Below, in pieces: positions 1 through 64,000 of a stretch of 64,000 bases of DNA. The stretch comes from Castanea sativa (lineage: Eukaryota > Streptophyta > Magnoliopsida > Fagales > Fagaceae). The stretch covers positions 42,657,335 through 42,721,334 of the forward strand of contig NC_134018.1 in NCBI RefSeq assembly GCF_040712315.1, given 5' to 3'. Within the stretch, counting starts at the first letter, position 1. Each line of letters starts with the position of its first letter. The notes beneath the pieces were generated by a model, which saw only the letters and a list, made by a program, of their open reading frames with translations, was not told the origin of the DNA and did no database searches. Both the position numbers and the translations under genes were made by a program.

Positions 1-1359
1 TCATTTTCTTTCCACATTTCTCTCACATCTTTTCCACTCTAAAATTTCCCCACCCAAACAGACACTTAAAAACCAACCACCAGACTGCTCCCTTGATTGT
101 TGTTAATTTTGCAAACTAAAATTATTTATTCCTAAAATGATTAGATAAAAAAAAATATGTTTTATTTTATTTTATTAAAATAGATAGAGGTTTTGAGTCA
201 AATTAAAATTCAACCAAGATGATATCATAATTAATTTAATATTAATTGAATGGAAAGTTAATAACCTTCATTAATAAATAGTTGAGTTAAAATTATTTAT
301 CTCTAAAATGATTAGATATTTCAAAACAAAAGTATTAGTTTTTTTTGTTTATTTTAGCATAAGAACTTAATATTTCTACTTTACATACTCATTTTTTTTA
401 AACAACTCACATTGGATTATCTATTTTATGCTACATTTCATTAAAATATCAAATTTTCTTGATTTTTTAATTGTTTCTCTTTCTTCACACATAACAAATA
501 CTATCCATTCTCTTTTTTCATTCTCAAGATATGTAGACAAAAAATAAAAGTTAAATGCAAAATGAATAATACTAATGTAAATTTACACAGTTATTGTAAC
601 AACCATTTATTTTTATACGACTTTACATGGCTTGATGGGAGAATTTTGAGCTTGGTAGACTAAAATGCTGTATTTTACACCCCTATACTTTTATTTTAGC
701 CCATTTACTCCATAAACTTCACATATTTGCCAATTTGATACTTCTGTTAGGCTACTGTTAATAGTTCTCACATGACACGCATGCTTAGTTTGTTTTAGAG
801 AAATATCAAGATTCCTTTTTTCTTTTTCGCCAAGGCCATGTGGCTGTAGTTTACATTTTTTTTGAAAGTACGCGGTCGTGATTTCATTTATTATCTATTT
901 TGCCTTTTATAATTAGATATATAATAATAATACTGCAAGACTTGTGTGACCATTGTGTATCTCAATTGGATAACTTTTAAACCAAAAAGCTTTAGTTTTT
1001 GTTATCTCCATTATAGATACTAGTATATAACCTGAGCATATGTACGGTAGAATTAAAAAAATTACAATTATATATATATATATATATATATATTGATTTA
1101 AATTATACTCACTATTTTTCACTCTTATGGTTTTTTTTTTAAAAATAATTTCTTTTGGATATACACATGAGTTTACTTTTTTTTTTTTTCTTTTTGGTTT
1201 ATTGAGTTTTTGATGATTGATTTATATTAGACTATTTGTCTTTTGCACCTCATTAACTCACTTAGAACAAAAATTAAAAAAAAACTTTAAATAAGACACG
1301 TGGCACAAAATTAGACAACAATTGGAATCCAATTTAGAACCTAATTGGATTTTTTCACG
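1..1359. other. AT-rich non-coding stretch
   Basis: I see no gene here. The sequence is AT-rich with many homopolymer runs and a short (TA)n tract near 1070-1093. Positions about 655-775 form one arm of an inverted pair whose other arm lies near 3194-3290. The short ORFs have no coding character. Confidence 0.6.
655..775. repeat. left arm of inverted repeat pair (partner 3194-3290)
   Basis: Read in reverse complement, this stretch matches 3194-3290 with scattered mismatches and small indels. Shared blocks include AACAGTAG, GTGAAGTTTAT and AAAATAAAAGT. The two arms bracket the foldback palindrome at 1360-2455, so they may be the outer ends of a larger element or two independent copies of one repeat in opposite orientation. 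I found no clear target duplication. Confidence 0.55.
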
Positions 1360-2455
1360 ACATGGTCAATACCATGGGCGGTGAGATCCACAGTTAGGGA
1401 TGGGCCTAGGTGGGGGCCTGGCCCCCTTGGCCCATTTTTTTTAATTTTTTTTATGCTTATCATCTTTTTATTTATTGTAGTTGGCCCCTCTCCTCCCCAA
1501 TCAGTCTAGCCAGCCTAACACAACTAGCAATTATCCAACTCAAAAATTTAAACATAATAAAAAAGGATACACAATGGTAATTGTATTTTAGCAAAAAAAA
1601 AAAAAAACTGTTTTACTGTAGGGAATTAACACGAAATTCCCAAACTCATGAAAAAAAAAATAGAGAAAACACACACCAAAGAAAAAAAAAATTCACAACC
1701 ACACAATAGTATTTACGTGGTTCAGCAATTTGTCTACGTCCACGGAGTTGCAGGTATTTCACTATTATTAAGGATGCAACTCCGTGAACGTAAACAAATT
1801 GCCGAACCACGTAAATACCGTCTTGTGTGTGTGAATTTTTTTTTCTTTGGTGTGTGTTTTCTTTATTTTGTTTCTCACAGATTTGGAAATTTCGTGTTAA
1901 TTCCCTACAATAAAATAGTTTTTTTTTTGCTAAAATAAAATTACCGTTGTTTTGTTGGTTAGGGTTTTTTGATGTAGTTTTTTGAAAGAGAGAAAACTGT
2001 ACTGCTGCATTTTATATTTTTTTCTCTGATAATAGTGAAATCCCTGCAACTTCATGGACGTAGACAAATTGCTGAATCACGTAAATACTGTTTTGTGTAT
2101 GTGATTATTTTTTTCTTTAACGTGTGTTTTCTCTATTTTGTTTCTCATAGGTTTGAGAATTTCGTATTAATTCCCTACAGTAAAATAGTTTTTTTTTTTT
2201 TTGTTGTTGCTAAAATACAATTACCATTGTGAATACTTTTTTTTTGGGTTAAATTTTTGGGTTGGATGGTTGCTAGTTGTGTTAGGCTGGCTAGACTAAT
2301 TGGGGAAGAGAGGGGCCAACTACAATAAATAAAAATATCATAAGCACATATATTTTTTTAAATATTAAAAAAAATGGGCCAGGGGGGGGCTTGGACCCCC
2401 ACCTGGGCCTGTCCCTGACTGTGGATCTCACTGGCCATGGTATTGACCATGTCTT
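1360..2455. repeat. 1.1-kb foldback (long inverted repeat) element
   Basis: The left end (GACATGGTCAATACCATG at about 1360) and the right end (CATGGTATTGACCATGTC, ending about 2453) are inverted copies. The match continues inward through a GGGCCTAGGTGGGGG-type block, a TTGGCCCCTCTCC-type block and the GGGAATTAACACGAAATT block near 1621. A tighter palindrome is centred near 1768, where a CACGTAAATAC-type segment at 1710-1765 faces its copy at 1770-1830. A third, direct copy of that segment lies at 2040-2230. The whole can fold into one long imperfect hairpin. There is no coding region and no unambiguous target duplication. It resembles a Foldback or long-TIR non-autonomous DNA element, but the superfamily is not assigned. 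Confidence 0.75.
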
Positions 2456-3068
2456 CCGCTCCATGGACTAAGCCTCAGAAAATCTTCCATTAAAAACCAC
2501 GTAACATCATTTCAAGTCAGATCATCATTCAAATCAAACATAACTAGGGACCACAAAGCCCAGCATTTACCACCAAAGAACCAAAAAAACCATGTGTTAT
2601 TAGAGAATTTAAAGCTAAATTTTTAGCAACTACAGTAAACTGGTATAAATATTAGTTGACTGTAACAAGTTGTTAAAAATAAAATAAAATATTTTATTAA
2701 GATTATCTCTCTTTCTTCAATTAAAAAACTCAAATTTTCTCTTTTCCTTATTATTTTAATGAGTTGTTTATATTATTTTAAATGAAGTGGAAAAAAAAAT
2801 AGAGCATTTGATATTGAGTGTATTGTAAATTGAGAAAATAAAAATGAATAAAGTATCTTTTTGAGGTGCTAAAAGCTAAATTTTTTAGCACCATTATTGT
2901 GAATGCTCTAACTTCAATATAAAAAAAAAATTATAGATGCCTATTTTTGGAGTTTTTTTTTTTTTTTTTTCCTTATACTTTGGCCCCTCTAACTTAAAAT
3001 CCTAGGTCTGCCCTGTCTACAATGGTTCCATTGAGTGAGATGCTCTCTCTCCTTGGTATCTCTCCTCA

Positions 3069-3069
3069 A

Positions 3070-3115
<46 letters not shown>
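3069..3115. repeat. (AAT)n microsatellite
   Basis: About 16 uninterrupted ATA/AAT trinucleotides. It is a simple sequence repeat with no coding meaning, although it makes a false poly-isoleucine ORF on the minus strand. Confidence 0.95.
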
Positions 3116-3118
<3 letters not shown>

Positions 3119-3193
3119 TAAAACCCAGTATTTTTTGTTTCTAATTTTTTTTGTTTTTGTTTTAAAATATGAATGTGACTGGGAGTGAATTTC

Positions 3194-3290
3194 AACAGTA
3201 GACTAACAGAATAAAAAATTTGGCAAACATGTGAAGTTTATAGAGTAAATTGACTAAACTAAAATAAAAGTTTAAGAGGTGTAACGGCCT
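3194..3290. repeat. right arm of inverted repeat pair (partner 655-775)
   Basis: Inverted, diverged copy of 655-775. It lies outside the foldback element and just upstream of the Gypsy insertion. Confidence 0.55.
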
Positions 3291-3637
3291 CCCTAAAGTT
3301 CAGGAAATGTCATGGCGTTTTTTTTTTTTTTTTTTTTGATAGATGTCATGGCGTTTTTTCTCAAATACTTAGAGGTAAGACTTTTATTTAAGAACAAACC
3401 ACTTGACTACCCCACATTCTGTTGTCCAATGTTGAAAGCTTAAATATTTATTAGTATAGATATTGCAACAAATAAAGTATGATTCATTAAAAAAAAAAAA
3501 TCAATAGATATAACAATTGGGATATGGTAGATTTGAATCTTAACCATCTATGCTGGAAACATCAACAAAGTATTAATTAGCATACAACAATAAAATATAT
3601 AAAGTTTCATTAATTTTTATCATAATTATATATATAT

Positions 3638-4368
3638 TGTAAGGACACAATTCAAATTCCCAAACCACGACTGGGAGGAAATGGGCTTGAAAGGCCTTTC
3701 TTCACAATGAATTTGTAGAGGATGAGTTTGTAATCTAGATTTCAAGGATGGTTTAGACAATTACAAAAAGAACGGGCTTTGGGCCCAATGGAAGAAAACA
3801 AAGAATCGTTTGCAAAGAATAAGATTGAGAATTCCTCCTCGGACTGTTTCCGAGGATAGTTTCTAATAGTATTTCTCAAGTTTGGATACAAATATTGATT
3901 ATCATACACTTTTTCTTTCTCAAAAAGCCTCCCTTTTCTTCGTATGCCTTCCCTTCTATTTATATATCTCTCCTTCTCTTCAACATCTTCCACTTTATGG
4001 TTGCAATCCTGATTTCCGGATACTTGTCCCATCCATTCTTCCCTAAAGCCCGCTGGGGTTAGGGACCAAGTTCCAAGCTCTATGCTCAAGTCCCATCCTT
4101 CTCTCTATCAGTCAGCATATCAATTACAGAGCTTTTAATGTATGGGCGGTGGTAGCAGCTTTACTTTAGACATTCCACCGCTCTTTTTATTGTCCTCCAC
4201 GTATACTGTGTGTCCTTGACTTAATATTCCGAGGACAAATCTACTCCTCGGACGTTTTGGGACATTTAAATACTCCATGATCATTTTGATGTTTTCGGAT
4301 TTGGGTTTCTAGCCCAAAAGACTTCGTTGGGCTGCCCTTCATAAATTGTTGGGCCCAATACCCCTACA
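3638..4368 (-). repeat. 3' LTR of the Gypsy element
   Basis: 731 bp with TG...CA termini, collinear with 14210-14940. A minus-strand TATA-like box (TATATAAATAG) lies near 3956-3966. It is next to a polypurine tract at 4369-4381 on the minus strand. Confidence 0.95.
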
Positions 4369-4381
4369 ATAGCCCCTCGAG
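4369..4381 (-). other. polypurine tract of the Gypsy element
   Basis: On the minus strand this reads CTCGAGGGGCTAT immediately before the 3' LTR, the expected position for the plus-strand primer of reverse transcription. It is short and only partly purine, so the exact limits are uncertain. Confidence 0.55.
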
Positions 4382-4651
4382 ATTCTTTATTTTTTCTTCA
4401 CCTCGGGAGGAAAATAGGATCTCGACTTAAAAAGACCTTTTCACCTTGCAGAATCCTAGATTACTGCTGACGGAAATAAATTCTGATCTACCCATCGCGT
4501 GTTCCCGATGCTTCGGTATGCGAAACGCCCCCGAATTAATTATTGGCGCTTTTATGTTCCCCACGTTTCATTGATATGACACATATCCAACAGTCGAGAG
4601 CGATTCTTGTGTTGAGGCGGGAATTCGCCCGTTTCAAAACATCTTTTGACA

Positions 4652-4659
4652 TATAAATA
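4652..4659 (+). promoter_or_regulatory. candidate TATA box of the antisense gene
   Basis: TATAAATA lies about 280 bp upstream of the plus-strand ATG at 4931 and outside the LTR. A CA-rich start region follows near 4680, and a possible 5'-UTR intron (GTAAGT near 4790, CCTCAG near 4888) lies between. This suggests that the antisense gene has its own promoter inside the element. It is a motif call only. Confidence 0.45.
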
Positions 4660-4930
4660 TTAATTTTCTTCAAAATTCTTCACACTACAGAAACCTCATA
4701 ACGTACCTGTCACACTTTCTACCTCCCCGTACTCTCTCTTTCTATCAAGTACCCTGTCCGAGGTGACGTGCTTTCTTCTTTCTTTAAAGGTAAGTTCTTC
4801 AATACTCTTTCCCCTCCTTATCAGCTTTTTGTTTCTTTTGTTTCTTCTCCTTCCCATCTTCTCTTTTTCACTGTATCTTTCATCCTCAGCGTAGTTAGTT
4901 TTCTTCACACCCCCCCTTTTTTCAAAAAGA

Positions 4931-7555
4931 ATGGGTAGATTTGCGTCCCTGGTGGATTCAAACGAAACAATAGAGCAGTTTAAGGTTAAGTACAAAATTC
5001 CCTCAGATGTATCCATTAGGTACTGTAACGAGGAAGAGTATTATACAAAAAGAAAAACGGGGGAAGTTGTAATCCCGATGATTGCGTTCATCGAAGGGGG
5101 AATGAAAATCCCCATGAGAACCGTGACTAGGGATTATCTTAGGGCTTTTAGATTAGCTCCCACCCAGTGCGCCCCAAATGTCTTTAGGATCCTAGGTTCC
5201 ATAGATGCCTTAAATGAGAAGATGAACCTAGGGCTCACTCACCACAATGTGAACTGGGTTTACAACCTCCATTACCTAAGCAAAAAAGACGAGTATTACC
5301 TAAAATCTAGATACCCAGAAGTTAGGCTAATTCAATGTCTGCCTGAATCAAATAAGGGCCTAAAAAATGACTTCCTGATCATATCATGAAATTGGCACGA
5401 CGGCCTCCCCTGTTCGACAAGGGAAGGGACTCCAGGTGAAGTTCCTTTTACATACTATTATCCTTTGTCTTTTTACTTATTCTTACCCTCTTTTACTTGG
5501 ATAATTCTACAGATCCACACGCCGCGGACCATCATCCCAATCTTGTTGATTTCGGACTATTGGATAGGATCCTACGAGCTGAGGTTTTCGTGCACACTGA
5601 TGGCCAACTCCGAGCAGCTCACTTGATCCTCGACTACACTCCGATATCCAAAGCTTTTCAGGCGCCGAAGTGCGTGATCAAAGCCCACGATCCTCGTCTT
5701 CCTCGGATCAGCGTTGCCGTTGAAGGTTTCTTGCTACCGGAGGGGACTATCATTCCTCAAGGTACCTTGGTCACCCAACCAATCCAACCACCACAATTTA
5801 TTCCAGTTGGGATTCCCACAGTTCCTTTCTCCACAAAATTAACCTTTGGTGAAGCCGCGACTTCCCACACCACTGTAAAGGAAGAAGAAGAAAAAATAGT
5901 TGAGGTATCAGATTCTGAGGGCGAGTTTGAGGTTTTTAATCAACCCTACTCTCCTGAAGATTCAACTTCCATCCTCGGCACCTCTACCCAAATCTCAAAG
6001 ACTACTATTGAAGAACTTGACAATATGGGCATTCAACGAAAGACTAAGCCCAGCCTAAAGGATGTCCTTGAAGGCGTTGACAAGGGCCCTAGAGTCCAAG
6101 AACCTCCAAAAGAGGTGCGCCCTTGGACTCAAGAAAAGGGTGCTGACAAAGGCCCTGAAGCTAGGCTTCCTCCTCCTCCCCTATCCTTCCAAACTCAACA
6201 CACCAACATAGCTGATCTCAAAAGAAAAAGGGATCAGCTGAAAGGAAAGGAAGTGGTGGAGGTAGGAAAGGGCTCTGTTTCCAAGGAGCCCGAGGTGAAA
6301 AAGGGTGGAAAGCAGGCCCGCACTATGCAGACTAGGTCGGAAAGAAGAACCGACCAGCAGGTGGCCGTGCGCGCCCCTGTATGGCTTCTAGACATGTCTA
6401 TGGACGATGAGGTCATTACCATGGATGCGTCCATTAGAAATTCCGATGAAGAGACAGCTGCATGCGTCATAGATGCATTGGAGCAGGCGCTGTTACTCCC
6501 TGAGGATATGCTTGAGCTTAGAAAGAAAAGGGACCACACCGTTTTCATGACTTTGAAGAAGGAACTTGCGATGGTAAGTTTTCTTTCTCTAAAACCTTGG
6601 CTTTTGTTTTTATTTCCTATATATATATATGTCTAAGTTTTATATGCTTTGTTCGTAGGCCGTTCAATCTGCCCATAGGGTAGAGGAGATTGCCATCAAC
6701 TCCTACAAATCTCTGAGGGCCGAGGAAGCCAGGCGTGAAACCGCCCAAAAGATCTCGGACCTTCACAAGAAGAAACTGCAGGAGGTTACAGCAAAGTTGG
6801 CTAAGGCAGAGAGTGATAAGGCAGGCTTAGAGGCTGATCTAAAGACAACGACTAATCAAGCTGAGGATCAGCGCCTAAAGCTCTGTGAAGCCGACAATAA
6901 CCTTTCAGCAGCACGAAGGCTCGTAGAGGATCTCAAGAAAGATCTGAACGAGTCTGAGAAGGCCAAAGAGGAAGCCATCAAGGGCAAAGAGGAAGCCATT
7001 GAGGAGAAGAAAAAGGCTGAGAAAGCAAAAGAAGAGGCCGAGATCTCAAGAGACCAAGCCGAACAAGACGGTTATGATATAGGCGTGAAGGAGGTTACCG
7101 AAACCTTCAAGGCTCAGGTTCCCGAGGTATGTAGGCACTACTGCCTCCAAGTGTGGAATGAGGCACTTTCCCAAGCTGGGGTTGATGCCTCTTCCACTCT
7201 TTGGAAAGCAGAGAGTGTCTACTATCCTCCCGCAATTCGCGCTTCTTCCATTCCTGAAACTGCCCAAGAAGCTGCCCAGGGATCATATGAGGATAAGGGG
7301 GGTGATTTGGTTGAAGATTCAACTCTTCCTGAAGATGATCCTAAGCAAGTTTATTCAGTACAAGAAAAGGCGCTTGAAGACGTACAGCCCTCAAGTGACC
7401 TTCAGGAATCTTCGAAGGATGGGTTGGGTGATCAAGCTAATCCAATAACCTTGATAGATGATCCCAAAGGCAAAGGAATTGCCGTTGAGTCCTCGGTTCA
7501 GCTTCCATCTCCTAAAGACCTCAAAGGCCCTCTGAAGATCAAGCTGAAACAATGA
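4931..7555 (+). pseudogene. antisense gene of Tat retrotransposon, 'putative gypsy-type transposon' family, three exons
   Basis: Exons fit 4931-5435, 5513-6573 and 6659-7555. The splice signals are CCAG|GTGAAG, TCTACAG|AT, ATG|GTAAGT and TTCGTAG|GCC, with phases 1 and 0, and the three parts stay in one frame of 821 codons. Exon 1 resembles Pfam Transposase_28 (words FRLAPTQCAPN, WVYNLHYLS, NDFLIIS). Exon 2 is acidic and proline-rich. Exon 3 is a long Lys/Glu coiled coil followed by a short folded-looking segment and an acidic tail. A single in-frame TGA at 5387-5389 interrupts exon 1; a GGA glycine codon would be the usual reading there, one G-to-T change away. The rest of the frame is open for about 670 codons, so the decay is mild. 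It converges with gag-pol. The function of this family is unknown; the coiled coil suggests protein-protein contacts. Confidence 0.8.
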
Positions 7556-7954
7556 ATGCTTGCTGCCTTTCTCTTCTTTTTTTTTATTTTATTTTATCTC
7601 TAAGTGTAATTTCTAAGTGTGATTGAAAAAGTACTTATTTGGAATTTAATATAAGCACGAATGTTGTTTTATTTGTTTAGATGATTCTTACTTTTTTGCT
7701 TTGTTTTGATCATATCATTCCATAAATACCATCTCTTTGTCCTTTACCAAAGTTATTAGCAACAACTTGAATTGAAATTGATACTCCAGGAAGGTTTAAT
7801 TGTACCGGGAACTGCATTAAGTGATGCATTTAAGTATTTGTTTCTTCATTTTGGATCTCTAGTTGAACTATGTAAAAACAAGGCATATGGTCTTTTGACT
7901 TAGACATGCAAAGATCTGATGTTTTTTGACAAAAAAGAAAAGAAGTATTAATTT
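7556..7954. other. 3' region of the antisense gene, no ORF
   Basis: AT-rich sequence between the antisense stop codon and the tandem array. It contains AATATAAG-type weak polyadenylation candidates near 7650. Nothing else is recognisable. Confidence 0.5.
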
Positions 7955-8781
7955 TTCCCAAGTAAATGATCCGAGGATCCAGGCATACCAAGCTTCAGCT
8001 TGATACTTAGATAAATAGATTTGAAATGTTAATTTTCCCCAAGTAGATGATCCGAGGACCAGACGTAACTTAGGTTCTGTTTAACACTTAGTAAAGAATA
8101 TCAATTTAGACGAGGTATGTGGTCCCAAGATCCAGGCATACCAAGCTTCAGCTTGATACTTAGACGAATAAAATTAAAATGTTAATTTTCCCAAAGTAGA
8201 TGATCCGAGGACCAGACGTAACTTAGGTTCTGTTTAACACTTAGTAAAGAATATCAATTTAGACGAGGTATGTGGTCCGAGGATCCAGGCATACCAAGCT
8301 TCAGCTTGATACTTAGACGAATGAATTTAAAATGTTAATTTTCCCAAAGTAGATGATCCGAGGACCAGACGTAACTTAGGTTCTGTTTAACACTTAGTAA
8401 AGAATATCAATTTAGACGAGGTATGTGGTCCGAGGATCCAGGCATACCAAGCTTCAGCTTGATACTTAGACGGATGAATTTAAAAATGTTAATTTTCCCA
8501 AAGTAGATGATCCGAGGACCAGACGTAACTTAGGTTCTGTTTAACACTTAGTAAAGAATATCAATTTAGACGAGGTATGTGGTCCGAGGATCAAGGCATA
8601 CCAAGCTTCAGCTTGATACTTAGACGAATGAATTTAAAATGTTAATTTTCCTAAAGTAGATGATCCGAGGACCAGACGTAACTTAGGTTCTGTTTAACAC
8701 TTAGTAAAGAATATCAATTTAGACGAGGTATGTGGTCCGAGGATCCAGGCATACCATGCTTCAGCTTGATACTTAGACGAA
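7955..8781. repeat. 153-bp dimeric tandem array in the element's 3' untranslated region
   Basis: The word TAGATGATCCGAGGACC begins at 8044, 8197, 8350, 8504 and 8657, a period of 153-154 bp, with a half unit at the left end. Each unit is itself two related halves of about 76 bp: one reads ATGATCCGAGGACCAG...ACACTTAG, the other GGTCCGAGGATCCAGG...ATACTTAG. Units are nearly identical. The array lies exactly between the convergent 3' ends of the antisense gene and gag-pol. Variable tandem repeats in this region are known from Tat elements such as Ogre and can seed satellite DNA. Confidence 0.92.
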
Positions 8782-8837
8782 CGAAGATAATGAATATAAT
8801 GTAGTTTACAACAAAAAACGGCCGAAGTGCCTTTTAT

Positions 8838-11800
8838 TTAGTAATAGTACCTTCGTAGATTATTTACATTCCAGGGACGTTGTACAACACATTCATCCAA
8901 ATCTTCCAGATTGTAGGCCCCTATTCCTGTGACCGAAGTAATACGATAAGGTCCTTCCCAGTTGGGCCTCAATTTTCCCCACGCAGAATTCTTCGTCGTA
9001 CCCAAAACTTTCCTTAACACTAAGTCACCAGGTCCAAGAGGTCGAAGTTTCACGTGAGAATCATATCCCTGCTTGAGCTTATGTTGATAATAAGCTAGTT
9101 GAACCATGGCGTTTTCTCGTCATTCCTCAACTAAGTCTAAGTTTCTCATTAATAGATCATCATTGCTATCTGAAATGAAGGAGCTTTTCTTCAGGGTTGG
9201 GAACTTAATTTCTAATGGTATTACTGCCTCGGCCCCATAAGTCATGCCGAAAGGTGTCTCACCTGTGGATTTTCGTGGTGTAGTTCGATACGTCCACAAG
9301 ACATGTGGCAGTTCTTCTACCCACCTCCCCTTGGCGTCACCCAACCTCTTTTTGAGTCCGCTCACTATTACTTTATTGACAGCCTCGACCTGCCCATTTC
9401 CTTGGGGATAAGCCGGAGTGGAATATCTATTCGTAATGCCCAGATCACAGCAGTATTTTCGAAAGGCCTTGCTATCAAATTGTAAACCGTTATCTGAAAT
9501 GAGAGTACGAGGGATGCCGAACCTGGTAACGATATTCTTCCATACAAACTTTTTTGCCTCCATGTCTCTGATATTTGATAATGGCTCAGCTTCAACCCAT
9601 TTGGTGAAATAATCTGTTCCCACGAGAAGCCACCGTCTGTTTCCTGTTGCTTTGGGGAAGGGTCCAACAATGTCCAAGCCCCATTGAGCAAAAGGCCATG
9701 GGCTAGATAGAGGATTCAGGACTCCCCCTGGTTGATGTATATTTGGAGCGAACCTTTGACATTGGTCGCACTTCTTTGCATAATCTTGCGCTTCTCTCTG
9801 CATATTTGGCCAGCAATAGCCCTGAGTAAGGGCTCTGTGAGCTAAAGACCTTCCCCCTATGTGACTTTCACAAATCCCTTCGTGTAACTCTTCCAAAAGT
9901 AGCTCCGTTGCCTCGGGGTGTATACATAACAAATATGGTCCGGAAAATGAACGTTTGTACAATTTCTGGTCCTCGAATAACCAAAAACGAGTGGCTTTCC
10001 TGCGAACTTTATCTGCTTCAGCCTTTTCTCCAGGCATGATGTCATTTCTGAGAAATGTTACTATTTGATCCATCCAACTAGGCCCAGTCCTAATTTGGAG
10101 CATTTGAGTGGAGTTACCGTCCGTCCCAGTGGGTTTCAACAGATCTTCAACAAGGATAATTCGTGGCAGACTTTGTGCCGAGGACGTCGCGAGCGTGGCT
10201 AATGAGTCGGCATGGGTATTGCCACATCTGGATACATGTAATAGTAAAAAAGACTCAAATTTAGACTGCATATACCTGACATGGGTTAGGTATTTTCGCA
10301 TTCTGGAATCCCTTGCTTCTAGTTTCCCTTCCACTTGGCCTACCACCAACAGTGAATCTGAGAACATTTGCACCGTCTTTCCTCCCATTTTATGAACCAT
10401 GTTCATCCCTGCGAGGACGGCCTCATACTCTGCTTCGTTGTTGGTGGCCGAGAATCCTAGTCTCAAAGATTTCTCAAAAGTAAATCCCTCTGGAGATATC
10501 AAGACTAGACCTGTACCCGATCCCCTCTGATTTGCTGCTCCATCAACATGGACTTTCCATAATGGAGGTCCTTCACACGAAATCATGCCTACTGATTTTT
10601 TACCCATGCCTTCTTGATAGTCTTCTAACGAAGGCTCAGCAAATTCCGCCACAAGGTCCGCGATGACCTGTCCCTTTATAGAGGTGCGAGGCATATACTT
10701 GATATCGAAAGCTCCTAGGACAGTTCCCCATTTGGCAATTCTTCCCATATAATCTGCACTTCGCAGAATTAATTTAAAAGGGAGTTGTGTAAGAACAACA
10801 ACTGTATGAGACTGGAAGTAATGGGGAAGTCTTCGTGTAGCATGTACCACCGCCAAGATGGCTTTCTCCAGTGGCAAATAACTCAGCTCGGCCTCATGCA
10901 GAGATTTGCTTACATAATAAATCGGTCTCTAGATGTTATTGTCATCTCGGATAAGAACCAAACTAACTGCATGGTTAGCCACCGCAATATATGCAAACAG
11001 AATTTCATCAACTTCTGGTCGAGACATAACTGGCGGTCGAGAGAGATATTCTTTTAGCTGCTAGAAAGCCACTGTGCACTCCTCGGTCTATTCAAAACCC
11101 TTCCATTTATTCAATAATTGAAAGAAAGGTCTGCATCTGTCCGCAGACCGAGATATAAATCGGTTGAGAGCAGCAGTCATACCTGTTAGTCTTTGCACTT
11201 CTTTAGGATTCCGAGGTGGGTGTAAGCTGTTTATTGCCTTAACCTGAGCATGATTCACTTCAATCCCCCGGTGAGTCACCATATATCCTAGAAACTTGCC
11301 CGATCCCACACCAAAAGAGCATTTAGAGGCATTGAGCCGCAATTTATACTCTCTTAGCTTCTGAAAAGTGTTGCTCAGATCCTCCAGATGTGCAGAAACT
11401 TCTTTACTCTTTACCACCATATCATCCACGTATACCTCAATAGTTTTTCCTAGCTGGGCCTCAAAAATTCTCGTCATCATCCTTTAGTAGGTAGCCCCTG
11501 CGTTTTTCAAACCAAAGGGCATTACCTTATAATGATAATTTCCTGTAGGAGTGATGAATGCAGTCTTCTCCTGGTCCTCAACGGCTAAGGGTATCTGGTG
11601 GTAACCTTGGAAAGCATCGAGAAAACTCATCCGAGGATGTCCAACAGTAGCGTCAACTAATTGGTCAATCTGAGGCATTGGGAATGAGTCCTTCGGGCAA
11701 GCTTTGTTTAAATCTGTGAAGTCTACACAAACTCTCCACTTCCCATTCTTCTTTTTCACCACCATGATATGGGCTAACCATTCAGGATAAAACACTTCTT

Positions 11801-12137
11801 TGATAGCTCCTGCCTCCTTGAGTTTGAGCACTTCCTCTTTTACGGCTTCGGAATGTTCTTTGGAGGACCTCCGAGGTGGTTGCCTCCTCGACACTACAGT
11901 TGGATTGACCTTTAAATGATGACATATGAAGTTCGGATCAACCCTAGGGGCCTCATACGCGTTCCAAGCAAATACATCCATATTTTTCTTTAAAAATAAA
12001 ATCAGTTCTGTCTTCTCTTCCTGCGGCAATTGAACTCCAACCTGGAAGAACTTCTCAGGATCATTGTCTATGAGAATTTTCTCCAATTCTTCACATACCG
12101 CTTCATCTACCCCGGCTGTGGGAAGAGACTTTGATTG
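8838..12137 (-). pseudogene. Gypsy pol: reverse transcriptase, RNase H (two), integrase
   Basis: One frame continues from the gag-protease part. The RT shows the FLDAFQGYHQIPL and MPFGLKNAGATY blocks and the catalytic YVDD box. RT-linked RNase H is followed by a second archaeal-type RNase H (VDGAANQRGSG). The integrase has an HHCC-like zinc region ending CDQCQRF, then the D, D and E residues in LDIVGPF, ISDNGLQF and QVEAVNK, and a C-terminal domain. In-frame stops: TAA 11484-11486 (after GATY), TAG 11088-11090, TAG 11061-11063, TAG 10929-10931 and TGA 9120-9122. Each is one transition away from the residue expected by family alignment (Gln, Trp or Arg). There is no frameshift in this part. 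It is not functional as it stands. Confidence 0.92.
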
Positions 12138-14161
12138 CTATGCCTCTCCGTTAGCCGAGGCCGAGGATTCTGGTTCTGGTTGACGCAGAATTGCAGCCGT
12201 GACACACTGTCGAGCCACAGACTGACTCCCAAGTAACTCCACCACCTGGTCTCCAGAATGAAATTTGACTTTGACATGCAAGGTTGAGGAAACAGCCCCT
12301 AACGCATGCAGCCAAGGTCTTGCCACAATAGCCGTATTGGGAGAATAAGCATCAGCCACGATGAAATCTACGTCTACCACCTCCGGACTTGATTGCATAG
12401 GCAGTCTAATTTGTCCTTTCGAAACGACAGCTCTCCTTTCGAAGCTTATCAAGGGTGAGTCATATGGCATAAGATCTTCAACTCTTAACTTCAAGCCTCT
12501 AAATAGGTCAGGGTACATGATATCTGCGCCACTGCCTTGATCAACCATTACCCTTTTTACATCATAGTTCCCTATTCTGAGGGTTACCACTAAGGCATCA
12601 TCATAAGGCTGGATGGTCCCCATCTTGTCCTCCTCAGAGAAACTTAGGATTGGCAGGATACTTGCCTTAATCCTCTTCGGCTGATCCCGTGACTCTTCGG
12701 CCAATGTTCGAGCTACTGACATTACCCTGAAAGGAGCTGAGCCAGTCCTACCAGGTGCTGCAAAAATGACATTGATAGTACCTAAAGGAGGTCTGGATGA
12801 AGGACCGTCGTGGTTTGCCACTCCTGATTGGCTTCCTCGCCCGTTGGGTTGGTACAGAAACTGCTTCAGCTTTCCCTCCTTAACCAATTGTTCCAAATGA
12901 TTCCACAAAGTGCGACAATCCTCGGTGGTATGACCTCTCTCCTGGTGATAATGGCAATGGAGATTTCGGTTGCGTCTCAAAGGGTCCACTGCCATTTTAT
13001 TTGGCCATCTGAAAAAAGTCTCATGCCTTATTTTCTCCAACAGCTGCTGCACCGGCTCCCTGAAGACGGTGTTGACCACTTGTGGGGGTATGTGACCAGC
13101 CTGCCTGGAAAAATCCCGCGCAGGCCTATTGTTGTTGTATCTGTTCGACCTGAAATCCCTCCTTTCTTGTGGGATAACCTTCGCCTTGCCTTTTCCCTGC
13201 TGCTGATCTTCCTCAACCCTTTTGTACTCGTCGATGCGATCCATTAGTCGACATACGCTTCTGACAGGCTTCTTCGTTAAGGATTTCCTCAAGTCATGCT
13301 CCGTTGGTAGGCCGACCTTGAAGGTCCTTATTGCTACATCGTCAAAGTCTCCATCAATTTCGTTGAACATTTCCCAATACCTGTCTGAATACGTTTTCAG
13401 GGTTTTCCTTTCCTTCATGGCCATGGATAGTAAAGAATCCAATGGACGAGGAACTCTACTGCACGTGATAAAGCGAGAACCGAATGCTCTAGTAAGCTCT
13501 TTGAAAGAATCAATAGAGCCTGCCCTTAAGCCGTCAAACCATCTCATGGCTACGGGCCCTAGGCTAGAAGGAAAAATCTTGCATAACAAAGTTTCATTCC
13601 TGGAATGCACTGCCATTCTCTGACTGAAATGGCTTACGTGCTCCACAGGATCCATCCGACCATTGTAAAGAGTGAAGGCCGGTTGTGTGAAGCGCCGAGG
13701 CAACCTCCCTTCTTCCAATCTGCGCGCGAAGGGTGACCTGGAGATTTGGTGTAATGCTCTGCCCATTGCGTCATTTCCCAAGCCCCTAGGGGGTAGTCTC
13801 TGCCACGCCTCCCACGTAGATTGTCCTCCTCGGAGGAGACATATTCACCTGGGGGATTTTTGGATCTCTGCCCGTAATTGTCATCCTCGGATCCTTCCGA
13901 AGAGGGGTCAGAGACCGGAGGAGTTCTCCTTCTCCTTTCGTGACACAGTCTCCTCTTTAGGCCGTCAATCTCCTTCTGCATGGCCCTGGCATTTCTCTCA
14001 TAAGGAACTCTGCTTCCTCCTTACGAATGACTAGCACTTCTGATGGTGTGTGTAGTATGTACACTTCCTTCTCAGTTCTCTCCATGATTAGGATGTAAGG
14101 AGTGATCCTCACGCTGGGAGCCCACGGACTCTGCACTGCGTGGTGGTTCTGACCCTACCAT
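12138..14161 (-). pseudogene. Gypsy gag and aspartic protease
   Basis: The likely ATG is at 14161, about 50 bp inside the 5' LTR. Gag has an Arg/Ser-rich charged start, a retrotransposon gag core (FSQRMAVHSRNETLLCK, then WFDGLRAGSIDSFKEL) and a zinc-knuckle-like C-x2-H region (CHYHQERGHTTEDC). The protease follows with a D-x-G catalytic motif written VDQGSGADIM, where the usual second residue is Ser or Thr. Damage: TGA 14072-14074, TAA 14021-14023, one frameshift near 13780-13800 by a G/C run, and TAG 12138-12140 at the border with RT. The frame is otherwise the same as that of pol, so the parent encoded one gag-pol polyprotein. Confidence 0.88.
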
Positions 14162-14190
14162 GATGTCCTAAACTTCCTTAAAAACTAAAT

Positions 14191-14209
14191 TCCCACAGAT
14201 GGCGCCAAT
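14191..14209 (-). other. primer binding site of the Gypsy element
   Basis: On the minus strand the LTR is followed by one or two bases and then TGGCGCCATCTGTGGGA. This is a typical start (TGG...) for pairing with a tRNA 3' end and fixes the element's orientation. I do not assign the tRNA with confidence. Confidence 0.75.
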
Positions 14210-14936
14210 TGTAAGGACACAATTCAAATTCCCAAACCACGACTGGGAGGAAATGGGCTTGAAAGGCCTTTCTTCACAATGAATTTGTAGAGGATGGGTT
14301 TGTAATCTAGATTTCAAGGATGGCTTAGACAATTACAAAAAGAACGGGCTTTGGGCCCAATGGAAGAAAACAAAGAATCGTTTGCAAAGAGTAAGACTGA
14401 GAATTCCTCCTCGGACTGTTTCTGAGGATAGTTTCTAATAGTATTTCTCAAGTTTGGATACAAATATTGATTATCATACACTTTTTCTTTCTCAAAAAGC
14501 CTCCATTTTCTTCGTATGCCTTCCCTTCTATTTATATATCTCTCCTTCTCTTCAACATCTTCCACTTTATGGTTGCAATCCTGATTTCCGGATACTTGTC
14601 CCATCCATTCTTCCCTAAAGCCCGCTGGGGTTAGGGACCAAGTTCCAAGCTCTATGCTCAGATCCCATCATTCTCTCTATCAGTCAGCGTATAAATTACA
14701 GAGCTTTTAATGTATGGGCGGTGGTAGCAGCTTTACTTTAGATATTCCACCGCTCTTTTTATTGTCCTCCACGTATACTGTGTGTCCTCGGCTTAATATT
14801 CCGAGGACAAATCTACTCCTCGGACGTTTTGGGACATTTAAATACTCCATGATCATTTTGATGTTTTCGGATTTGGGTTTCTAGCCCAAAAGACTTCGTT
14901 GGGCCGCCCTTCATAAATTGTTGGGCCCAATACCCC

Positions 14937-14940
<4 letters not shown>
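14210..14940 (-). repeat. 5' LTR of the Gypsy element
   Basis: 731 bp, collinear with 3638-4368, about 15 differences by eye. It carries the promoter for gag-pol on the minus strand. Confidence 0.95.
14528..14538 (-). promoter_or_regulatory. TATA-like box in 5' LTR
   Basis: TATATAAATAG on the minus strand inside the 5' LTR, about 370 bp before the gag ATG. Position and sequence fit a core promoter. The same word is conserved in the 3' LTR. Confidence 0.5.
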
Positions 14941-14945
<5 letters not shown>

Positions 14946-14968
<23 letters not shown>

Positions 14969-17356
14969 TTCATTGTAATTATTTGTCACTCAAAATAAAT
15001 ATATATTTTATTTGAAAATTTTGAAATTATTTTTTTATTCATGCAATCATGCCATGTACTTGAAGGATTATCTATTACTTTTACCTCATATTTTGATCGG
15101 AAATTTTATAGATGATCAGAGCATTTTTCAATGGCTTAAAAGTTCGAGAACAAGATAACTTTTGCCTCATATTTGACACAATTTTAATCATTTGCCAAAC
15201 ATGGCCCAAGTGTTTTGGTGCTAAATCTTTTTGCTCGAAATCTTAATGTTTCATTGATGAAAGTAGAACTTTAGAGTCTTTTAAATCTAAACATCCATCT
15301 GTAGTTGCCAATGAGCTCTCAAATGACATTTCCTTTCATTGCAAGAGCAAGGTGGAAGGTATGGTCGTGAATTTAAGAACTAGTGGGTGCATGTGTGACA
15401 TACCATTAGAAAAGAATCCCATCTGTTGCTCCTCATATATTATTAAATTAAAATTGGCAATTATATAATATTCTGTTGCAGCTATAAAGTGTTGAATATC
15501 GATGAAGATGTTGATGATGATGAAATGGACTATGAAGATGAAGATTACAACGGTACAGCATTTTAGGTGGTCTTGAAGGTTGAAGATGTTACTGATGAAA
15601 TGAACTTTTTTTTTCTTGATACAAAATAAGGATAGTTGATTTCATAGATAGTGGTTTATATATATTATTGTGTAGATATATTATTTTAATGTTTTGTATA
15701 GGAATATAAAAGTTGGGATGTTGGATGTATTGTAAAATAGTATGGTATAATAGATAAAGTAGTTTTTGAGATGGTAAAATAGAATAGTTTGAAGGTACAG
15801 GATGCTAATGTTCTTAACGGGTGCCTTTAGGGCAATTATGAATAAACCATAATAAAAAAATATTGACACCACTTTTATGACAAAAAAATAAAAAACCCTT
15901 ATATTATTTAATTGAGTAGTTTATCTCTATATCTTATTTCTATATATTAAAAAGATTTGGAAAGTTAATTATGGTATTAAAAAATGTCAAAAATATACCT
16001 TTAATCTAATTAGATAATTGTTATTCTTAAAAAATAAAAAATTGGGTTAAAATTGTAATTCAACAAATTTAAAATAAAAAAAAAAACTACCAAGAGAAAC
16101 TTTTTCCTAAAAATTAGCACTCTTTTTTTTTGATAACCACACTCTCTTAAATATAGAAGAGTGCTACGTTTACAATATTTTCACAACAAATCATAAGTGG
16201 TAAGTTTTTATTGGTTCTAGTTTGAATCTACAACTTAAATTACATTTTTGCCCATCCATAACAACCCATCACCAGTTTACTCTATTTCAAATCCTAAATT
16301 TTAGTTTCCTAAAAAAAATTTCGTGTATAATTCACTAACAATAAATAAATTTAAATTGAAAAATTACATTAAACTCAAAAAAAAAAACCCCATCACACGT
16401 GCAGAGCATATATGATAAGACTAGTATTATTTTAATGAGTTGTATGTTATAATAAAAACTAATTGAATCATGTGAATGCATTGAGGAGGCCACTATTATA
16501 TTGATATCATATGGCCTCTTTTTCAAAATTTTAATGAACACCTTACGGTATACATCCTAGCCGTCTACTCTAGTCGAGAAAACACAACTTGTGGTCCTAT
16601 TTATTGTTAGATTTCATAGATTGAAATAAATTCTTTCTGTCTAATCCTCAAGACGCACACACAAAATCTATATGTATTTTCACCAAATAAATTGGATGTA
16701 TTTTCACAATATTTAAGCAACGTTACTAGAAATCTTTTATCAAATGGCATCAACCTCTTCAAACCTCAACTTTGTTTTGCTAAGAGAGAGAGAGACACAG
16801 AGGTAGTGAAAGAGAGAGAGAAAGTGGCGAATGGAGGTAATAATGATTTGTTGCTTTTAGAATTTTATTATGAAATCAATTTATTTAGGGCAAAGTACGA
16901 TGTTATAATTTTTGTATTTTGTTTATATATATAAAAAATCGTATTTTGTGGTGTTAGGGTTTTGAAATTTGATGGCTCTAATTGATTTGTTAGGGTTGGT
17001 GTGTTTGTTTTGTTTTAGGCTTTTAAAACCACGCTAATTTGTTTATTATCCTCTGCAACAACAAATTATTCGATTAATTTTTGAAGTTGGCCTTAGTAAT
17101 AGCCACGTGCTTTGGTTTAATTTGATATTGGATGTCATATTAGGGTTTGTTGGTGGTTTCGTAATTAATCCTTCCGAATTTCGAGCAGTTGCTTAAGAGT
17201 TTGGAAGAGTCACGTGGGTCAATGCTTGGACAATAACGTTGCGATGTAATGGAAAAGTTTTTGAATTGCAGAATAGCAACTGGGATTCTCTTAATCTGAT
17301 TTAAGATCATGAATCACGTAGAGTTGCTTTTGATTTTTAGCATGTTTTAAAGAACT
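14946..17356. other. AT-rich non-coding stretch between Gypsy and MULE
   Basis: It begins with a (TA)n run at 14941-14964. An acidic-codon-rich patch near 15500-15565 (GATGAAGAT repeats) could be a relic of a coding end, but I cannot place it. About 16158-16285 has words of a widespread plant MITE-like repeat (GTGCTACGTTTACAATATTTTC, ACAACAAATC), only one half of it. No gene is supported. Confidence 0.45.
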
Positions 17357-17365
17357 GGATGTTAA

Positions 17366-17670
17366 GGACAAAATGGGCAATTAGCCATATTTATGGAAAA
17401 ATATAGTTAGTAGGCATTGGTTTAGAAGTATATAGAATACTAACATCTCGACTCTTAGAGAGTCGATTTTGAGGCTATAAATCGACTCTTATATACTCGA
17501 TTTCCGTGGTCTGATCACATCTGATGTGGCGATTTTTCACGTGGCGGCCACCTGGAAATCGAGTTTCTAAGAGTCGATTTATATATCGACTCTTAAATAC
17601 TCGGTTTACATGTGACGTGTACATGTGAGTTGATCCACCTGGAAATCGAATTTTTGAGACTCGATTTCTA
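17366..17670 (+). repeat. left terminal inverted repeat of the MULE, palindrome array
   Basis: The outer ~220 bp match the right end in reverse complement, including TGATGTGGCG and CACGTGGCGGCCACCTGG. It contains five copies of an imperfect palindrome ATCGACTC...GAGTCGAT at about 17448, 17479, 17556, 17583 and 17642. Such arrays may be transposase binding sites; that is inference. Confidence 0.9.
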
Positions 17671-17699
17671 ATAGGGGTTTTTCAAAATTAACCCAAGTC

Positions 17700-18000
17700 C
17701 AGCCTCTCGCACAGACCAGACCTCTCTCTCGCGCCTCTCTCCACTCTCTGTCACTCACCCTCTCACTGTCGCAGACCTGTCGCGGCTCTTCACTCTCTGT
17801 CACTCACTCTCCCTCTCGCGCCTCTTCACTCTCTGTCACTCACTCTCCCTCTCGCGCCGCTCTCCACCTTCTCACTCGCAGCTCTCATGGCTCTCCACCC
17901 TGTCACGGCTCTCCACCCTCTGACTCGCCCCCTGAGCTATCATTCGGCCTGCCATAGTCTCCACTCTCAAGCACTCTCTCCACTCTCACTCAGTTGTCAG
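17700..18000. repeat. CT-rich tract with ~40-bp direct repeats
   Basis: Strongly pyrimidine-rich; the block CTCTCTGTCACTCACTCTCC with CTCGCGCC recurs about three times. It ends with CAGGTATGTTTTTC, which looks like an exon end with a splice donor, so it may be a transcribed leader on the plus strand driven from the left inverted repeat. No protein is evident. Confidence 0.5.
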
Positions 18001-18425
18001 GTATGTTTTTCTTAAGTGTGTGATTTTTTTATGTGGGTTAGTGGTTTTTGTTCGAAAATCATGATTGAACTGATTGTCGAATAGAGAGTAATATGTTGTT
18101 CACAAATTTCTGTTCACAATTATTGTATGATTGACATTGTCATTGGAAGACTAGTCAATGTGGAACATGTGCACCTTCAAATATGATACAATAAAAAGGT
18201 TGATGGAAAAATGCATTCATGGATCATCATGGAATGATGATTTGCACATTCCTGGGTTAAGAACTTACAAAGGCCACTCATAATTTGTGTGCAGTTTTAG
18301 ATCTCGTCAAGACCCTAGGTCTGTTGGGTTTGTATAACAATTCATCTAGCCTAAGAAAGTTTAAATTAACTCCAGACTCAACTTAAAAGGCAGACAATAT
18401 TGGAGCTTTTGAAATCAAGCTGAAA

Positions 18426-18710
18426 CTACAAATCCAAATAATGGCTTAAATTTCTGCAGATATCTTCATCCCTTAGCTTTGTTAGAGCCTTCTTTTCAAT
18501 TTTCTGCATCCACTCCTTGGTCACACAAAGAAGCCTCCCAGATTCCTCAAGTGATTTAGGCTGGCTGTCCTTGAGACCATACCGTAGGAACAATGCTTGC
18601 CTCTCTCTTGAATCCAAGCCTCTCAAAAGATCATGAATGTCTTTTATCATGTGTTGCTTCATGACAATTTCTTCCGAGCTCTTTATTGACATATTAGGTG
18701 TAAATGATCA
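18426..18710 (-). pseudogene. captured fragment of plastid RNA polymerase sigma factor, region 4
   Basis: About 90 residues with the sigma-70 region 4 pattern: LRGLDSRERQALFLRYGL, then KSLEESGRLL and TKEWMQKIEKKALTKLR, ending HYLDL and a TAG at 18426-18428. Nuclear plant sigma factors with such ends act with the plastid-encoded RNA polymerase in promoter recognition. Regions 1-3 and the transit peptide are absent. Upstream on the minus strand the frame meets a stop with no acceptor site, so the captured piece ends near 18710. The sequence AGACATTCATGATC occurs both inside and just outside the piece, a small duplication at the junction. The 18100-18425 stretch may be captured 3' UTR. It is a gene fragment, not a functional gene. 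The sigma type (SIG1-6) is not decided. Confidence 0.8.
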
Positions 18711-18870
18711 TGAATGTCTTTTTCACGTTTAATACTGAGAGACTGCCTTCATCATCTTTCTTCTCAAAGCTCAGTGCAAAACAAATGCGACCCTTTTGAA
18801 TGCAGGTATTTTATTCCTCTGCAAAAGGGTTTCTGAATTCTGATTACCTATCCATTTATTTATGAGAATT

Positions 18871-19027
18871 GCTTAATTTGAGAACTGGGCAAAAGCTCAC
18901 TTAGAAAAAGATTATGTTTTTCCCAACTATTGATTCATATAAACACAACTTTTCAGTTTATGATATTCTTCTGTTATAAATTCATAGAGGTTATTATTTC
19001 CTACACACACAATTCATAGAGATTAAT

Positions 19028-19065
<38 letters not shown>

Positions 19066-19720
19066 TATGTGTAAACAGATGATGAAAATTGTAGAAAATG
19101 ATTGCTTTTCTATTTATAATTTTATATAGCTTAAATTTGAGAACTGGGCAAAGGCTCTTTTAAAGAAAAAAATTTCCCCACCTCTTGATTCATATAAAAC
19201 AACTTTTCAATTTATGACATCCTCATAGAGGCATATGTGAAAGCAAATGAGGAAAATTGTAGAAAATGATTACTTATCTATCTACATAGCTTAATTTGAG
19301 TACTGGGCAAAATCTCTTGAAAAAAAAAAAGATTATAGTTGTCCTTATTATTGATTCCTATAATACAACTTTTCAATTTATAATATCATTCTGTTCTAAA
19401 TTCGTAGAGATTATTGTTTGTTCACAAACTCATATTGACATTTTTTGTATATATGTGAAACAATTGAGGAAGGTTGTAGAAAATGATTACTTATCTATTC
19501 ATATAGCTTAATTTGAGAATTGGGAAAAATCTCTTTGGAAAAATGTTTGTTCCCTGCTGTTGATTTAAAAAATACAAAATTTTCAGTTTTTAATATCTTT
19601 CTATTCTAAATTCATAGAGATTATTGTTTCACTCACATACTCTCATAGAGACATTTTTGTGTATATGTGAAAACAAATGAGGAAGATTGACAGATTGTAA
19701 AAAATAGTTTATTGGGTTCC
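18871..19720. repeat. four diverged tandem repeats of 160-260 bp
   Basis: Copies start with GCTTAATTTGAGAACTGGGCA-like words at about 18871, 19129, 19289 and 19506, and each continues with TTGATTCATATAAAACAACTTTTCA and TCATAGAGATTATTGTTTC-like blocks. Unit length varies because of internal indels, including a (CA)n tract at 19033-19062. No coding sequence. Confidence 0.8.
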
Positions 19721-21263
19721 TCAATCTCTCACTTATACGCTTTGCTTTGGGGTATGAGTATACTTGAAATTTTTTATTGCATTGGTCCAAAAATGATGTT
19801 GAATTGAATCCAAATCCATATGTTGGTATTAAAAATTGTGAACTTTAGAGTTTCCAATTGTACCTATGTACCCCACTTGGAAGTCGGAAGAACATATCTA
19901 TAGTTGTTTGCTAGGATAGCCATTTGGTGACATTTTCCTCTTAGCACTCAATATTTAATGGAAAAGTTGGCTAACTTTATGAAAGAATTTTTCTCAAAAC
20001 TTATTTGGGAGAAAATTTGTTCAACCTAATACTTGGCAATTCAAATGATCATTTGTGTTTGCTTTAATCAAATGGCATATTTAATAATTATGTGATTGGT
20101 TTAAATGACTTAATGAGTTTTGTGATTAGAATACATGTGGATGGTGGGTTATAGCTTATAGGAGATTCCTCTTATCCAATTTGAAGGAAAACTTTATCCC
20201 TAATTTTATTTTAGACTACTACCAGGATATGGTAATAAACTCAAGATTACCAACTTTTACTTCCCTTTCACTTTATCAAATCCTTCCTCAAAGATATTCT
20301 TTTGGGTTATTAGCTGTGGAACTCTGATAGTTCTTGTAAACAGTGGTACAATCTGTCTCCATTACTTCTTATGCAGTTCAACATTATTTATTTCCTTTAT
20401 TTATTTATTTAAAATTTCACTAATGTTTAACTATATCTTAGATCTACTTTGAAAAGATAGGAAAAAAGGGGTGGGTGCGGGTGGGGGGTGGGTTGGACAA
20501 TTGATTATATACTTTCTGCCTCAGATTATGGATCACAGTGATAGTTTGTATGTGCTACTGACTCTAGCCTAACTTCTTGCTCTACTAAAAATATGGTAAC
20601 AGTGTCTACAATCTGATATGTTTCAAGGGTACTCTTTTACATTTCAAGAAGCTTTTTTTTTTTTGTTTTTTTAAATTCAAAAGGAGCTCACAATCATATT
20701 ACAAATGATATTTAGCATCCGCTTTACCTTAAGGCATAAAAGGGGGGAAAATAACATGTCCTTTTTTTTTTTGATAAGTAATAAAAATATATTGAAAGAA
20801 GGGGGGGTGTCACATACAACACCATTTCTTTTACACATACAACACCAATCCAAAGTCAAAATCTGCCGCTTCCTAAGATTACCAATAGTCAAGAAGCTTA
20901 CTTCCCCTTTTCTTTTTCTTTAGGCCCTAAAATCTAAAGTTAATTACGTATAGGATATTGTAAGCTGGTATGCTTTGCAGCCAAGTCATGTTTAAAAAAT
21001 TAATTGTTTTTTTCCAAAAAACAAATAAAAAGTACAGACAATAAACCTAAGTGTGCAAAACTACTTATCACCAAACAAAAAGAACTGTGACCGGGTCATA
21101 TTCTAATCCTTGAACATCTTTGTCTAATCCCCTCCTGATTCAAAACCTACACTCAGTATTTGGACTCAAAACCTACACTTAGTATTTGGACTATTGTCTG
21201 TGCAAGGAGTATCCATTTTCCTATTTCTATTCTAGGTCAGATGAGCAAACAAACAACCACTAC
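19721..21263. other. non-coding MULE interior
   Basis: No gene or captured exon could be recognised. A T-run followed by GATAAGTAATAAAAATATATTG at 20761-20795 looks like the tail of a retroposon. This stretch may contain intron remains of the captured reductase gene. Confidence 0.4.
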
Positions 21264-22420
21264 CTGCCCATTATCATGTTGACAACAAGTTCCATCTTTG
21301 CTCCATTTCCAACCTGCCCTAGGAAGAATGATTTCTTTCCCAAGACATCAAAAAATGGGATGGCTTCCTCATACAATGCCTGCATTTACAAACAGTGATA
21401 TGATACAATTAACAGTAAAAAAGAAAAAATTCATGTGTACAACAATAAAGGAAAAGTGGTCTCTTATCATTTTGACAATGAATAAAGAAAAATATTTCAT
21501 TCTTTTTATTGTTTATTGGTGGGATGTGATGCATCGCTCTCAATTGTAATGCTCAAAAACCTAGTGTAAAGCTAGATTTAACTATTTCTCTTTTGCCTTA
21601 AGTGACTCTTCCCTCTCCTTATTCTCTATTTACTATCTGATTTCTGTGTTCCAGCCCTCTGTTTAAATTATATCAGCCACGCACTAATTTACCAACTCCC
21701 CCAAAATGCAAGCTAAAACCTAACCTTTTGCATATCTACATTAGATTGTATTAGATTTTACTAAATTAGCCCCAAAAATCTAATGTTCGAAACTGGGAAA
21801 ATCCTGCGCATCAAATTTGGTTAGGAAGTTCTTTGTCCTACATCACTGGCTTTAAGAGCGCAGTTCTTAATAGAAATTGGACCGGTTGCTACGAGCAGAG
21901 TATTGTAAAACCAGAGTAAAGGTGATAGTTCTGAATAAACCTAAATGGAGCAACACTAAGAATAAAGTCATAATATGCTCATCTTGCCTTCAATACCCGC
22001 ACATAAGAACATTCATGTGGAAAGATTGAAAAAAAAAAAAAGGTCATTTGCAGTCACAGGACTATGTAACTTTAAGCCAAATGTTTTTGCCAAAAGAGGC
22101 ATTACTTGTAGACGTGACAACTATTAAGGAAACTTATAAATTTCTTCCTAATGATTTTAAGGGATCATAAAAAATTGGAAGAAATATTCTGGTATAATTT
22201 CTTTGATATTTCTTATAAATTATAATTGAATGTTTTCTTTAAAAGCTTTCAAAGTAGTGTATCCAGGTGACGAGAGGAAGCTAGTTTCATTGCTTTAAAC
22301 ATTTAAGTTTCATTTCAATTTTAGTGGATTGTCTATCATCTTGCATACGCTTCTCCTAGAGTACAAAGTATTAGAAGATGACTCCAGTATGTAGACATTA
22401 CACCTTAAATGTATAGTACA

Positions 22421-22459
<39 letters not shown>

Positions 22460-22588
22460 ATGAATGAAGAGTAGTAGTTTTACCTTAGAGAGGGTTCTGT
22501 TCCAAACAGTGACCTTAAAGCCTTTTCGTAAGAGATTGGTGGCCATGGCCTTTCCCATTATACCCAGACCCAAGAACCCTACTTCCAT
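21264..22588 (-). pseudogene. captured fragment of glyoxylate/succinic semialdehyde reductase (GLYR1-like)
   Basis: Two exons of a beta-hydroxyacid dehydrogenase-family enzyme survive. The first (22484-22588, 35 codons) begins with Met and has the NAD(P)-binding start GFLGLGIMGKAMA and ends VWNRTLSK before a GTAAAA donor. The second (21264-21379) follows a TTTGTAAATGCAG acceptor, encodes FDVLGKKSFFLGQVGNGAKME and ends before GTAGTG. Known GLYR1 enzymes reduce glyoxylate and succinic semialdehyde with NADPH. The exons that should lie between (substrate and catalytic parts) and all later exons are missing, and a (GT)n run sits in the first intron. Splice sites survive, so the capture was of genomic DNA, not of a cDNA. 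A fragment inside the MULE. Confidence 0.85.
22423..22456. repeat. (GT)n microsatellite
   Basis: 17 GT dinucleotides in the first intron of the captured reductase fragment. Confidence 0.95.
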
Positions 22589-22999
22589 TGCCATCTCTTC
22601 ATTTGTTTTTCTTTTTGTTTTCAATGTCTATTACGTGCTAATTGCTTATCAATTATCAATACAAAAAGAATTTAATGCAGATATTCTCAAGTATTTCTAT
22701 CTTTTTCATATTGATTTACACAGTGGCTCTTTGTTTTGTTTTTGGATTATCTTTGTATTGCCTTTTAATTTATGTGGCTACTTATAAGTCAGTACAAGAG
22801 AAAGTTTGCAAATGATTTGAAGTGTATTAATTTTGTCATTTAACATTTTATGAATCAATGAATATGGGCTTGGATTTCACATGGGTATTTCATTTGAAAT
22901 TCATTGATGCATAGCAAGAAGCTAACCTTTTTGATTCATCAGCCCTTTATTTTAAAAACAATGTAACCATATTTTCCTTGTTTTTCTTGTGTGATTTAG

Positions 23000-23215
23000 G
23001 TTATAACCTTGGACATGGGTCTTCTAGTTGCTGGTACAAATACACAAAGAGAGTTTGAGGAATGATTAAAGAAGTTAATGGAGGAAATCAAACAAAGTGA
23101 CGACATAATATTGTTTATTGATGAGGTGCACAGTTTAATTGGAGCTAGAGCAGCAGAAGGAGCAATTGATGCTGCAAACATATTGAAACCAGCTCTGGCA
23201 AGAGGTGAACTGCAG
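23000..23215 (+). pseudogene. captured exon of chloroplast ClpC (Hsp100 AAA+ chaperone)
   Basis: A single 72-codon exon sits between a TGATTTAG acceptor and a CTGCAG|GTAATC donor. It encodes the first AAA+ domain around VITLDMGLLVAGT, the Walker B box IILFIDEVH and [19 protein letters not shown], close to plant ClpC. ClpC feeds substrates to the stromal Clp protease and helps protein import. An in-frame TGA at 23063-23065 stands where Arg is expected (FEE-stop-LKK), one C-to-T step. The substitution of GA by RA after SLIGA and of YRG by TQR are further drift. No neighbouring ClpC exons are present. It is on the strand opposite to the other captured fragments. Confidence 0.88.
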
Positions 23216-23921
23216 GTAATCTTTTACCTAAAAGAGAACTTAATATTGAGATGCATTTAATTTACTCGATTTCCACTGGTTTGTTTTTTTTTTTTTCCTT
23301 GCAGCAGTATAGCAGAAATGTTTTTTTCCTTCCCCTGCAACTGTAAACCAGATCCAGAACACATCACATGGGCAATGTATACAAACATTAATTGAAGAGT
23401 ACATTGAATGCAAGAAATTGGATTAAAATAGTTACTGGGCATGGGCAATATAGTTGCCCTCTTAGGTACAGACCATACAAATTTAAGGCCGTGTAACTAG
23501 CTATCATTGCTTCAAACAAGGCCCCTGTGGTTGAACTTGCCGAAGTAAGTGCTACTAATGCCAAAGTAGTACGATTGCTGGCATTATAGGCAAAAAAGCT
23601 GCACAACGCAACTAATGTAACGAGTACAATGGATAGCTACTGCTTTAATTACAACAACATTCAGTAATAAACAAAATAACAACTAAGTCGATACAACATA
23701 GTCTACATAGTTGCCTAACACTTGTCCATACTGATACAACATGGTCGCGTAGCACTTGTCCATACCGAAGATAACTACAACTCCCACGTACAATGCCATT
23801 CCAAAATCGAGCCTCCGCTCGCCTGAAAAACATTAAAATGTAGTTGTTAGTTCCTAAATGCGAAGAACAAAAACCAAATAAGATTCTGAGCATATTATAT
23901 CAAAACAACAAAGGCACTTGC
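23216..23921. other. MULE interior between ClpC exon and transposase, with unassigned ORF
   Basis: On the minus strand 23388-23606 codes for a hydrophobic, Ala/Thr/Ser-rich segment (LALVALTSASSTTGALFEAM, then YTALNLYGLYL) that looks more like a membrane protein than chance, and a second hydrophobic frame lies at 23680-23840. I do not recognise either. They could be transposase 3' UTR or a further captured fragment. Confidence 0.3.
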
Positions 23922-26665
23922 CTAGTTTGTAGCACTACTGCCTGTCGAAGCCCCACGGGAACCGCTTGTCGAACCCCCAAGGGAATTAGGACATCTTCTG
24001 CGGTTATGCCCCTCTTCATGACACACTCCGCATCGCTGCCTCGGTTGAATCTCCCTCAAGTCCGAATCTGGGTTCCGGCTTCCCCGTTTTCGCCGTAACC
24101 CATCCATTTCATTTCTTATTCTTGACTTCACAGGGCGACCTTTGGCCCACAACAGACTTGGGTCAGGCACCCACCGTGGTCCGCGAACTTCCCTCCACAA
24201 TGACTCTGACATTGGCACCACAAATTGATGTGAATATAAGTGAATGGCGTTCTCCAAACTGTAACATGGGTCAATATAGCTGGTCGCATTGAGATGCAAT
24301 TGTTGCAAAACTTTAATTGCATGTGAACAAGGGATCTTAATGTTTTGCCACTTTCCACAACCACATGTTCTAGCAAATACGCGCACTTCATGACTGTGGT
24401 TTCCCCCTCCACCTCTATGGTCGTTGTATGGGGTAACCACTTGATATACACCAGTTTCATGATTAAATTCCCGCACAGTGTGTCCTGAAGTTTTCTGCAA
24501 ATTTGTGTTATAGATCCCCATTGCATAATCACTCCACACCTTACCTTGAGAGCGATCAGAAGTAATTTGTTTATGTCGATCATGGAAATATGCAACAAGT
24601 TTGCACCAAGTGAACTCAACCATTGCAGCAATGGGCAAACCGCGGGCACCTTTAAGTACCCTATTAAAGCACTTAGAGATATTGGTTGTCATTGCCCCGT
24701 AATGTCTGCCACTATCATGTGACTGGGTCCATTTCTCCACATCCTCACTCATTAGATATGTGTATGGCATATAGCGTTCAAGATGGGGATCATCAGGGTC
24801 TACCCTCCTCAGTGCATTAATCTCGACATCCTTAATAGTTTGCATTATGGACTTAAATTTAGCGTCATGAGTCACATATCCAGCTTTCAAGGCCAAGGCC
24901 TTTAGAGTCGGGTCATCAAAGTGTGTGTTGAATTTGCTAGCAACATGTCGAAGGCAATATCGGTGATGTACCTGTAACTTTCCATCATCACCTAAAGGCC
25001 ACTCTGCAATGGCGCATTTGATACCTTTATGTCGGTCAGAAATAATGCAAATGCCCTCGTTAGGTATCACATGCCCTATCGAATTCCTAAGACACTCTAA
25101 AAACCACCCCAACTAGCCCTTGACTCCTTGTCCACAACAGCAAAGGCGAGAGGCAAAACCTTTTGGTTAGCATCCGTTGCCGTTGCCATTGCAATCATCA
25201 ACACCCCTCGATATTTACCATACAAATGAGTCCCATCAATATTGATCACTGGCCTGCAATATCTAAATGCAACAATGCATGGAGCGAATGCCCAAAATAC
25301 ATAGCGTAGTAACGTAGTACCATCTATGGGGCTAGGTATGGTCCAATAGGTGTACTGGGTACCCGAATCCTAATCCAAGTATGCCAACAACAACTTTCGC
25401 AACCTTTGGTAAGACTCCTCCCAATCTCCAAATATCTTAGCAATTGCCTTTTGTTTTGCATCCCATACCTTATAGTAAGAGAGCTTATGATTATACTTAG
25501 TATCTATGTGGCCCCGGAGCTCTTCAATACGAGCAGTGTGATTTTGTCGCAATTTCTCCACAATTTCTGATGCAAAAAAATTAGAATCCATCATTTTACC
25601 GTCTCTTTGCAGGCCAAAGGGTATACAACTGTGTGGACCCACATAAGACGTGACCATCCACAGACCATTTAATTTAGCCTTCATGAATGCCCCAACGTAC
25701 CACTTGCAGTTGGTGTCAATGCACGCGGCGCACAATTTAGTTTTGGTCGACCTCCGGATTATAAAATTTCTATTATCCTTTGCTGCGTATATTATCAATG
25801 CACGCTTCACCGCCTCTTTATTTGCAAAAGTCAACCCTTTATTAAAATGCATCCCATCTTCCCAAGTAGAAACAAATGGTATCTGAAGACGTGAAGGATC
25901 AACCATATTTTCCCAAGTATTTGCGGAGAATGACTCGGCAGGAGGTGTGTAGGCAGTGGTCGTATTTGTAACATGCTGGACACCAATATCATCGTCCGCA
26001 TCACCTTCATCATGGCACTCCATATTTTCCTCTTCAAAATTGGAAGCAAGTTCATGGTCATCCACATCCTTCTCAAAGTCGCCTCGCTCAATCCTCTCTT
26101 CTTACTCATCCATATCATCGAGATTTTCATCATTATTCACAAAATGATCTTCGTCCTCCACCCCTAAATATGTCTCTTGAGGTTGAAGTGTTTCACTAGT
26201 ATTGGCAGCATAATCTTGAGATGGGAATGTGTAACCTCCCATTGTAGTGCATCCATCGTCTAATTGCAAAGATGTAGTTGTTTGTTGCTGCAACTCCTCG
26301 ACATCAACTTCTGCGAGCGGCTCGGAACTTACGTACAACTTAGCAGCATTTACTTGGGGCATTTTATGGATTCTATTAAACATGACCTTTACATGTTTAT
26401 CTTCTTTGATCGCCATGTACTTGTAATTTATCCGCTCATGAAGGACTTCTTGTGGGTAACGATAAATAATATTTATGTCATAACAAGTAGGGCTCAAACT
26501 CAGTTCTTTCATTATTTTCATCTTCAAATCATTTAATGTCTTCAACTTACGACGTATCATCATGTAATAGCATTCGATACTCGGCCTTTGAAATGCGAAT
26601 CCGTCAATCTGTTCAAGATTGAAAAGGGGACCACCGTAGTATACATTTATGTCAATATTCTTCAA
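23922..26665 (-). pseudogene. MURA-type MULE transposase
   Basis: The order is an N-terminal PB1-like region (from Met at 26665), acidic linker, MuDR DNA-binding domain (FANKEAVKRALIIYAAKDN... CKWYVGAFMK), DDE catalytic domain (INIDGTHLYGKYRG, then IISDRHKGI and the Glu in AAMVEFTW), a SWIM zinc finger (CGCGKWQNIKIPCSHA) and a C-terminal CCHC knuckle (CGVCHEEGHNRRRC). Damage: TAA at 26102-26104, TAG at 25370-25372 and a one-base deletion near 25110 in a G-run just after the first catalytic Asp region (RASWG...). Otherwise all domains are present and readable, so the loss is recent. The transposase would bind the inverted ends and cut both strands. Confidence 0.92.
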
Positions 26666-27569
26666 AGATTGTGAACCTATTAGTCAAGGGTAATATGTTA
26701 GTGACATATTTTAACACAATTACAAAACATTTTTATGTACTCAAAGTAGGAAAATTACAACTTCTTACATCCAACACACCCCACATTTGCATATACTCAC
26801 TCCACATCACATACAAACACACTCAATCATTATTATTTCATACTCAAACAAATAAAAAAACTAAAGACAACACTTACCCCCACTACAAAATTTCAAATCA
26901 TTCTAACAAAAAGATAATAACAAATATTAAACCAAACAACAACAAAATAGCCATGATATAAGCCTAACAATACAAATATATATCTTAAATATTTTTTACT
27001 TCTTATAAAAAAAAATAAAAAAAAGCCTAGCATATATACATTAACTTGTTACATCATATGCATCTACAAACCCCACATTAACATATATACTCAATCATTA
27101 CCATTTGTTTCTAAACAAAAAAAAAATTCATTAATCATACTCAAATTAAAAATAAAAAAAAACTAAATGCACAAATATTCAAATCATTCTATAAAAAATA
27201 TAAAGAAAAATTACAAACCAAACAAAAAAAGTAATGATACATACCCATAAAAAACCTAACATTACATATATGTAACTAACAATTACCCATAAAAAAACCC
27301 TAACATTACATCTATATAACTAACAACTATTCAAAAAAAAAAAACTAACAACTAGAGAGAGTGTTTAAAAACCTTACTTGACATGAGAATGTGTAAATGG
27401 AGGGTGAGTTTGATTTGAAGTTTTCTATGAGAGTGAGAGAGAGAGAGTGAGAGAGGAAGAGAGAGCTGCTGGGTTTTTAGGTGTGGCAAATGGCATAACC
27501 CAGAAAATAGGTATGGTATGATAAAAAGAAGCTGTTCTAACCACGTGGCAGAAAGGGGACCAACCATTA
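26666..27569. other. transposase leader region, no ORF
   Basis: Very A-rich on the plus strand with many ACATATA and AAACTAA words, then a purine tract GAGAGAGAGAG near 27430-27470. It lies between the right inverted repeat and the transposase start and is the likely promoter and 5' leader of the transposase on the minus strand. Confidence 0.45.
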
Positions 27570-27905
27570 AAAATCGACTCTCTGAGACTCGATTTTCCTT
27601 TATAAAAACCGAGTCTATGAGACTCGATTTCTACTTGGAGTTCCCGTTCATCCAGCTGGCAGCATATAATAGTATTTAATTCTTCCATATAAATCGACTC
27701 TCTAAGAGTCGATTTCCAGGTGGCCGCCACGTGGAAAAGCGCCACATCAGATCTAATCAAAACATGTAAATCGAGTATGTAAGAGTCGATTTATAGGCTG
27801 AAAATCGACTCTATAAGAGTCGAGATGTTAGTATTACATATTCTTCCAAACAAGTGCTTACTAACTATATTCTTCAACCGTTAGGGCTAATGGGCCATTT
27901 TCTCC
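27570..27905 (-). repeat. right terminal inverted repeat of the MULE, palindrome array
   Basis: Inverted partner of 17366-17670. Palindromic copies of ATCGACTC...GAGTCGAT lie at about 27571, 27608, 27691, 27768 and 27800. The CCACGTGG block and GCCACATCAGATC are shared with the left end. It is followed by the GGATGTTAA duplication at 27906-27914. Confidence 0.9.
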
Positions 27906-28248
27906 GGATGTTAATGTTGCTAATAAAATGTAAGTTCAAGCAATGGGCTTATTTGAGACTTCGGTCTGGCCTAGTATTTTGTCCGACATGTGGGGTTGGA
28001 CCAATTAAGGGCATCGGCCAGTCCAAAGCTCTAAGCCCATTAATGTGTAGACTTGAAGCGAAAGTTGTATTCCAAGGCCCAAAGGAAAAAAAAAATTAGA
28101 AAAGGTAGATCAATGGAGCCATAGAAAGATGGTTTGAATTTAGTAAAAATGGAGCGTAAAACCCTGTTTGACCCATCTAATAATAGATTGTCACGTCAAT
28201 ATTTTATTTAATGAGAAATACATTCTATCACACTTAATAATATCTCAA

Positions 28249-28407
28249 AAAAAATTTTGAGAGAGTTTCAACCTAGGACGTCCGTTTCTAATAATAGCTC
28301 TTTATTATTAAACCAAGATACCAATCAGTTTTTGGTGTAGGCGAGGATTGAAGCCCAAATCTCTTATATAACCATTAGAGACTTTACCATCTGCGCTAAC
28401 TAGAATC
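28249..28407 (-). mobile_element. tRNA-related SINE with target duplication
   Basis: Read on the minus strand it starts GATTCTAGTTAGCGCAGATGG with an A-box-like word, then a B-box-like GGCTTCAATCCTC, and ends TTGAAACTCTCTC plus a T-rich tail. It is flanked by CACTTAATAATATCTCAA (28231-28248) and CACTAATAACATCTCAA (28408-28424), a 17-18 bp target duplication with two differences. This head-and-body pattern matches a SINE type common in dicot trees. Confidence 0.75.
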
Positions 28408-28428
28408 CACTAATAACATCTCAATTAA

Positions 28429-29100
28429 TGTTAGGGATAATACGCTAAGTAATAATGGAAGAATAAGATTAATACAAAAGACAAAGCAAAAATAGATAAT
28501 TTGGAGGCACAAACTTATTATCCCCAGACAATATTTTTATCCACAATCTTGTTGCTAAAGGGTTCTGCAAACTTGTCTTCAAGATACAACCAAGTTGTTG
28601 GGTTTTACTGATAACAATTTTGGAGAATGACCACAAGATTCCTTGTGTTTTTTTGGGAGAAAATGATATGTTTCAAATGAAGATAAACCTCTATTTATAC
28701 CCATAGGGTCATATTTCACCAAAGACACGTATGGAGAGTTAAAATATTTTTAAAAACCGTTTACAAGACTTGAAACATTTTCAAACGTTCAGAAAAATTA
28801 TCAGAAAATTTTGCAGAAAATTTAGTTTCACGAGTCTTAATCAATCAAGAGGAATCGAGCATCGATCGAAATCTCTTTTCAATAGATCGAACAGGAATCA
28901 AGTATCGATCGAACTATACAGAGACTCCAGTTGAGCAAAAGCTTTGACCAATCGAAAAGACTGAATTTCGAATTTCACTTAGAAAATTTAATAACTTGAA
29001 TTTTCAATTTATGAAACAATATTCTCCAAACTCAAATATCATTATTACAACCTATCCATGTATATACCTATATACACAACAATTAACCCCCACTTTCATC
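28429..29100 (-). mobile_element. truncated LTR retrotransposon remnant: 3' LTR and polypurine tract
   Basis: A TG...CA unit (28429-29081, 653 bp) is followed at 29083-29096 by a sequence that on the minus strand reads GAAAGTGGGGGTTAA, a polypurine tract. This marks a 3' LTR of a minus-strand element whose internal part is almost gone. It contains the ATCGATCGA words also seen in the Copia element at 49167-56418. It directly abuts the SINE. Confidence 0.55.
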
Positions 29101-29552
29101 AACGTATTTAATTTCATAACAAACTTAAACTCAAATCTCATCCTTTCCTATCCCAAAAAAAAAAAAAAAATCTAAAATCTCATTGTTTTAGGTTTGCTCA
29201 AGTTTTATTCAATGAGACTTCAATGTAAAGGTTCCATGATCCAACAAAAATAGTAGTCAGTTATGTTTTCCATGTTGAGACTATAAGAATATTTCATGAT
29301 ACAAGAAACAAAAACAACATTAGGACAAAAAAATCCTAAGTGCTTAGACTTGGTTTAATCTTTCTATCCTAATAAAAGCACTAGAAAATCTACTTGTACT
29401 AGCAGATCAGGTACCTAAGAGAGTTTTGTGTTTGAGGTTTGAAAGATTCATCTGAAAACTAAAATGTGTGAAATTTAGTCACTCTACGGGTTATCTGTTA
29501 TTGACTAAACTTTTGTATGACTGTATGGAAACATGCTATAGTACCTTGTTCA
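29101..29552. other. non-coding 3' flank of kinase gene A
   Basis: AT-rich, with no gene seen. It is the expected 3' UTR and downstream region of gene A, which ends at 29553. Confidence 0.4.
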
Positions 29553-29641
29553 TTATCCATAAATCCCTATACCAAGAAAAGCATTTTTGATATGGTGTAG
29601 CTCCCTGGTGACATTCTCCATATTTATTCTTTCTTGTGGTG

Positions 29642-29955
29642 TATCAGAAAAATAGAGAAAAATAGAGAAATTTCTGGAATAGAAATCTATATTTTTGCTT
29701 AATGAATCAATACAAAGAGAAACCGTATATAAATACAACCAAAGGCCCTCCAATAATAACAGATTAACTAACTAACCAACCAAATTAACTAACTAACTAA
29801 CTAACTACTACACGTGCCTATTACTAAATAACTATACACAGATCTAAGCTACATGCTGTTTATACAACTGTACAATCAGTAATGTCGTTTTGCTCTTTAG
29901 TGCTTTTCTTCACTGCTTTATCCTTGCTTCTATCAATCTTTTTGGTATCTTGACA
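29642..29955 (-). repeat. 3' LTR of Copia element
   Basis: 314 bp, including a (TAAC)n run. Its inner end abuts the polypurine tract at 29956. Confidence 0.92.
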
Positions 29956-29966
29956 CCCCCCCCCCC

Positions 29967-32900
29967 CTAAAGTGGAAGAGGGGCATGTATATTGACCATG
30001 TTCAACTTGGATACCAGTAAAAAGAATTGTTGAGCATTCAAGGCCTTTGTTAATAAATCTGCAATTTGTGAATTGGTTTGAACATGAAGCAACCTGATGT
30101 ACCCTTCCAACACCTTATCTCTTACAAGATGGCAATCTATCTCAATGTGCTTTGTTCTTTCGTGGAAAACAGGATTCCCAGCTATGTGAAGGGCTGCCTG
30201 ACTGTCACAAAACAATAAAGCTGCTTTGGAATGTTTGATCTAAATGTCATTGAGCAAATACAGCAGCCAAATGATCTCACATACAGTTACTGCCATTGAC
30301 CTATACTCTAATTCTGCTGAAGACTGAGATACTGTTTGTTGCTTTTTAGACTTCCATGAAACCAGGGAGTCACCAAGGAAAACACAGAACCCAGTTACTG
30401 ACCTTCTAGTATCAGGACAGGAGGCCCAATCCGCATCTGCAAAAGCCTTCAAATGTAAATCAGACTTGCTTGAGAAAAACAAACCTTGCCCTGGTATGCC
30501 CTTGAGATATTGTAGGAATTTGTTAGCTGCATGTAAGTGTGGTTCTCTAGGATGTGCCATGAATTGGCTTAATTTGTGTACTGCAAATGTTATATTAGGC
30601 CTAGTTATAGTTAGGTACAATAACCTTCCTACTAATCTTCTGTATGAACTAGGATCTTTCAATTCCTTCCCTTCATACTTGCTAAGTTTGAGATTCTAAT
30701 CCATTGGTATTTTGGCTGGCTTGCAACCTGTCATACCAGCATCACTTAACACTTCAAGTGTGTACTTCCTTTGGCACAAATTGTTGCCATCTATAGTCCT
30801 GGCCACCTCAAGACCCAAGAAGAACTTTAGATCTCCTAAGTCCTTTAACTTGAATTGCTAATCTAGTAAAACTTTCAATTCATCCACTGCATGCTTATTA
30901 TCACTAGCAATTAAGATATCATCAACATACACCAATAGAGCAATAAAAGAAGTAGAATTCTTCTTAGTGAACAAAGAGTAATCAGCCTTGGACTATGTAA
31001 AGCCTAAAAGAAGTAAGGCATTGGAAAATTTTGCAAACCATTGTCTTGATGCTTACTTAAGTCCATATAGAGACTTAGTCAGCTTACATACTAGCCCTCC
31101 CTTGCTGTGGAAGCCGATGGTAAATCCATATAGACCTCATCCTTCAAATCACCATGGAGGAAGGCATTGTTGACATCAAGTTCATAAAGGTACCAACCTT
31201 GCACAGCAGCCACTGCAAGAAGACATTTGACAGAAACTAACTTTGCAACAGGGGAAAAAGTCTCAAGATAGTCAAGACCTTCCTTTTGGGTGTATCCCTT
31301 AGCCACCAATCTGGCTTTATATCGTTCCACAAACCCATCAGACCTATACTTCACCTTATACACCCATTTGCAGCCAATGGTTCTTTTATGAGGTGGAAGA
31401 GTAGTAAGAGACCAAGTGTTGTTAGCTTCAAGGGCAGAAATCGTAGTGGCCATAGCTTCTCTACACTTGGGATCTTGAACTGCTTGACGATAGAATTTGG
31501 GCTCCATAATGGAGGAAATCACATTACAGAAGTGGGAATGTCTAGAAAACAATCTATGAGATGACAAATGGGCAGACAAAGGAAAGGCAGTACTAGAGGA
31601 GAGAGGATTGGGAGGAACCTGAGACACCTGTTACATTGATAAGCCTGTAAATAGGCAGGTTTATGACTAATTCTAGTGGATTTTCGAAGAGTAGGAATGG
31701 AAGGAATAGGAGGGGCAGAAACAGTAGGAATGGAAGGAAGTTGAACAACATGATCAGTGACAGATGTAGGGGTCTGATTAGGTTGGTCAACATGCTGGAC
31801 AGAAGGAATAGGAATGGCTTGAGCTAGATGTGCAATAGGTTGATCAAGGGAAATATCAGAAGGCAAAGGGATTGGCAAAGAACCAATCAAAATGGAACCT
31901 GAATCAGCAGTAGGGAGGTCTGCAGTGGAGGAAGTATGGTGATGGGCATCAAGAAGTGTGGTGTCTGTGGAAATTGGAATAGAAAGTGGAGAATAAGAAG
32001 AGTCAAGGCTTGGAGTAATAGAATTAGACAAAGGAACAGACAAAGGAGGTGATAACGAAGAGTGAGATGACTGAGAAAAAGGGAAGACAAACTCATGGAA
32101 AACAACATCTCGAGAGATAGAAATTTTTCTAGAATGAAGATTAAGGACTTTGTAACCCTTCACATTGAAAGGATAACCTAGAAAAACACAAGGAGTAGCT
32201 CTAGATTCAAACTTCAACCTATGAATAGAAGGGGTAGAAACAAAACATAGACAACCAAAAACTCTTAGATGATTAAAAGAGGGTTGCTTATGAAAAAGAA
32301 GTTCAAAGGGGACCTATTATTTAACAAAGATGTAGGCAACTTGTTAATGAGATAAGTTGCTGTTAAAAGACAATCACCCCAATAAGCAGAAGGAATATTA
32401 TATTGAAGTTTAAGGGATCTAGCTACATTCAAAAGATGTTGATGCTTTCTTTCAACCATAGAATTTTGTTGGGGTGTATAAGCACAACTCTTTTGATGTA
32501 TAATGCCATGATCACCATAAAAATCAAGCAAAGAAAACTCAGGGGCATTATCTGATCTGATTGCCTTAATACCAATGTTAAATTGAGTTAAAATCATGTT
32601 ATAGAAGGATATTAAGAGGTGTTTAACATTAGATTTAGCCTTCATAAGGTAAACCCAAGTAGACCTTGTGGCATCATCAACAATGATAAGGAAAAATTTT
32701 AAACCATCATGTGTGCATACAAAATATGGACCCCAAACATCCACATGAATCAAGGAAAATGGCTCAGCACACATATTATTAAGAGAAGGAAAAGATAACC
32801 TCTTTTGCTTAGCCAATGGACAGATAATACACACAGTAGTACATTTAGTAGAGATAGAAGGTAATACATCTTTTAAAACTGACAGTTTATGAAACGAAGG

Positions 32901-34532
32901 ATGTCCCAATCTAAAATGCCACAAGATTGACAAATCTTTATTTGAAATAGAAGCTGAAAGGGGCTGACTTGAGGTTCTTGTTGGTGGAAGCAAGATCAGA
33001 CAGAGAAGGGAGGGGACAGTCCTAGAATTGGATTTCTGTAGCAAATACAGACCGTTTTGGACTTCACCCACTCTAGTCGTCCTCCAACAAGAAAGGTCTT
33101 GAATGAAGCAAAATTGAGACAAGAACACAAGACAAAGAGGCAAACTATGTGTGAGTTGACTGACAAATAGAAGATTGAATGAGAAAGATGGAACACAAAG
33201 TACATGCTCAAGAATGAGAAAATTGGAAAGTTTAACAGTGCCAATATGAGTGACATGTGTTGATTCATCATTTGGTAACTCAACAACACAATTAGCAACA
33301 GTAGTGTAAGTTTGAAAGAAAGAAATAGAACAAATAATGTGATCACTAGCTCCAGTGTCCATAACCCAAGTACTATTATCAAAAGCAGTCCTATTCACAA
33401 GCTTAGCAGAAAAATTGGAGTGCTTGAGATTACCTGCCAATGGTGTAGACTGAGATGTTGAAGCTTGATTAAGAGAAACATTGCTAGCCATGGCAATGGG
33501 GTTGGTCTGAGCATTAGACCCTCCAATCATAGCAAGCAACTTCTGGCATTGCTCCAAGGTAAAAGGAAAAGGTGATGGTGTGGTAGCAGTAGCTGATTCT
33601 TGAACGAAATCAAAAGACAAAACTTGATTTGCCCGTGCCTTGATCTTGTATCCAGGAGGATATCCATGGATTTTGTAACACTTCTCAACAGTGTGACCAA
33701 GCAATCCACAGTGACTACAAGTAGGCCTCTCCTTTCCTCTCTTAAATGACTTGGAACCATGAATCATTGCCTTTGCTGCTGCAAGTGCTGTGGATTCAAC
33801 AAAAGGCCCATTGCTGCTGCCTTGTCCAATTGACCTTTGCTTTTCATCTTTAATCAACAAGGAATATACCTTGTCCACAAATGGAATAGGATCCATTAAC
33901 AGAATTTGACCTCGGATGTGAGAAAAATAGTCATTGAGACCCATCAGAAGCTGCATGATGGCTTCTTTGTGATGAAGGTTAGAAATCCTCTCATTCACAT
34001 GACATACACACTTCTCACATGAACAAAGAGGCAGTGGCTCATAATTCTGTATTTCATCCCATAAAATTGAAAGACTTGTGAAGTAATCACTCACAAAGAG
34101 CTCACCTTGAGAAAAACTAGCAAGATCCTTTTGCAATTGATAGATTCTTGGACCATTCCCTTGAGAAAACATGGTTGGAAGCTTCTTCCAAACCTCCTTG
34201 GCAGTTTTGCGATACACCATGCTTGTTGCAATTTTAGGGAAAACGCAATTAATGATCCAAGAGACCACAATGTCATTGCATCGTGCCTAGCTTTGAACAA
34301 ATAGGGAAATTTTCTCCATTGCTGGGGTCAAAGAAACAGAGCCATCAATCAACCAAAACTTGGTTTTGATTCTGAGAGCTCGTTCCATTGATTGTGCCCA
34401 TGTGGAATTATTCTCTCCTCCAATCAGTGGTTGAGAAATGAGAATTGCACCAAGACTTTTTGCGTGATGAAGAAAGAATGGATGAGATTCATCAATGGTA
34501 ACACTTGCAGATGCTTGATCAGAGGAAGCCAT
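29967..34532 (-). pseudogene. Copia gag-pol (gag, protease, integrase, RT, RNase H)
   Basis: Gag starts at 34532 and includes a CCHC knuckle (CSHCGLLGHTVEKC). The protease shows WVMDTGASDHI. The integrase has the WHFRLGHPSFHKL pre-domain and HVDVWGPYF with SDNAPEF. The RT has [26 protein letters not shown] and a YVDD box near 30913-30924. RNase H has [16 protein letters not shown] and ends in [12 protein letters not shown] and ADLLTKAL. In-frame stops lie at about 34287 and 30240, and frameshifts lie near 32240, 31600 and between 31090 and 30670. All domains are in the Copia order. Not functional. Confidence 0.92.
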
Positions 34533-34748
34533 GGATGAAGCTTCGAAGGAAAAAAAAAAAAAAAAAAAACCCTAGCTTTCGAAAGCAAAGAAAAACTTGT
34601 TGAAAATCTAAGTTGGAAGCAAAACAATTTTGCTTCGAAGAAGATGAAACCCTACGTTTTGATTGCTTCGAAGAAGAGAAATCCCTAGGTTTCAAAGGTA
34701 AATCGTGTCGAAAAATCTAAGCGGAAGCGAACAATTGCTCTAATACCA

Positions 34749-35058
34749 TATCAGAAAAACAGAGAAAAATAGAGAAATTTCTGGAAGAGAAATCTGTATT
34801 TTTCCTTAATGAATCAATACAAAGAGAAGCCATATATATATACAACTAGAGGCCCTCCAATAATAACAAATTAACTAACTAACCAACCAGATTAACTAAC
34901 TAACTAACTACTACACGTGCCTATTACTAAATAAATATACACAAATCTAAGCTACATGTCGTTTATACAACTGTACAATCAGTAATGTCGTTTTGCTCTT
35001 TAGTTCTCTTTTTCACTACTTTATCCTTGCTTCTATCAATCTTTTTGGTATCTTGACA
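34749..35058 (-). repeat. 5' LTR of Copia element
   Basis: 310 bp, partner of 29642-29955. It is followed on the minus strand by the tRNA primer site at 34737-34748. Confidence 0.92.
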
Positions 35059-35586
35059 TGGTGATTCCAATGAACAAGCAAGGCCGATCTTGAAAACTGA
35101 AAATAAGCACTTGTGCATATTAGCATTCATCTAGGTAGGTTCTCAATGTGGTTTCTTCCTTCCTCTGCCTTCGGATCACTGTGATCATAATTGTCATGGT
35201 AGTCTTCTTCTATTTCTGTTTCTGTTTCATCTACTTCTCTTGTGGAAAGGTTTGGGTCCACAATCTGCACAAGTCTTTCTGGCAATGCCATCCTAACAAA
35301 GTTATGGTGGTCGAAACTATCTTTAAACATTTTGTCAGTGGGTCTCTGTCCTGTGAACATCTCCAACGCTTGTATTCCATAGCTGTAGACATCACGCTGC
35401 CTTGACGTCTCACCACCCATTCCGTATTCTGCAATTTATATGTTTCACATGCTTAGTTAATGTGAGGGAAATTTCTTATAGCAGCTTAATACTTGCTTTT
35501 TACGATGTGAGATGCAATATTTAGAGTTTAAATGTTTTGTTTAATATTTTAAAATATGTGATATAGAATCTGCATTCTAAAGTCGG

Positions 35587-37567
35587 TGTTGAAATATTAA
35601 ATTTTCAACCCAAAAAAAAAATGGTTACTTAAAAAAAACAATAATGTCCAAGCAAGATTTATCAAAAAATATAAATTTTGGACAAGCTCGCAAGACAAAT
35701 GCCCTTCAAAATTAACAAAAGTAATTAAAAACAAATGGTGCAAAAAAATAACAATAAAGGAAGATGTTAATATATATATGGTAGTTGTAATTAAAAACAA
35801 CAACCCACACTCACATCACGTGAGTGGAGTTGTTTATGGTAGTACTGCCACATTGTAATGTCACATCCCTATTTTTAATATAAAAAAAAAAAGAGATAAT
35901 GATAAGATGAAAGTGGGACGTGTGGCTGGACAACTTCCTGCCACACGCACCACTCAAGCAGTTCCCAAAAAAAAAGCATTGCACCTGAAATTTAGCCACA
36001 GCTATACCAAAAGCTAGTGCAGCACTTTCTTTGCAGTTTTGGCCCGTGAAGTGATCAGTTAAGAGAAAAAATAGAAGAAAACTGCTTCGAAGATCCTCTA
36101 TAAATTTAAGAGGAACACGTAAAAAAAAAAAAAAAAAAAGAGGAGACACGCTAAAAAAGAAAGAAAGGTAGATTCACAAAAAGAGAGCAATTACACAGCA
36201 AAAGGCATAGAGAGAAGAGAAAAAAAGAGAGGCACAGGCAGAGAGAAACATCAAGCAGAGAAAAAATAAATAGTATAGGTTTGTATGTGGGATTTCATCA
36301 ATCCCTTTCTTTCTCTAAATCTCTCTATCTCTTTCTCAAATATGAATTTTTGCTTGGTAATGCAAATAGGATCGAGTTTCATGAGGAGTTCCTAACTCCA
36401 TCCATGAAGCTTTAAATACGAGTCCTTGACTCGTAACTCTTATTTGTACATTACCAAATAAAAATTCTCTCAAAATTGTGGTGTAAATGTCTTCTTTAGT
36501 TGGAGTCCTTGACTCTACCCCATCAATGGAGTCTTTGACTCTACCCCATTAATGGAACCCTTGACTCTATTAAACTAATGGAGTCCTAGACCCTACCAAT
36601 TTAATTGGAGTCCTTGACTCTAGTCCTTGACTCTACAAAAATAATGGAGTCCTTGACTCTACCCCATCAATGGAGTCCTTGACTCTTTTAAATTTTTGGA
36701 GTCTTTATTCTAATTTTATTTAGTGGAGTCCTTGACTTCATCATATTAATCATGACAAATTCTTTGGGATTATTAATTCCTTAATCAAAATTAGAGTTAA
36801 TAATTCCTAAAATAAAATGACCATAAAAATTGATTTAAGGAAAATCTCCAATTCCAAATATGTTCACAATGATTAAATTGCTTCAAATGAGTTTTTCTTT
36901 CCCTTAATTAAATTTGGGAATTTCAATCAAATTCCTACAAAGAAGCAAATGAAAGAAAAGAAAAATTGCTTGGACATTTAATTTCTCAAAGAATAGAATC
37001 CTTGGTTCAATTTCCATAAAATTATGGTCCATAACTTACCCTTGAGATTAAAATCAATTATCTCACCCAAATTCAAAAAAATATGTCAATGCTTAATTAA
37101 ACACCAAGTATTGACTCAAAGGTCCATCACTTAAAATTGGACAAAGCCATATTTGAGACTTTAAATTTAAGATCTCAAATTAAGAACTACGAAGTGGCTT
37201 GATCCCCGCCAAGGGTACGTAGGCAACCTAAACAAATTATTAGGTGCAGCCACAAATAAATAAAAACACATATCCCCTCAAACATAAAAATAGATAAACT
37301 CATGTACAAAGATAACGTGGTTGGAATCAAAGGGTTTTCCCTTGAAATAAAGGGTTGTAATTAAGAGATACATTATCTTGAATGGGCACAACTTACATCA
37401 ATAAAACTGATACGCCCAAAGGCCTATGAGTGAAATTATGTTTAATGAATTCTAAAACATAAGTTGACGACGTTTGTTAAACATAAGTTGACGATGTTTG
37501 TTAAACATAATTTGACAACGTTTGTTAAACATAATCTAACAATCATTGTTAACAATTTTCGTCAACA
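35587..37567 (+). repeat. 5' LTR of gag-protease element
   Basis: 1981 bp. It contains a minisatellite of TGGAGTCCTTGACTCTACC units (36498-36740) and, at the inner end, four copies of an AACATAAGTTGACGA-type unit (37460-37555). Confidence 0.9.
36498..36740. repeat. minisatellite in LTR, about 26-30 bp units
   Basis: About nine units built on TGGAGTCCTTGACTCTA followed by variable CCCCATCAA or AAATTAA-like spacers. The partner array in the 3' LTR (42545-42850) has a different number of units. Confidence 0.9.
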
Positions 37568-37675
37568 TGATTTTTGGCACGCCCAGTGGGACCCATTCTC
37601 CTTTTCATCTCCAACTATGTTACTTATACATTTGATTTAATACGTTCTACTTTTGCATTGTGCATAGCTCTACTG

Positions 37676-40582
37676 ATGGCTCCCCAAGTTACTGTTTACT
37701 TCCATAAGCTTCCTGCAACAGCACGAGGAGCAAGTGGTTGTCGCATGACAATTGCCCTTGGTCGCCCTTCCATCAAACTTGAAGTATCAAATGATGAATG
37801 CATCGCTAACATCCAATTTTCGTCAATTTCAAAGACCTCAAAGAATAGAAGGGCAAGGAATAGCGCTAAAGCTAAGAAATCCCAAACCAAGGGTCCAAAT
37901 GTGAATGACTCTGACAATATGGGTACAGCCCCAATGCCTCTCCCTATCCAAATTATGATTGGCTCCATCCTAATCACGTTGGGGATAACTGAGTCGGTAA
38001 TGATGACTTCAATTGAAGAAAGGGAAGCAAGTCCTCTTGAAACCCCGAAGCTTAAGGTTTCCAAGAAACCTACCAAGGCTTCAAAGAATGCGTCATCACT
38101 AAAGCAAAAGGTGACTTCTCAACCAAAGATAATGCGACCTTGCATTTTTTAATCAGCTTCACCCAAGTGTGATCTTGTTTTCAAAGGGAAAGAAGTAGCC
38201 ATGGACATTGATGCATTGCCACCAACCAAGCAAGGTCCTAGAAAAAGGGTAAGGAGAGAAGAAAGCCAAATTTCTGAATTATTTGATCACTTTCTGCTAA
38301 TGGCTCTTTGTGCTGAACAATCGAAAAGGGCCAAGTCAAACTTGGAGGTTCAAAAATAGGCATTCTTCTCAGGCTATTTGTTGGCAAAAGAAGAAAATTT
38401 TGGATTAGGGACAAGTTCAAAGCACAAAAATGTGACAAATATTTGTGAAGAGGTTAATAAGCCACCAAGGCTTTACTCAGGTCCTATCACACGCTCTAGG
38501 GCTCGCCTTATGTCCCAATCCATCATCGACGATTCATCAATCTCCACCACTTCTTCCGATACTATGGAAACACAAAGTGATTTTCATAGTCCACTATATG
38601 GAGATTCAGAGTCTATTTTTCAAGAAGAAGACTTTCCAGAAATTCTAATAAACCAATTTGGCAAAGTGTTAAAGATCTCAGATGAAAGTGACTCTGAAGA
38701 CATGCTGGTTCTAGTAACTAGCACCATAAATTTAGAAGAGCAACTTGAAGAGTTGCAAAGGAAACTCATTGAAAAAGATGCCGAAATAGAATCCTTGGCA
38801 GCCCAAGCAGCATCTCAAGCAAGTACATCTGCTCGAACCCATGTGCCTACAGCCGAAGAAGGGCACACATCATCTAGTTCTATAACACTAGATGAATTAA
38901 AGACACTCATAGCTGAGGGAATCAAAGAATTTCAGGCATCTATTGATTTACCCGTTCGTGGGTGTTGAAAGCCTTATCCAGCTCATTATGATACTGTTCC
39001 ATTCCCAACCAGTTATCAAAAACCAAACTTTGAGAAATTTGATGGTTTGACCGATTCCCCTCAAGAACATTTGACACATTTCTATTCGGCTTGTGGAGAA
39101 TTTGCTTTGACAAATGCCTTGTTGATAATACAGTTCGTGCAATCTCTCAAGGGTTCCACATTTACTTGGTACACCCAATTACAACCAGGGTCAATCCATA
39201 CGTGGGATGATTTACAAAGGGCTTTTCTTGCCCAATTTGTAAGTTCAAAGAAAAAGGTGTTAATCATTGATTTAGCCGATGCTTGACAAAAGTCAAATGA
39301 AAGTGTCAATGACTTCATTACAAGATGGAGAAGCCTAAATCTCCAATGTTCTGAAAAGTTGACTGAACAATCTACAATACAAATGTGTTCAAACAATCTC
39401 TTACCAGAGATTGCCACGTTCATAGGGACTGTAGAACCTCAGAGTTTTGATGCATTGGTATCTAAAGCAAGCAATGTTGAAAGACAAATTGCCCAACAAA
39501 AGAGTACCACGCAAAGGGGGTGTAATTTAGAAGAAAAAGATACATAAGGGAAAAAGCCCCAAAATAATGGAGAAGTAATGGCTACCTTTATCAATAATGG
39601 AAGGCAAAATGGAAAAGGTAAGGAAGGCTCAAAAAAGCTCACTCTTGAAGAAAAAAAGAAAACAAAATACTCATTCCATGATGATGATGTGGAAGGGATT
39701 TTTAATGAGTTGATGAAAGAAAAAGCAATACAACTCCCTGAGCCTAAAAGACCTTTTGAAGTTGATAAGATAGATGACCCTAAATATTGTCGCTACCATC
39801 GAATCATTAGCCATCCTCTATCAGAATGCTATATCTTGAAGAATATAATTTAGAAAATGATAAATGATGGTGAAATCAAGGTAGATAGTTCCTCTCGAGC
39901 ACCAACTGTTGCATCAATTTGCATTTCCTTGCTTGAGGAGGAACCAAAGTCCACTTTGCCTTGCCCACTGGGGGCAAAACCAAATAATGTTGGAAAGATC
40001 AAAAAGACTCTTAATGTCAAGGCCGAGTCAAGCAGTCTCCCAAATTTGTATGAGCTTATGACTGAAGCAAAATTAGACTTTTGGGAAAATTCCTCTAAAG
40101 ATGGAAATGAAGAAGAATGGCAAACATATATTGGTAAGAAATCCAAGAAAATGGCTAAAAGACCATTACCAATCATTATACCCTTTGAGAAGTCAGGAAT
40201 CAAAATCCATGGAAGGAAGGATTCCAAGAAAAACAAGAAGAAAAAGAAGAACACTCAAGAGAAAAGCATGAGTTTAGAGGAAGAAAAATATATTCAATCT
40301 GAGAGAATGCCAATAACTTTAGTTGAATATCTTCCTAAGGGATTTCTTCAAAATCATTCCGAGGATGAGATGAAAGAGGAATTTGTGCAATGTTGCATGG
40401 TTTCAATTGATCACAATGAACGAGAGGTAGATGAAGTGACTTTGCTTTCAAGCCAACACTTGTCATTACCACAAAAGAAAAAATTAAACCAAAATGCAAA
40501 AGATGATGCTTCTAAAGGGAAGGAAGGCAATTCCTCACAACCTTGTCACCTAGACTATGTGTTTCATGTTCGGCATGCATAA
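37676..40582 (+). pseudogene. gag of the gag-protease element
   Basis: One frame runs from ATG 37676 to 40582. It has a Ser/Lys-rich N-terminal part, then a coiled-coil stretch (LEEQLEELQRKLIEKDAEI) and a retrotransposon gag core (FEKFDGLTDSPQEHLTHFY, FTWYTQLQPGSIHTWDDL, FITRWRSLNLQC), and a zinc-binding-like CRYHRIISHPLSEC. In-frame stops: TAA 38150, TAG 38357, TGA 38966, TGA 39284, TAA 39545 and TAG 39851. It then continues as a Lys/Glu-rich linker. A frameshift separates it from the protease. Non-functional. Confidence 0.85.
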
Positions 40583-40646
40583 TGTTTAGTGATGAGGACC
40601 TCCAGCTTGGGAAAAAATTTCAGAATCAATTTTTTTATATGTCAAG

Positions 40647-41057
40647 GGCACAATTGGAGATGAATGGTTATCAAGAATCCTATTGGATTACGGATCAACT
40701 GTAAATCTTCTCCCTTAGAAGACATTCAAAGTAATGGGCATGAATTCCAAACAATTGTCCTCATCCAACTTGACCATTCAAAGCTTCAACCAAGTTGGAC
40801 AAAGAGCCATGGGAAGCATCTCATTAAAGGTGGAAATAGGAGAATTGTATTCTGAAGCTCTTTTCCACGTAATTGATGTCGATACTTCCTACAATGTGTT
40901 GTTGGGACGCCCTTGGGTACACACTTATGGCATAATCAGTTCTACACTTCATCAATGCTTTAAACTTTGCACTGAAGATGGAAATGTGAAAATGGTGTAC
41001 ACTGATCCTAACCCTTTTGTGGGAGAAGAGGCGAATTATCTTGATGCCAAATTTTAA
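40647..41057 (+). pseudogene. retroviral-type aspartic protease of the gag-protease element
   Basis: The active-site region reads LLDYGSTVNLLP, where the usual D-S/T-G has Tyr in second position, followed by an ALFHVIDVDTSYNVLLGRPWV block typical of Ty3/Gypsy proteases. A TAG at 40716-40718 interrupts it. The frame is +1 relative to gag. Nothing resembling RT follows before the 3' LTR at 41650. Confidence 0.8.
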
Positions 41058-41187
41058 GCAACGACCATCCTTATGCATCCATCCCAAAACAAGGATACTG
41101 AGGAAGAAGGGTGAGGAACAATGTGTTTACCCTTGTGTAAATGAGAAGTTCATTAAACAACTCTAACAAAAAAAAAAAAAAAAAAAG

Positions 41188-41310
41188 CCCGCTAGGTTGA
41201 AAACCTTTTTATAAGGCGGCCTAGGCAAAAAGTTAGGGCACAAAAAAAAAAAAGCCCGCTAGGTTGAAAACCTTTTTATAAGACGGCCTAGGCAAAAGTT
41301 AGGGCGCACC
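41188..41310 (+). repeat. two-copy direct repeat before the 3' LTR
   Basis: An AAAAAGCCCGCTAGGTTGAAAACC unit with CGGCCTAGGCAAAA occurs twice, about 66 bp apart, each bracketed by A-runs. It lies in the untranslated region after the protease. Confidence 0.85.
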
Positions 41311-41649
41311 AAAAAAAAAAATCTATCCCCTTGAACTACGTGTTGACTTGATCCCCTTTCGGGTACGTAGGCAGCTTAGTATCATTTACTAAGTTCAGTC
41401 ACATCTCAAAAAAAAAAAAAAACTTTTCCCACCAAATAAGTGATCAATCTTATGCATGCAAGAAATTTGCTTAAGTATAAAGTGCAAATCAATGTTCAAA
41501 CAAAGAATCAAAAAAAAAAAATCAAGAAGCCAAATGAATATGCCACTTGGGACTTCGAATTCAATGGAGGTTCCAAATCACACCCAAAAAAAAAATATAT
41601 GAGTGTCACGCAAGAATCATCATCGTTCTCGCATGACACTCAAGGGCAC

Positions 41650-43637
41650 TGTTGAAATATTAAATTTTCAACCAAAAAAAAAATGGTTACTTAAAAAAAA
41701 CAATAATGTCCAAGCAAGATTTATCAAAAAATATAAATTATGGACAAGCTCACAAGACAAATGCCCTTCAAAATTAACAAAAGTAATTAAAAACAAATGG
41801 TGCAAAAAAAATAATAAAGGAAGATGTTAATATATATATATATATATATCACAACAACGCACACTCACATCACGTGAGTGGAGTTGCTTATGGTAGTACC
41901 GCCACATTGTAATGTCACATCCCTATTTAAAAAAAAAAAAAGAAGAAGTGATAATGATAAGATGAAAGTGGGACGTGTGGCTGGACAACTTCCTGCCACA
42001 CACACCACTCAAGCAGTTCCCAAAAAAAAAGCATTGCACCTGAAATTTAGCCACAACTATACCGAAAGCTAGTGTAGCACTTTCTTTGCAGTTTTGGCCC
42101 ATGAAGTGATCAGTTAAGAGAAAAAATAGAAGAAAACTGCTTCGAAGATCCTCTATAAATTTGAGAGGAACACGTAAAAAAAAAAAAGAGAGGAGACACG
42201 CTAAAAAAAAAAAAAGGCAAATTCACAAAAAGTAAGCAATTACACAGCAAAAGGCATAGAGAGAAGAGAAAAAAAGAGAGGCACAGGCAGAGAGAAACAT
42301 CAAGCAAAGAAAAAATAAATAGTATAGGTTTGTATGTGGGATTTCGTCAATCCCTTTCTTTCTCTAAATCTCTCTATCTCTTTCTCAAATATGAATTTTT
42401 GCTTGGTAATGCAAATAGGATCGAGTTTTATGAGGAGTTCCTAACTCCATCCATGAAGCTTTAAATACGAGTCCTTGACTCGTAACTCTTATTTGTACAT
42501 TACCAAATAAAAATTCTCTCAAAATTGTGGTGTAATGTCTTCTTTAATTGGAGTCCTTGATTCTACCCCATCAATGGAGTCCTTAACTCTACCCCATTAA
42601 TGGAGCCCTTGACTCTATTAAACTAATGGAGTCCTTGACTCTACCACTTTAATTGGAGTCCTTGACTCTACTTCGTCAATGGAGTTTTTGACTCTACAAA
42701 AATAATGGAGTCTTGACTCTACCCCATTAATGGAGTCCTTGACTCTACCCATCAATGGAGTCCTTGACTCTACCCCATCAATGGAGTCCTTGACTCTTTT
42801 AAATTATGGAGTCCTTACTCTAATTTTATTTAGTGGAGTCCTTGACTTCATCATATTAATCATGACAAATTCTTTGGGATTATTAATTCCTTAATCAAAA
42901 TTAGAGTTAATAATTCCTAAAATAAAATGACCATAAAAATTGATTTAAGGAAAATCTCCAATTCCAAATATGTTCACAATGATTAAATTGCTTCAAATGA
43001 GTTTTTCTTTCCCTTAATTAAATTTGGGAATTTCAATCAAATTCCTACAAAGAAGCAAATGAAAGAAAAGAAAAATTGCTTGGACATTTAATTTCTCAAA
43101 GAATAGAATCCTTGGTTCAATTTCCATAAAATTATGGTCCATAACTTACCCTTGAGATTAAAATCAATTATCTCACCCAAATTCAAAAAAATATGTCAAT
43201 GCTTAATTAAACACCAAGTATTGACTCAAAGGTCCATCACTTAAAATTGGACAAAGCCATATTTGAGACTTTAAATTTAAGATCTCAAATTAAGAACTAC
43301 GAAGTGGCTTGATCCCCGCCAAGGGTATGTAGGCAACCTAAACAAATTATTAGGTGCAGCTACAAATAAATAAAAACACATATCCCCTCAAACATAAAAA
43401 TAGATAAACTCATGTACAAAGATAACGTGGTTGGAATCAAAGGGTTTTCCCTTGAAATAAAGGGTTGTAATTAAGAGATACATTATCTTGAATGAGCACT
43501 ACTCACATCAATAAAACTCATACGCCCAAAGCAAGGAAGTCAATACCGTACCGGAGGCTGTACCGGTTTGGCCACCGGTACGATATATTTCGGATACCGG
43601 TCAATACCGGTGTACCGTTTCGGGTTTACCGCTATTT

Positions 43638-43671
<34 letters not shown>

Positions 43672-44259
43672 TCTTAAGAACCATGTTTATAAACATATAA
43701 TATTTCACTTATATTATAGTAAATATAAAATTTTATTATAAAACATTACCTCAATTCAGAACAAATTATTCATAGTTTTAGACTTTAGTATCAAATAAAA
43801 GAAAAAAAAAAACACAATATAAAAAATAGAAAGCTTAGTTGTTCATTGCATACTAAGAAAACAAATAATACTAAGAAGTTAATGTAAATAAGTTACCATT
43901 ATGCCTTTACAAAAATTCAAAAATTACAAAACTAAAAAAAAAAAAAGCTTTTTTCTGTACCGGCCGGTACGCCTGGTACCGGCCGGTATTGCCCAAAATT
44001 AGCCGGTATGGCCGGTACGCGGCCGGTACGGCCGGTATTTTTTCCGGTACAATATAGAAGTGTACCGGTACCGATGCACTGGCCGGTACAGTATGTACCG
44101 GCCTGTACCGGTACGGTATCGGCCACACTGGCCCAAAGGCCTATGAGTGAAATTATGTTTGATGAATTGTTAAACATAAGTTGACGATGTTTGTTAAACA
44201 TAATTTGACAACTTTGTTAAACATAATCTAACAATCATTGTTAACAATTTTCGTCAACA
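41650..44259 (+). repeat. 3' LTR of gag-protease element
   Basis: About 2003 bp after removal of the nested 43532-44130 element and its duplicated 8 bp; collinear with the 5' LTR. The TGGAGTCCTTGACTC array (42545-42850) and the end repeat differ in unit number from the 5' LTR. Confidence 0.9.
43532..44130. mobile_element. 599-bp hAT-like non-autonomous element nested in the 3' LTR
   Basis: GCCCAAAG flanks both sides (43524-43531 and 44131-44138), an 8-bp duplication as in hAT elements. The 5' LTR has a single uninterrupted copy at that place. Ends read CAAGGAAGTCAATACCGTAC and, in reverse complement, CAGTGTGGCCGATACCGTAC, so the inverted repeats are imperfect with CA ends. Inside, ACCGGTAC and GGCCGGTAC words are repeated many times near both ends, with a (CA)n run at 43642-43668. 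No coding region. Confidence 0.85.
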
Positions 44260-44264
44260 ATCGG

Positions 44265-45460
44265 ACTTGTAAAAACTACGCCAAATTGCATGAGAGAAGG
44301 GAGCAACATCATAATTGCATCTTACAATGGAAAATATAAGTTAATTATTAGGATCATTTGATCATCATATTTTCTTTACTTATTTGTAATTAAGTAGTAG
44401 ATAAAGGCCTCCCAACAAGCCCTGGCCGCATGTATGGCTACAGAAAGTAATAGGCCTGGATATTATTGGATGACAACCAAATTAGCTATTTAGGAATCTG
44501 TTCAATACCAGCTATACCGTCTATACATCAATAAAGCTTCTTGAAATAGATAAATTGAAAATTTTGAAATTAAATACAAATTTGAAAAAGTGAAGGCACA
44601 AAAGGCTACCAGTGAAAATGGAAGAACGGGGCAAACTTTTAACTTGCTAAAAAAATAAAATTTTCTTGTTGAACCATGAAGTTTTCAATCGTCAGTCCAT
44701 CCTGCATTTGGTCAAAAAGTTTACAACTTCAATGGCTTCGCCTCCAATCTAAGCATTCTTTTATCTTGGGATTATTGGTGTGAATCTTTCTTCATCTCTA
44801 CTTGTTTGTCCCCTCTTGACCAATATTCATTTTCTTGTGTAACAAAAGGCTATTCTTTGATCTTAAATACTTTTTTCGGTTTGCATTTTCGGATTTAGCT
44901 TCTAATCTCATGTACTATTCCCAAATGAAAGAGACGTGCCATTGTTTTCTCATATTTAAGACTCTTTTTTATTGGTTGTAATTTGTTAATGATTTGTGAC
45001 TTCTTTAATAGTGGTCAATTGCCAATGGCCTGTTGACCTAGTGGCACTGGCACCTCCACCCTAATATGAGTAAACTACCGATTCAATCCCTTGGTGTCTT
45101 CACCTAGGGGAAAAAAAGTTGTCAAATCCTCCCTTGCAATTCCTACTAATCTGTACCCAAGCCTTAAAGTCCTAGCTGGAACCAATATTTCCAGGCTACA
45201 GAGAGACCAATTCTCTCTACTAAAAAGTTGGCTGCACCATTTTTATGCAGGGTCTGCACAATTCTATGTTTTGGTAATCTACATATTTCATAAACCTGAT
45301 TGGCATGCTATTAGAATAATCATAGAGAGGCCCCAGGGAATAAATCGATAATGCTAAAATGAATATGTAAATCTTAGTTAGAAGACTGTTAGACATGCTG
45401 GTCAACTTGATCAAAATCATGATTTAAAATATTGAGGAGTTAAGTAGTTATTTACTTGGA
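44265..45460. other. remaining intron of gene A, with possible SINE
   Basis: No exon is visible. At 45027-45130 GTTGACCTAGTGGCACTGG and GATTCAATCCC look like A- and B-boxes of a tRNA-derived SINE, without a clear tail or duplication. The rest is plain AT-rich intron. Confidence 0.4.
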
Positions 45461-46203
45461 GCAGCGTAACCAATTGAACCTTTTAGTCCAAACGTGCTAG
45501 TTTGACTTTGAGACATCATTGGTTGAGGAAAGGAAGGAGCCTTGCCAAGCCAAAGTCACTAATGTGAGCAATCATGTCATTGTCAAGAAGAACATTGCTT
45601 GACTTTAAATCACAGTGAATGATTGGTCTTTTACAGTGTTCATGAAGATAATGTAATGCAGAAGCAACATCAATTGCAATATTTAGTCTTTGAATAAGGT
45701 TCAAATTTGTTGATTGATTTTCATTGTCTATATATGGATGCCACCACTTCTCTAAGCTTCCATTCGCCATGAAATCAAACACTAGAGCTTTGAATTCATT
45801 ACCATTGTAGTCTATGCAGGAGCAACAAGTTAAGGTTTTAACAAGATTCTGATGCCAAATATTTCTTAACACATTGCATTCAGCAATGAAACTCTTGGAA
45901 GCTCCTTTCCGTTGAAGGTTCAAGACCTTTACAGCAACTATCATTTCTTCTTGATCAAGATTTCCTATTCCTCTATATATAGGGCCAAAACTACCACATC
46001 CAATTAGATTGTCAAGAGAGAATCCACCTGTCACCCGATAGAGCCTCCTGTATGAAAATTTTGAAATGAGGTCAGTAACTGAGAGTGTAGAAGATGATTT
46101 TTTTTTTTCCTGCAATAGAGAAAAAGAAATAGTGAAGAAAAAATGATGAAAAAAATCCTACAAACAATTATAACTCTAAATTTGAAAGCTTGGGATTTTC
46201 CAT

Positions 46204-46438
46204 TGTAACACCAGAAAAAAAAAATATCACAAATATATCTGATTACTAAATATATGATGTATTTTATTTAATTGTTTTTAGCTATATTGATTCAAAGTAA
46301 AGAATAAAGAATTTCCACAAATACATATGAGCATTGAATATAAGATTTATTTTATTTAATTGTTTTTTTTTTGGCTATATTGATTTAAAAGTAAAGAATA
46401 TAGAAATATCACATATATATTTAAATACTGAATATATG

Positions 46439-46479
<41 letters not shown>

Positions 46480-47557
46480 TTGAACGAGATATATTTTTGG
46501 TTTGAACTATGATTTGATATGTATGATTATGGACAATCTAACTATAAATTGATTTTGATACCCAGCCAATGGGAGTCATTCATTAGTACTCTGATACCTA
46601 AACCAATTGGGATTATTCATTGATACTCTGATATCTAGCCAGTGGCGGTTATTCATTGGTATTCTAATACCCAGCTAAAGGGGGTTATTTATTGGTATTT
46701 AGATACCCAAACTAATAGAGGTTATTCTGGTTTGGGTTATTCATTGGTACTTTAATACTTAGCCAATGAGGGTTATCCATTGGTACTCTGATGCCCAGTC
46801 ATGGGGATATAGCATGACCATAGTCATAAGATTGTTAAGAATACGTATTACGTTTGAATATTGAACTGTTTTGAGTCCTTAAAACTGCATATGTGATTTT
46901 GGAAATGTTGAGTATTTAAACTATTTTGAGTCACTAAATTGTTTATGTGTTTTTGGAACCTATTGTAAATTATAGCTTTTGATATATGAAAAATTGACTA
47001 TTTTCTAAACCATCTATGATATATGATTAAAGTATGTGATCTACGTGCAACTTATTATTTTAAGACTATGAAACTTCTTCAGTTATTTTGAAAACACATA
47101 GTATATTATAATTTTTGAAAACACATATTACATCTTATACTTTACAGAGCTATTGCGCGATGGAACTTATTAGGATTTTGGTTACTTATTGAGTTGTCAA
47201 CTCACCCATTTTTCCCCTCCAGTTTCAGATTGTGAAGAATAGCAAGTTTGGGAGTTTTGATGTTGTGTTGTGAGTAGGAAAAGAAGCTCAATGATTTTGG
47301 GATTGGATGGTCTTCTAATAGTTTTATATTTATTGGCCAATTGGCATTATGTACATAAGGTTTGGATTTTGTTCCTATTAAATTATTGGAGATCTATTCA
47401 TAAATAAATTGTTGAGGTATTTTGGATTTATTTGATTTAATTTTTGCGGATAAATTTTAGTTGCTAAGAAGGCCTTGCACACTTATAGGGTGCTTATTTT
47501 ATAAGCGTACGGCAGTTGTCACATGCCTATCTTTATAGTTGGGTTCGGGGAGTGACA
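46204..47557 (+). mobile_element. solo LTR (1354 bp) in exon 1 of gene A
   Basis: It begins TGTAACACC and ends GGGAGTGACA, with TCCAT on both sides (46199-46203 and 47558-47562). Removing it rejoins the gene A region between the LRR cap (GNKKLCVGI...) and the TM segment. The interior has no ORF. The sequence CTCACCCATTTTTCCCC...GTTTCAG near 47205-47226 is of the kind found in chromovirus-type Gypsy LTRs, an impression only. Left by LTR-LTR recombination. Confidence 0.88.
46556..46805. repeat. ~40-bp minisatellite inside the solo LTR
   Basis: About six imperfect units of GGTTATTCATTGGTACTCTGA followed by TACCCAGCCAATGG-like text. Units differ at many positions. Confidence 0.85.
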
Positions 47558-48569
47558 TCCATCTTTCGTAACTATGACATCGCATGCTTGCATCTGCAGT
47601 TCTGGGATACCCACACAAAGCTTTTTATTTCCATTCACTGATATGATACTTGCATTTCTGAAGATGCCTTCTGTTAATACCCCCCCTCCAGATTATTAAA
47701 AGAAAGATTCAAATGTTGTAAAAGGGAGAGTTTTTGTAGATCTTTAGGAATTCGCCCTGACATGTTGTTTTGTGAAAGATCTAAGAACTGAGGGCCTCTC
47801 AAAGAAGCCAAAGATGGAGGTAAGGTGCCTTGAAATAAATTACCTTGCAGGTAAAGGTACTCCAAGCTCAAGCAATCTGAAATGGCTCTAGGAATCTCAC
47901 TAGACAATTTGTTTTTAGAGACGTCCAATTGATTGATATATTTGAAAATGCCTACTTCCACACTTCCACAGGTAGGGTGCTGGTTAATGAGTTCTGTGAT
48001 AAGTTGAGTACTAGTAATTGGGGAAGACTGCTTTTGGGTTTGGCTCCACTAAGGCTATTTTCTGAAATGTTTAAGTACTGCAAGTATTTGCAGTTTCCAA
48101 AACTGGAGGGAATGCTTCCTTCCAAATTGTTCTGCCATAAGTAAAGTTTGACCAATTGAGTGAGGTTACCTATAAGTTATTGTCACGGAGGTTGACCAAC
48201 TTGAGAAAGCTAAAATTTCCAACATAAGGTGATATGGTCCATATGGATCCATGCAAAGTATAGCCTTGTAGGTTCAAGGCTGTGACTCTTTGATGCTGGT
48301 GGCTGCATGTAACTCCTTGCCAGTTGCAGAAGTGGATAGAATCATTCCAAGAGCTCAAGATTTTATGTGGATCATTGGCTATCAGTGAACTTAAGCAAAG
48401 CCAACCGATCAGTCTCATTTGTTGGATCAGAAACAATATTGGTCTTTTGCAAGTGTAGTAGGCTTATAGAAAAGAGAAGAATAGCATGAAGGTATGTAAG
48501 CCATATCACACGAAACTTGGTGTAGTGAAGCTTTATTGGTATCAAGCAGATGGTGAAATAATGGTGCAA

Positions 48570-49166
48570 GGCAAAGAGAGATATAGAGAATTATGTTGAG
48601 CAAAAATGAGACTTTTAGCAGGGGTCAGTTATGGTATGAACTCAACTGTAATACTTCTTTTGAAATTTTCTCTAACCACAATATTTTTTTTTCATGTAAT
48701 TATATGATTTTTTTGCTACTGAACTCACTGTTCTCATGTAAGACTTAAAATGCTGTTTCTCACATTCCTCCACACACCAAAAAGCAATTATGATACTTTA
48801 ACTGATTTGTTAATGATAAATTATAGTAGTAAATTTGTGAGAAAGTAGAAGCTGAACCAAAAAAAAAAAAAAAAGAGAAAACAAACGTGGTTGTTATTGT
48901 ATGTTGTTTTGATGCTAAACACGCTAGATTATTCATCCAGATTAGGTAAATTACGACCCTATTCCAAAGTTTCTTCTTCTTCTTCTTTTTTTTTTTTTCC
49001 TATTCTCCTTTTCGTATGATTTGATAAGAAGATTAAATCTTTATTTTGTTTAACTGGATTAAGATTGGCGTAATTAATATTGACCTGTCAAATTCATAGT
49101 ATGCATGTTGAAGATGAAAACTTCATCATGCGCTCCTATAAAAGATGATAATGGTTGGTTGATTCA
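48570..49166. other. upstream region of kinase gene A
   Basis: AT-rich with CTT-runs near 48970-49000. I see no ORF. This is the former promoter side of gene A. Confidence 0.4.
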
Positions 49167-50009
49167 TGTAGAGTTTATTTAGACCCCTTAAACACACAAT
49201 TAGATTAACCTAGTTAATAAGCCAAGTTATTACTTAGTCCAAATTCCAGATCTAGGTTAACACAATCATATAACCATATCAATGCAAAGTGCGGAATATA
49301 AAAACACAAATATATGATGACCCAGGAAAACCAAACCGGTAAAAAACCTGGGGAGGATTTAACCTGGCTATCCTCAAGGTAAACCTGAATCCACTATGAA
49401 AGAATCGAAGTATACAATAGCGACTTATACCACTAACATCCTATTGCTACCTACCAGTAGAACTTTCTAACACAACCACGTGCAAGCTTCGAGACCACAG
49501 ACTCCTTCTTTCTTGGATTCTCTAGCAAGTAAGAGCACCCCCGCTTATGTATCTTTAAGCTCTTATGGTAGCAATTGAACGATCACAAAGCGCTCAAAGA
49601 AATCTCCTTCTTGATAATCTCAAGCTTGTGTGAAGGCAAGCACCTCTCAGATCTCACAAGAGATTCACACAAACAACAATATGAGCAACGTCAAAAACGT
49701 GGCTAGAGTTTGCCTTTTATACCTAGGACAAAACATAAAACCTTACACGTTATATGGGCTTAGGGTTGAGTTGGAAAATTTGCAGAAAAACAATCTGCAC
49801 AACTTTCGATCCGTCGAGTCTAATTCTCGATCGATCGAATCAAGCAGAAATGCACAGTAACTTCTGCAATTAACTCGATTCCAACTTTACATAAATCACA
49901 TACTTTGAGCAAGTCTAAAACACAACTAGACACCTGTTTTGATCATGGTTTGCCAACAATACATATTAGAGTTCTAATACATTAGTTCCTAAGTACTTAG
50001 AACCTAACA
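49167..50009 (-). repeat. 3' LTR of non-autonomous Copia element
   Basis: 843 bp; contains TCGATCGATCGA-type words near 49825-49845. Collinear with 55579-56418. Confidence 0.9.
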
Positions 50010-50644
50010 AACTCCCCCTTTAGCAATCCGTGACAAAACACAACTAAAAGCTCAGAGTTTACAAAGAAAAGCCCTTTACAAAAATATGCCCATCAAAACA
50101 AATCCAATCCTAACTACTATCCATCAGTTGCAAGTGTAGACAGCAGCTTAATTGAATCAACATGTATATTTCCTAAAACACTAAACAAAACGCATAAACG
50201 TATGTGTGGAAAATACAAGTAAATAATCATAACATTCTTGATTTCACAAAACACAAAATATAGACAAATAGCAATGATATCAATGAATAACATATAATCA
50301 TAAGTAAGTCTATAAGCAGTGAAACAAGAAACAAAATAACTCCCCCTATCTAGAATACACCAAGAGCCAAAAACAAAACATACACAGTGAAACACCTAGA
50401 TACAATCTAATCTCCACAGGCTCTCAAAGAACAAAGTCCCAAAAACTCCAATAACCAAAACTCAAACTCCCCCTAAGATATACAATCTACTCTACTCCCC
50501 CTTTTTGTGACAGAATGCCAAACAACAAATCAAAAACCATCACCAAAAGGAGGCGGCGAACGGCGAACGGCGAAGAAGCGCCAAGTCTGCTCGCAAAGCA
50601 CGGGTCTCATCCAGAATGTCCATTAAAATTTGACCATAAGCCGC

Positions 50645-51634
50645 CTAAACGGTCATGACAGACTCCAACGTATGATGAATGTCAAAGTCATCCGAAGTTG
50701 ATGGCAGAGGAACATCAGCAGTAGCATCGCCAACAGGATCAGCAGACTCCTCACCAGAAGGAACACCTATAGAAGAAGAGGGGGGAACGGTACCAAAAGA
50801 CTTAGCTCGTGGGCGTTTAGAGTGCTCTCTCATCTGAGCAGCCCTCTGCCTAAGGAAAGTGGCACCTATGTGAGCAATAACATGGACGAGCTCAGACACG
50901 GGGAAGTCGGACAACCCTAAAAACAACAAAATCCTATGAATGAAAATAGGATGAAAAAGAGCATGAGCAGTAGATGAACTCCTATACACTTCATTCAAAG
51001 AACGAAGAAACAGGTGAGGAAAACTAATAGGAGCATCCGTAACCAAAGCATACAAAAATACACATCGCTCCAAAGGAATGGTGTGCAGATGCGAAATAGG
51101 CCACAGGGAATGACACGCTATCCTAAAAATAAGATAGGTAGACTCAGTGAGCACAGCAGAAGTGATCCAAGGATTAAAACCCCACCGAATAGAAGTACCG
51201 ATGATGTAAGACATGATGTCTTCTAGGGGAGGAGACACATCATAGGGGTAAACAGGATGCTGAACAAGAAGCACCCCGAGAGCATTAGCCACTACCGAAG
51301 GAGTAATGGTATACTCATCACCACGAATCCAACTCCTCACAAGAGTGTCGGAATCATAAGGGTGAATAGAGAGGTTCAAGTAGAACTCTCTAATCAAGAT
51401 GGCAGGAGGAGGAGCATCAAAATCCAAAAGAGGTAACCAGCCTCGATGCTCAAAGTTTGCCCTAATGGAAGGATCAAGCTCATCTAATAGAACCCTACGC
51501 TTAGCCCAAATTTTCCTCTTAGTGTTCAGGGTCTCAAAAGTCTCTTGATGCTTCTCACTCAAGAACTTATCACTCTTAAAAGAAGGATCAAAAGTAGAGG
51601 TGGATGACCTATTGGCTCTAGTCTTCCTAGGCAT
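50645..51634 (-). CDS. intact ORF, 'putative plant transposon protein' family
   Basis: I choose the Met at 51634 (MPRKTRANRS...) because the residues before it are low-complexity and the upstream frame starts without an ATG in context; this gives 329 residues. The sequence matches the style of the Transposase_32-type domain found in many plant LTR elements (words DFDAPPPAILIREFYLN, SWIRGDEYTITPSVVANALGV, LYALVTDAPISFPHLF). The C-terminus is Ser/Pro/acidic. There is no known catalytic motif and no signal peptide. It lies between gag and the 3' LTR on the sense strand of the element, where SIRE-type Copia elements place an extra, env-like ORF. It has no stop or frameshift although gag in the same element has two stops. 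Function unknown. Confidence 0.7.
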   Translation of the reverse strand: MPRKTRANRSSTSTFDPSFKSDKFLSEKHQETFETLNTKRKIWAKRRVLLDELDPSIRANFEHRGWLPLLDFDAPPPAILIREFYLNLSIHPYDSDTLVRSWIRGDEYTITPSVVANALGVLLVQHPVYPYDVSPPLEDIMSYIIGTSIRWGFNPWITSAVLTESTYLIFRIACHSLWPISHLHTIPLERCVFLYALVTDAPISFPHLFLRSLNEVYRSSSTAHALFHPIFIHRILLFLGLSDFPVSELVHVIAHIGATFLRQRAAQMREHSKRPRAKSFGTVPPSSSIGVPSGEESADPVGDATADVPLPSTSDDFDIHHTLESVMTV

Positions 51635-53817
51635 GATGCTAGAGTGATAAACAGAGACACAAGAGAAAAAACACAAAAACTCAAGGGCAGACTGCAAGGT
51701 AGCACACAAAAAAACTAAATGATGCATGAACAAATAAATGTAATGATGCATGCTCTAATGCAATTACAACACGTTCTAATTTAAGTTTAGAATCACAAAA
51801 TTGGCTTGAGCATAGAGTTTTAAACAAAACAACTCTAAATTTTTCAAAAACCACTTGTAGAAATTTTACTCAATTGACCAATTGATCATCACACAAGATA
51901 GAAAACAATTTACAATGATCAATTACATCAAACAAACAAGCCAATTTCATCAATCCAACCTAAATTAAACAAAATCCCCAATTCAGAACAAAACAAGCCC
52001 TAGAAATTTCAATTCTCCATAAAACACCAAATTGACCAAATTAAATATTATGCATCATGAATATAGCATTATAGGACAAAAACCCATTAATCAATTTCAG
52101 AAAATAAGGCTTGAATCATCAAAAATCCCAAAATTTGCTTAGTCCGAAAATATCCCTTAAAATGCATGAATTTATGCATGAAACTTGAAATAAAATGCAA
52201 AAGGAAGGGTATAAAGGTCTTATCGGCCTTTGGAGAGAAAAACCTTGCAAAAAGAATGGAGGAAAATGACAAAAAATTGGTTGGAAGGCTTGACCGGTTC
52301 GTATGGAGAGAGAAAAGGCGAGAAACTTTTTTAAAAAGTGAATGAACAGTGAAAAGAAAAACCTTTTTTAAAAAAAAAAACTCCATACAATTTTCGATCG
52401 ATCGAAAAACAGATTTGATCGGTCAAAAATGCTTCGATTGATCGAAGACCAATCGAGCACCGATCGAAACAGACAGTGGCTGACCAAAAAATTAATCGCA
52501 ATTTCAATCGATCGAAGAACATGTTCGACCGGTCGAAATTCTAGAAAACTCAGTTTTTGAAAAATAAAACAAATTTGTGCATAAACTCCTCAAAGCATTG
52601 AATTTAATGAAAAGAATGCATGAGTATGAGATGAAATGCTTTTCAAAAACATAAGTTTTGAACTCAGTTTTCCAAAAATATAGATTTTCCAAACATTTTC
52701 CTTGAATTCTCAAGCATCAAAATGATTTTGCAAAATTCTCAAGGCACTTTCAAACTTGGTTGGTCCGACCAAAAACACACACAATAACATGTACAAGGTT
52801 TAACAAAGAGTAACTTGTGTAGTGTGTGCAACTAGCAAAAGCTTGAGAAAACATGTGAAGTGATATGTAAGTAAAAATCAACCACAAAGTCTTCAAAATA
52901 CATCACAAAGAATGCAAAAGAGACTGTCACCTAAAGGTACATCATATAACTCTCACATCTCCTAGATTATGAGCTTGCAATCATGTAAGTTTCTTAAGTT
53001 TGCCTTATAATGTACACACAGATTTTCAGATTTTCAGAAACTTATAAAATAAAAGCCGGGATAATGTACACACCAATTTTATGTATTTAATTTTTGCATT
53101 AAGTCCAATAATGTACACACTAATTTTAAGCAATTAACCCGAGGCTACACCATATGTTCTTTTTGTGCATGTGCTACACTTTCTCGAGCACAAAATCTTA
53201 CGATATGCACTAAGGTATTCATGATTGGCTAATGAACAGTGGTGAGATAGTTATTTATACCTTTCTCAAAAGGATCAAGTCCGTCAGTTAAAGACTTGTG
53301 ACTTCAAGATCACGACAAAGTAGTCAAAAACTACAAACATCTTCCCACACAACATGCACTACAAAGCTTTAACTAGTAAAATGCAAGAAATAAGCCCATC
53401 CAAGCTAAACAGAGTACACGTACATGGTATATGAAAATAAATTGACCAACCTTGTTGTCAAAAACCAAGAAAATAAATGCAAAAACATATTTGCTTCCCT
53501 TTTTTTTTAAATGAAAATTATCAAAAACATCCTAGAATGAAATGCATGAATGTTATGCAATGCAAATCCTAGAAAACAAAGAGAACAAAAGCAAAAGAAA
53601 GCAGCAAAAACAATTGGTCACAAAGAATGGAGCAATGAATGCACAAGGACCATGTCAGAAAGACTCACTTAGATTGAGCCTTTTGCATCCAAAGTCTTTT
53701 AGATGCACCTTGAGTATTGGAGTTCTTATTCATATTAGAATGATTTCCAACTCCAGAATTGGAATAAAGGTTTAGAGTCTTTATCAACTCACTAATAAGT
53801 ACCATAGGATCATGTGC
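51635..53817. other. untranslated interior of the Copia element
   Basis: No coding region. About 52395-52545 is dense in ATCGATCGA and CGACCGGTCGAA palindromic words, also seen in the LTRs and at 28850-28920. A GTACACAC repeat is present near 53010-53115. The expected protease, integrase and RT are absent. Confidence 0.6.
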
Positions 53818-55521
53818 TTAAGGCACAGGTACTTTTGGTTTATTTGCTCTCTTAGCAGCTTGAAGCTTGTAACAGTTTGGACGAATGTGCCCAGACTTTC
53901 CACAAAAATGACACACCCAAGTAGACTTCTCATGTGTCCTGTTCCTAGGAAGGGTAGACTCCTTAGGTTCAGACTCTTTCAGATCAACCATAATCTTCTT
54001 AGGAGGAGAAACTTCTATGGGTTTGACAACCTCACGCACAGGGGATTCAGAAGAAGATGAAGGAACAAAGATTGTGAAATTTGGTGCAGACACATTGATA
54101 CTCTCTATAAAACCTAACCCAGTTTTGTCAAAAGGAGACTTTTGAACACTCAACATCTGATCAAGTTTGGAATTAGCAGACCTATTCGTTTGTTCTCTAG
54201 CAACAGATAGTTCATGTTCCAAAGATTTAACTTTATCAAGCAAAAACATATTCTTAGTCTTCACATTATTCAAAAGTTCAATAGCATCAAACAAATTCAC
54301 AAGCAAATTTTTCTTATCAAGCTCAAGAGATACAATTTTCTTTAAGCCTAATTCAACATTCATAGCATCCTTTGCAACAACTTTGCAAAGTTTATTATAG
54401 GCTTCTTGAAGATCTGCATCCTCAGAGAGTTCCCCATCAGAAGGGTTCTCTTCAACAATCACACTTTCATTAACTACAACAGTAGCAGTGAAAGCACTGA
54501 AGTTTACATCCTCGTCACAACCAGACTCATCATCAAAAACTTCATCATCATTAAAGGTTACAGCCATAGCCTTACCCTTAGACCTCAAGAATGTTGGACA
54601 TTCAGATTTCACATGACCATACCCTTGGCAACCAAAACATTGAGGACCCATAGAATTTTTAGAAGATTGACTGACTTTTTCTCTAGATTTTTCAATTTTG
54701 TTAACCTTAGTGGGATCATTCTTCCTAAAATTTCTAGGTTCATCAATGTTTTTACCTCTTGCCCTTCTATTGCTATTTCTAAGAAAATTTCTAAAGTTCT
54801 TGGCAAGGTAAGCAATCTATGTAGTAGAGAGATCATCATCAAATCCACCAACCTCAACATCATCAATAGACTTAAGAGCCATTGATTTGGATTTGCTAGT
54901 TTTGGGTAGGTCCAACTCATAGAACTGAAGAGATCCTACAAGTTCATCAACAGGAATGGAGTCCACATCCTTGCTTTCAGTGATGGCAGTCACTTTGGGT
55001 CTAAAATCTTCAGTCAAAGATCTAAGAATCTTCCTAACAATTTTAGGTTGATCATAGATTTCACCTAAGTTGTAAGCAGAATTAACAATGTCATTTAACT
55101 TAGCATAGAATTCATCAAAAGATTCATCCTCAGACATCCTAATGCTTTCAAATCTAGTTGTTAATTGTTGCAACTTATTGATCTTAACTGCCTTTGTGCC
55201 TTCACGCATAGTTTGTAGGATATTCCAAGCAGTGTGAGCAACCTCAACATTAGAGATTCTCTTAAATTCCTCCATAGAAACAGCATTAAAGATAGCATTC
55301 ATAGCTTTGCTATTGAAGGCTGCTGCTTCTTTCTAAGAAGTTTTCCACTCACTTACAGAAGTAATGGGCTTCTCCCATCCGTATTCAACGGAGTTCCAAA
55401 CTCTCTCATCAATGGATTTCAGGAAAGCTTTCATCATTATTTTGTAGTAAGCATAATTATTCCCATCAAAGTAAAGAAGAATAATAAGAGAGTGTCTGTG
55501 TTCCATGACAACAGGGGTCAA
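53818..55521 (-). pseudogene. Copia gag with two CCHC knuckles
   Basis: One frame from about 55521 to a TAA at 53818. The N-terminal part has FDGNNYAYYKIMMKAFLKS, the UBN2-type gag core has AHTAWNILQTMREGT, LTTRFESIRMSEDESF and VRKILRSL, then a first CCHC CFGCQGYGHVKSECP, an acidic and coiled-coil region, and a second CCHC CHFCGKSGHIRPNC. In-frame TAG codons at 55333-55335 and about 54817-54819 interrupt it. No protease domain follows. It would bind RNA and form particles if intact. Confidence 0.88.
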
Positions 55522-55564
55522 GGATCAGCTCAGAGATCAAAAGATCTACACACAAGAGCTACCC

Positions 55565-55576
55565 GCTCTGATACCA
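55565..55576 (-). other. initiator-Met tRNA primer binding site
   Basis: Reads TGGTATCAGAGC on the minus strand, two bases inside the 5' LTR, the standard Copia primer site. It fixes the element's orientation. Confidence 0.9.
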
Positions 55577-55578
55577 CT

Positions 55579-56418
55579 TGTAGATTTTATTTAGACCCCT
55601 TAAACACAATTGGATTAACCTAGTTAACAAGCCAAGTTATTACTTAATCCAAATTCCAGATCTAGGTTAACACAATCATATAATCATATCAATGCAAAGT
55701 GCGGAATATAAAAACACAAAGATATGATGAACCAGGAAAACCAAACCGGTAAAAAACCTGAGGAGGATTTAACCTAGCTATCCTCAAGGTAAACCTGAAT
55801 CCACTATGAAAGAATCAAAGTGTACAATAGCGACTTAGACCACTAACATCCTATTGCTACCCACTAGTAAAACTTACTGACACGACCACATGCAAGCTCC
55901 AAGACCACGGACTCCTTCTTTCTTGGATTCTCCAGCAAGTACGAGCACCCCCGCTTGTGTATCTTTAAGCTCTTATAGCAGCAACTGAACGATCATCAAG
56001 CTCTCGAAGAAATCTCCTTCTTGATAATCCCAAGCTTGTGTGAAGGCAAGCACCTCTCAGATCTCACAAGAGATTCACACAAACAACAATATGAGCAACC
56101 TCAAAAATGTGGCTAGGGTTTGCCTTTTATACCTAGGACAAAACATAAAACCCTACACGTTATAGGGCTTAGGGCTGAGTTGGAAAATCTGCAGATAAAC
56201 AATCTGCACAACTTTCGATCGGTCGAGTCTAATTCTCGATCAATCGAGTCAGGTAGAAATGCATAGTAACTTCTGCAATTAACTCGATTCTAACTTTTCA
56301 TAAATCACATACTTTGAGCAAGTCTAAAACACAACTAGACACCTGTTTTGATCATGGTTTGCCAACAATACATATTAGAATTCTAATACATTAGTTCCTA
56401 AGTACTTAGAACCTAATA
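55579..56418 (-). repeat. 5' LTR of non-autonomous Copia element
   Basis: 840 bp, partner of 49167-50009. Confidence 0.9.
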
Positions 56419-57536
56419 GTTCCATTTGTTACTTGACACATCTTATTCTTCATTTTCAATTCCTCTGTTTGAAGTTGAACCTATTTTCACTCAATCTTCA
56501 TTTCCAAAGCACGTAACAATCTTTTAAAACGATAGTATAATATGTGAATTGTGCTGTAACATAGCTTGATAAACAACACATTACACAAAAATAAATAGAT
56601 AAACCCTTCAAAGATTTTAAGACCTCTCTTCCCCATCATAGTTCATATCTCTCTTCCCCATTATAATTAGATCCCTTTTTAGAGATTTTTTATTTATTTA
56701 TTTTAAATCATTAAAAAAACTCTATTTTTGGAGAAACTTATAGATACATGTCATGTATTTAATAAACATTCAAATAAAAGCATCGTCGTTGATATTCCCA
56801 ATACAAAAGGGCTTTCAGCAATTGGATTGATTATCAATAGCAAACAAAATATGTACACACCATAGTTTTTCTTTTTCCTTTTTTCTGAATACATACAAAC
56901 TATTGACTATACTCTAGAGCCTGTAGTAGAAGTGTTCAATATGCTTGTACTATAAAAAAGTGGCAATATGCATACACAAGTAGGACCGCCATATCCCAAA
57001 GAAGAAAATATAAGGAAATCATTCCACGAACATTTTGACAAAGGAGATTGAACTAGCACACCTATATATGCTCAACAGGGACATGAAAGAGGTTTCAGTG
57101 ATCTCTTCTGATAGTTTCATGCTTTGCAGTCAAAGTACAAAGTTCGTTATATTTATTATTCCCCTTACTATAAAGTAAAACCATGAAAGTAGAAACAAGA
57201 ACAACTATTGCATATGCATGAGAGCATTAAAAAAATTGAATATGAAAGAACCTTTTGTAAGATTTTGGGTCTAAAAATGAGAAAATTCTAGTCTAACATT
57301 TGATTGTTAGTAAGAATCGAAAAATCTAACTATTTATACAATTAAGATATATCATTTATCAAAATAATAAAAGACGGCCATGATTCCATTTATGCAAAAT
57401 TAATAGGAAACAAAAGAAATAAAACTCAGTGGCAAATCTATAACTCTTAGGACAGTCTTCAATCATTTTAGAAGAAAATTGTCATTGATGATTTTATTAT
57501 TTAGCCAAATTTAAATTTAAAATATTTGGAAGTACC
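56419..57536. other. intergenic, 3' side of gene B
   Basis: AT-rich. No gene is visible. It should hold the 3' UTR and terminator of gene B. Confidence 0.4.
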
Positions 57537-60500
57537 TTAAAGTTGGATTCTCCTAAATCCACCTCTGTTGATATTAGAACCAAGAAAAGCACTTTTGATC
57601 AAATGTAGTTCTCTGGTAACTTCCTTCATCTTCATTCTTTCTTTTGGTGACTCCATTGAACAGGCAAGTCCAGTTTCAAGGATTGATGCTAAGCACTTAT
57701 GCACATTGGGATCCATTTGGCAAAAGTTCGAAATACCTTGAGCTTCTTCATCTACTTGCATTCCATTGCCATTATTATCTTCTGTGGTTGCCACTATTGC
57801 TGTTGGAGCTTCATCAACTTCTCTTGGAAGAAGGATTGGGCTCACAATTTGAACCAGATTTTCAGGTAGTGCCATCTTAGCAAAATTGTGAAGATTGAGA
57901 CCATCTTTAAATATGTCATCAGTGGGTCTTCTTCCTATGAACATCTCCAGTAATAATATACCATAGCTATAGACGTCCCCCTCTATTGATGCCTTACCAC
58001 CCATTCCATACTCTACAATTTAATTATGATATGTAAGGAAATTTTGCAGTTGTTTACAATGATATTTGGAATTTAATGCAATTACAAATTTGATTAGGTA
58101 CAATAGCAAAAAAAATGTTGAACCTAAAGAAGAACATGAAGACAGAAGCCATCATGTCAAAATTTCAAGTTAAAAGTAGTGGCAATAGGTGCGTGCATGT
58201 GTGCATGTTCTAGTTTGACATGTTCATAAATTCTCTTTATTATATATTTTTTGGTATATCTGTTACTTTATATACCCATCAAAAAGTTTGTAAACTTCTT
58301 CATGTGGAACAAATCTATTTAAAAAACAGATTCACTTCCTTCTATATCAGTATCACAATCTACATCAGATTTATATCCAGGAGGCAATATTTGTTAATTT
58401 TGTGTAGGACAGAAAATGTGGTTAATAGTTAGGAATAGGATAGTCTAATCAAATTGTATTTGCCATTGGTATGAACATTTTAGGTACTAATGCCTTGGCT
58501 GCCCCATGTTCAACAAAAATCATGGTTCCTATTACTAGTCGTTACTTGAATAATGTCTGTTGACAAGTTTTTCAGGACATGAGTTAATGTCACAAAATTA
58601 TAGCACAGATCTGTTTTGAGACCAGCTCTACCATATTTGCTATGACAAACTGACAAGCAATCATTAGTCACTAATCACAAACATATAGTGTTGGGGAAAT
58701 CAATGCCTAAAAAACAAAGATACTTAGTCAAAAGATAGTCAGCAATGTCTCAACTAATAAAGCAAATTTATCAAGGCTTAAAACATGTTTAATGCTTTGG
58801 TTTGCTTTAAATACTTCAATTAAAAGAAAATCAATATATATATAAAAGCAGAGACCTCATGCGGGAAAGCATGAGGTTCTGCCATGTGGCGCCTTCTTTG
58901 ATAGCCATCCAATTTTTTTTTTTGTTCAAGTTACACCTCATCTATTACTTATTACTCCTCATCACTCCTCTCTCTCAATTCTCAATTGACTAAAATAACT
59001 TTTAAACTTTCAAGTATACCCTTAATTGTTTAATAAAGAAAGAAGAAAAAAATACCATTAATTCAGCTCTTCTACATCTAACCCTTCAGCTGCCCGCCTC
59101 TTGCAATTATCTAAGTTATATATATTAATTAGTACACTTCCTTCTAGCCATGAGTCTCCTTTTACAATCACTTCTCTTCTTTTCTTTTAATGTTTCTCTC
59201 TCTCTTTTTTTTTTTTCCTTCTTCTTTCTAAAATCTTTAGCTACACGTTTTTCAGCAATCACATTTTTATAACTCAAATTCTTGATGTATTGTTGGACAG
59301 ATTGTGCTTGATATGAGTAAATCCTATGGCAAAATCACGGTTTTGCATTCTAGAATCTGTAAAGTTCAAACATGGTGCGTAAGGGTTTGAAATTTTATTC
59401 TTTTTCTCCTTTTGAAATTTTATTCTAGAAAAGTGATTGTGTTCTTGGCTAAGTAAGAGGAAACACAAATACTGTGCTTTAACTAATATAAACTAAATTA
59501 ATTTTTGTTGATATCAATCTTATATTAGAGTTTGCAACAGAGGGTTAGGTTTTAATTGTGTTGTTATCAATTCAATATTAGAGTTTGCAATTTTGACGTG
59601 TTGGGTGTTTTGTTGGAATTATTACATGCAAATAAAAAGAAGTGGTTTATGAAATCCTATGACAAGGGCAATGGCAAGGAATCCAATCGTATCCAATTGC
59701 TCTCTCTCCACACCTTTGCAAATACCACAAACATATCATCATAATTGGAATGTCCCTTTGAGGTCAATTTTATTTTTCCCGTTATTTTCTTTGGGATGTT
59801 ATTTTTAATTTCAGTAATCAACTAGGTTTATTTTTATTTTTCAGTGACAATAATCATCATATGCAAAGGTTAAAATCTAGAGCATCTTATCATAACTATT
59901 AGTATATATCCTTTTCTTACTTTCCAACTTTCATTCACGTAACTGAAACAATATGGGGTTGAATAATGACTATCCACGATTAAAATCTCATTTCAACTAC
60001 AGCTAGGCATTAACCACCTATTGGTGCTACAGTGCTCAAAGGCCCTATAGGGAATTTTTGGTTTAACTATATATTATGTTAGATATAACACAGCACAAAT
60101 TTCATCTTTCGTGTGCATTTTAATTTAGTCTTCTTTCTCTTTTGAATTTAACTTGCTCTTTGTCAATGTTCATTCTTTGTTGTTAATTAATGATATGCTT
60201 TTGATTCCATAAAACATTTGGATATTAATGTTTTCATTCTTAATCAATTTTGAGTGTTATTTGGATGTAGTTAAGCATCGGTGTAGTAGTCCTCATGTTA
60301 GTGTATGTGTTTCGTAATGTTCTTTGGGGAAGCAGGTGAATTAAAAGGTCCGAGTTTACATGTGCAGGAGATGAAATCTATGCAATCTTCGTAGAAAGTG
60401 GACCATTCAGACAATGACACAATAACACATTAAAGAATGTAAATTCCGTTCATGTTTTCCAGCTATAAGAAACTGAGGAATTTCATATTTGAAAGCTTTA

Positions 60501-63500
60501 AAGGGGCAACCGAATATAAAGAATGTTGCCAAATCTAAATTTCACAGATTTGGCACTAAATACACTCAATAGAATTTTTAATTTTAATATTGAGCTTTAA
60601 TAGGATTTGATTATGGTTAGGAACTAGGGTTTGGTTTGAATTTAGTTCTACTATTAAAACGCTGTAAATTAAACATGACTAACAATAATTGTATTAATGA
60701 ACGCAAGGGGTTAAAAGATTTTTTTTTTTACAAAATATTTCAAAATGCACCGCGCATCGCGCGGGATTTCAGCTAGTTGTAAATTAAGTGGCTAGGTGAG
60801 CTTCTATGTGTGCAAGTTGAGAGAGAGGGAAAGAGAGAATTTTAGTATTCTCTCCTAATAATAAGGTAATTTCAAAAAATAGAAAAAAAATATATTTGTA
60901 AAGATGTTGTGGGAGTTTAGGTAGAAGAATTGGAAAGATGTTACCTGGAGCAGCATAACCAATTGATCCCTTTATCCCAATTGTACTAGTTTGCTTTCTA
61001 GAAGAATCATCAGTAATTGGGAGGAGTCTTGCTAAACCAAAATCGCTTACATGAGCAACCATGTCATTATCAAGAAGAACATTGCTTGGCTTCAAGTCAC
61101 AATGAATTATTGGTTGCATAGAATGGTTGTGAAGATAATCCATTGCAAAAGCCACATCAATTGCAATATTTAGTCTTTGAAGAAGGCTCAAGTTCCTTGA
61201 TTGATTTTCATTGGCAAGCTCTGGATGCAGCCAAATATCTAAGCTCCCATTTGTCATGAATTCAAAGACTAGAGCTTTGAATTGATTCCCACTGTAATCC
61301 ATGCTAGAGCAACATGTTAATATCTTAACAAGATTCCGATGCCGAATATTTCGTAATGCATTGCATTCAGCCATGAAACTTTTGGAAGCTCCCTTGTGTT
61401 GAAGGTTAAGGACCTTTATAGCAACTATCCTTTCTTCCGGATCAAGAGCTCCTTTATATACAGAGCCAAAACTGCCGGATCCAATTAAATTATTTGGAGA
61501 AAATCCACTAGTTGCTTGGTAGAGTTCTTTGTAAGAAACATTTGGTAGAAGGTCTTTTGTTGAAACCATAGAAGATGGTTTCTTTCTTGATCTTTTTATC
61601 CAATAAAGAACAAAAATGGATGAAAACAAAAAGAAAAATAGAACAACGGAAATAATTGCAATTGCTATTTTGAATCCAATGGACTTTCTTGGTTTCATGG
61701 CATTTATAGGGCATTTTGGCAACTGCAATTTCGGTATACCACCACAGAGTTTAGCATTACCAATCAATAATATCACACTTGTGTTTCCGAAAACACCTTC
61801 AGTAGGTACCTCACCCTCAAAATTATTGAATGAAAGATTCAATTTTTCTAAAAGAGGAAGCTTCTCTAAACCCTTTGGAATGGATCCTGATAGGTTATTT
61901 TGAGAAAAATCTAGTCGTTGAATACTTTTCAAAGAAGCCATAGATGATGGTATGGCTCCTTCAAAAGAATTCCCTTCAAGGTATAAGAGTTCCAACGTCG
62001 AACAATTTCCTATAGATGCAGGAATTTCACCAGAAAAATTATTGTTAGATATATCCAGTTCGATAATATGTTTCAGATTGCCTACTTCAAAAGGTAGTGT
62101 GCTAGTGAATGAGTTGTGAGATAAATTGAGGTGTAGTAGTTGAAGGGCAGAAGGACCAATAAGCTGCTGGGGTATGGATCCGTTAAGGTTATTTTGTGAG
62201 ATGTCCAAGAGTTGCAAATTTTGGCAGTTTACTATACTTGGAGGTACGGTTCCCTCAAATCTATTTTCTTGTAGGTCGAGTTGGAACAACCGAGTAAGGT
62301 TGCCTATGAAGGTTGGTATTTCTCCAGACAATCTGTTGCCACCTAATTCCAATAGTTGCATCTTTCGAAACCCCCCAAAACTAGTAGGAATGACACCTGT
62401 GAAATGATTATTTCCCATGCCCAAGATATATAAATTGACGAGATTCTTTAATGATGCAGGAATAGTTCCAGATATTTCATTGCCTCCTAAATATAATGTA
62501 GTGAGTTGGGTTGACAAGTTGGATACAGAATCGGACAGAACACCTCCAAATTGATTATGACTTAAATCCAACGCGCTAAGTTTACTACAGTTTCTTAAAG
62601 ATGTTAAGAAACGGAAATCCCATCTTAGAAAATTGTTACCCAAACTTAGCCAATTAAGATCCAACAAATTACCCAAATTATTTGAAACTGGTCCTAGAAA
62701 ATTGTTCTCACTTAAATCAATAGATTGAAGTTGAGTTGCATTGCATAATGAAGTAGGGAGTGGCCCAGAGAACTCATTTGTACCAAAATAGAGAAATCGG
62801 AGATCAGGAAGAGTGAGGCCTATGTTGGCTGGAAGTGTGCCACTAAGTTGGTTATCTGAAACCGAAATGAGTTGGAGAGATGACACATTGTAAAGAGAGG
62901 AAGGGATCGTACCTGACAATTTATTACTCAAAATTGTGAATGCAAATAAGCCTTGTAATTGGCCTATGGAATTTGGAATATTTCCCACCAAATTATTAAC
63001 CTCAACATCAAAATGTGAGAGCATTGAAAGATTTCCTAGAGAAGATGGGATCTCTCCTTCCAAATTGTTTCCAGGAAGCCAAAGCAGTTCCAGTTTCGTT
63101 AAAGAGCCTAGCTCCACAGGAATCTTCCCTTTAAGCTTATTATCACCAAGTTGTATGAACCAGAGATTGGAGCAGTTGGACAAGATGGTTGGTATTCCCC
63201 CCTCTAACGTGTTATTGTTAAGAGAGAGTTGTTGCAGTCGGAACAAATGACTGACTTCTTGTGGAATTTTGCCAAAGAAGCTGTTACTTTGGAGGTTGAT
63301 GAACCCAAGAAAGCTGAGGTTTCCAATATAAGGTGATATGGATCCACGTAAGCCATGGCTCTGTAGGTCCAAGGCTGTGACTCTTTGGTGCCGACGGCCG
63401 CAAGTGATTCCATGCCAGTTGCAAAAGTGCATAGAGTCATTCCATGAGCTCAAAATGTTATATGGATCATGATCTACAGATTCTTTGAATTTGAGCAAAG

Positions 63501-63639
63501 CCAAACGATCAGTCTCGTTTGTTAGAGTAGTGGCAGTAATGGAGGGTTGCAAACAGAGGAGACTGCTTGTGGAGAAGAGAAGAATCACACGAAGGTTCAT
63601 TAAACGAAATGCGTAAAAATTGGTTTGGTGAAGCATCAT
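57537..63639 (-). CDS. LRR receptor-like kinase, non-RD, LRR-XII (EFR/Xa21-like) type; gene B
   Basis: Two exons, 60945-63639 and 57537-58012, give 1056 residues. The donor is CCAG|GTAACA, the acceptor TTGTAG|AGTATGG, phase 1. I take the first in-frame ATG at 63639; a second at 63600 (MNLRVILLF) also starts a signal peptide. Order: signal peptide, LRRNT (NETDRLALLKF at ~41-51, SSWNDSMHFCNW), about 22 LRRs, cap (CGGIPKLQLPKC), TM at ~650-675, kinase from ~700. Kinase motifs: GSGSFG (~720), VAIKVL Lys, IIHCDLKPSN (HCD, so non-RD), SDFGLARLL, then YGMGGK and C-lobe. No stop or frameshift was found. Known relatives (EFR, FLS2, Xa21) are plasma-membrane receptors that bind bacterial peptides and signal through co-receptors; the ligand here is unknown. 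The intron is 2.9 kb and holds a Helitron. Length and motifs are usual for the family. Confidence 0.92.
58831..60776 (+). mobile_element. non-autonomous Helitron in the intron of gene B
   Basis: The 5' end reads TCAATATATATATAAAAGCAG with AGAGACCTCATGC following. The 3' end has a GC-rich hairpin (CCGCGC-ATC-GCGCGG near 60750-60764), a short spacer and CTAG. The bases outside are A at 58830 and T at 60777, the AT target expected for Helitrons, with no duplication. It is 1946 bp, without a Rep/helicase gene. I see no certain captured exon in it. It lies wholly inside the intron. Confidence 0.85.
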
Positions 63640-64000
63640 TTGGTTTGGAAAATCAGGGAAGCTAGTGAAATATTTGGTGTCAGGCAACCAAGTGGAGTGT
63701 TCGACTTTTATGTCAAAACCATTTGTGGCAATATCAATCGTTTATTAAGATAGAAATGATATGAGGAGACTTGACCTTAAGTCTTCCATTCTTTCTACTT
63801 ATTTTATTTTTCCTTTTTCTCTTCCTGATTTAATCAATCATCTACATCAAATTTCTCAAAAGATTTTTTTTGAGAAATTCAGTGTGTAAACAGAAAGTAG
63901 CTGTAAGCATGTAACATCACCCTGAAACTTGAATATCTCACGTAAACGTCAAACATGGTGTAAAATTATCTTGATCCATACATTGGATGTGGAAAAAGGC
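63640..64000. other. upstream region of gene B
   Basis: AT-rich promoter side of gene B. TTGACC at 63767-63772 (plus strand) and TTGACG on the minus strand near 63947 resemble W-box cores, but such short words are expected by chance. No TATA box could be assigned. Confidence 0.35.

Follow-up and report, generated by a model that had tools for sequence, protein, structure and literature searches.

Gene capture by transposons has been studied mostly in non-autonomous elements. Among these are the Pack-MULEs, reportedly the subject of Jiang et al. in 2004. The relevant passages of PMC3310237 and PMC8903248 define them as non-autonomous, and in the packFinder pipeline, as outlined in part of PMC8903248, an element matching a transposase is filed as autonomous before any search for host genes. 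Captured genes within transposase-bearing elements are already known: the pertinent sections of PMC2528002 describe such elements from grapevine, with genes acquired by transduplication (Hatvine-6, Pifvine-3, and a Mutator family with pieces of cellulose synthase), in which transposase and ends are conserved and a variable region of host genic DNA is sometimes common to several copies. Then there are the KI-MULE and ULP-carrying MULEs, which captured a host domain and kept it beside the transposase MURA (PMC2528002 and PMC13317346, in part), the MULEs of grasses and Amborella that carry a plant mobile domain (PMD), presented as PMD-transposase fusions in the portion of PMC5418596 devoted to them, and Tgm-Express1, a soybean CACTA element with five host fragments (PMC1947982, in part).

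Positions 17366-27905 of the window (the whole 64,000-nucleotide stretch of Castanea sativa DNA that was analysed) are a single Mutator-like element (MULE) of 10,540 bp, a defective mosaic from a large family. An exact 9-bp target-site duplication (TSD), GGATGTTAA, flanks it at 17357-17365 and 27906-27914, the only places in the window where that sequence occurs on either strand. Its terminal inverted repeats (TIRs; 17366-17584 forward, 27687-27905 reverse) align ungapped over 219 nt at 84.5% identity. Both lengths agree with those expected of MULEs (9-11 bp for the TSD, 100-500 bp for the TIRs), as do the MURA-type domains inside. An earlier note, made from the letters alone, had read the duplication and some 220 bp of inverted ends in the same way. 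It had also set store by an empty site, and one exists in paralogous form: two loci on C7 (L053 and L054; 86-88% identity) cover the joined flanks without the element, L053 with one exact GGATGTTAA, L054 with one mismatch in it and a rearrangement just beyond. No captured block has a target duplication of its own: the longest words shared by its flanks measure 0-6 nt, no more than 500 random pairs give by chance. Because the TSD is exact, the paralogous site empty and the internal block edges free of duplications beyond chance, the mosaic entered its present site once, as a unit; its pieces are not the later, separate insertions that the note had allowed for.

The idea that the two ends come from different elements, also allowed for in the note, is rejected by a complete relative, L011 (C9; 8,995 bp; TSD ATGTTGCCA), which has both and matches the left end, MURA and the right end of the window copy. 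The TIRs of the two copies are 96.3% identical left to left and 95.0% right to right, against 84.5% (window copy) and 85.4% (L011) left to right. In both elements, then, the left TIR is of one type and the right TIR of another, which likewise rejects a mixed origin of the ends; their divergence therefore cannot date the window copy. The left end as a whole (17366-18160, forward; 97.5% identical to L011 and 98.2% to L009) holds the TIR, extra copies of TIR-like motifs, a CT-rich stretch, a predicted non-coding first exon and the start of a predicted intron. Inward from the right TIR lie the right subterminal region with the 5' flank of MURA (26684-27686, reverse; searched for in relatives with 26750-27680 as query), MURA itself (23922-26683, reverse) and its 3' flank (23264-23921), common to family members. 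MURA aligns over residues 1-918 of a 921-residue Quercus lobata protein (P0001) and matches PF10551 (MULE), PF03108 and PF04434 (SWIM). The note was right that the element contains a MURA frame, but that it encodes its own transposase is not supported: two in-frame stops (26102-26104 and 25370-25372) and a frame change near 25105 break it. The copy has no intact transposase, as an autonomous MULE would, nor does it lack one, as a Pack-MULE would, the gene being nearly full-length.

Between the TIRs are captures from four host loci, each with its source in the same genome. The earlier note had recognised a sigma factor, a GLYR1-like protein and ClpC, all of them real and now aligned to their sources; a fourth, from a Myb locus, had escaped it. 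The last exon of sigC and the DNA downstream of it (18161-18705, reverse) differ from C10:37514144 (L033) by 20 substitutions over 545 sites, and frames farther upstream in L033 match Sigma70_r2 and r3. The Myb-locus piece (18720-20577, forward; 15 substitutions over the 1848 sites of 18720-20570) comes from C6:42094860 (L038), directly upstream of a Myb/SANT-like exon; the open reading frame just past the captured segment matches PF12776. The GLYR1 piece (20571-22621, reverse; from C8:2829243-2831264, L041/L042) comprises exon 1, one later exon and introns, the middle exons being absent through an internal gap that starts at a GT repeat. Last is a ClpC exon with flanking introns (22647-23267, forward), containing one stop and 94.3% identical to the gene at C4:50938196 (L051). 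A 54-bp stretch (22598-22651, forward) is what remains of the end of the PMD intron predicted for the family; neither the acceptor AG nor PMD itself is present in the window copy, which is to that extent no PMD-MULE. Two junctions bear on how the pieces were joined. The 17 nt between sigC and the Myb-locus piece (18706-18722, forward) exactly copy 18629-18645, a sequence with two matches in the window and none in 100 shuffles, and this templated filler suggests template-switching repair. The Myb and GLYR1 pieces overlap by 4 nt, TTCT, a candidate repair signature.

The note's suggestion to look for other copies by their ends led to a large family. Left-TIR relatives are 89-100% identical (40 scored of 1089 candidates), as are relatives of the right subterminal query at 90-100% (40 scored of 201 candidates); short internal or opposite-strand matches, 48 of 88, were left out of the left-end search, and 8 of 48 out of the right-subterminal one. 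Downstream of 35 of the 40 scored left ends, the window included, lies a MURA 3' flank or a right end, where chance would give right-end pairing about 0.0007-0.0035 times per left end. Pieces of host genes are present in 14 (perhaps 15) of 18 sampled copies. MURA with captures, which the note had thought uncommon, is thus common within the family. The note had also seen a plastid theme, and sigC and ClpC do act in plastids. A plastid bias is rejected, much of the cargo of other copies being of other kinds: pieces of topoisomerase II, a LysM receptor, PPR, ribosomal L22e, B-box, bromodomain and kinase genes. The L024 B-box piece has no Pfam match of its own, just a 78-nt match to the piece in L016, and a piece in L021 and L027, which I take to be a UDP-glycosyltransferase, likewise has no Pfam match. 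One sigC boundary is common to six elements (the window copy, L009, L011, L016, L021 and L027), the longest sigC piece, 2,027 bp, being in L016. Positions 19829-22651 of the window copy are also found in L009. The sigC/Myb junction occurs in the window copy only (nine of nine candidates scored).

I propose, with good though not full confidence, that the element is a defective mosaic of a two-gene MULE family and that, in relatives with a PMD gene, the identified upstream cargo lies in what is probably the first intron of PMD. The boundaries common to several copies favour an uptake of host DNA in steps, and the most likely means is a switch of template while breaks within the element were being repaired. 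The capture of sigC would have come first. The Myb-locus segment and GLYR1 would have followed, before the split from a relative on C8, and then the ClpC piece, probably from a ClpC copy already within a MULE, would have been set where the PMD gene had been lost. The mosaic entered its present site once, as a unit. A difficulty is that ClpC is the capture most diverged from its gene (5.5%), despite a position that points to late arrival. I would explain this by a source carried in a MULE, of which part has been seen. Other ClpC copies exist on C7 and C9 (L052), and the one on C9, the closest measured, differs by 2.9% and has a MURA 3' flank on its own strand at a distance of about 2.5 kb. Exchange between MULEs is the likely route for ClpC. 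(In the search for ClpC beside the MURA 3' flank, one short and four ClpC matches out of 42 were left out; in that for GLYR1 beside the PMD intron end, two GLYR1-gene matches and one outside the intron end out of 39. I computed the positions of the window in both searches, and of L009 in the second.)

In its long form, about 16-20 kb, the family carries MURA and PMD as convergent genes, the first read inward from the right end and the second from the left. The PMD gene (PF10536) is present in 14 of 18 other copies sampled, often broken. A predicted splice donor, CAG/GTATGT, stands at 17998-18006 (forward; GT at 18001). Of 21 loci examined, the window included, 18 have a recognisable copy of this region, and all 18 keep its AG/GTATG; in L014, L015 and L022 the region was not found. 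The acceptor AG is kept in 13 of 14 copies, directly before a PMD ATG kept in 14 of 14, and 14 of 29 annotated PMD proteins, picked among 120 listed, begin at that ATG. Nine copies have both signals together with at least one identified fragment upstream, and in every one of the nine all such fragments sit between the two signals. The span from donor to acceptor is probably the first intron of PMD, where cargo could build up without breaking either gene of the element. It is not the sole site that accepts DNA, since four copies (L017, L019, L020 and L023) have about 1.1-2.9 kb extra ahead of the donor, and the interval from PMD to MURA forms a further zone of cargo.

An alternative view is that there is no intron, that the splice-like signals are merely conserved element sequence and that cargo lands wherever the element is easily broken. 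The extra DNA before the donor and the zone past PMD fit this view, as do L011 and L017, where cargo is present and a search for the acceptor region found none; in L014 and L022, which likewise have cargo, it was the donor that was not found. The same signals speak against it, kept as they are almost without exception and at the very place where about half of the picked proteins start, and I think it doubtful. Two features of PMD also count against the proposed reading: in exon 4 the coding frame has a pN/pS of 0.69, not the lowest (the other frames give 0.92 and 0.41), and exon 3 is interrupted by a stop in 9 of 14 copies.

A different history would have the captures made in a non-autonomous Pack-MULE, which gene conversion or unequal exchange later combined with a relative that had a transposase, the hybrid being the result. 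The C9 copy of ClpC, nearer to the captured piece than the gene is, lends this some weight. Against it, 35 of the 40 scored left ends are paired with a MURA flank or a right end, matching TSDs enclose MURA together with host pieces in L011 and in L017, and L014 holds both within the 10 kb examined. No non-autonomous stage is needed, and I judge the hybrid history unlikely. More unlikely by far is a nested origin, in which an ordinary MULE received the fragments already packed in some other mobile element, a Helitron or a different kind that carries several fragments. Helitrons often carry several gene fragments with introns, and the fragments here do retain introns, in mixed orientation; Helitron insertion leaves no target duplication, and no duplication beyond chance is found at the block edges, which tells against nesting of other kinds. 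A scan around the fragments for common Helitron termini gave scattered CTRRT motifs, confined to a single 1-kb stretch. MULEs that have none of the other fragments share the sigC boundary, so that the fragments did not come as one package, and in two MULEs the GLYR1 block abuts the PMD intron end. That the assembly united unrelated pieces is scarcely credible. The exact four-part mosaic, it is true, was found nowhere else among the copies compared; the TSD at both ends with its matching empty site, and the recurrence of the Myb/GLYR1/PMD-intron part in an independent element on C8, speak against an artefact.

The stepwise mosaic resembles Pack-MULEs in its MULE TIRs, 9-bp TSD and intron-bearing host fragments from different loci. 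It differs from them, as defined in the passages cited at the outset, in that it and several relatives keep MURA, broken in this copy. The genes of maize MuDR are mudrA and mudrB. Like MuDR (PMC3310237, in part), the chestnut family has two convergent genes, one from each end, the second being PMD in the chestnut relatives; no mudrB came up among the genes recognised in them. The ULP-carrying MULEs share with it a captured host domain retained beside MURA; theirs, in the excerpts cited above, is a single stable ULP1 domain, in contrast to a changing host set. Tgm-Express1, too, has inverted ends enclosing a stack of unrelated gene fragments with introns, but it is a CACTA element, and splicing joins its fragments to the transcript of the gene into which it inserted (PMC1947982, in part). 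The variable-region families of grapevine are hAT and PIF, and the sections of PMC2528002 on them describe neither a PMD gene nor intron placement.

The chestnut family adds a eudicot case to the MULEs that carry PMD, a domain with relatives in host genomes that function in silencing (PMC5418596, in part). Unlike the fusions described in that portion for grasses and Amborella, its PMD is a separate, convergent gene beside changing host cargo. I found no account in the open-access literature of such a pairing in a eudicot MULE family, or of cargo placed in an intron, which does not prove that none exists. In this family transposase-bearing copies gain and lose host fragments, and the boundaries allow the order of capture to be read. 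Tentatively, I would go further: the family may spare its transposition genes by loading captured DNA into the PMD intron and the gap between genes, a self-mobile vehicle for exon shuffling made of left-end promoter, donor, changing host exons and PMD acceptor, from which captured exons might be spliced onto PMD coding sequence and dispersed by a family with a transposase of its own. Intron placement, if true, would explain why cargo is tolerated and offer a route to chimeric host-PMD genes. Several annotated gene models in Fagaceae fuse PMD with host domains.

The MULE proper spans 17366-27905 of the window (10,540 bp). The earlier note had described an exact 9-bp duplication and inverted ends of about 220 bp, and both are there: the word GGATGTTAA is identical at 17357-17365 and 27906-27914, and 17366-17584 aligns with 27687-27905 over 219 nt, ungapped, at 84.5%. 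An empty site, which that note had suggested seeking, exists too. The window's own genome (716 Mb, 13 contigs; the window is C6:42657335-42721334) was searched with both element flanks fused at a single GGATGTTAA. Four matches resulted. Two are the element's flanks; the other two are paralogous loci on contig C7 that cross the joint (86-88%). One of these (L053) has exactly one GGATGTTAA and no element; the other (L054) has the word with one mismatch, is rearranged just past the joint and is also free of the element. Given the exact duplication and the element-free paralogues, the MULE therefore entered as one unit.

The element does contain a frame for the MULE transposase, MURA, but not an intact one. 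It lies on the minus strand, reading from the element's right end, has Pfam domains PF03108, PF10551 and PF04434, and aligns in two pieces (76% and 79% identity) to residues 1-918 of a 921-aa Quercus lobata protein (P0001). Two in-frame stops and a single change of frame make this copy a pseudogene; oak annotations include unbroken relatives. Pack-MULEs, in the portions available of PMC3310237 and PMC8903248, are without transposase by definition, so an element that works like them yet holds a (broken) MURA is not a strict Pack-MULE.

Fragments of a sigma factor, GLYR1 and ClpC had been recognized as captures. Each aligns to a source gene in the same genome, but the captures with source loci number four, not three, a Myb/SANT-like segment having been overlooked. 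The sigC capture (18161-18705) comprises the last exon and the part downstream, and differs at 20 of 545 sites from its source at C10:37514144 (L033), where frames upstream match sigma-70 regions 2 and 3; a Castanea mollissima sigma factor matches the fragment at 93% identity. The Myb-locus capture (18720-20577) has its source some 580 kb from the element, at C6:42094860, in the stretch immediately upstream of a Myb/SANT-like exon (PF12776), and shows 15 substitutions in 1,848 sites over 18720-20570. Within it, 18841-19700 is a degenerate tandem array with a spacing of about 217, which the source locus has as well. The GLYR1 capture (20571-22621) shows 28 substitutions in 1,618 sites, in its main part, against its source gene at C8:2829243-2831264, and is without about 665 bp containing the middle exons (NAD_binding_2 match), a gap that starts at a GT repeat. 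In the source gene (L041), 397 bp at 675-1071 are missing from both captured copies and contain a frame that by eye resembles a piece of a non-LTR retrotransposon. The ClpC capture (22647-23267), one exon with its intron flanks, has 33 substitutions in 598 sites against the gene at C4:50938196 (L051, which also contains the preceding AAA exon) and 17 in 596 against a copy on C9 (L052). A MURA 3' flank lies about 2.5 kb from L052 on the same strand, and a third ClpC copy, on C7, is likewise close to a MURA flank. Since L052 is nearer than the gene and MURA flanks accompany the C9 and C7 copies, the ClpC piece probably came from another MULE-borne copy, as judged from the parts seen of those two loci.

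The captures can be ordered with the help of other family members, a comparison the earlier note had proposed. A genome search with the left end gave 1,089 first-look candidates; the 40 scored had full-length matches of 89-100%, and 10-14 kb was fetched from 18 of the 39 outside the window. One sigC boundary is common to the window, L009, L011, L016, L021 and L027, in which the piece measures 2,027 bp (L016), 1,648 (L011), 545 (window), 190 (L021, L027) and 119 (L009); L017, L019 and L020 contain different parts of sigC. The shared boundary and differing lengths thus suggest an old capture, eroded since. L009, on C8, shares 19829-22651 with the window, a stretch that takes in the GLYR1 gap and both joints of the GLYR1 block, to the Myb block and to the PMD intron end. 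The sigC/Myb joint is confined to the window copy among the nine of nine candidates scored. Two further copies have both ends, MURA and host pieces: L011 (8,995 bp, target duplication ATGTTGCCA) and L017 (about 9.6 kb, duplication of 9-10 bp). The topoisomerase II piece of L021 matched 13 of 13 candidates scored; the 97% match at C11:65228931, away from every scored left end, is a possible source. L009 also bears, at 1935-3266, a fragment of a LysM receptor: an open frame of 444 aa in which Pfam finds NFP/LYK LysM domains.

Had the fragments inserted separately, as the earlier note allowed, each might have its own duplication. None beyond chance was found at the edges of the captured blocks, where shared words are 0-6 nt; of 500 random pairs, 101 share 6 nt and 45 share more. 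What the joints do hold is a 17-nt filler between sigC and the Myb block (18706-18722) that exactly copies 18629-18645, and TTCT common to both sides of the Myb/GLYR1 joint, a match that by itself could be chance. When break repair switches templates, it leaves templated fillers and microhomology, and we infer that such switching produced these captures. For animal Pack-TIR elements, 67.6% of cases are reported to have microhomology at one breakpoint or at both (PMC8277862, in the portion available).

We propose that the most likely place of the upstream cargo is the predicted first intron of a second gene, PMD (plant mobile domain, PF10536), convergent with MURA. PMD sequence occurs in 14 of the 18 other copies (E 7.5e-54 in L009), its ATG preceded by a T-rich tract and TTGTGCAG; the CT-rich left end terminates in CAG/GTATGT. 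The donor AG/GTATG is kept in all 18 loci in which the region was found, of 21 examined (it was not found in L014, L015 and L022), the acceptor AG in 13 of 14 and the ATG in 14 of 14. From a list of 120 annotated PMD proteins, 29 were picked; 14 of these start at this ATG, and P0133 and P0153 have it after a short extension. In nine copies both signals occur together with an upstream host fragment of known identity (L009, L013, L016, L019, L020, L021, L023, L026, L027), and every such fragment lies between donor and acceptor; hence the placement. The window copy has lost PMD: 54 bp of intron end remain, then ClpC.

Against the intron placement, L014 and L022 have cargo where the donor was not found, L011 and L017 have cargo where the acceptor was not found, and 1.1-2.9 kb of extra DNA separates left end from donor in L017, L019, L020 and L023. 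A second cargo zone, with bromodomain, L22e, B-box, kinase and RETICULATA-like pieces, lies between PMD and MURA. Selection tests are mixed: pN/pS is 0.50 in frame for MURA across five copies (0.74 and 0.71 in the other frames) and 0.36 for PMD exon 3 (0.57 and 1.06), but 0.69 for exon 4 (0.92 and 0.41), a value that lends selection no support, and exon 3 has a stop in 9 of 14 copies. Fagaceae gene models that fuse PMD with a host domain (pyrroline-5-carboxylate reductase, superoxide dismutase, RNA-dependent RNA polymerase and RuvB-like, among others) may represent true chimeras or artefacts of gene prediction; the host part is C-terminal in the three inspected. Eight Fagaceae proteins with PMD and unrelated host domains (P0137, P0141, P0144, P0151, P0163, P0198, P0200, P0235) are candidate chimeric genes made by this family.

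Transposase and cargo commonly occur together in the family. Matches to the left end, MURA 3' flank, right subterminal region and PMD intron end were joined where position and strand agreed within 25 kb; the counts are lower bounds because they come from the matches listed, near 40 per search. Downstream of the 40 left ends (window included), the MURA flank follows at least 22, the right region at least 29, either of these at least 35, the PMD intron end at least 25 and all three features at least 14. By chance the right region would be within range of about 0.0007-0.0035 of left ends. The 29 left-right pairs have approximate lengths of 2.8-21.6 kb (median 16.3 kb). L014 and L022, in which the donor region was not found, share the left-end type of L017, L019, L020 and L023. 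By DNA match, one or more of the tested host fragments are present in 12 of the 18 other copies, several of the queries having originated in tested copies, with host identity from Pfam. Pfam adds L013 (CCD97-like) and L018 (ribosomal L22e), making 14, or 15 if a 78-nt match of L024 to the B-box piece of L016, with no Pfam hit of its own, is counted. Neither method found host fragments in L015, L025 or L028; L015 and L028 are each about 3.5 kb long.

Parts of this are on record. The available portions of the sources describe grapevine elements with transposase and host fragments, and ULP-bearing MULEs (PMC2528002), PMD in MULEs of grasses and Amborella (PMC5418596), and a soybean CACTA element with five host fragments (PMC1947982). 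In the portions of the open-access literature searched, no description was found of a eudicot MULE family that has PMD as a separate gene alongside changing host cargo, or of cargo in an intron of an element's own gene.

The rest of the window holds, on the minus strand, a Gypsy-type retrotransposon at 9123-13844 (9123-10928 contains RNase H and integrase domains; more frames lie in 11484-13844) and Copia-type pieces at 30240-34286 (GAG-pre-integrase and integrase in 32268-34286; 30243-30695 gave no hit in a Pfam scan). The same strand carries a 985-aa open frame for an LRR receptor kinase (60787-63741), two kinase pieces (57540-58019, 45519-46157) that look like related, broken copies of it, and a 369-aa open frame at 50648-51754 matching PF20167, "putative plant transposon protein".
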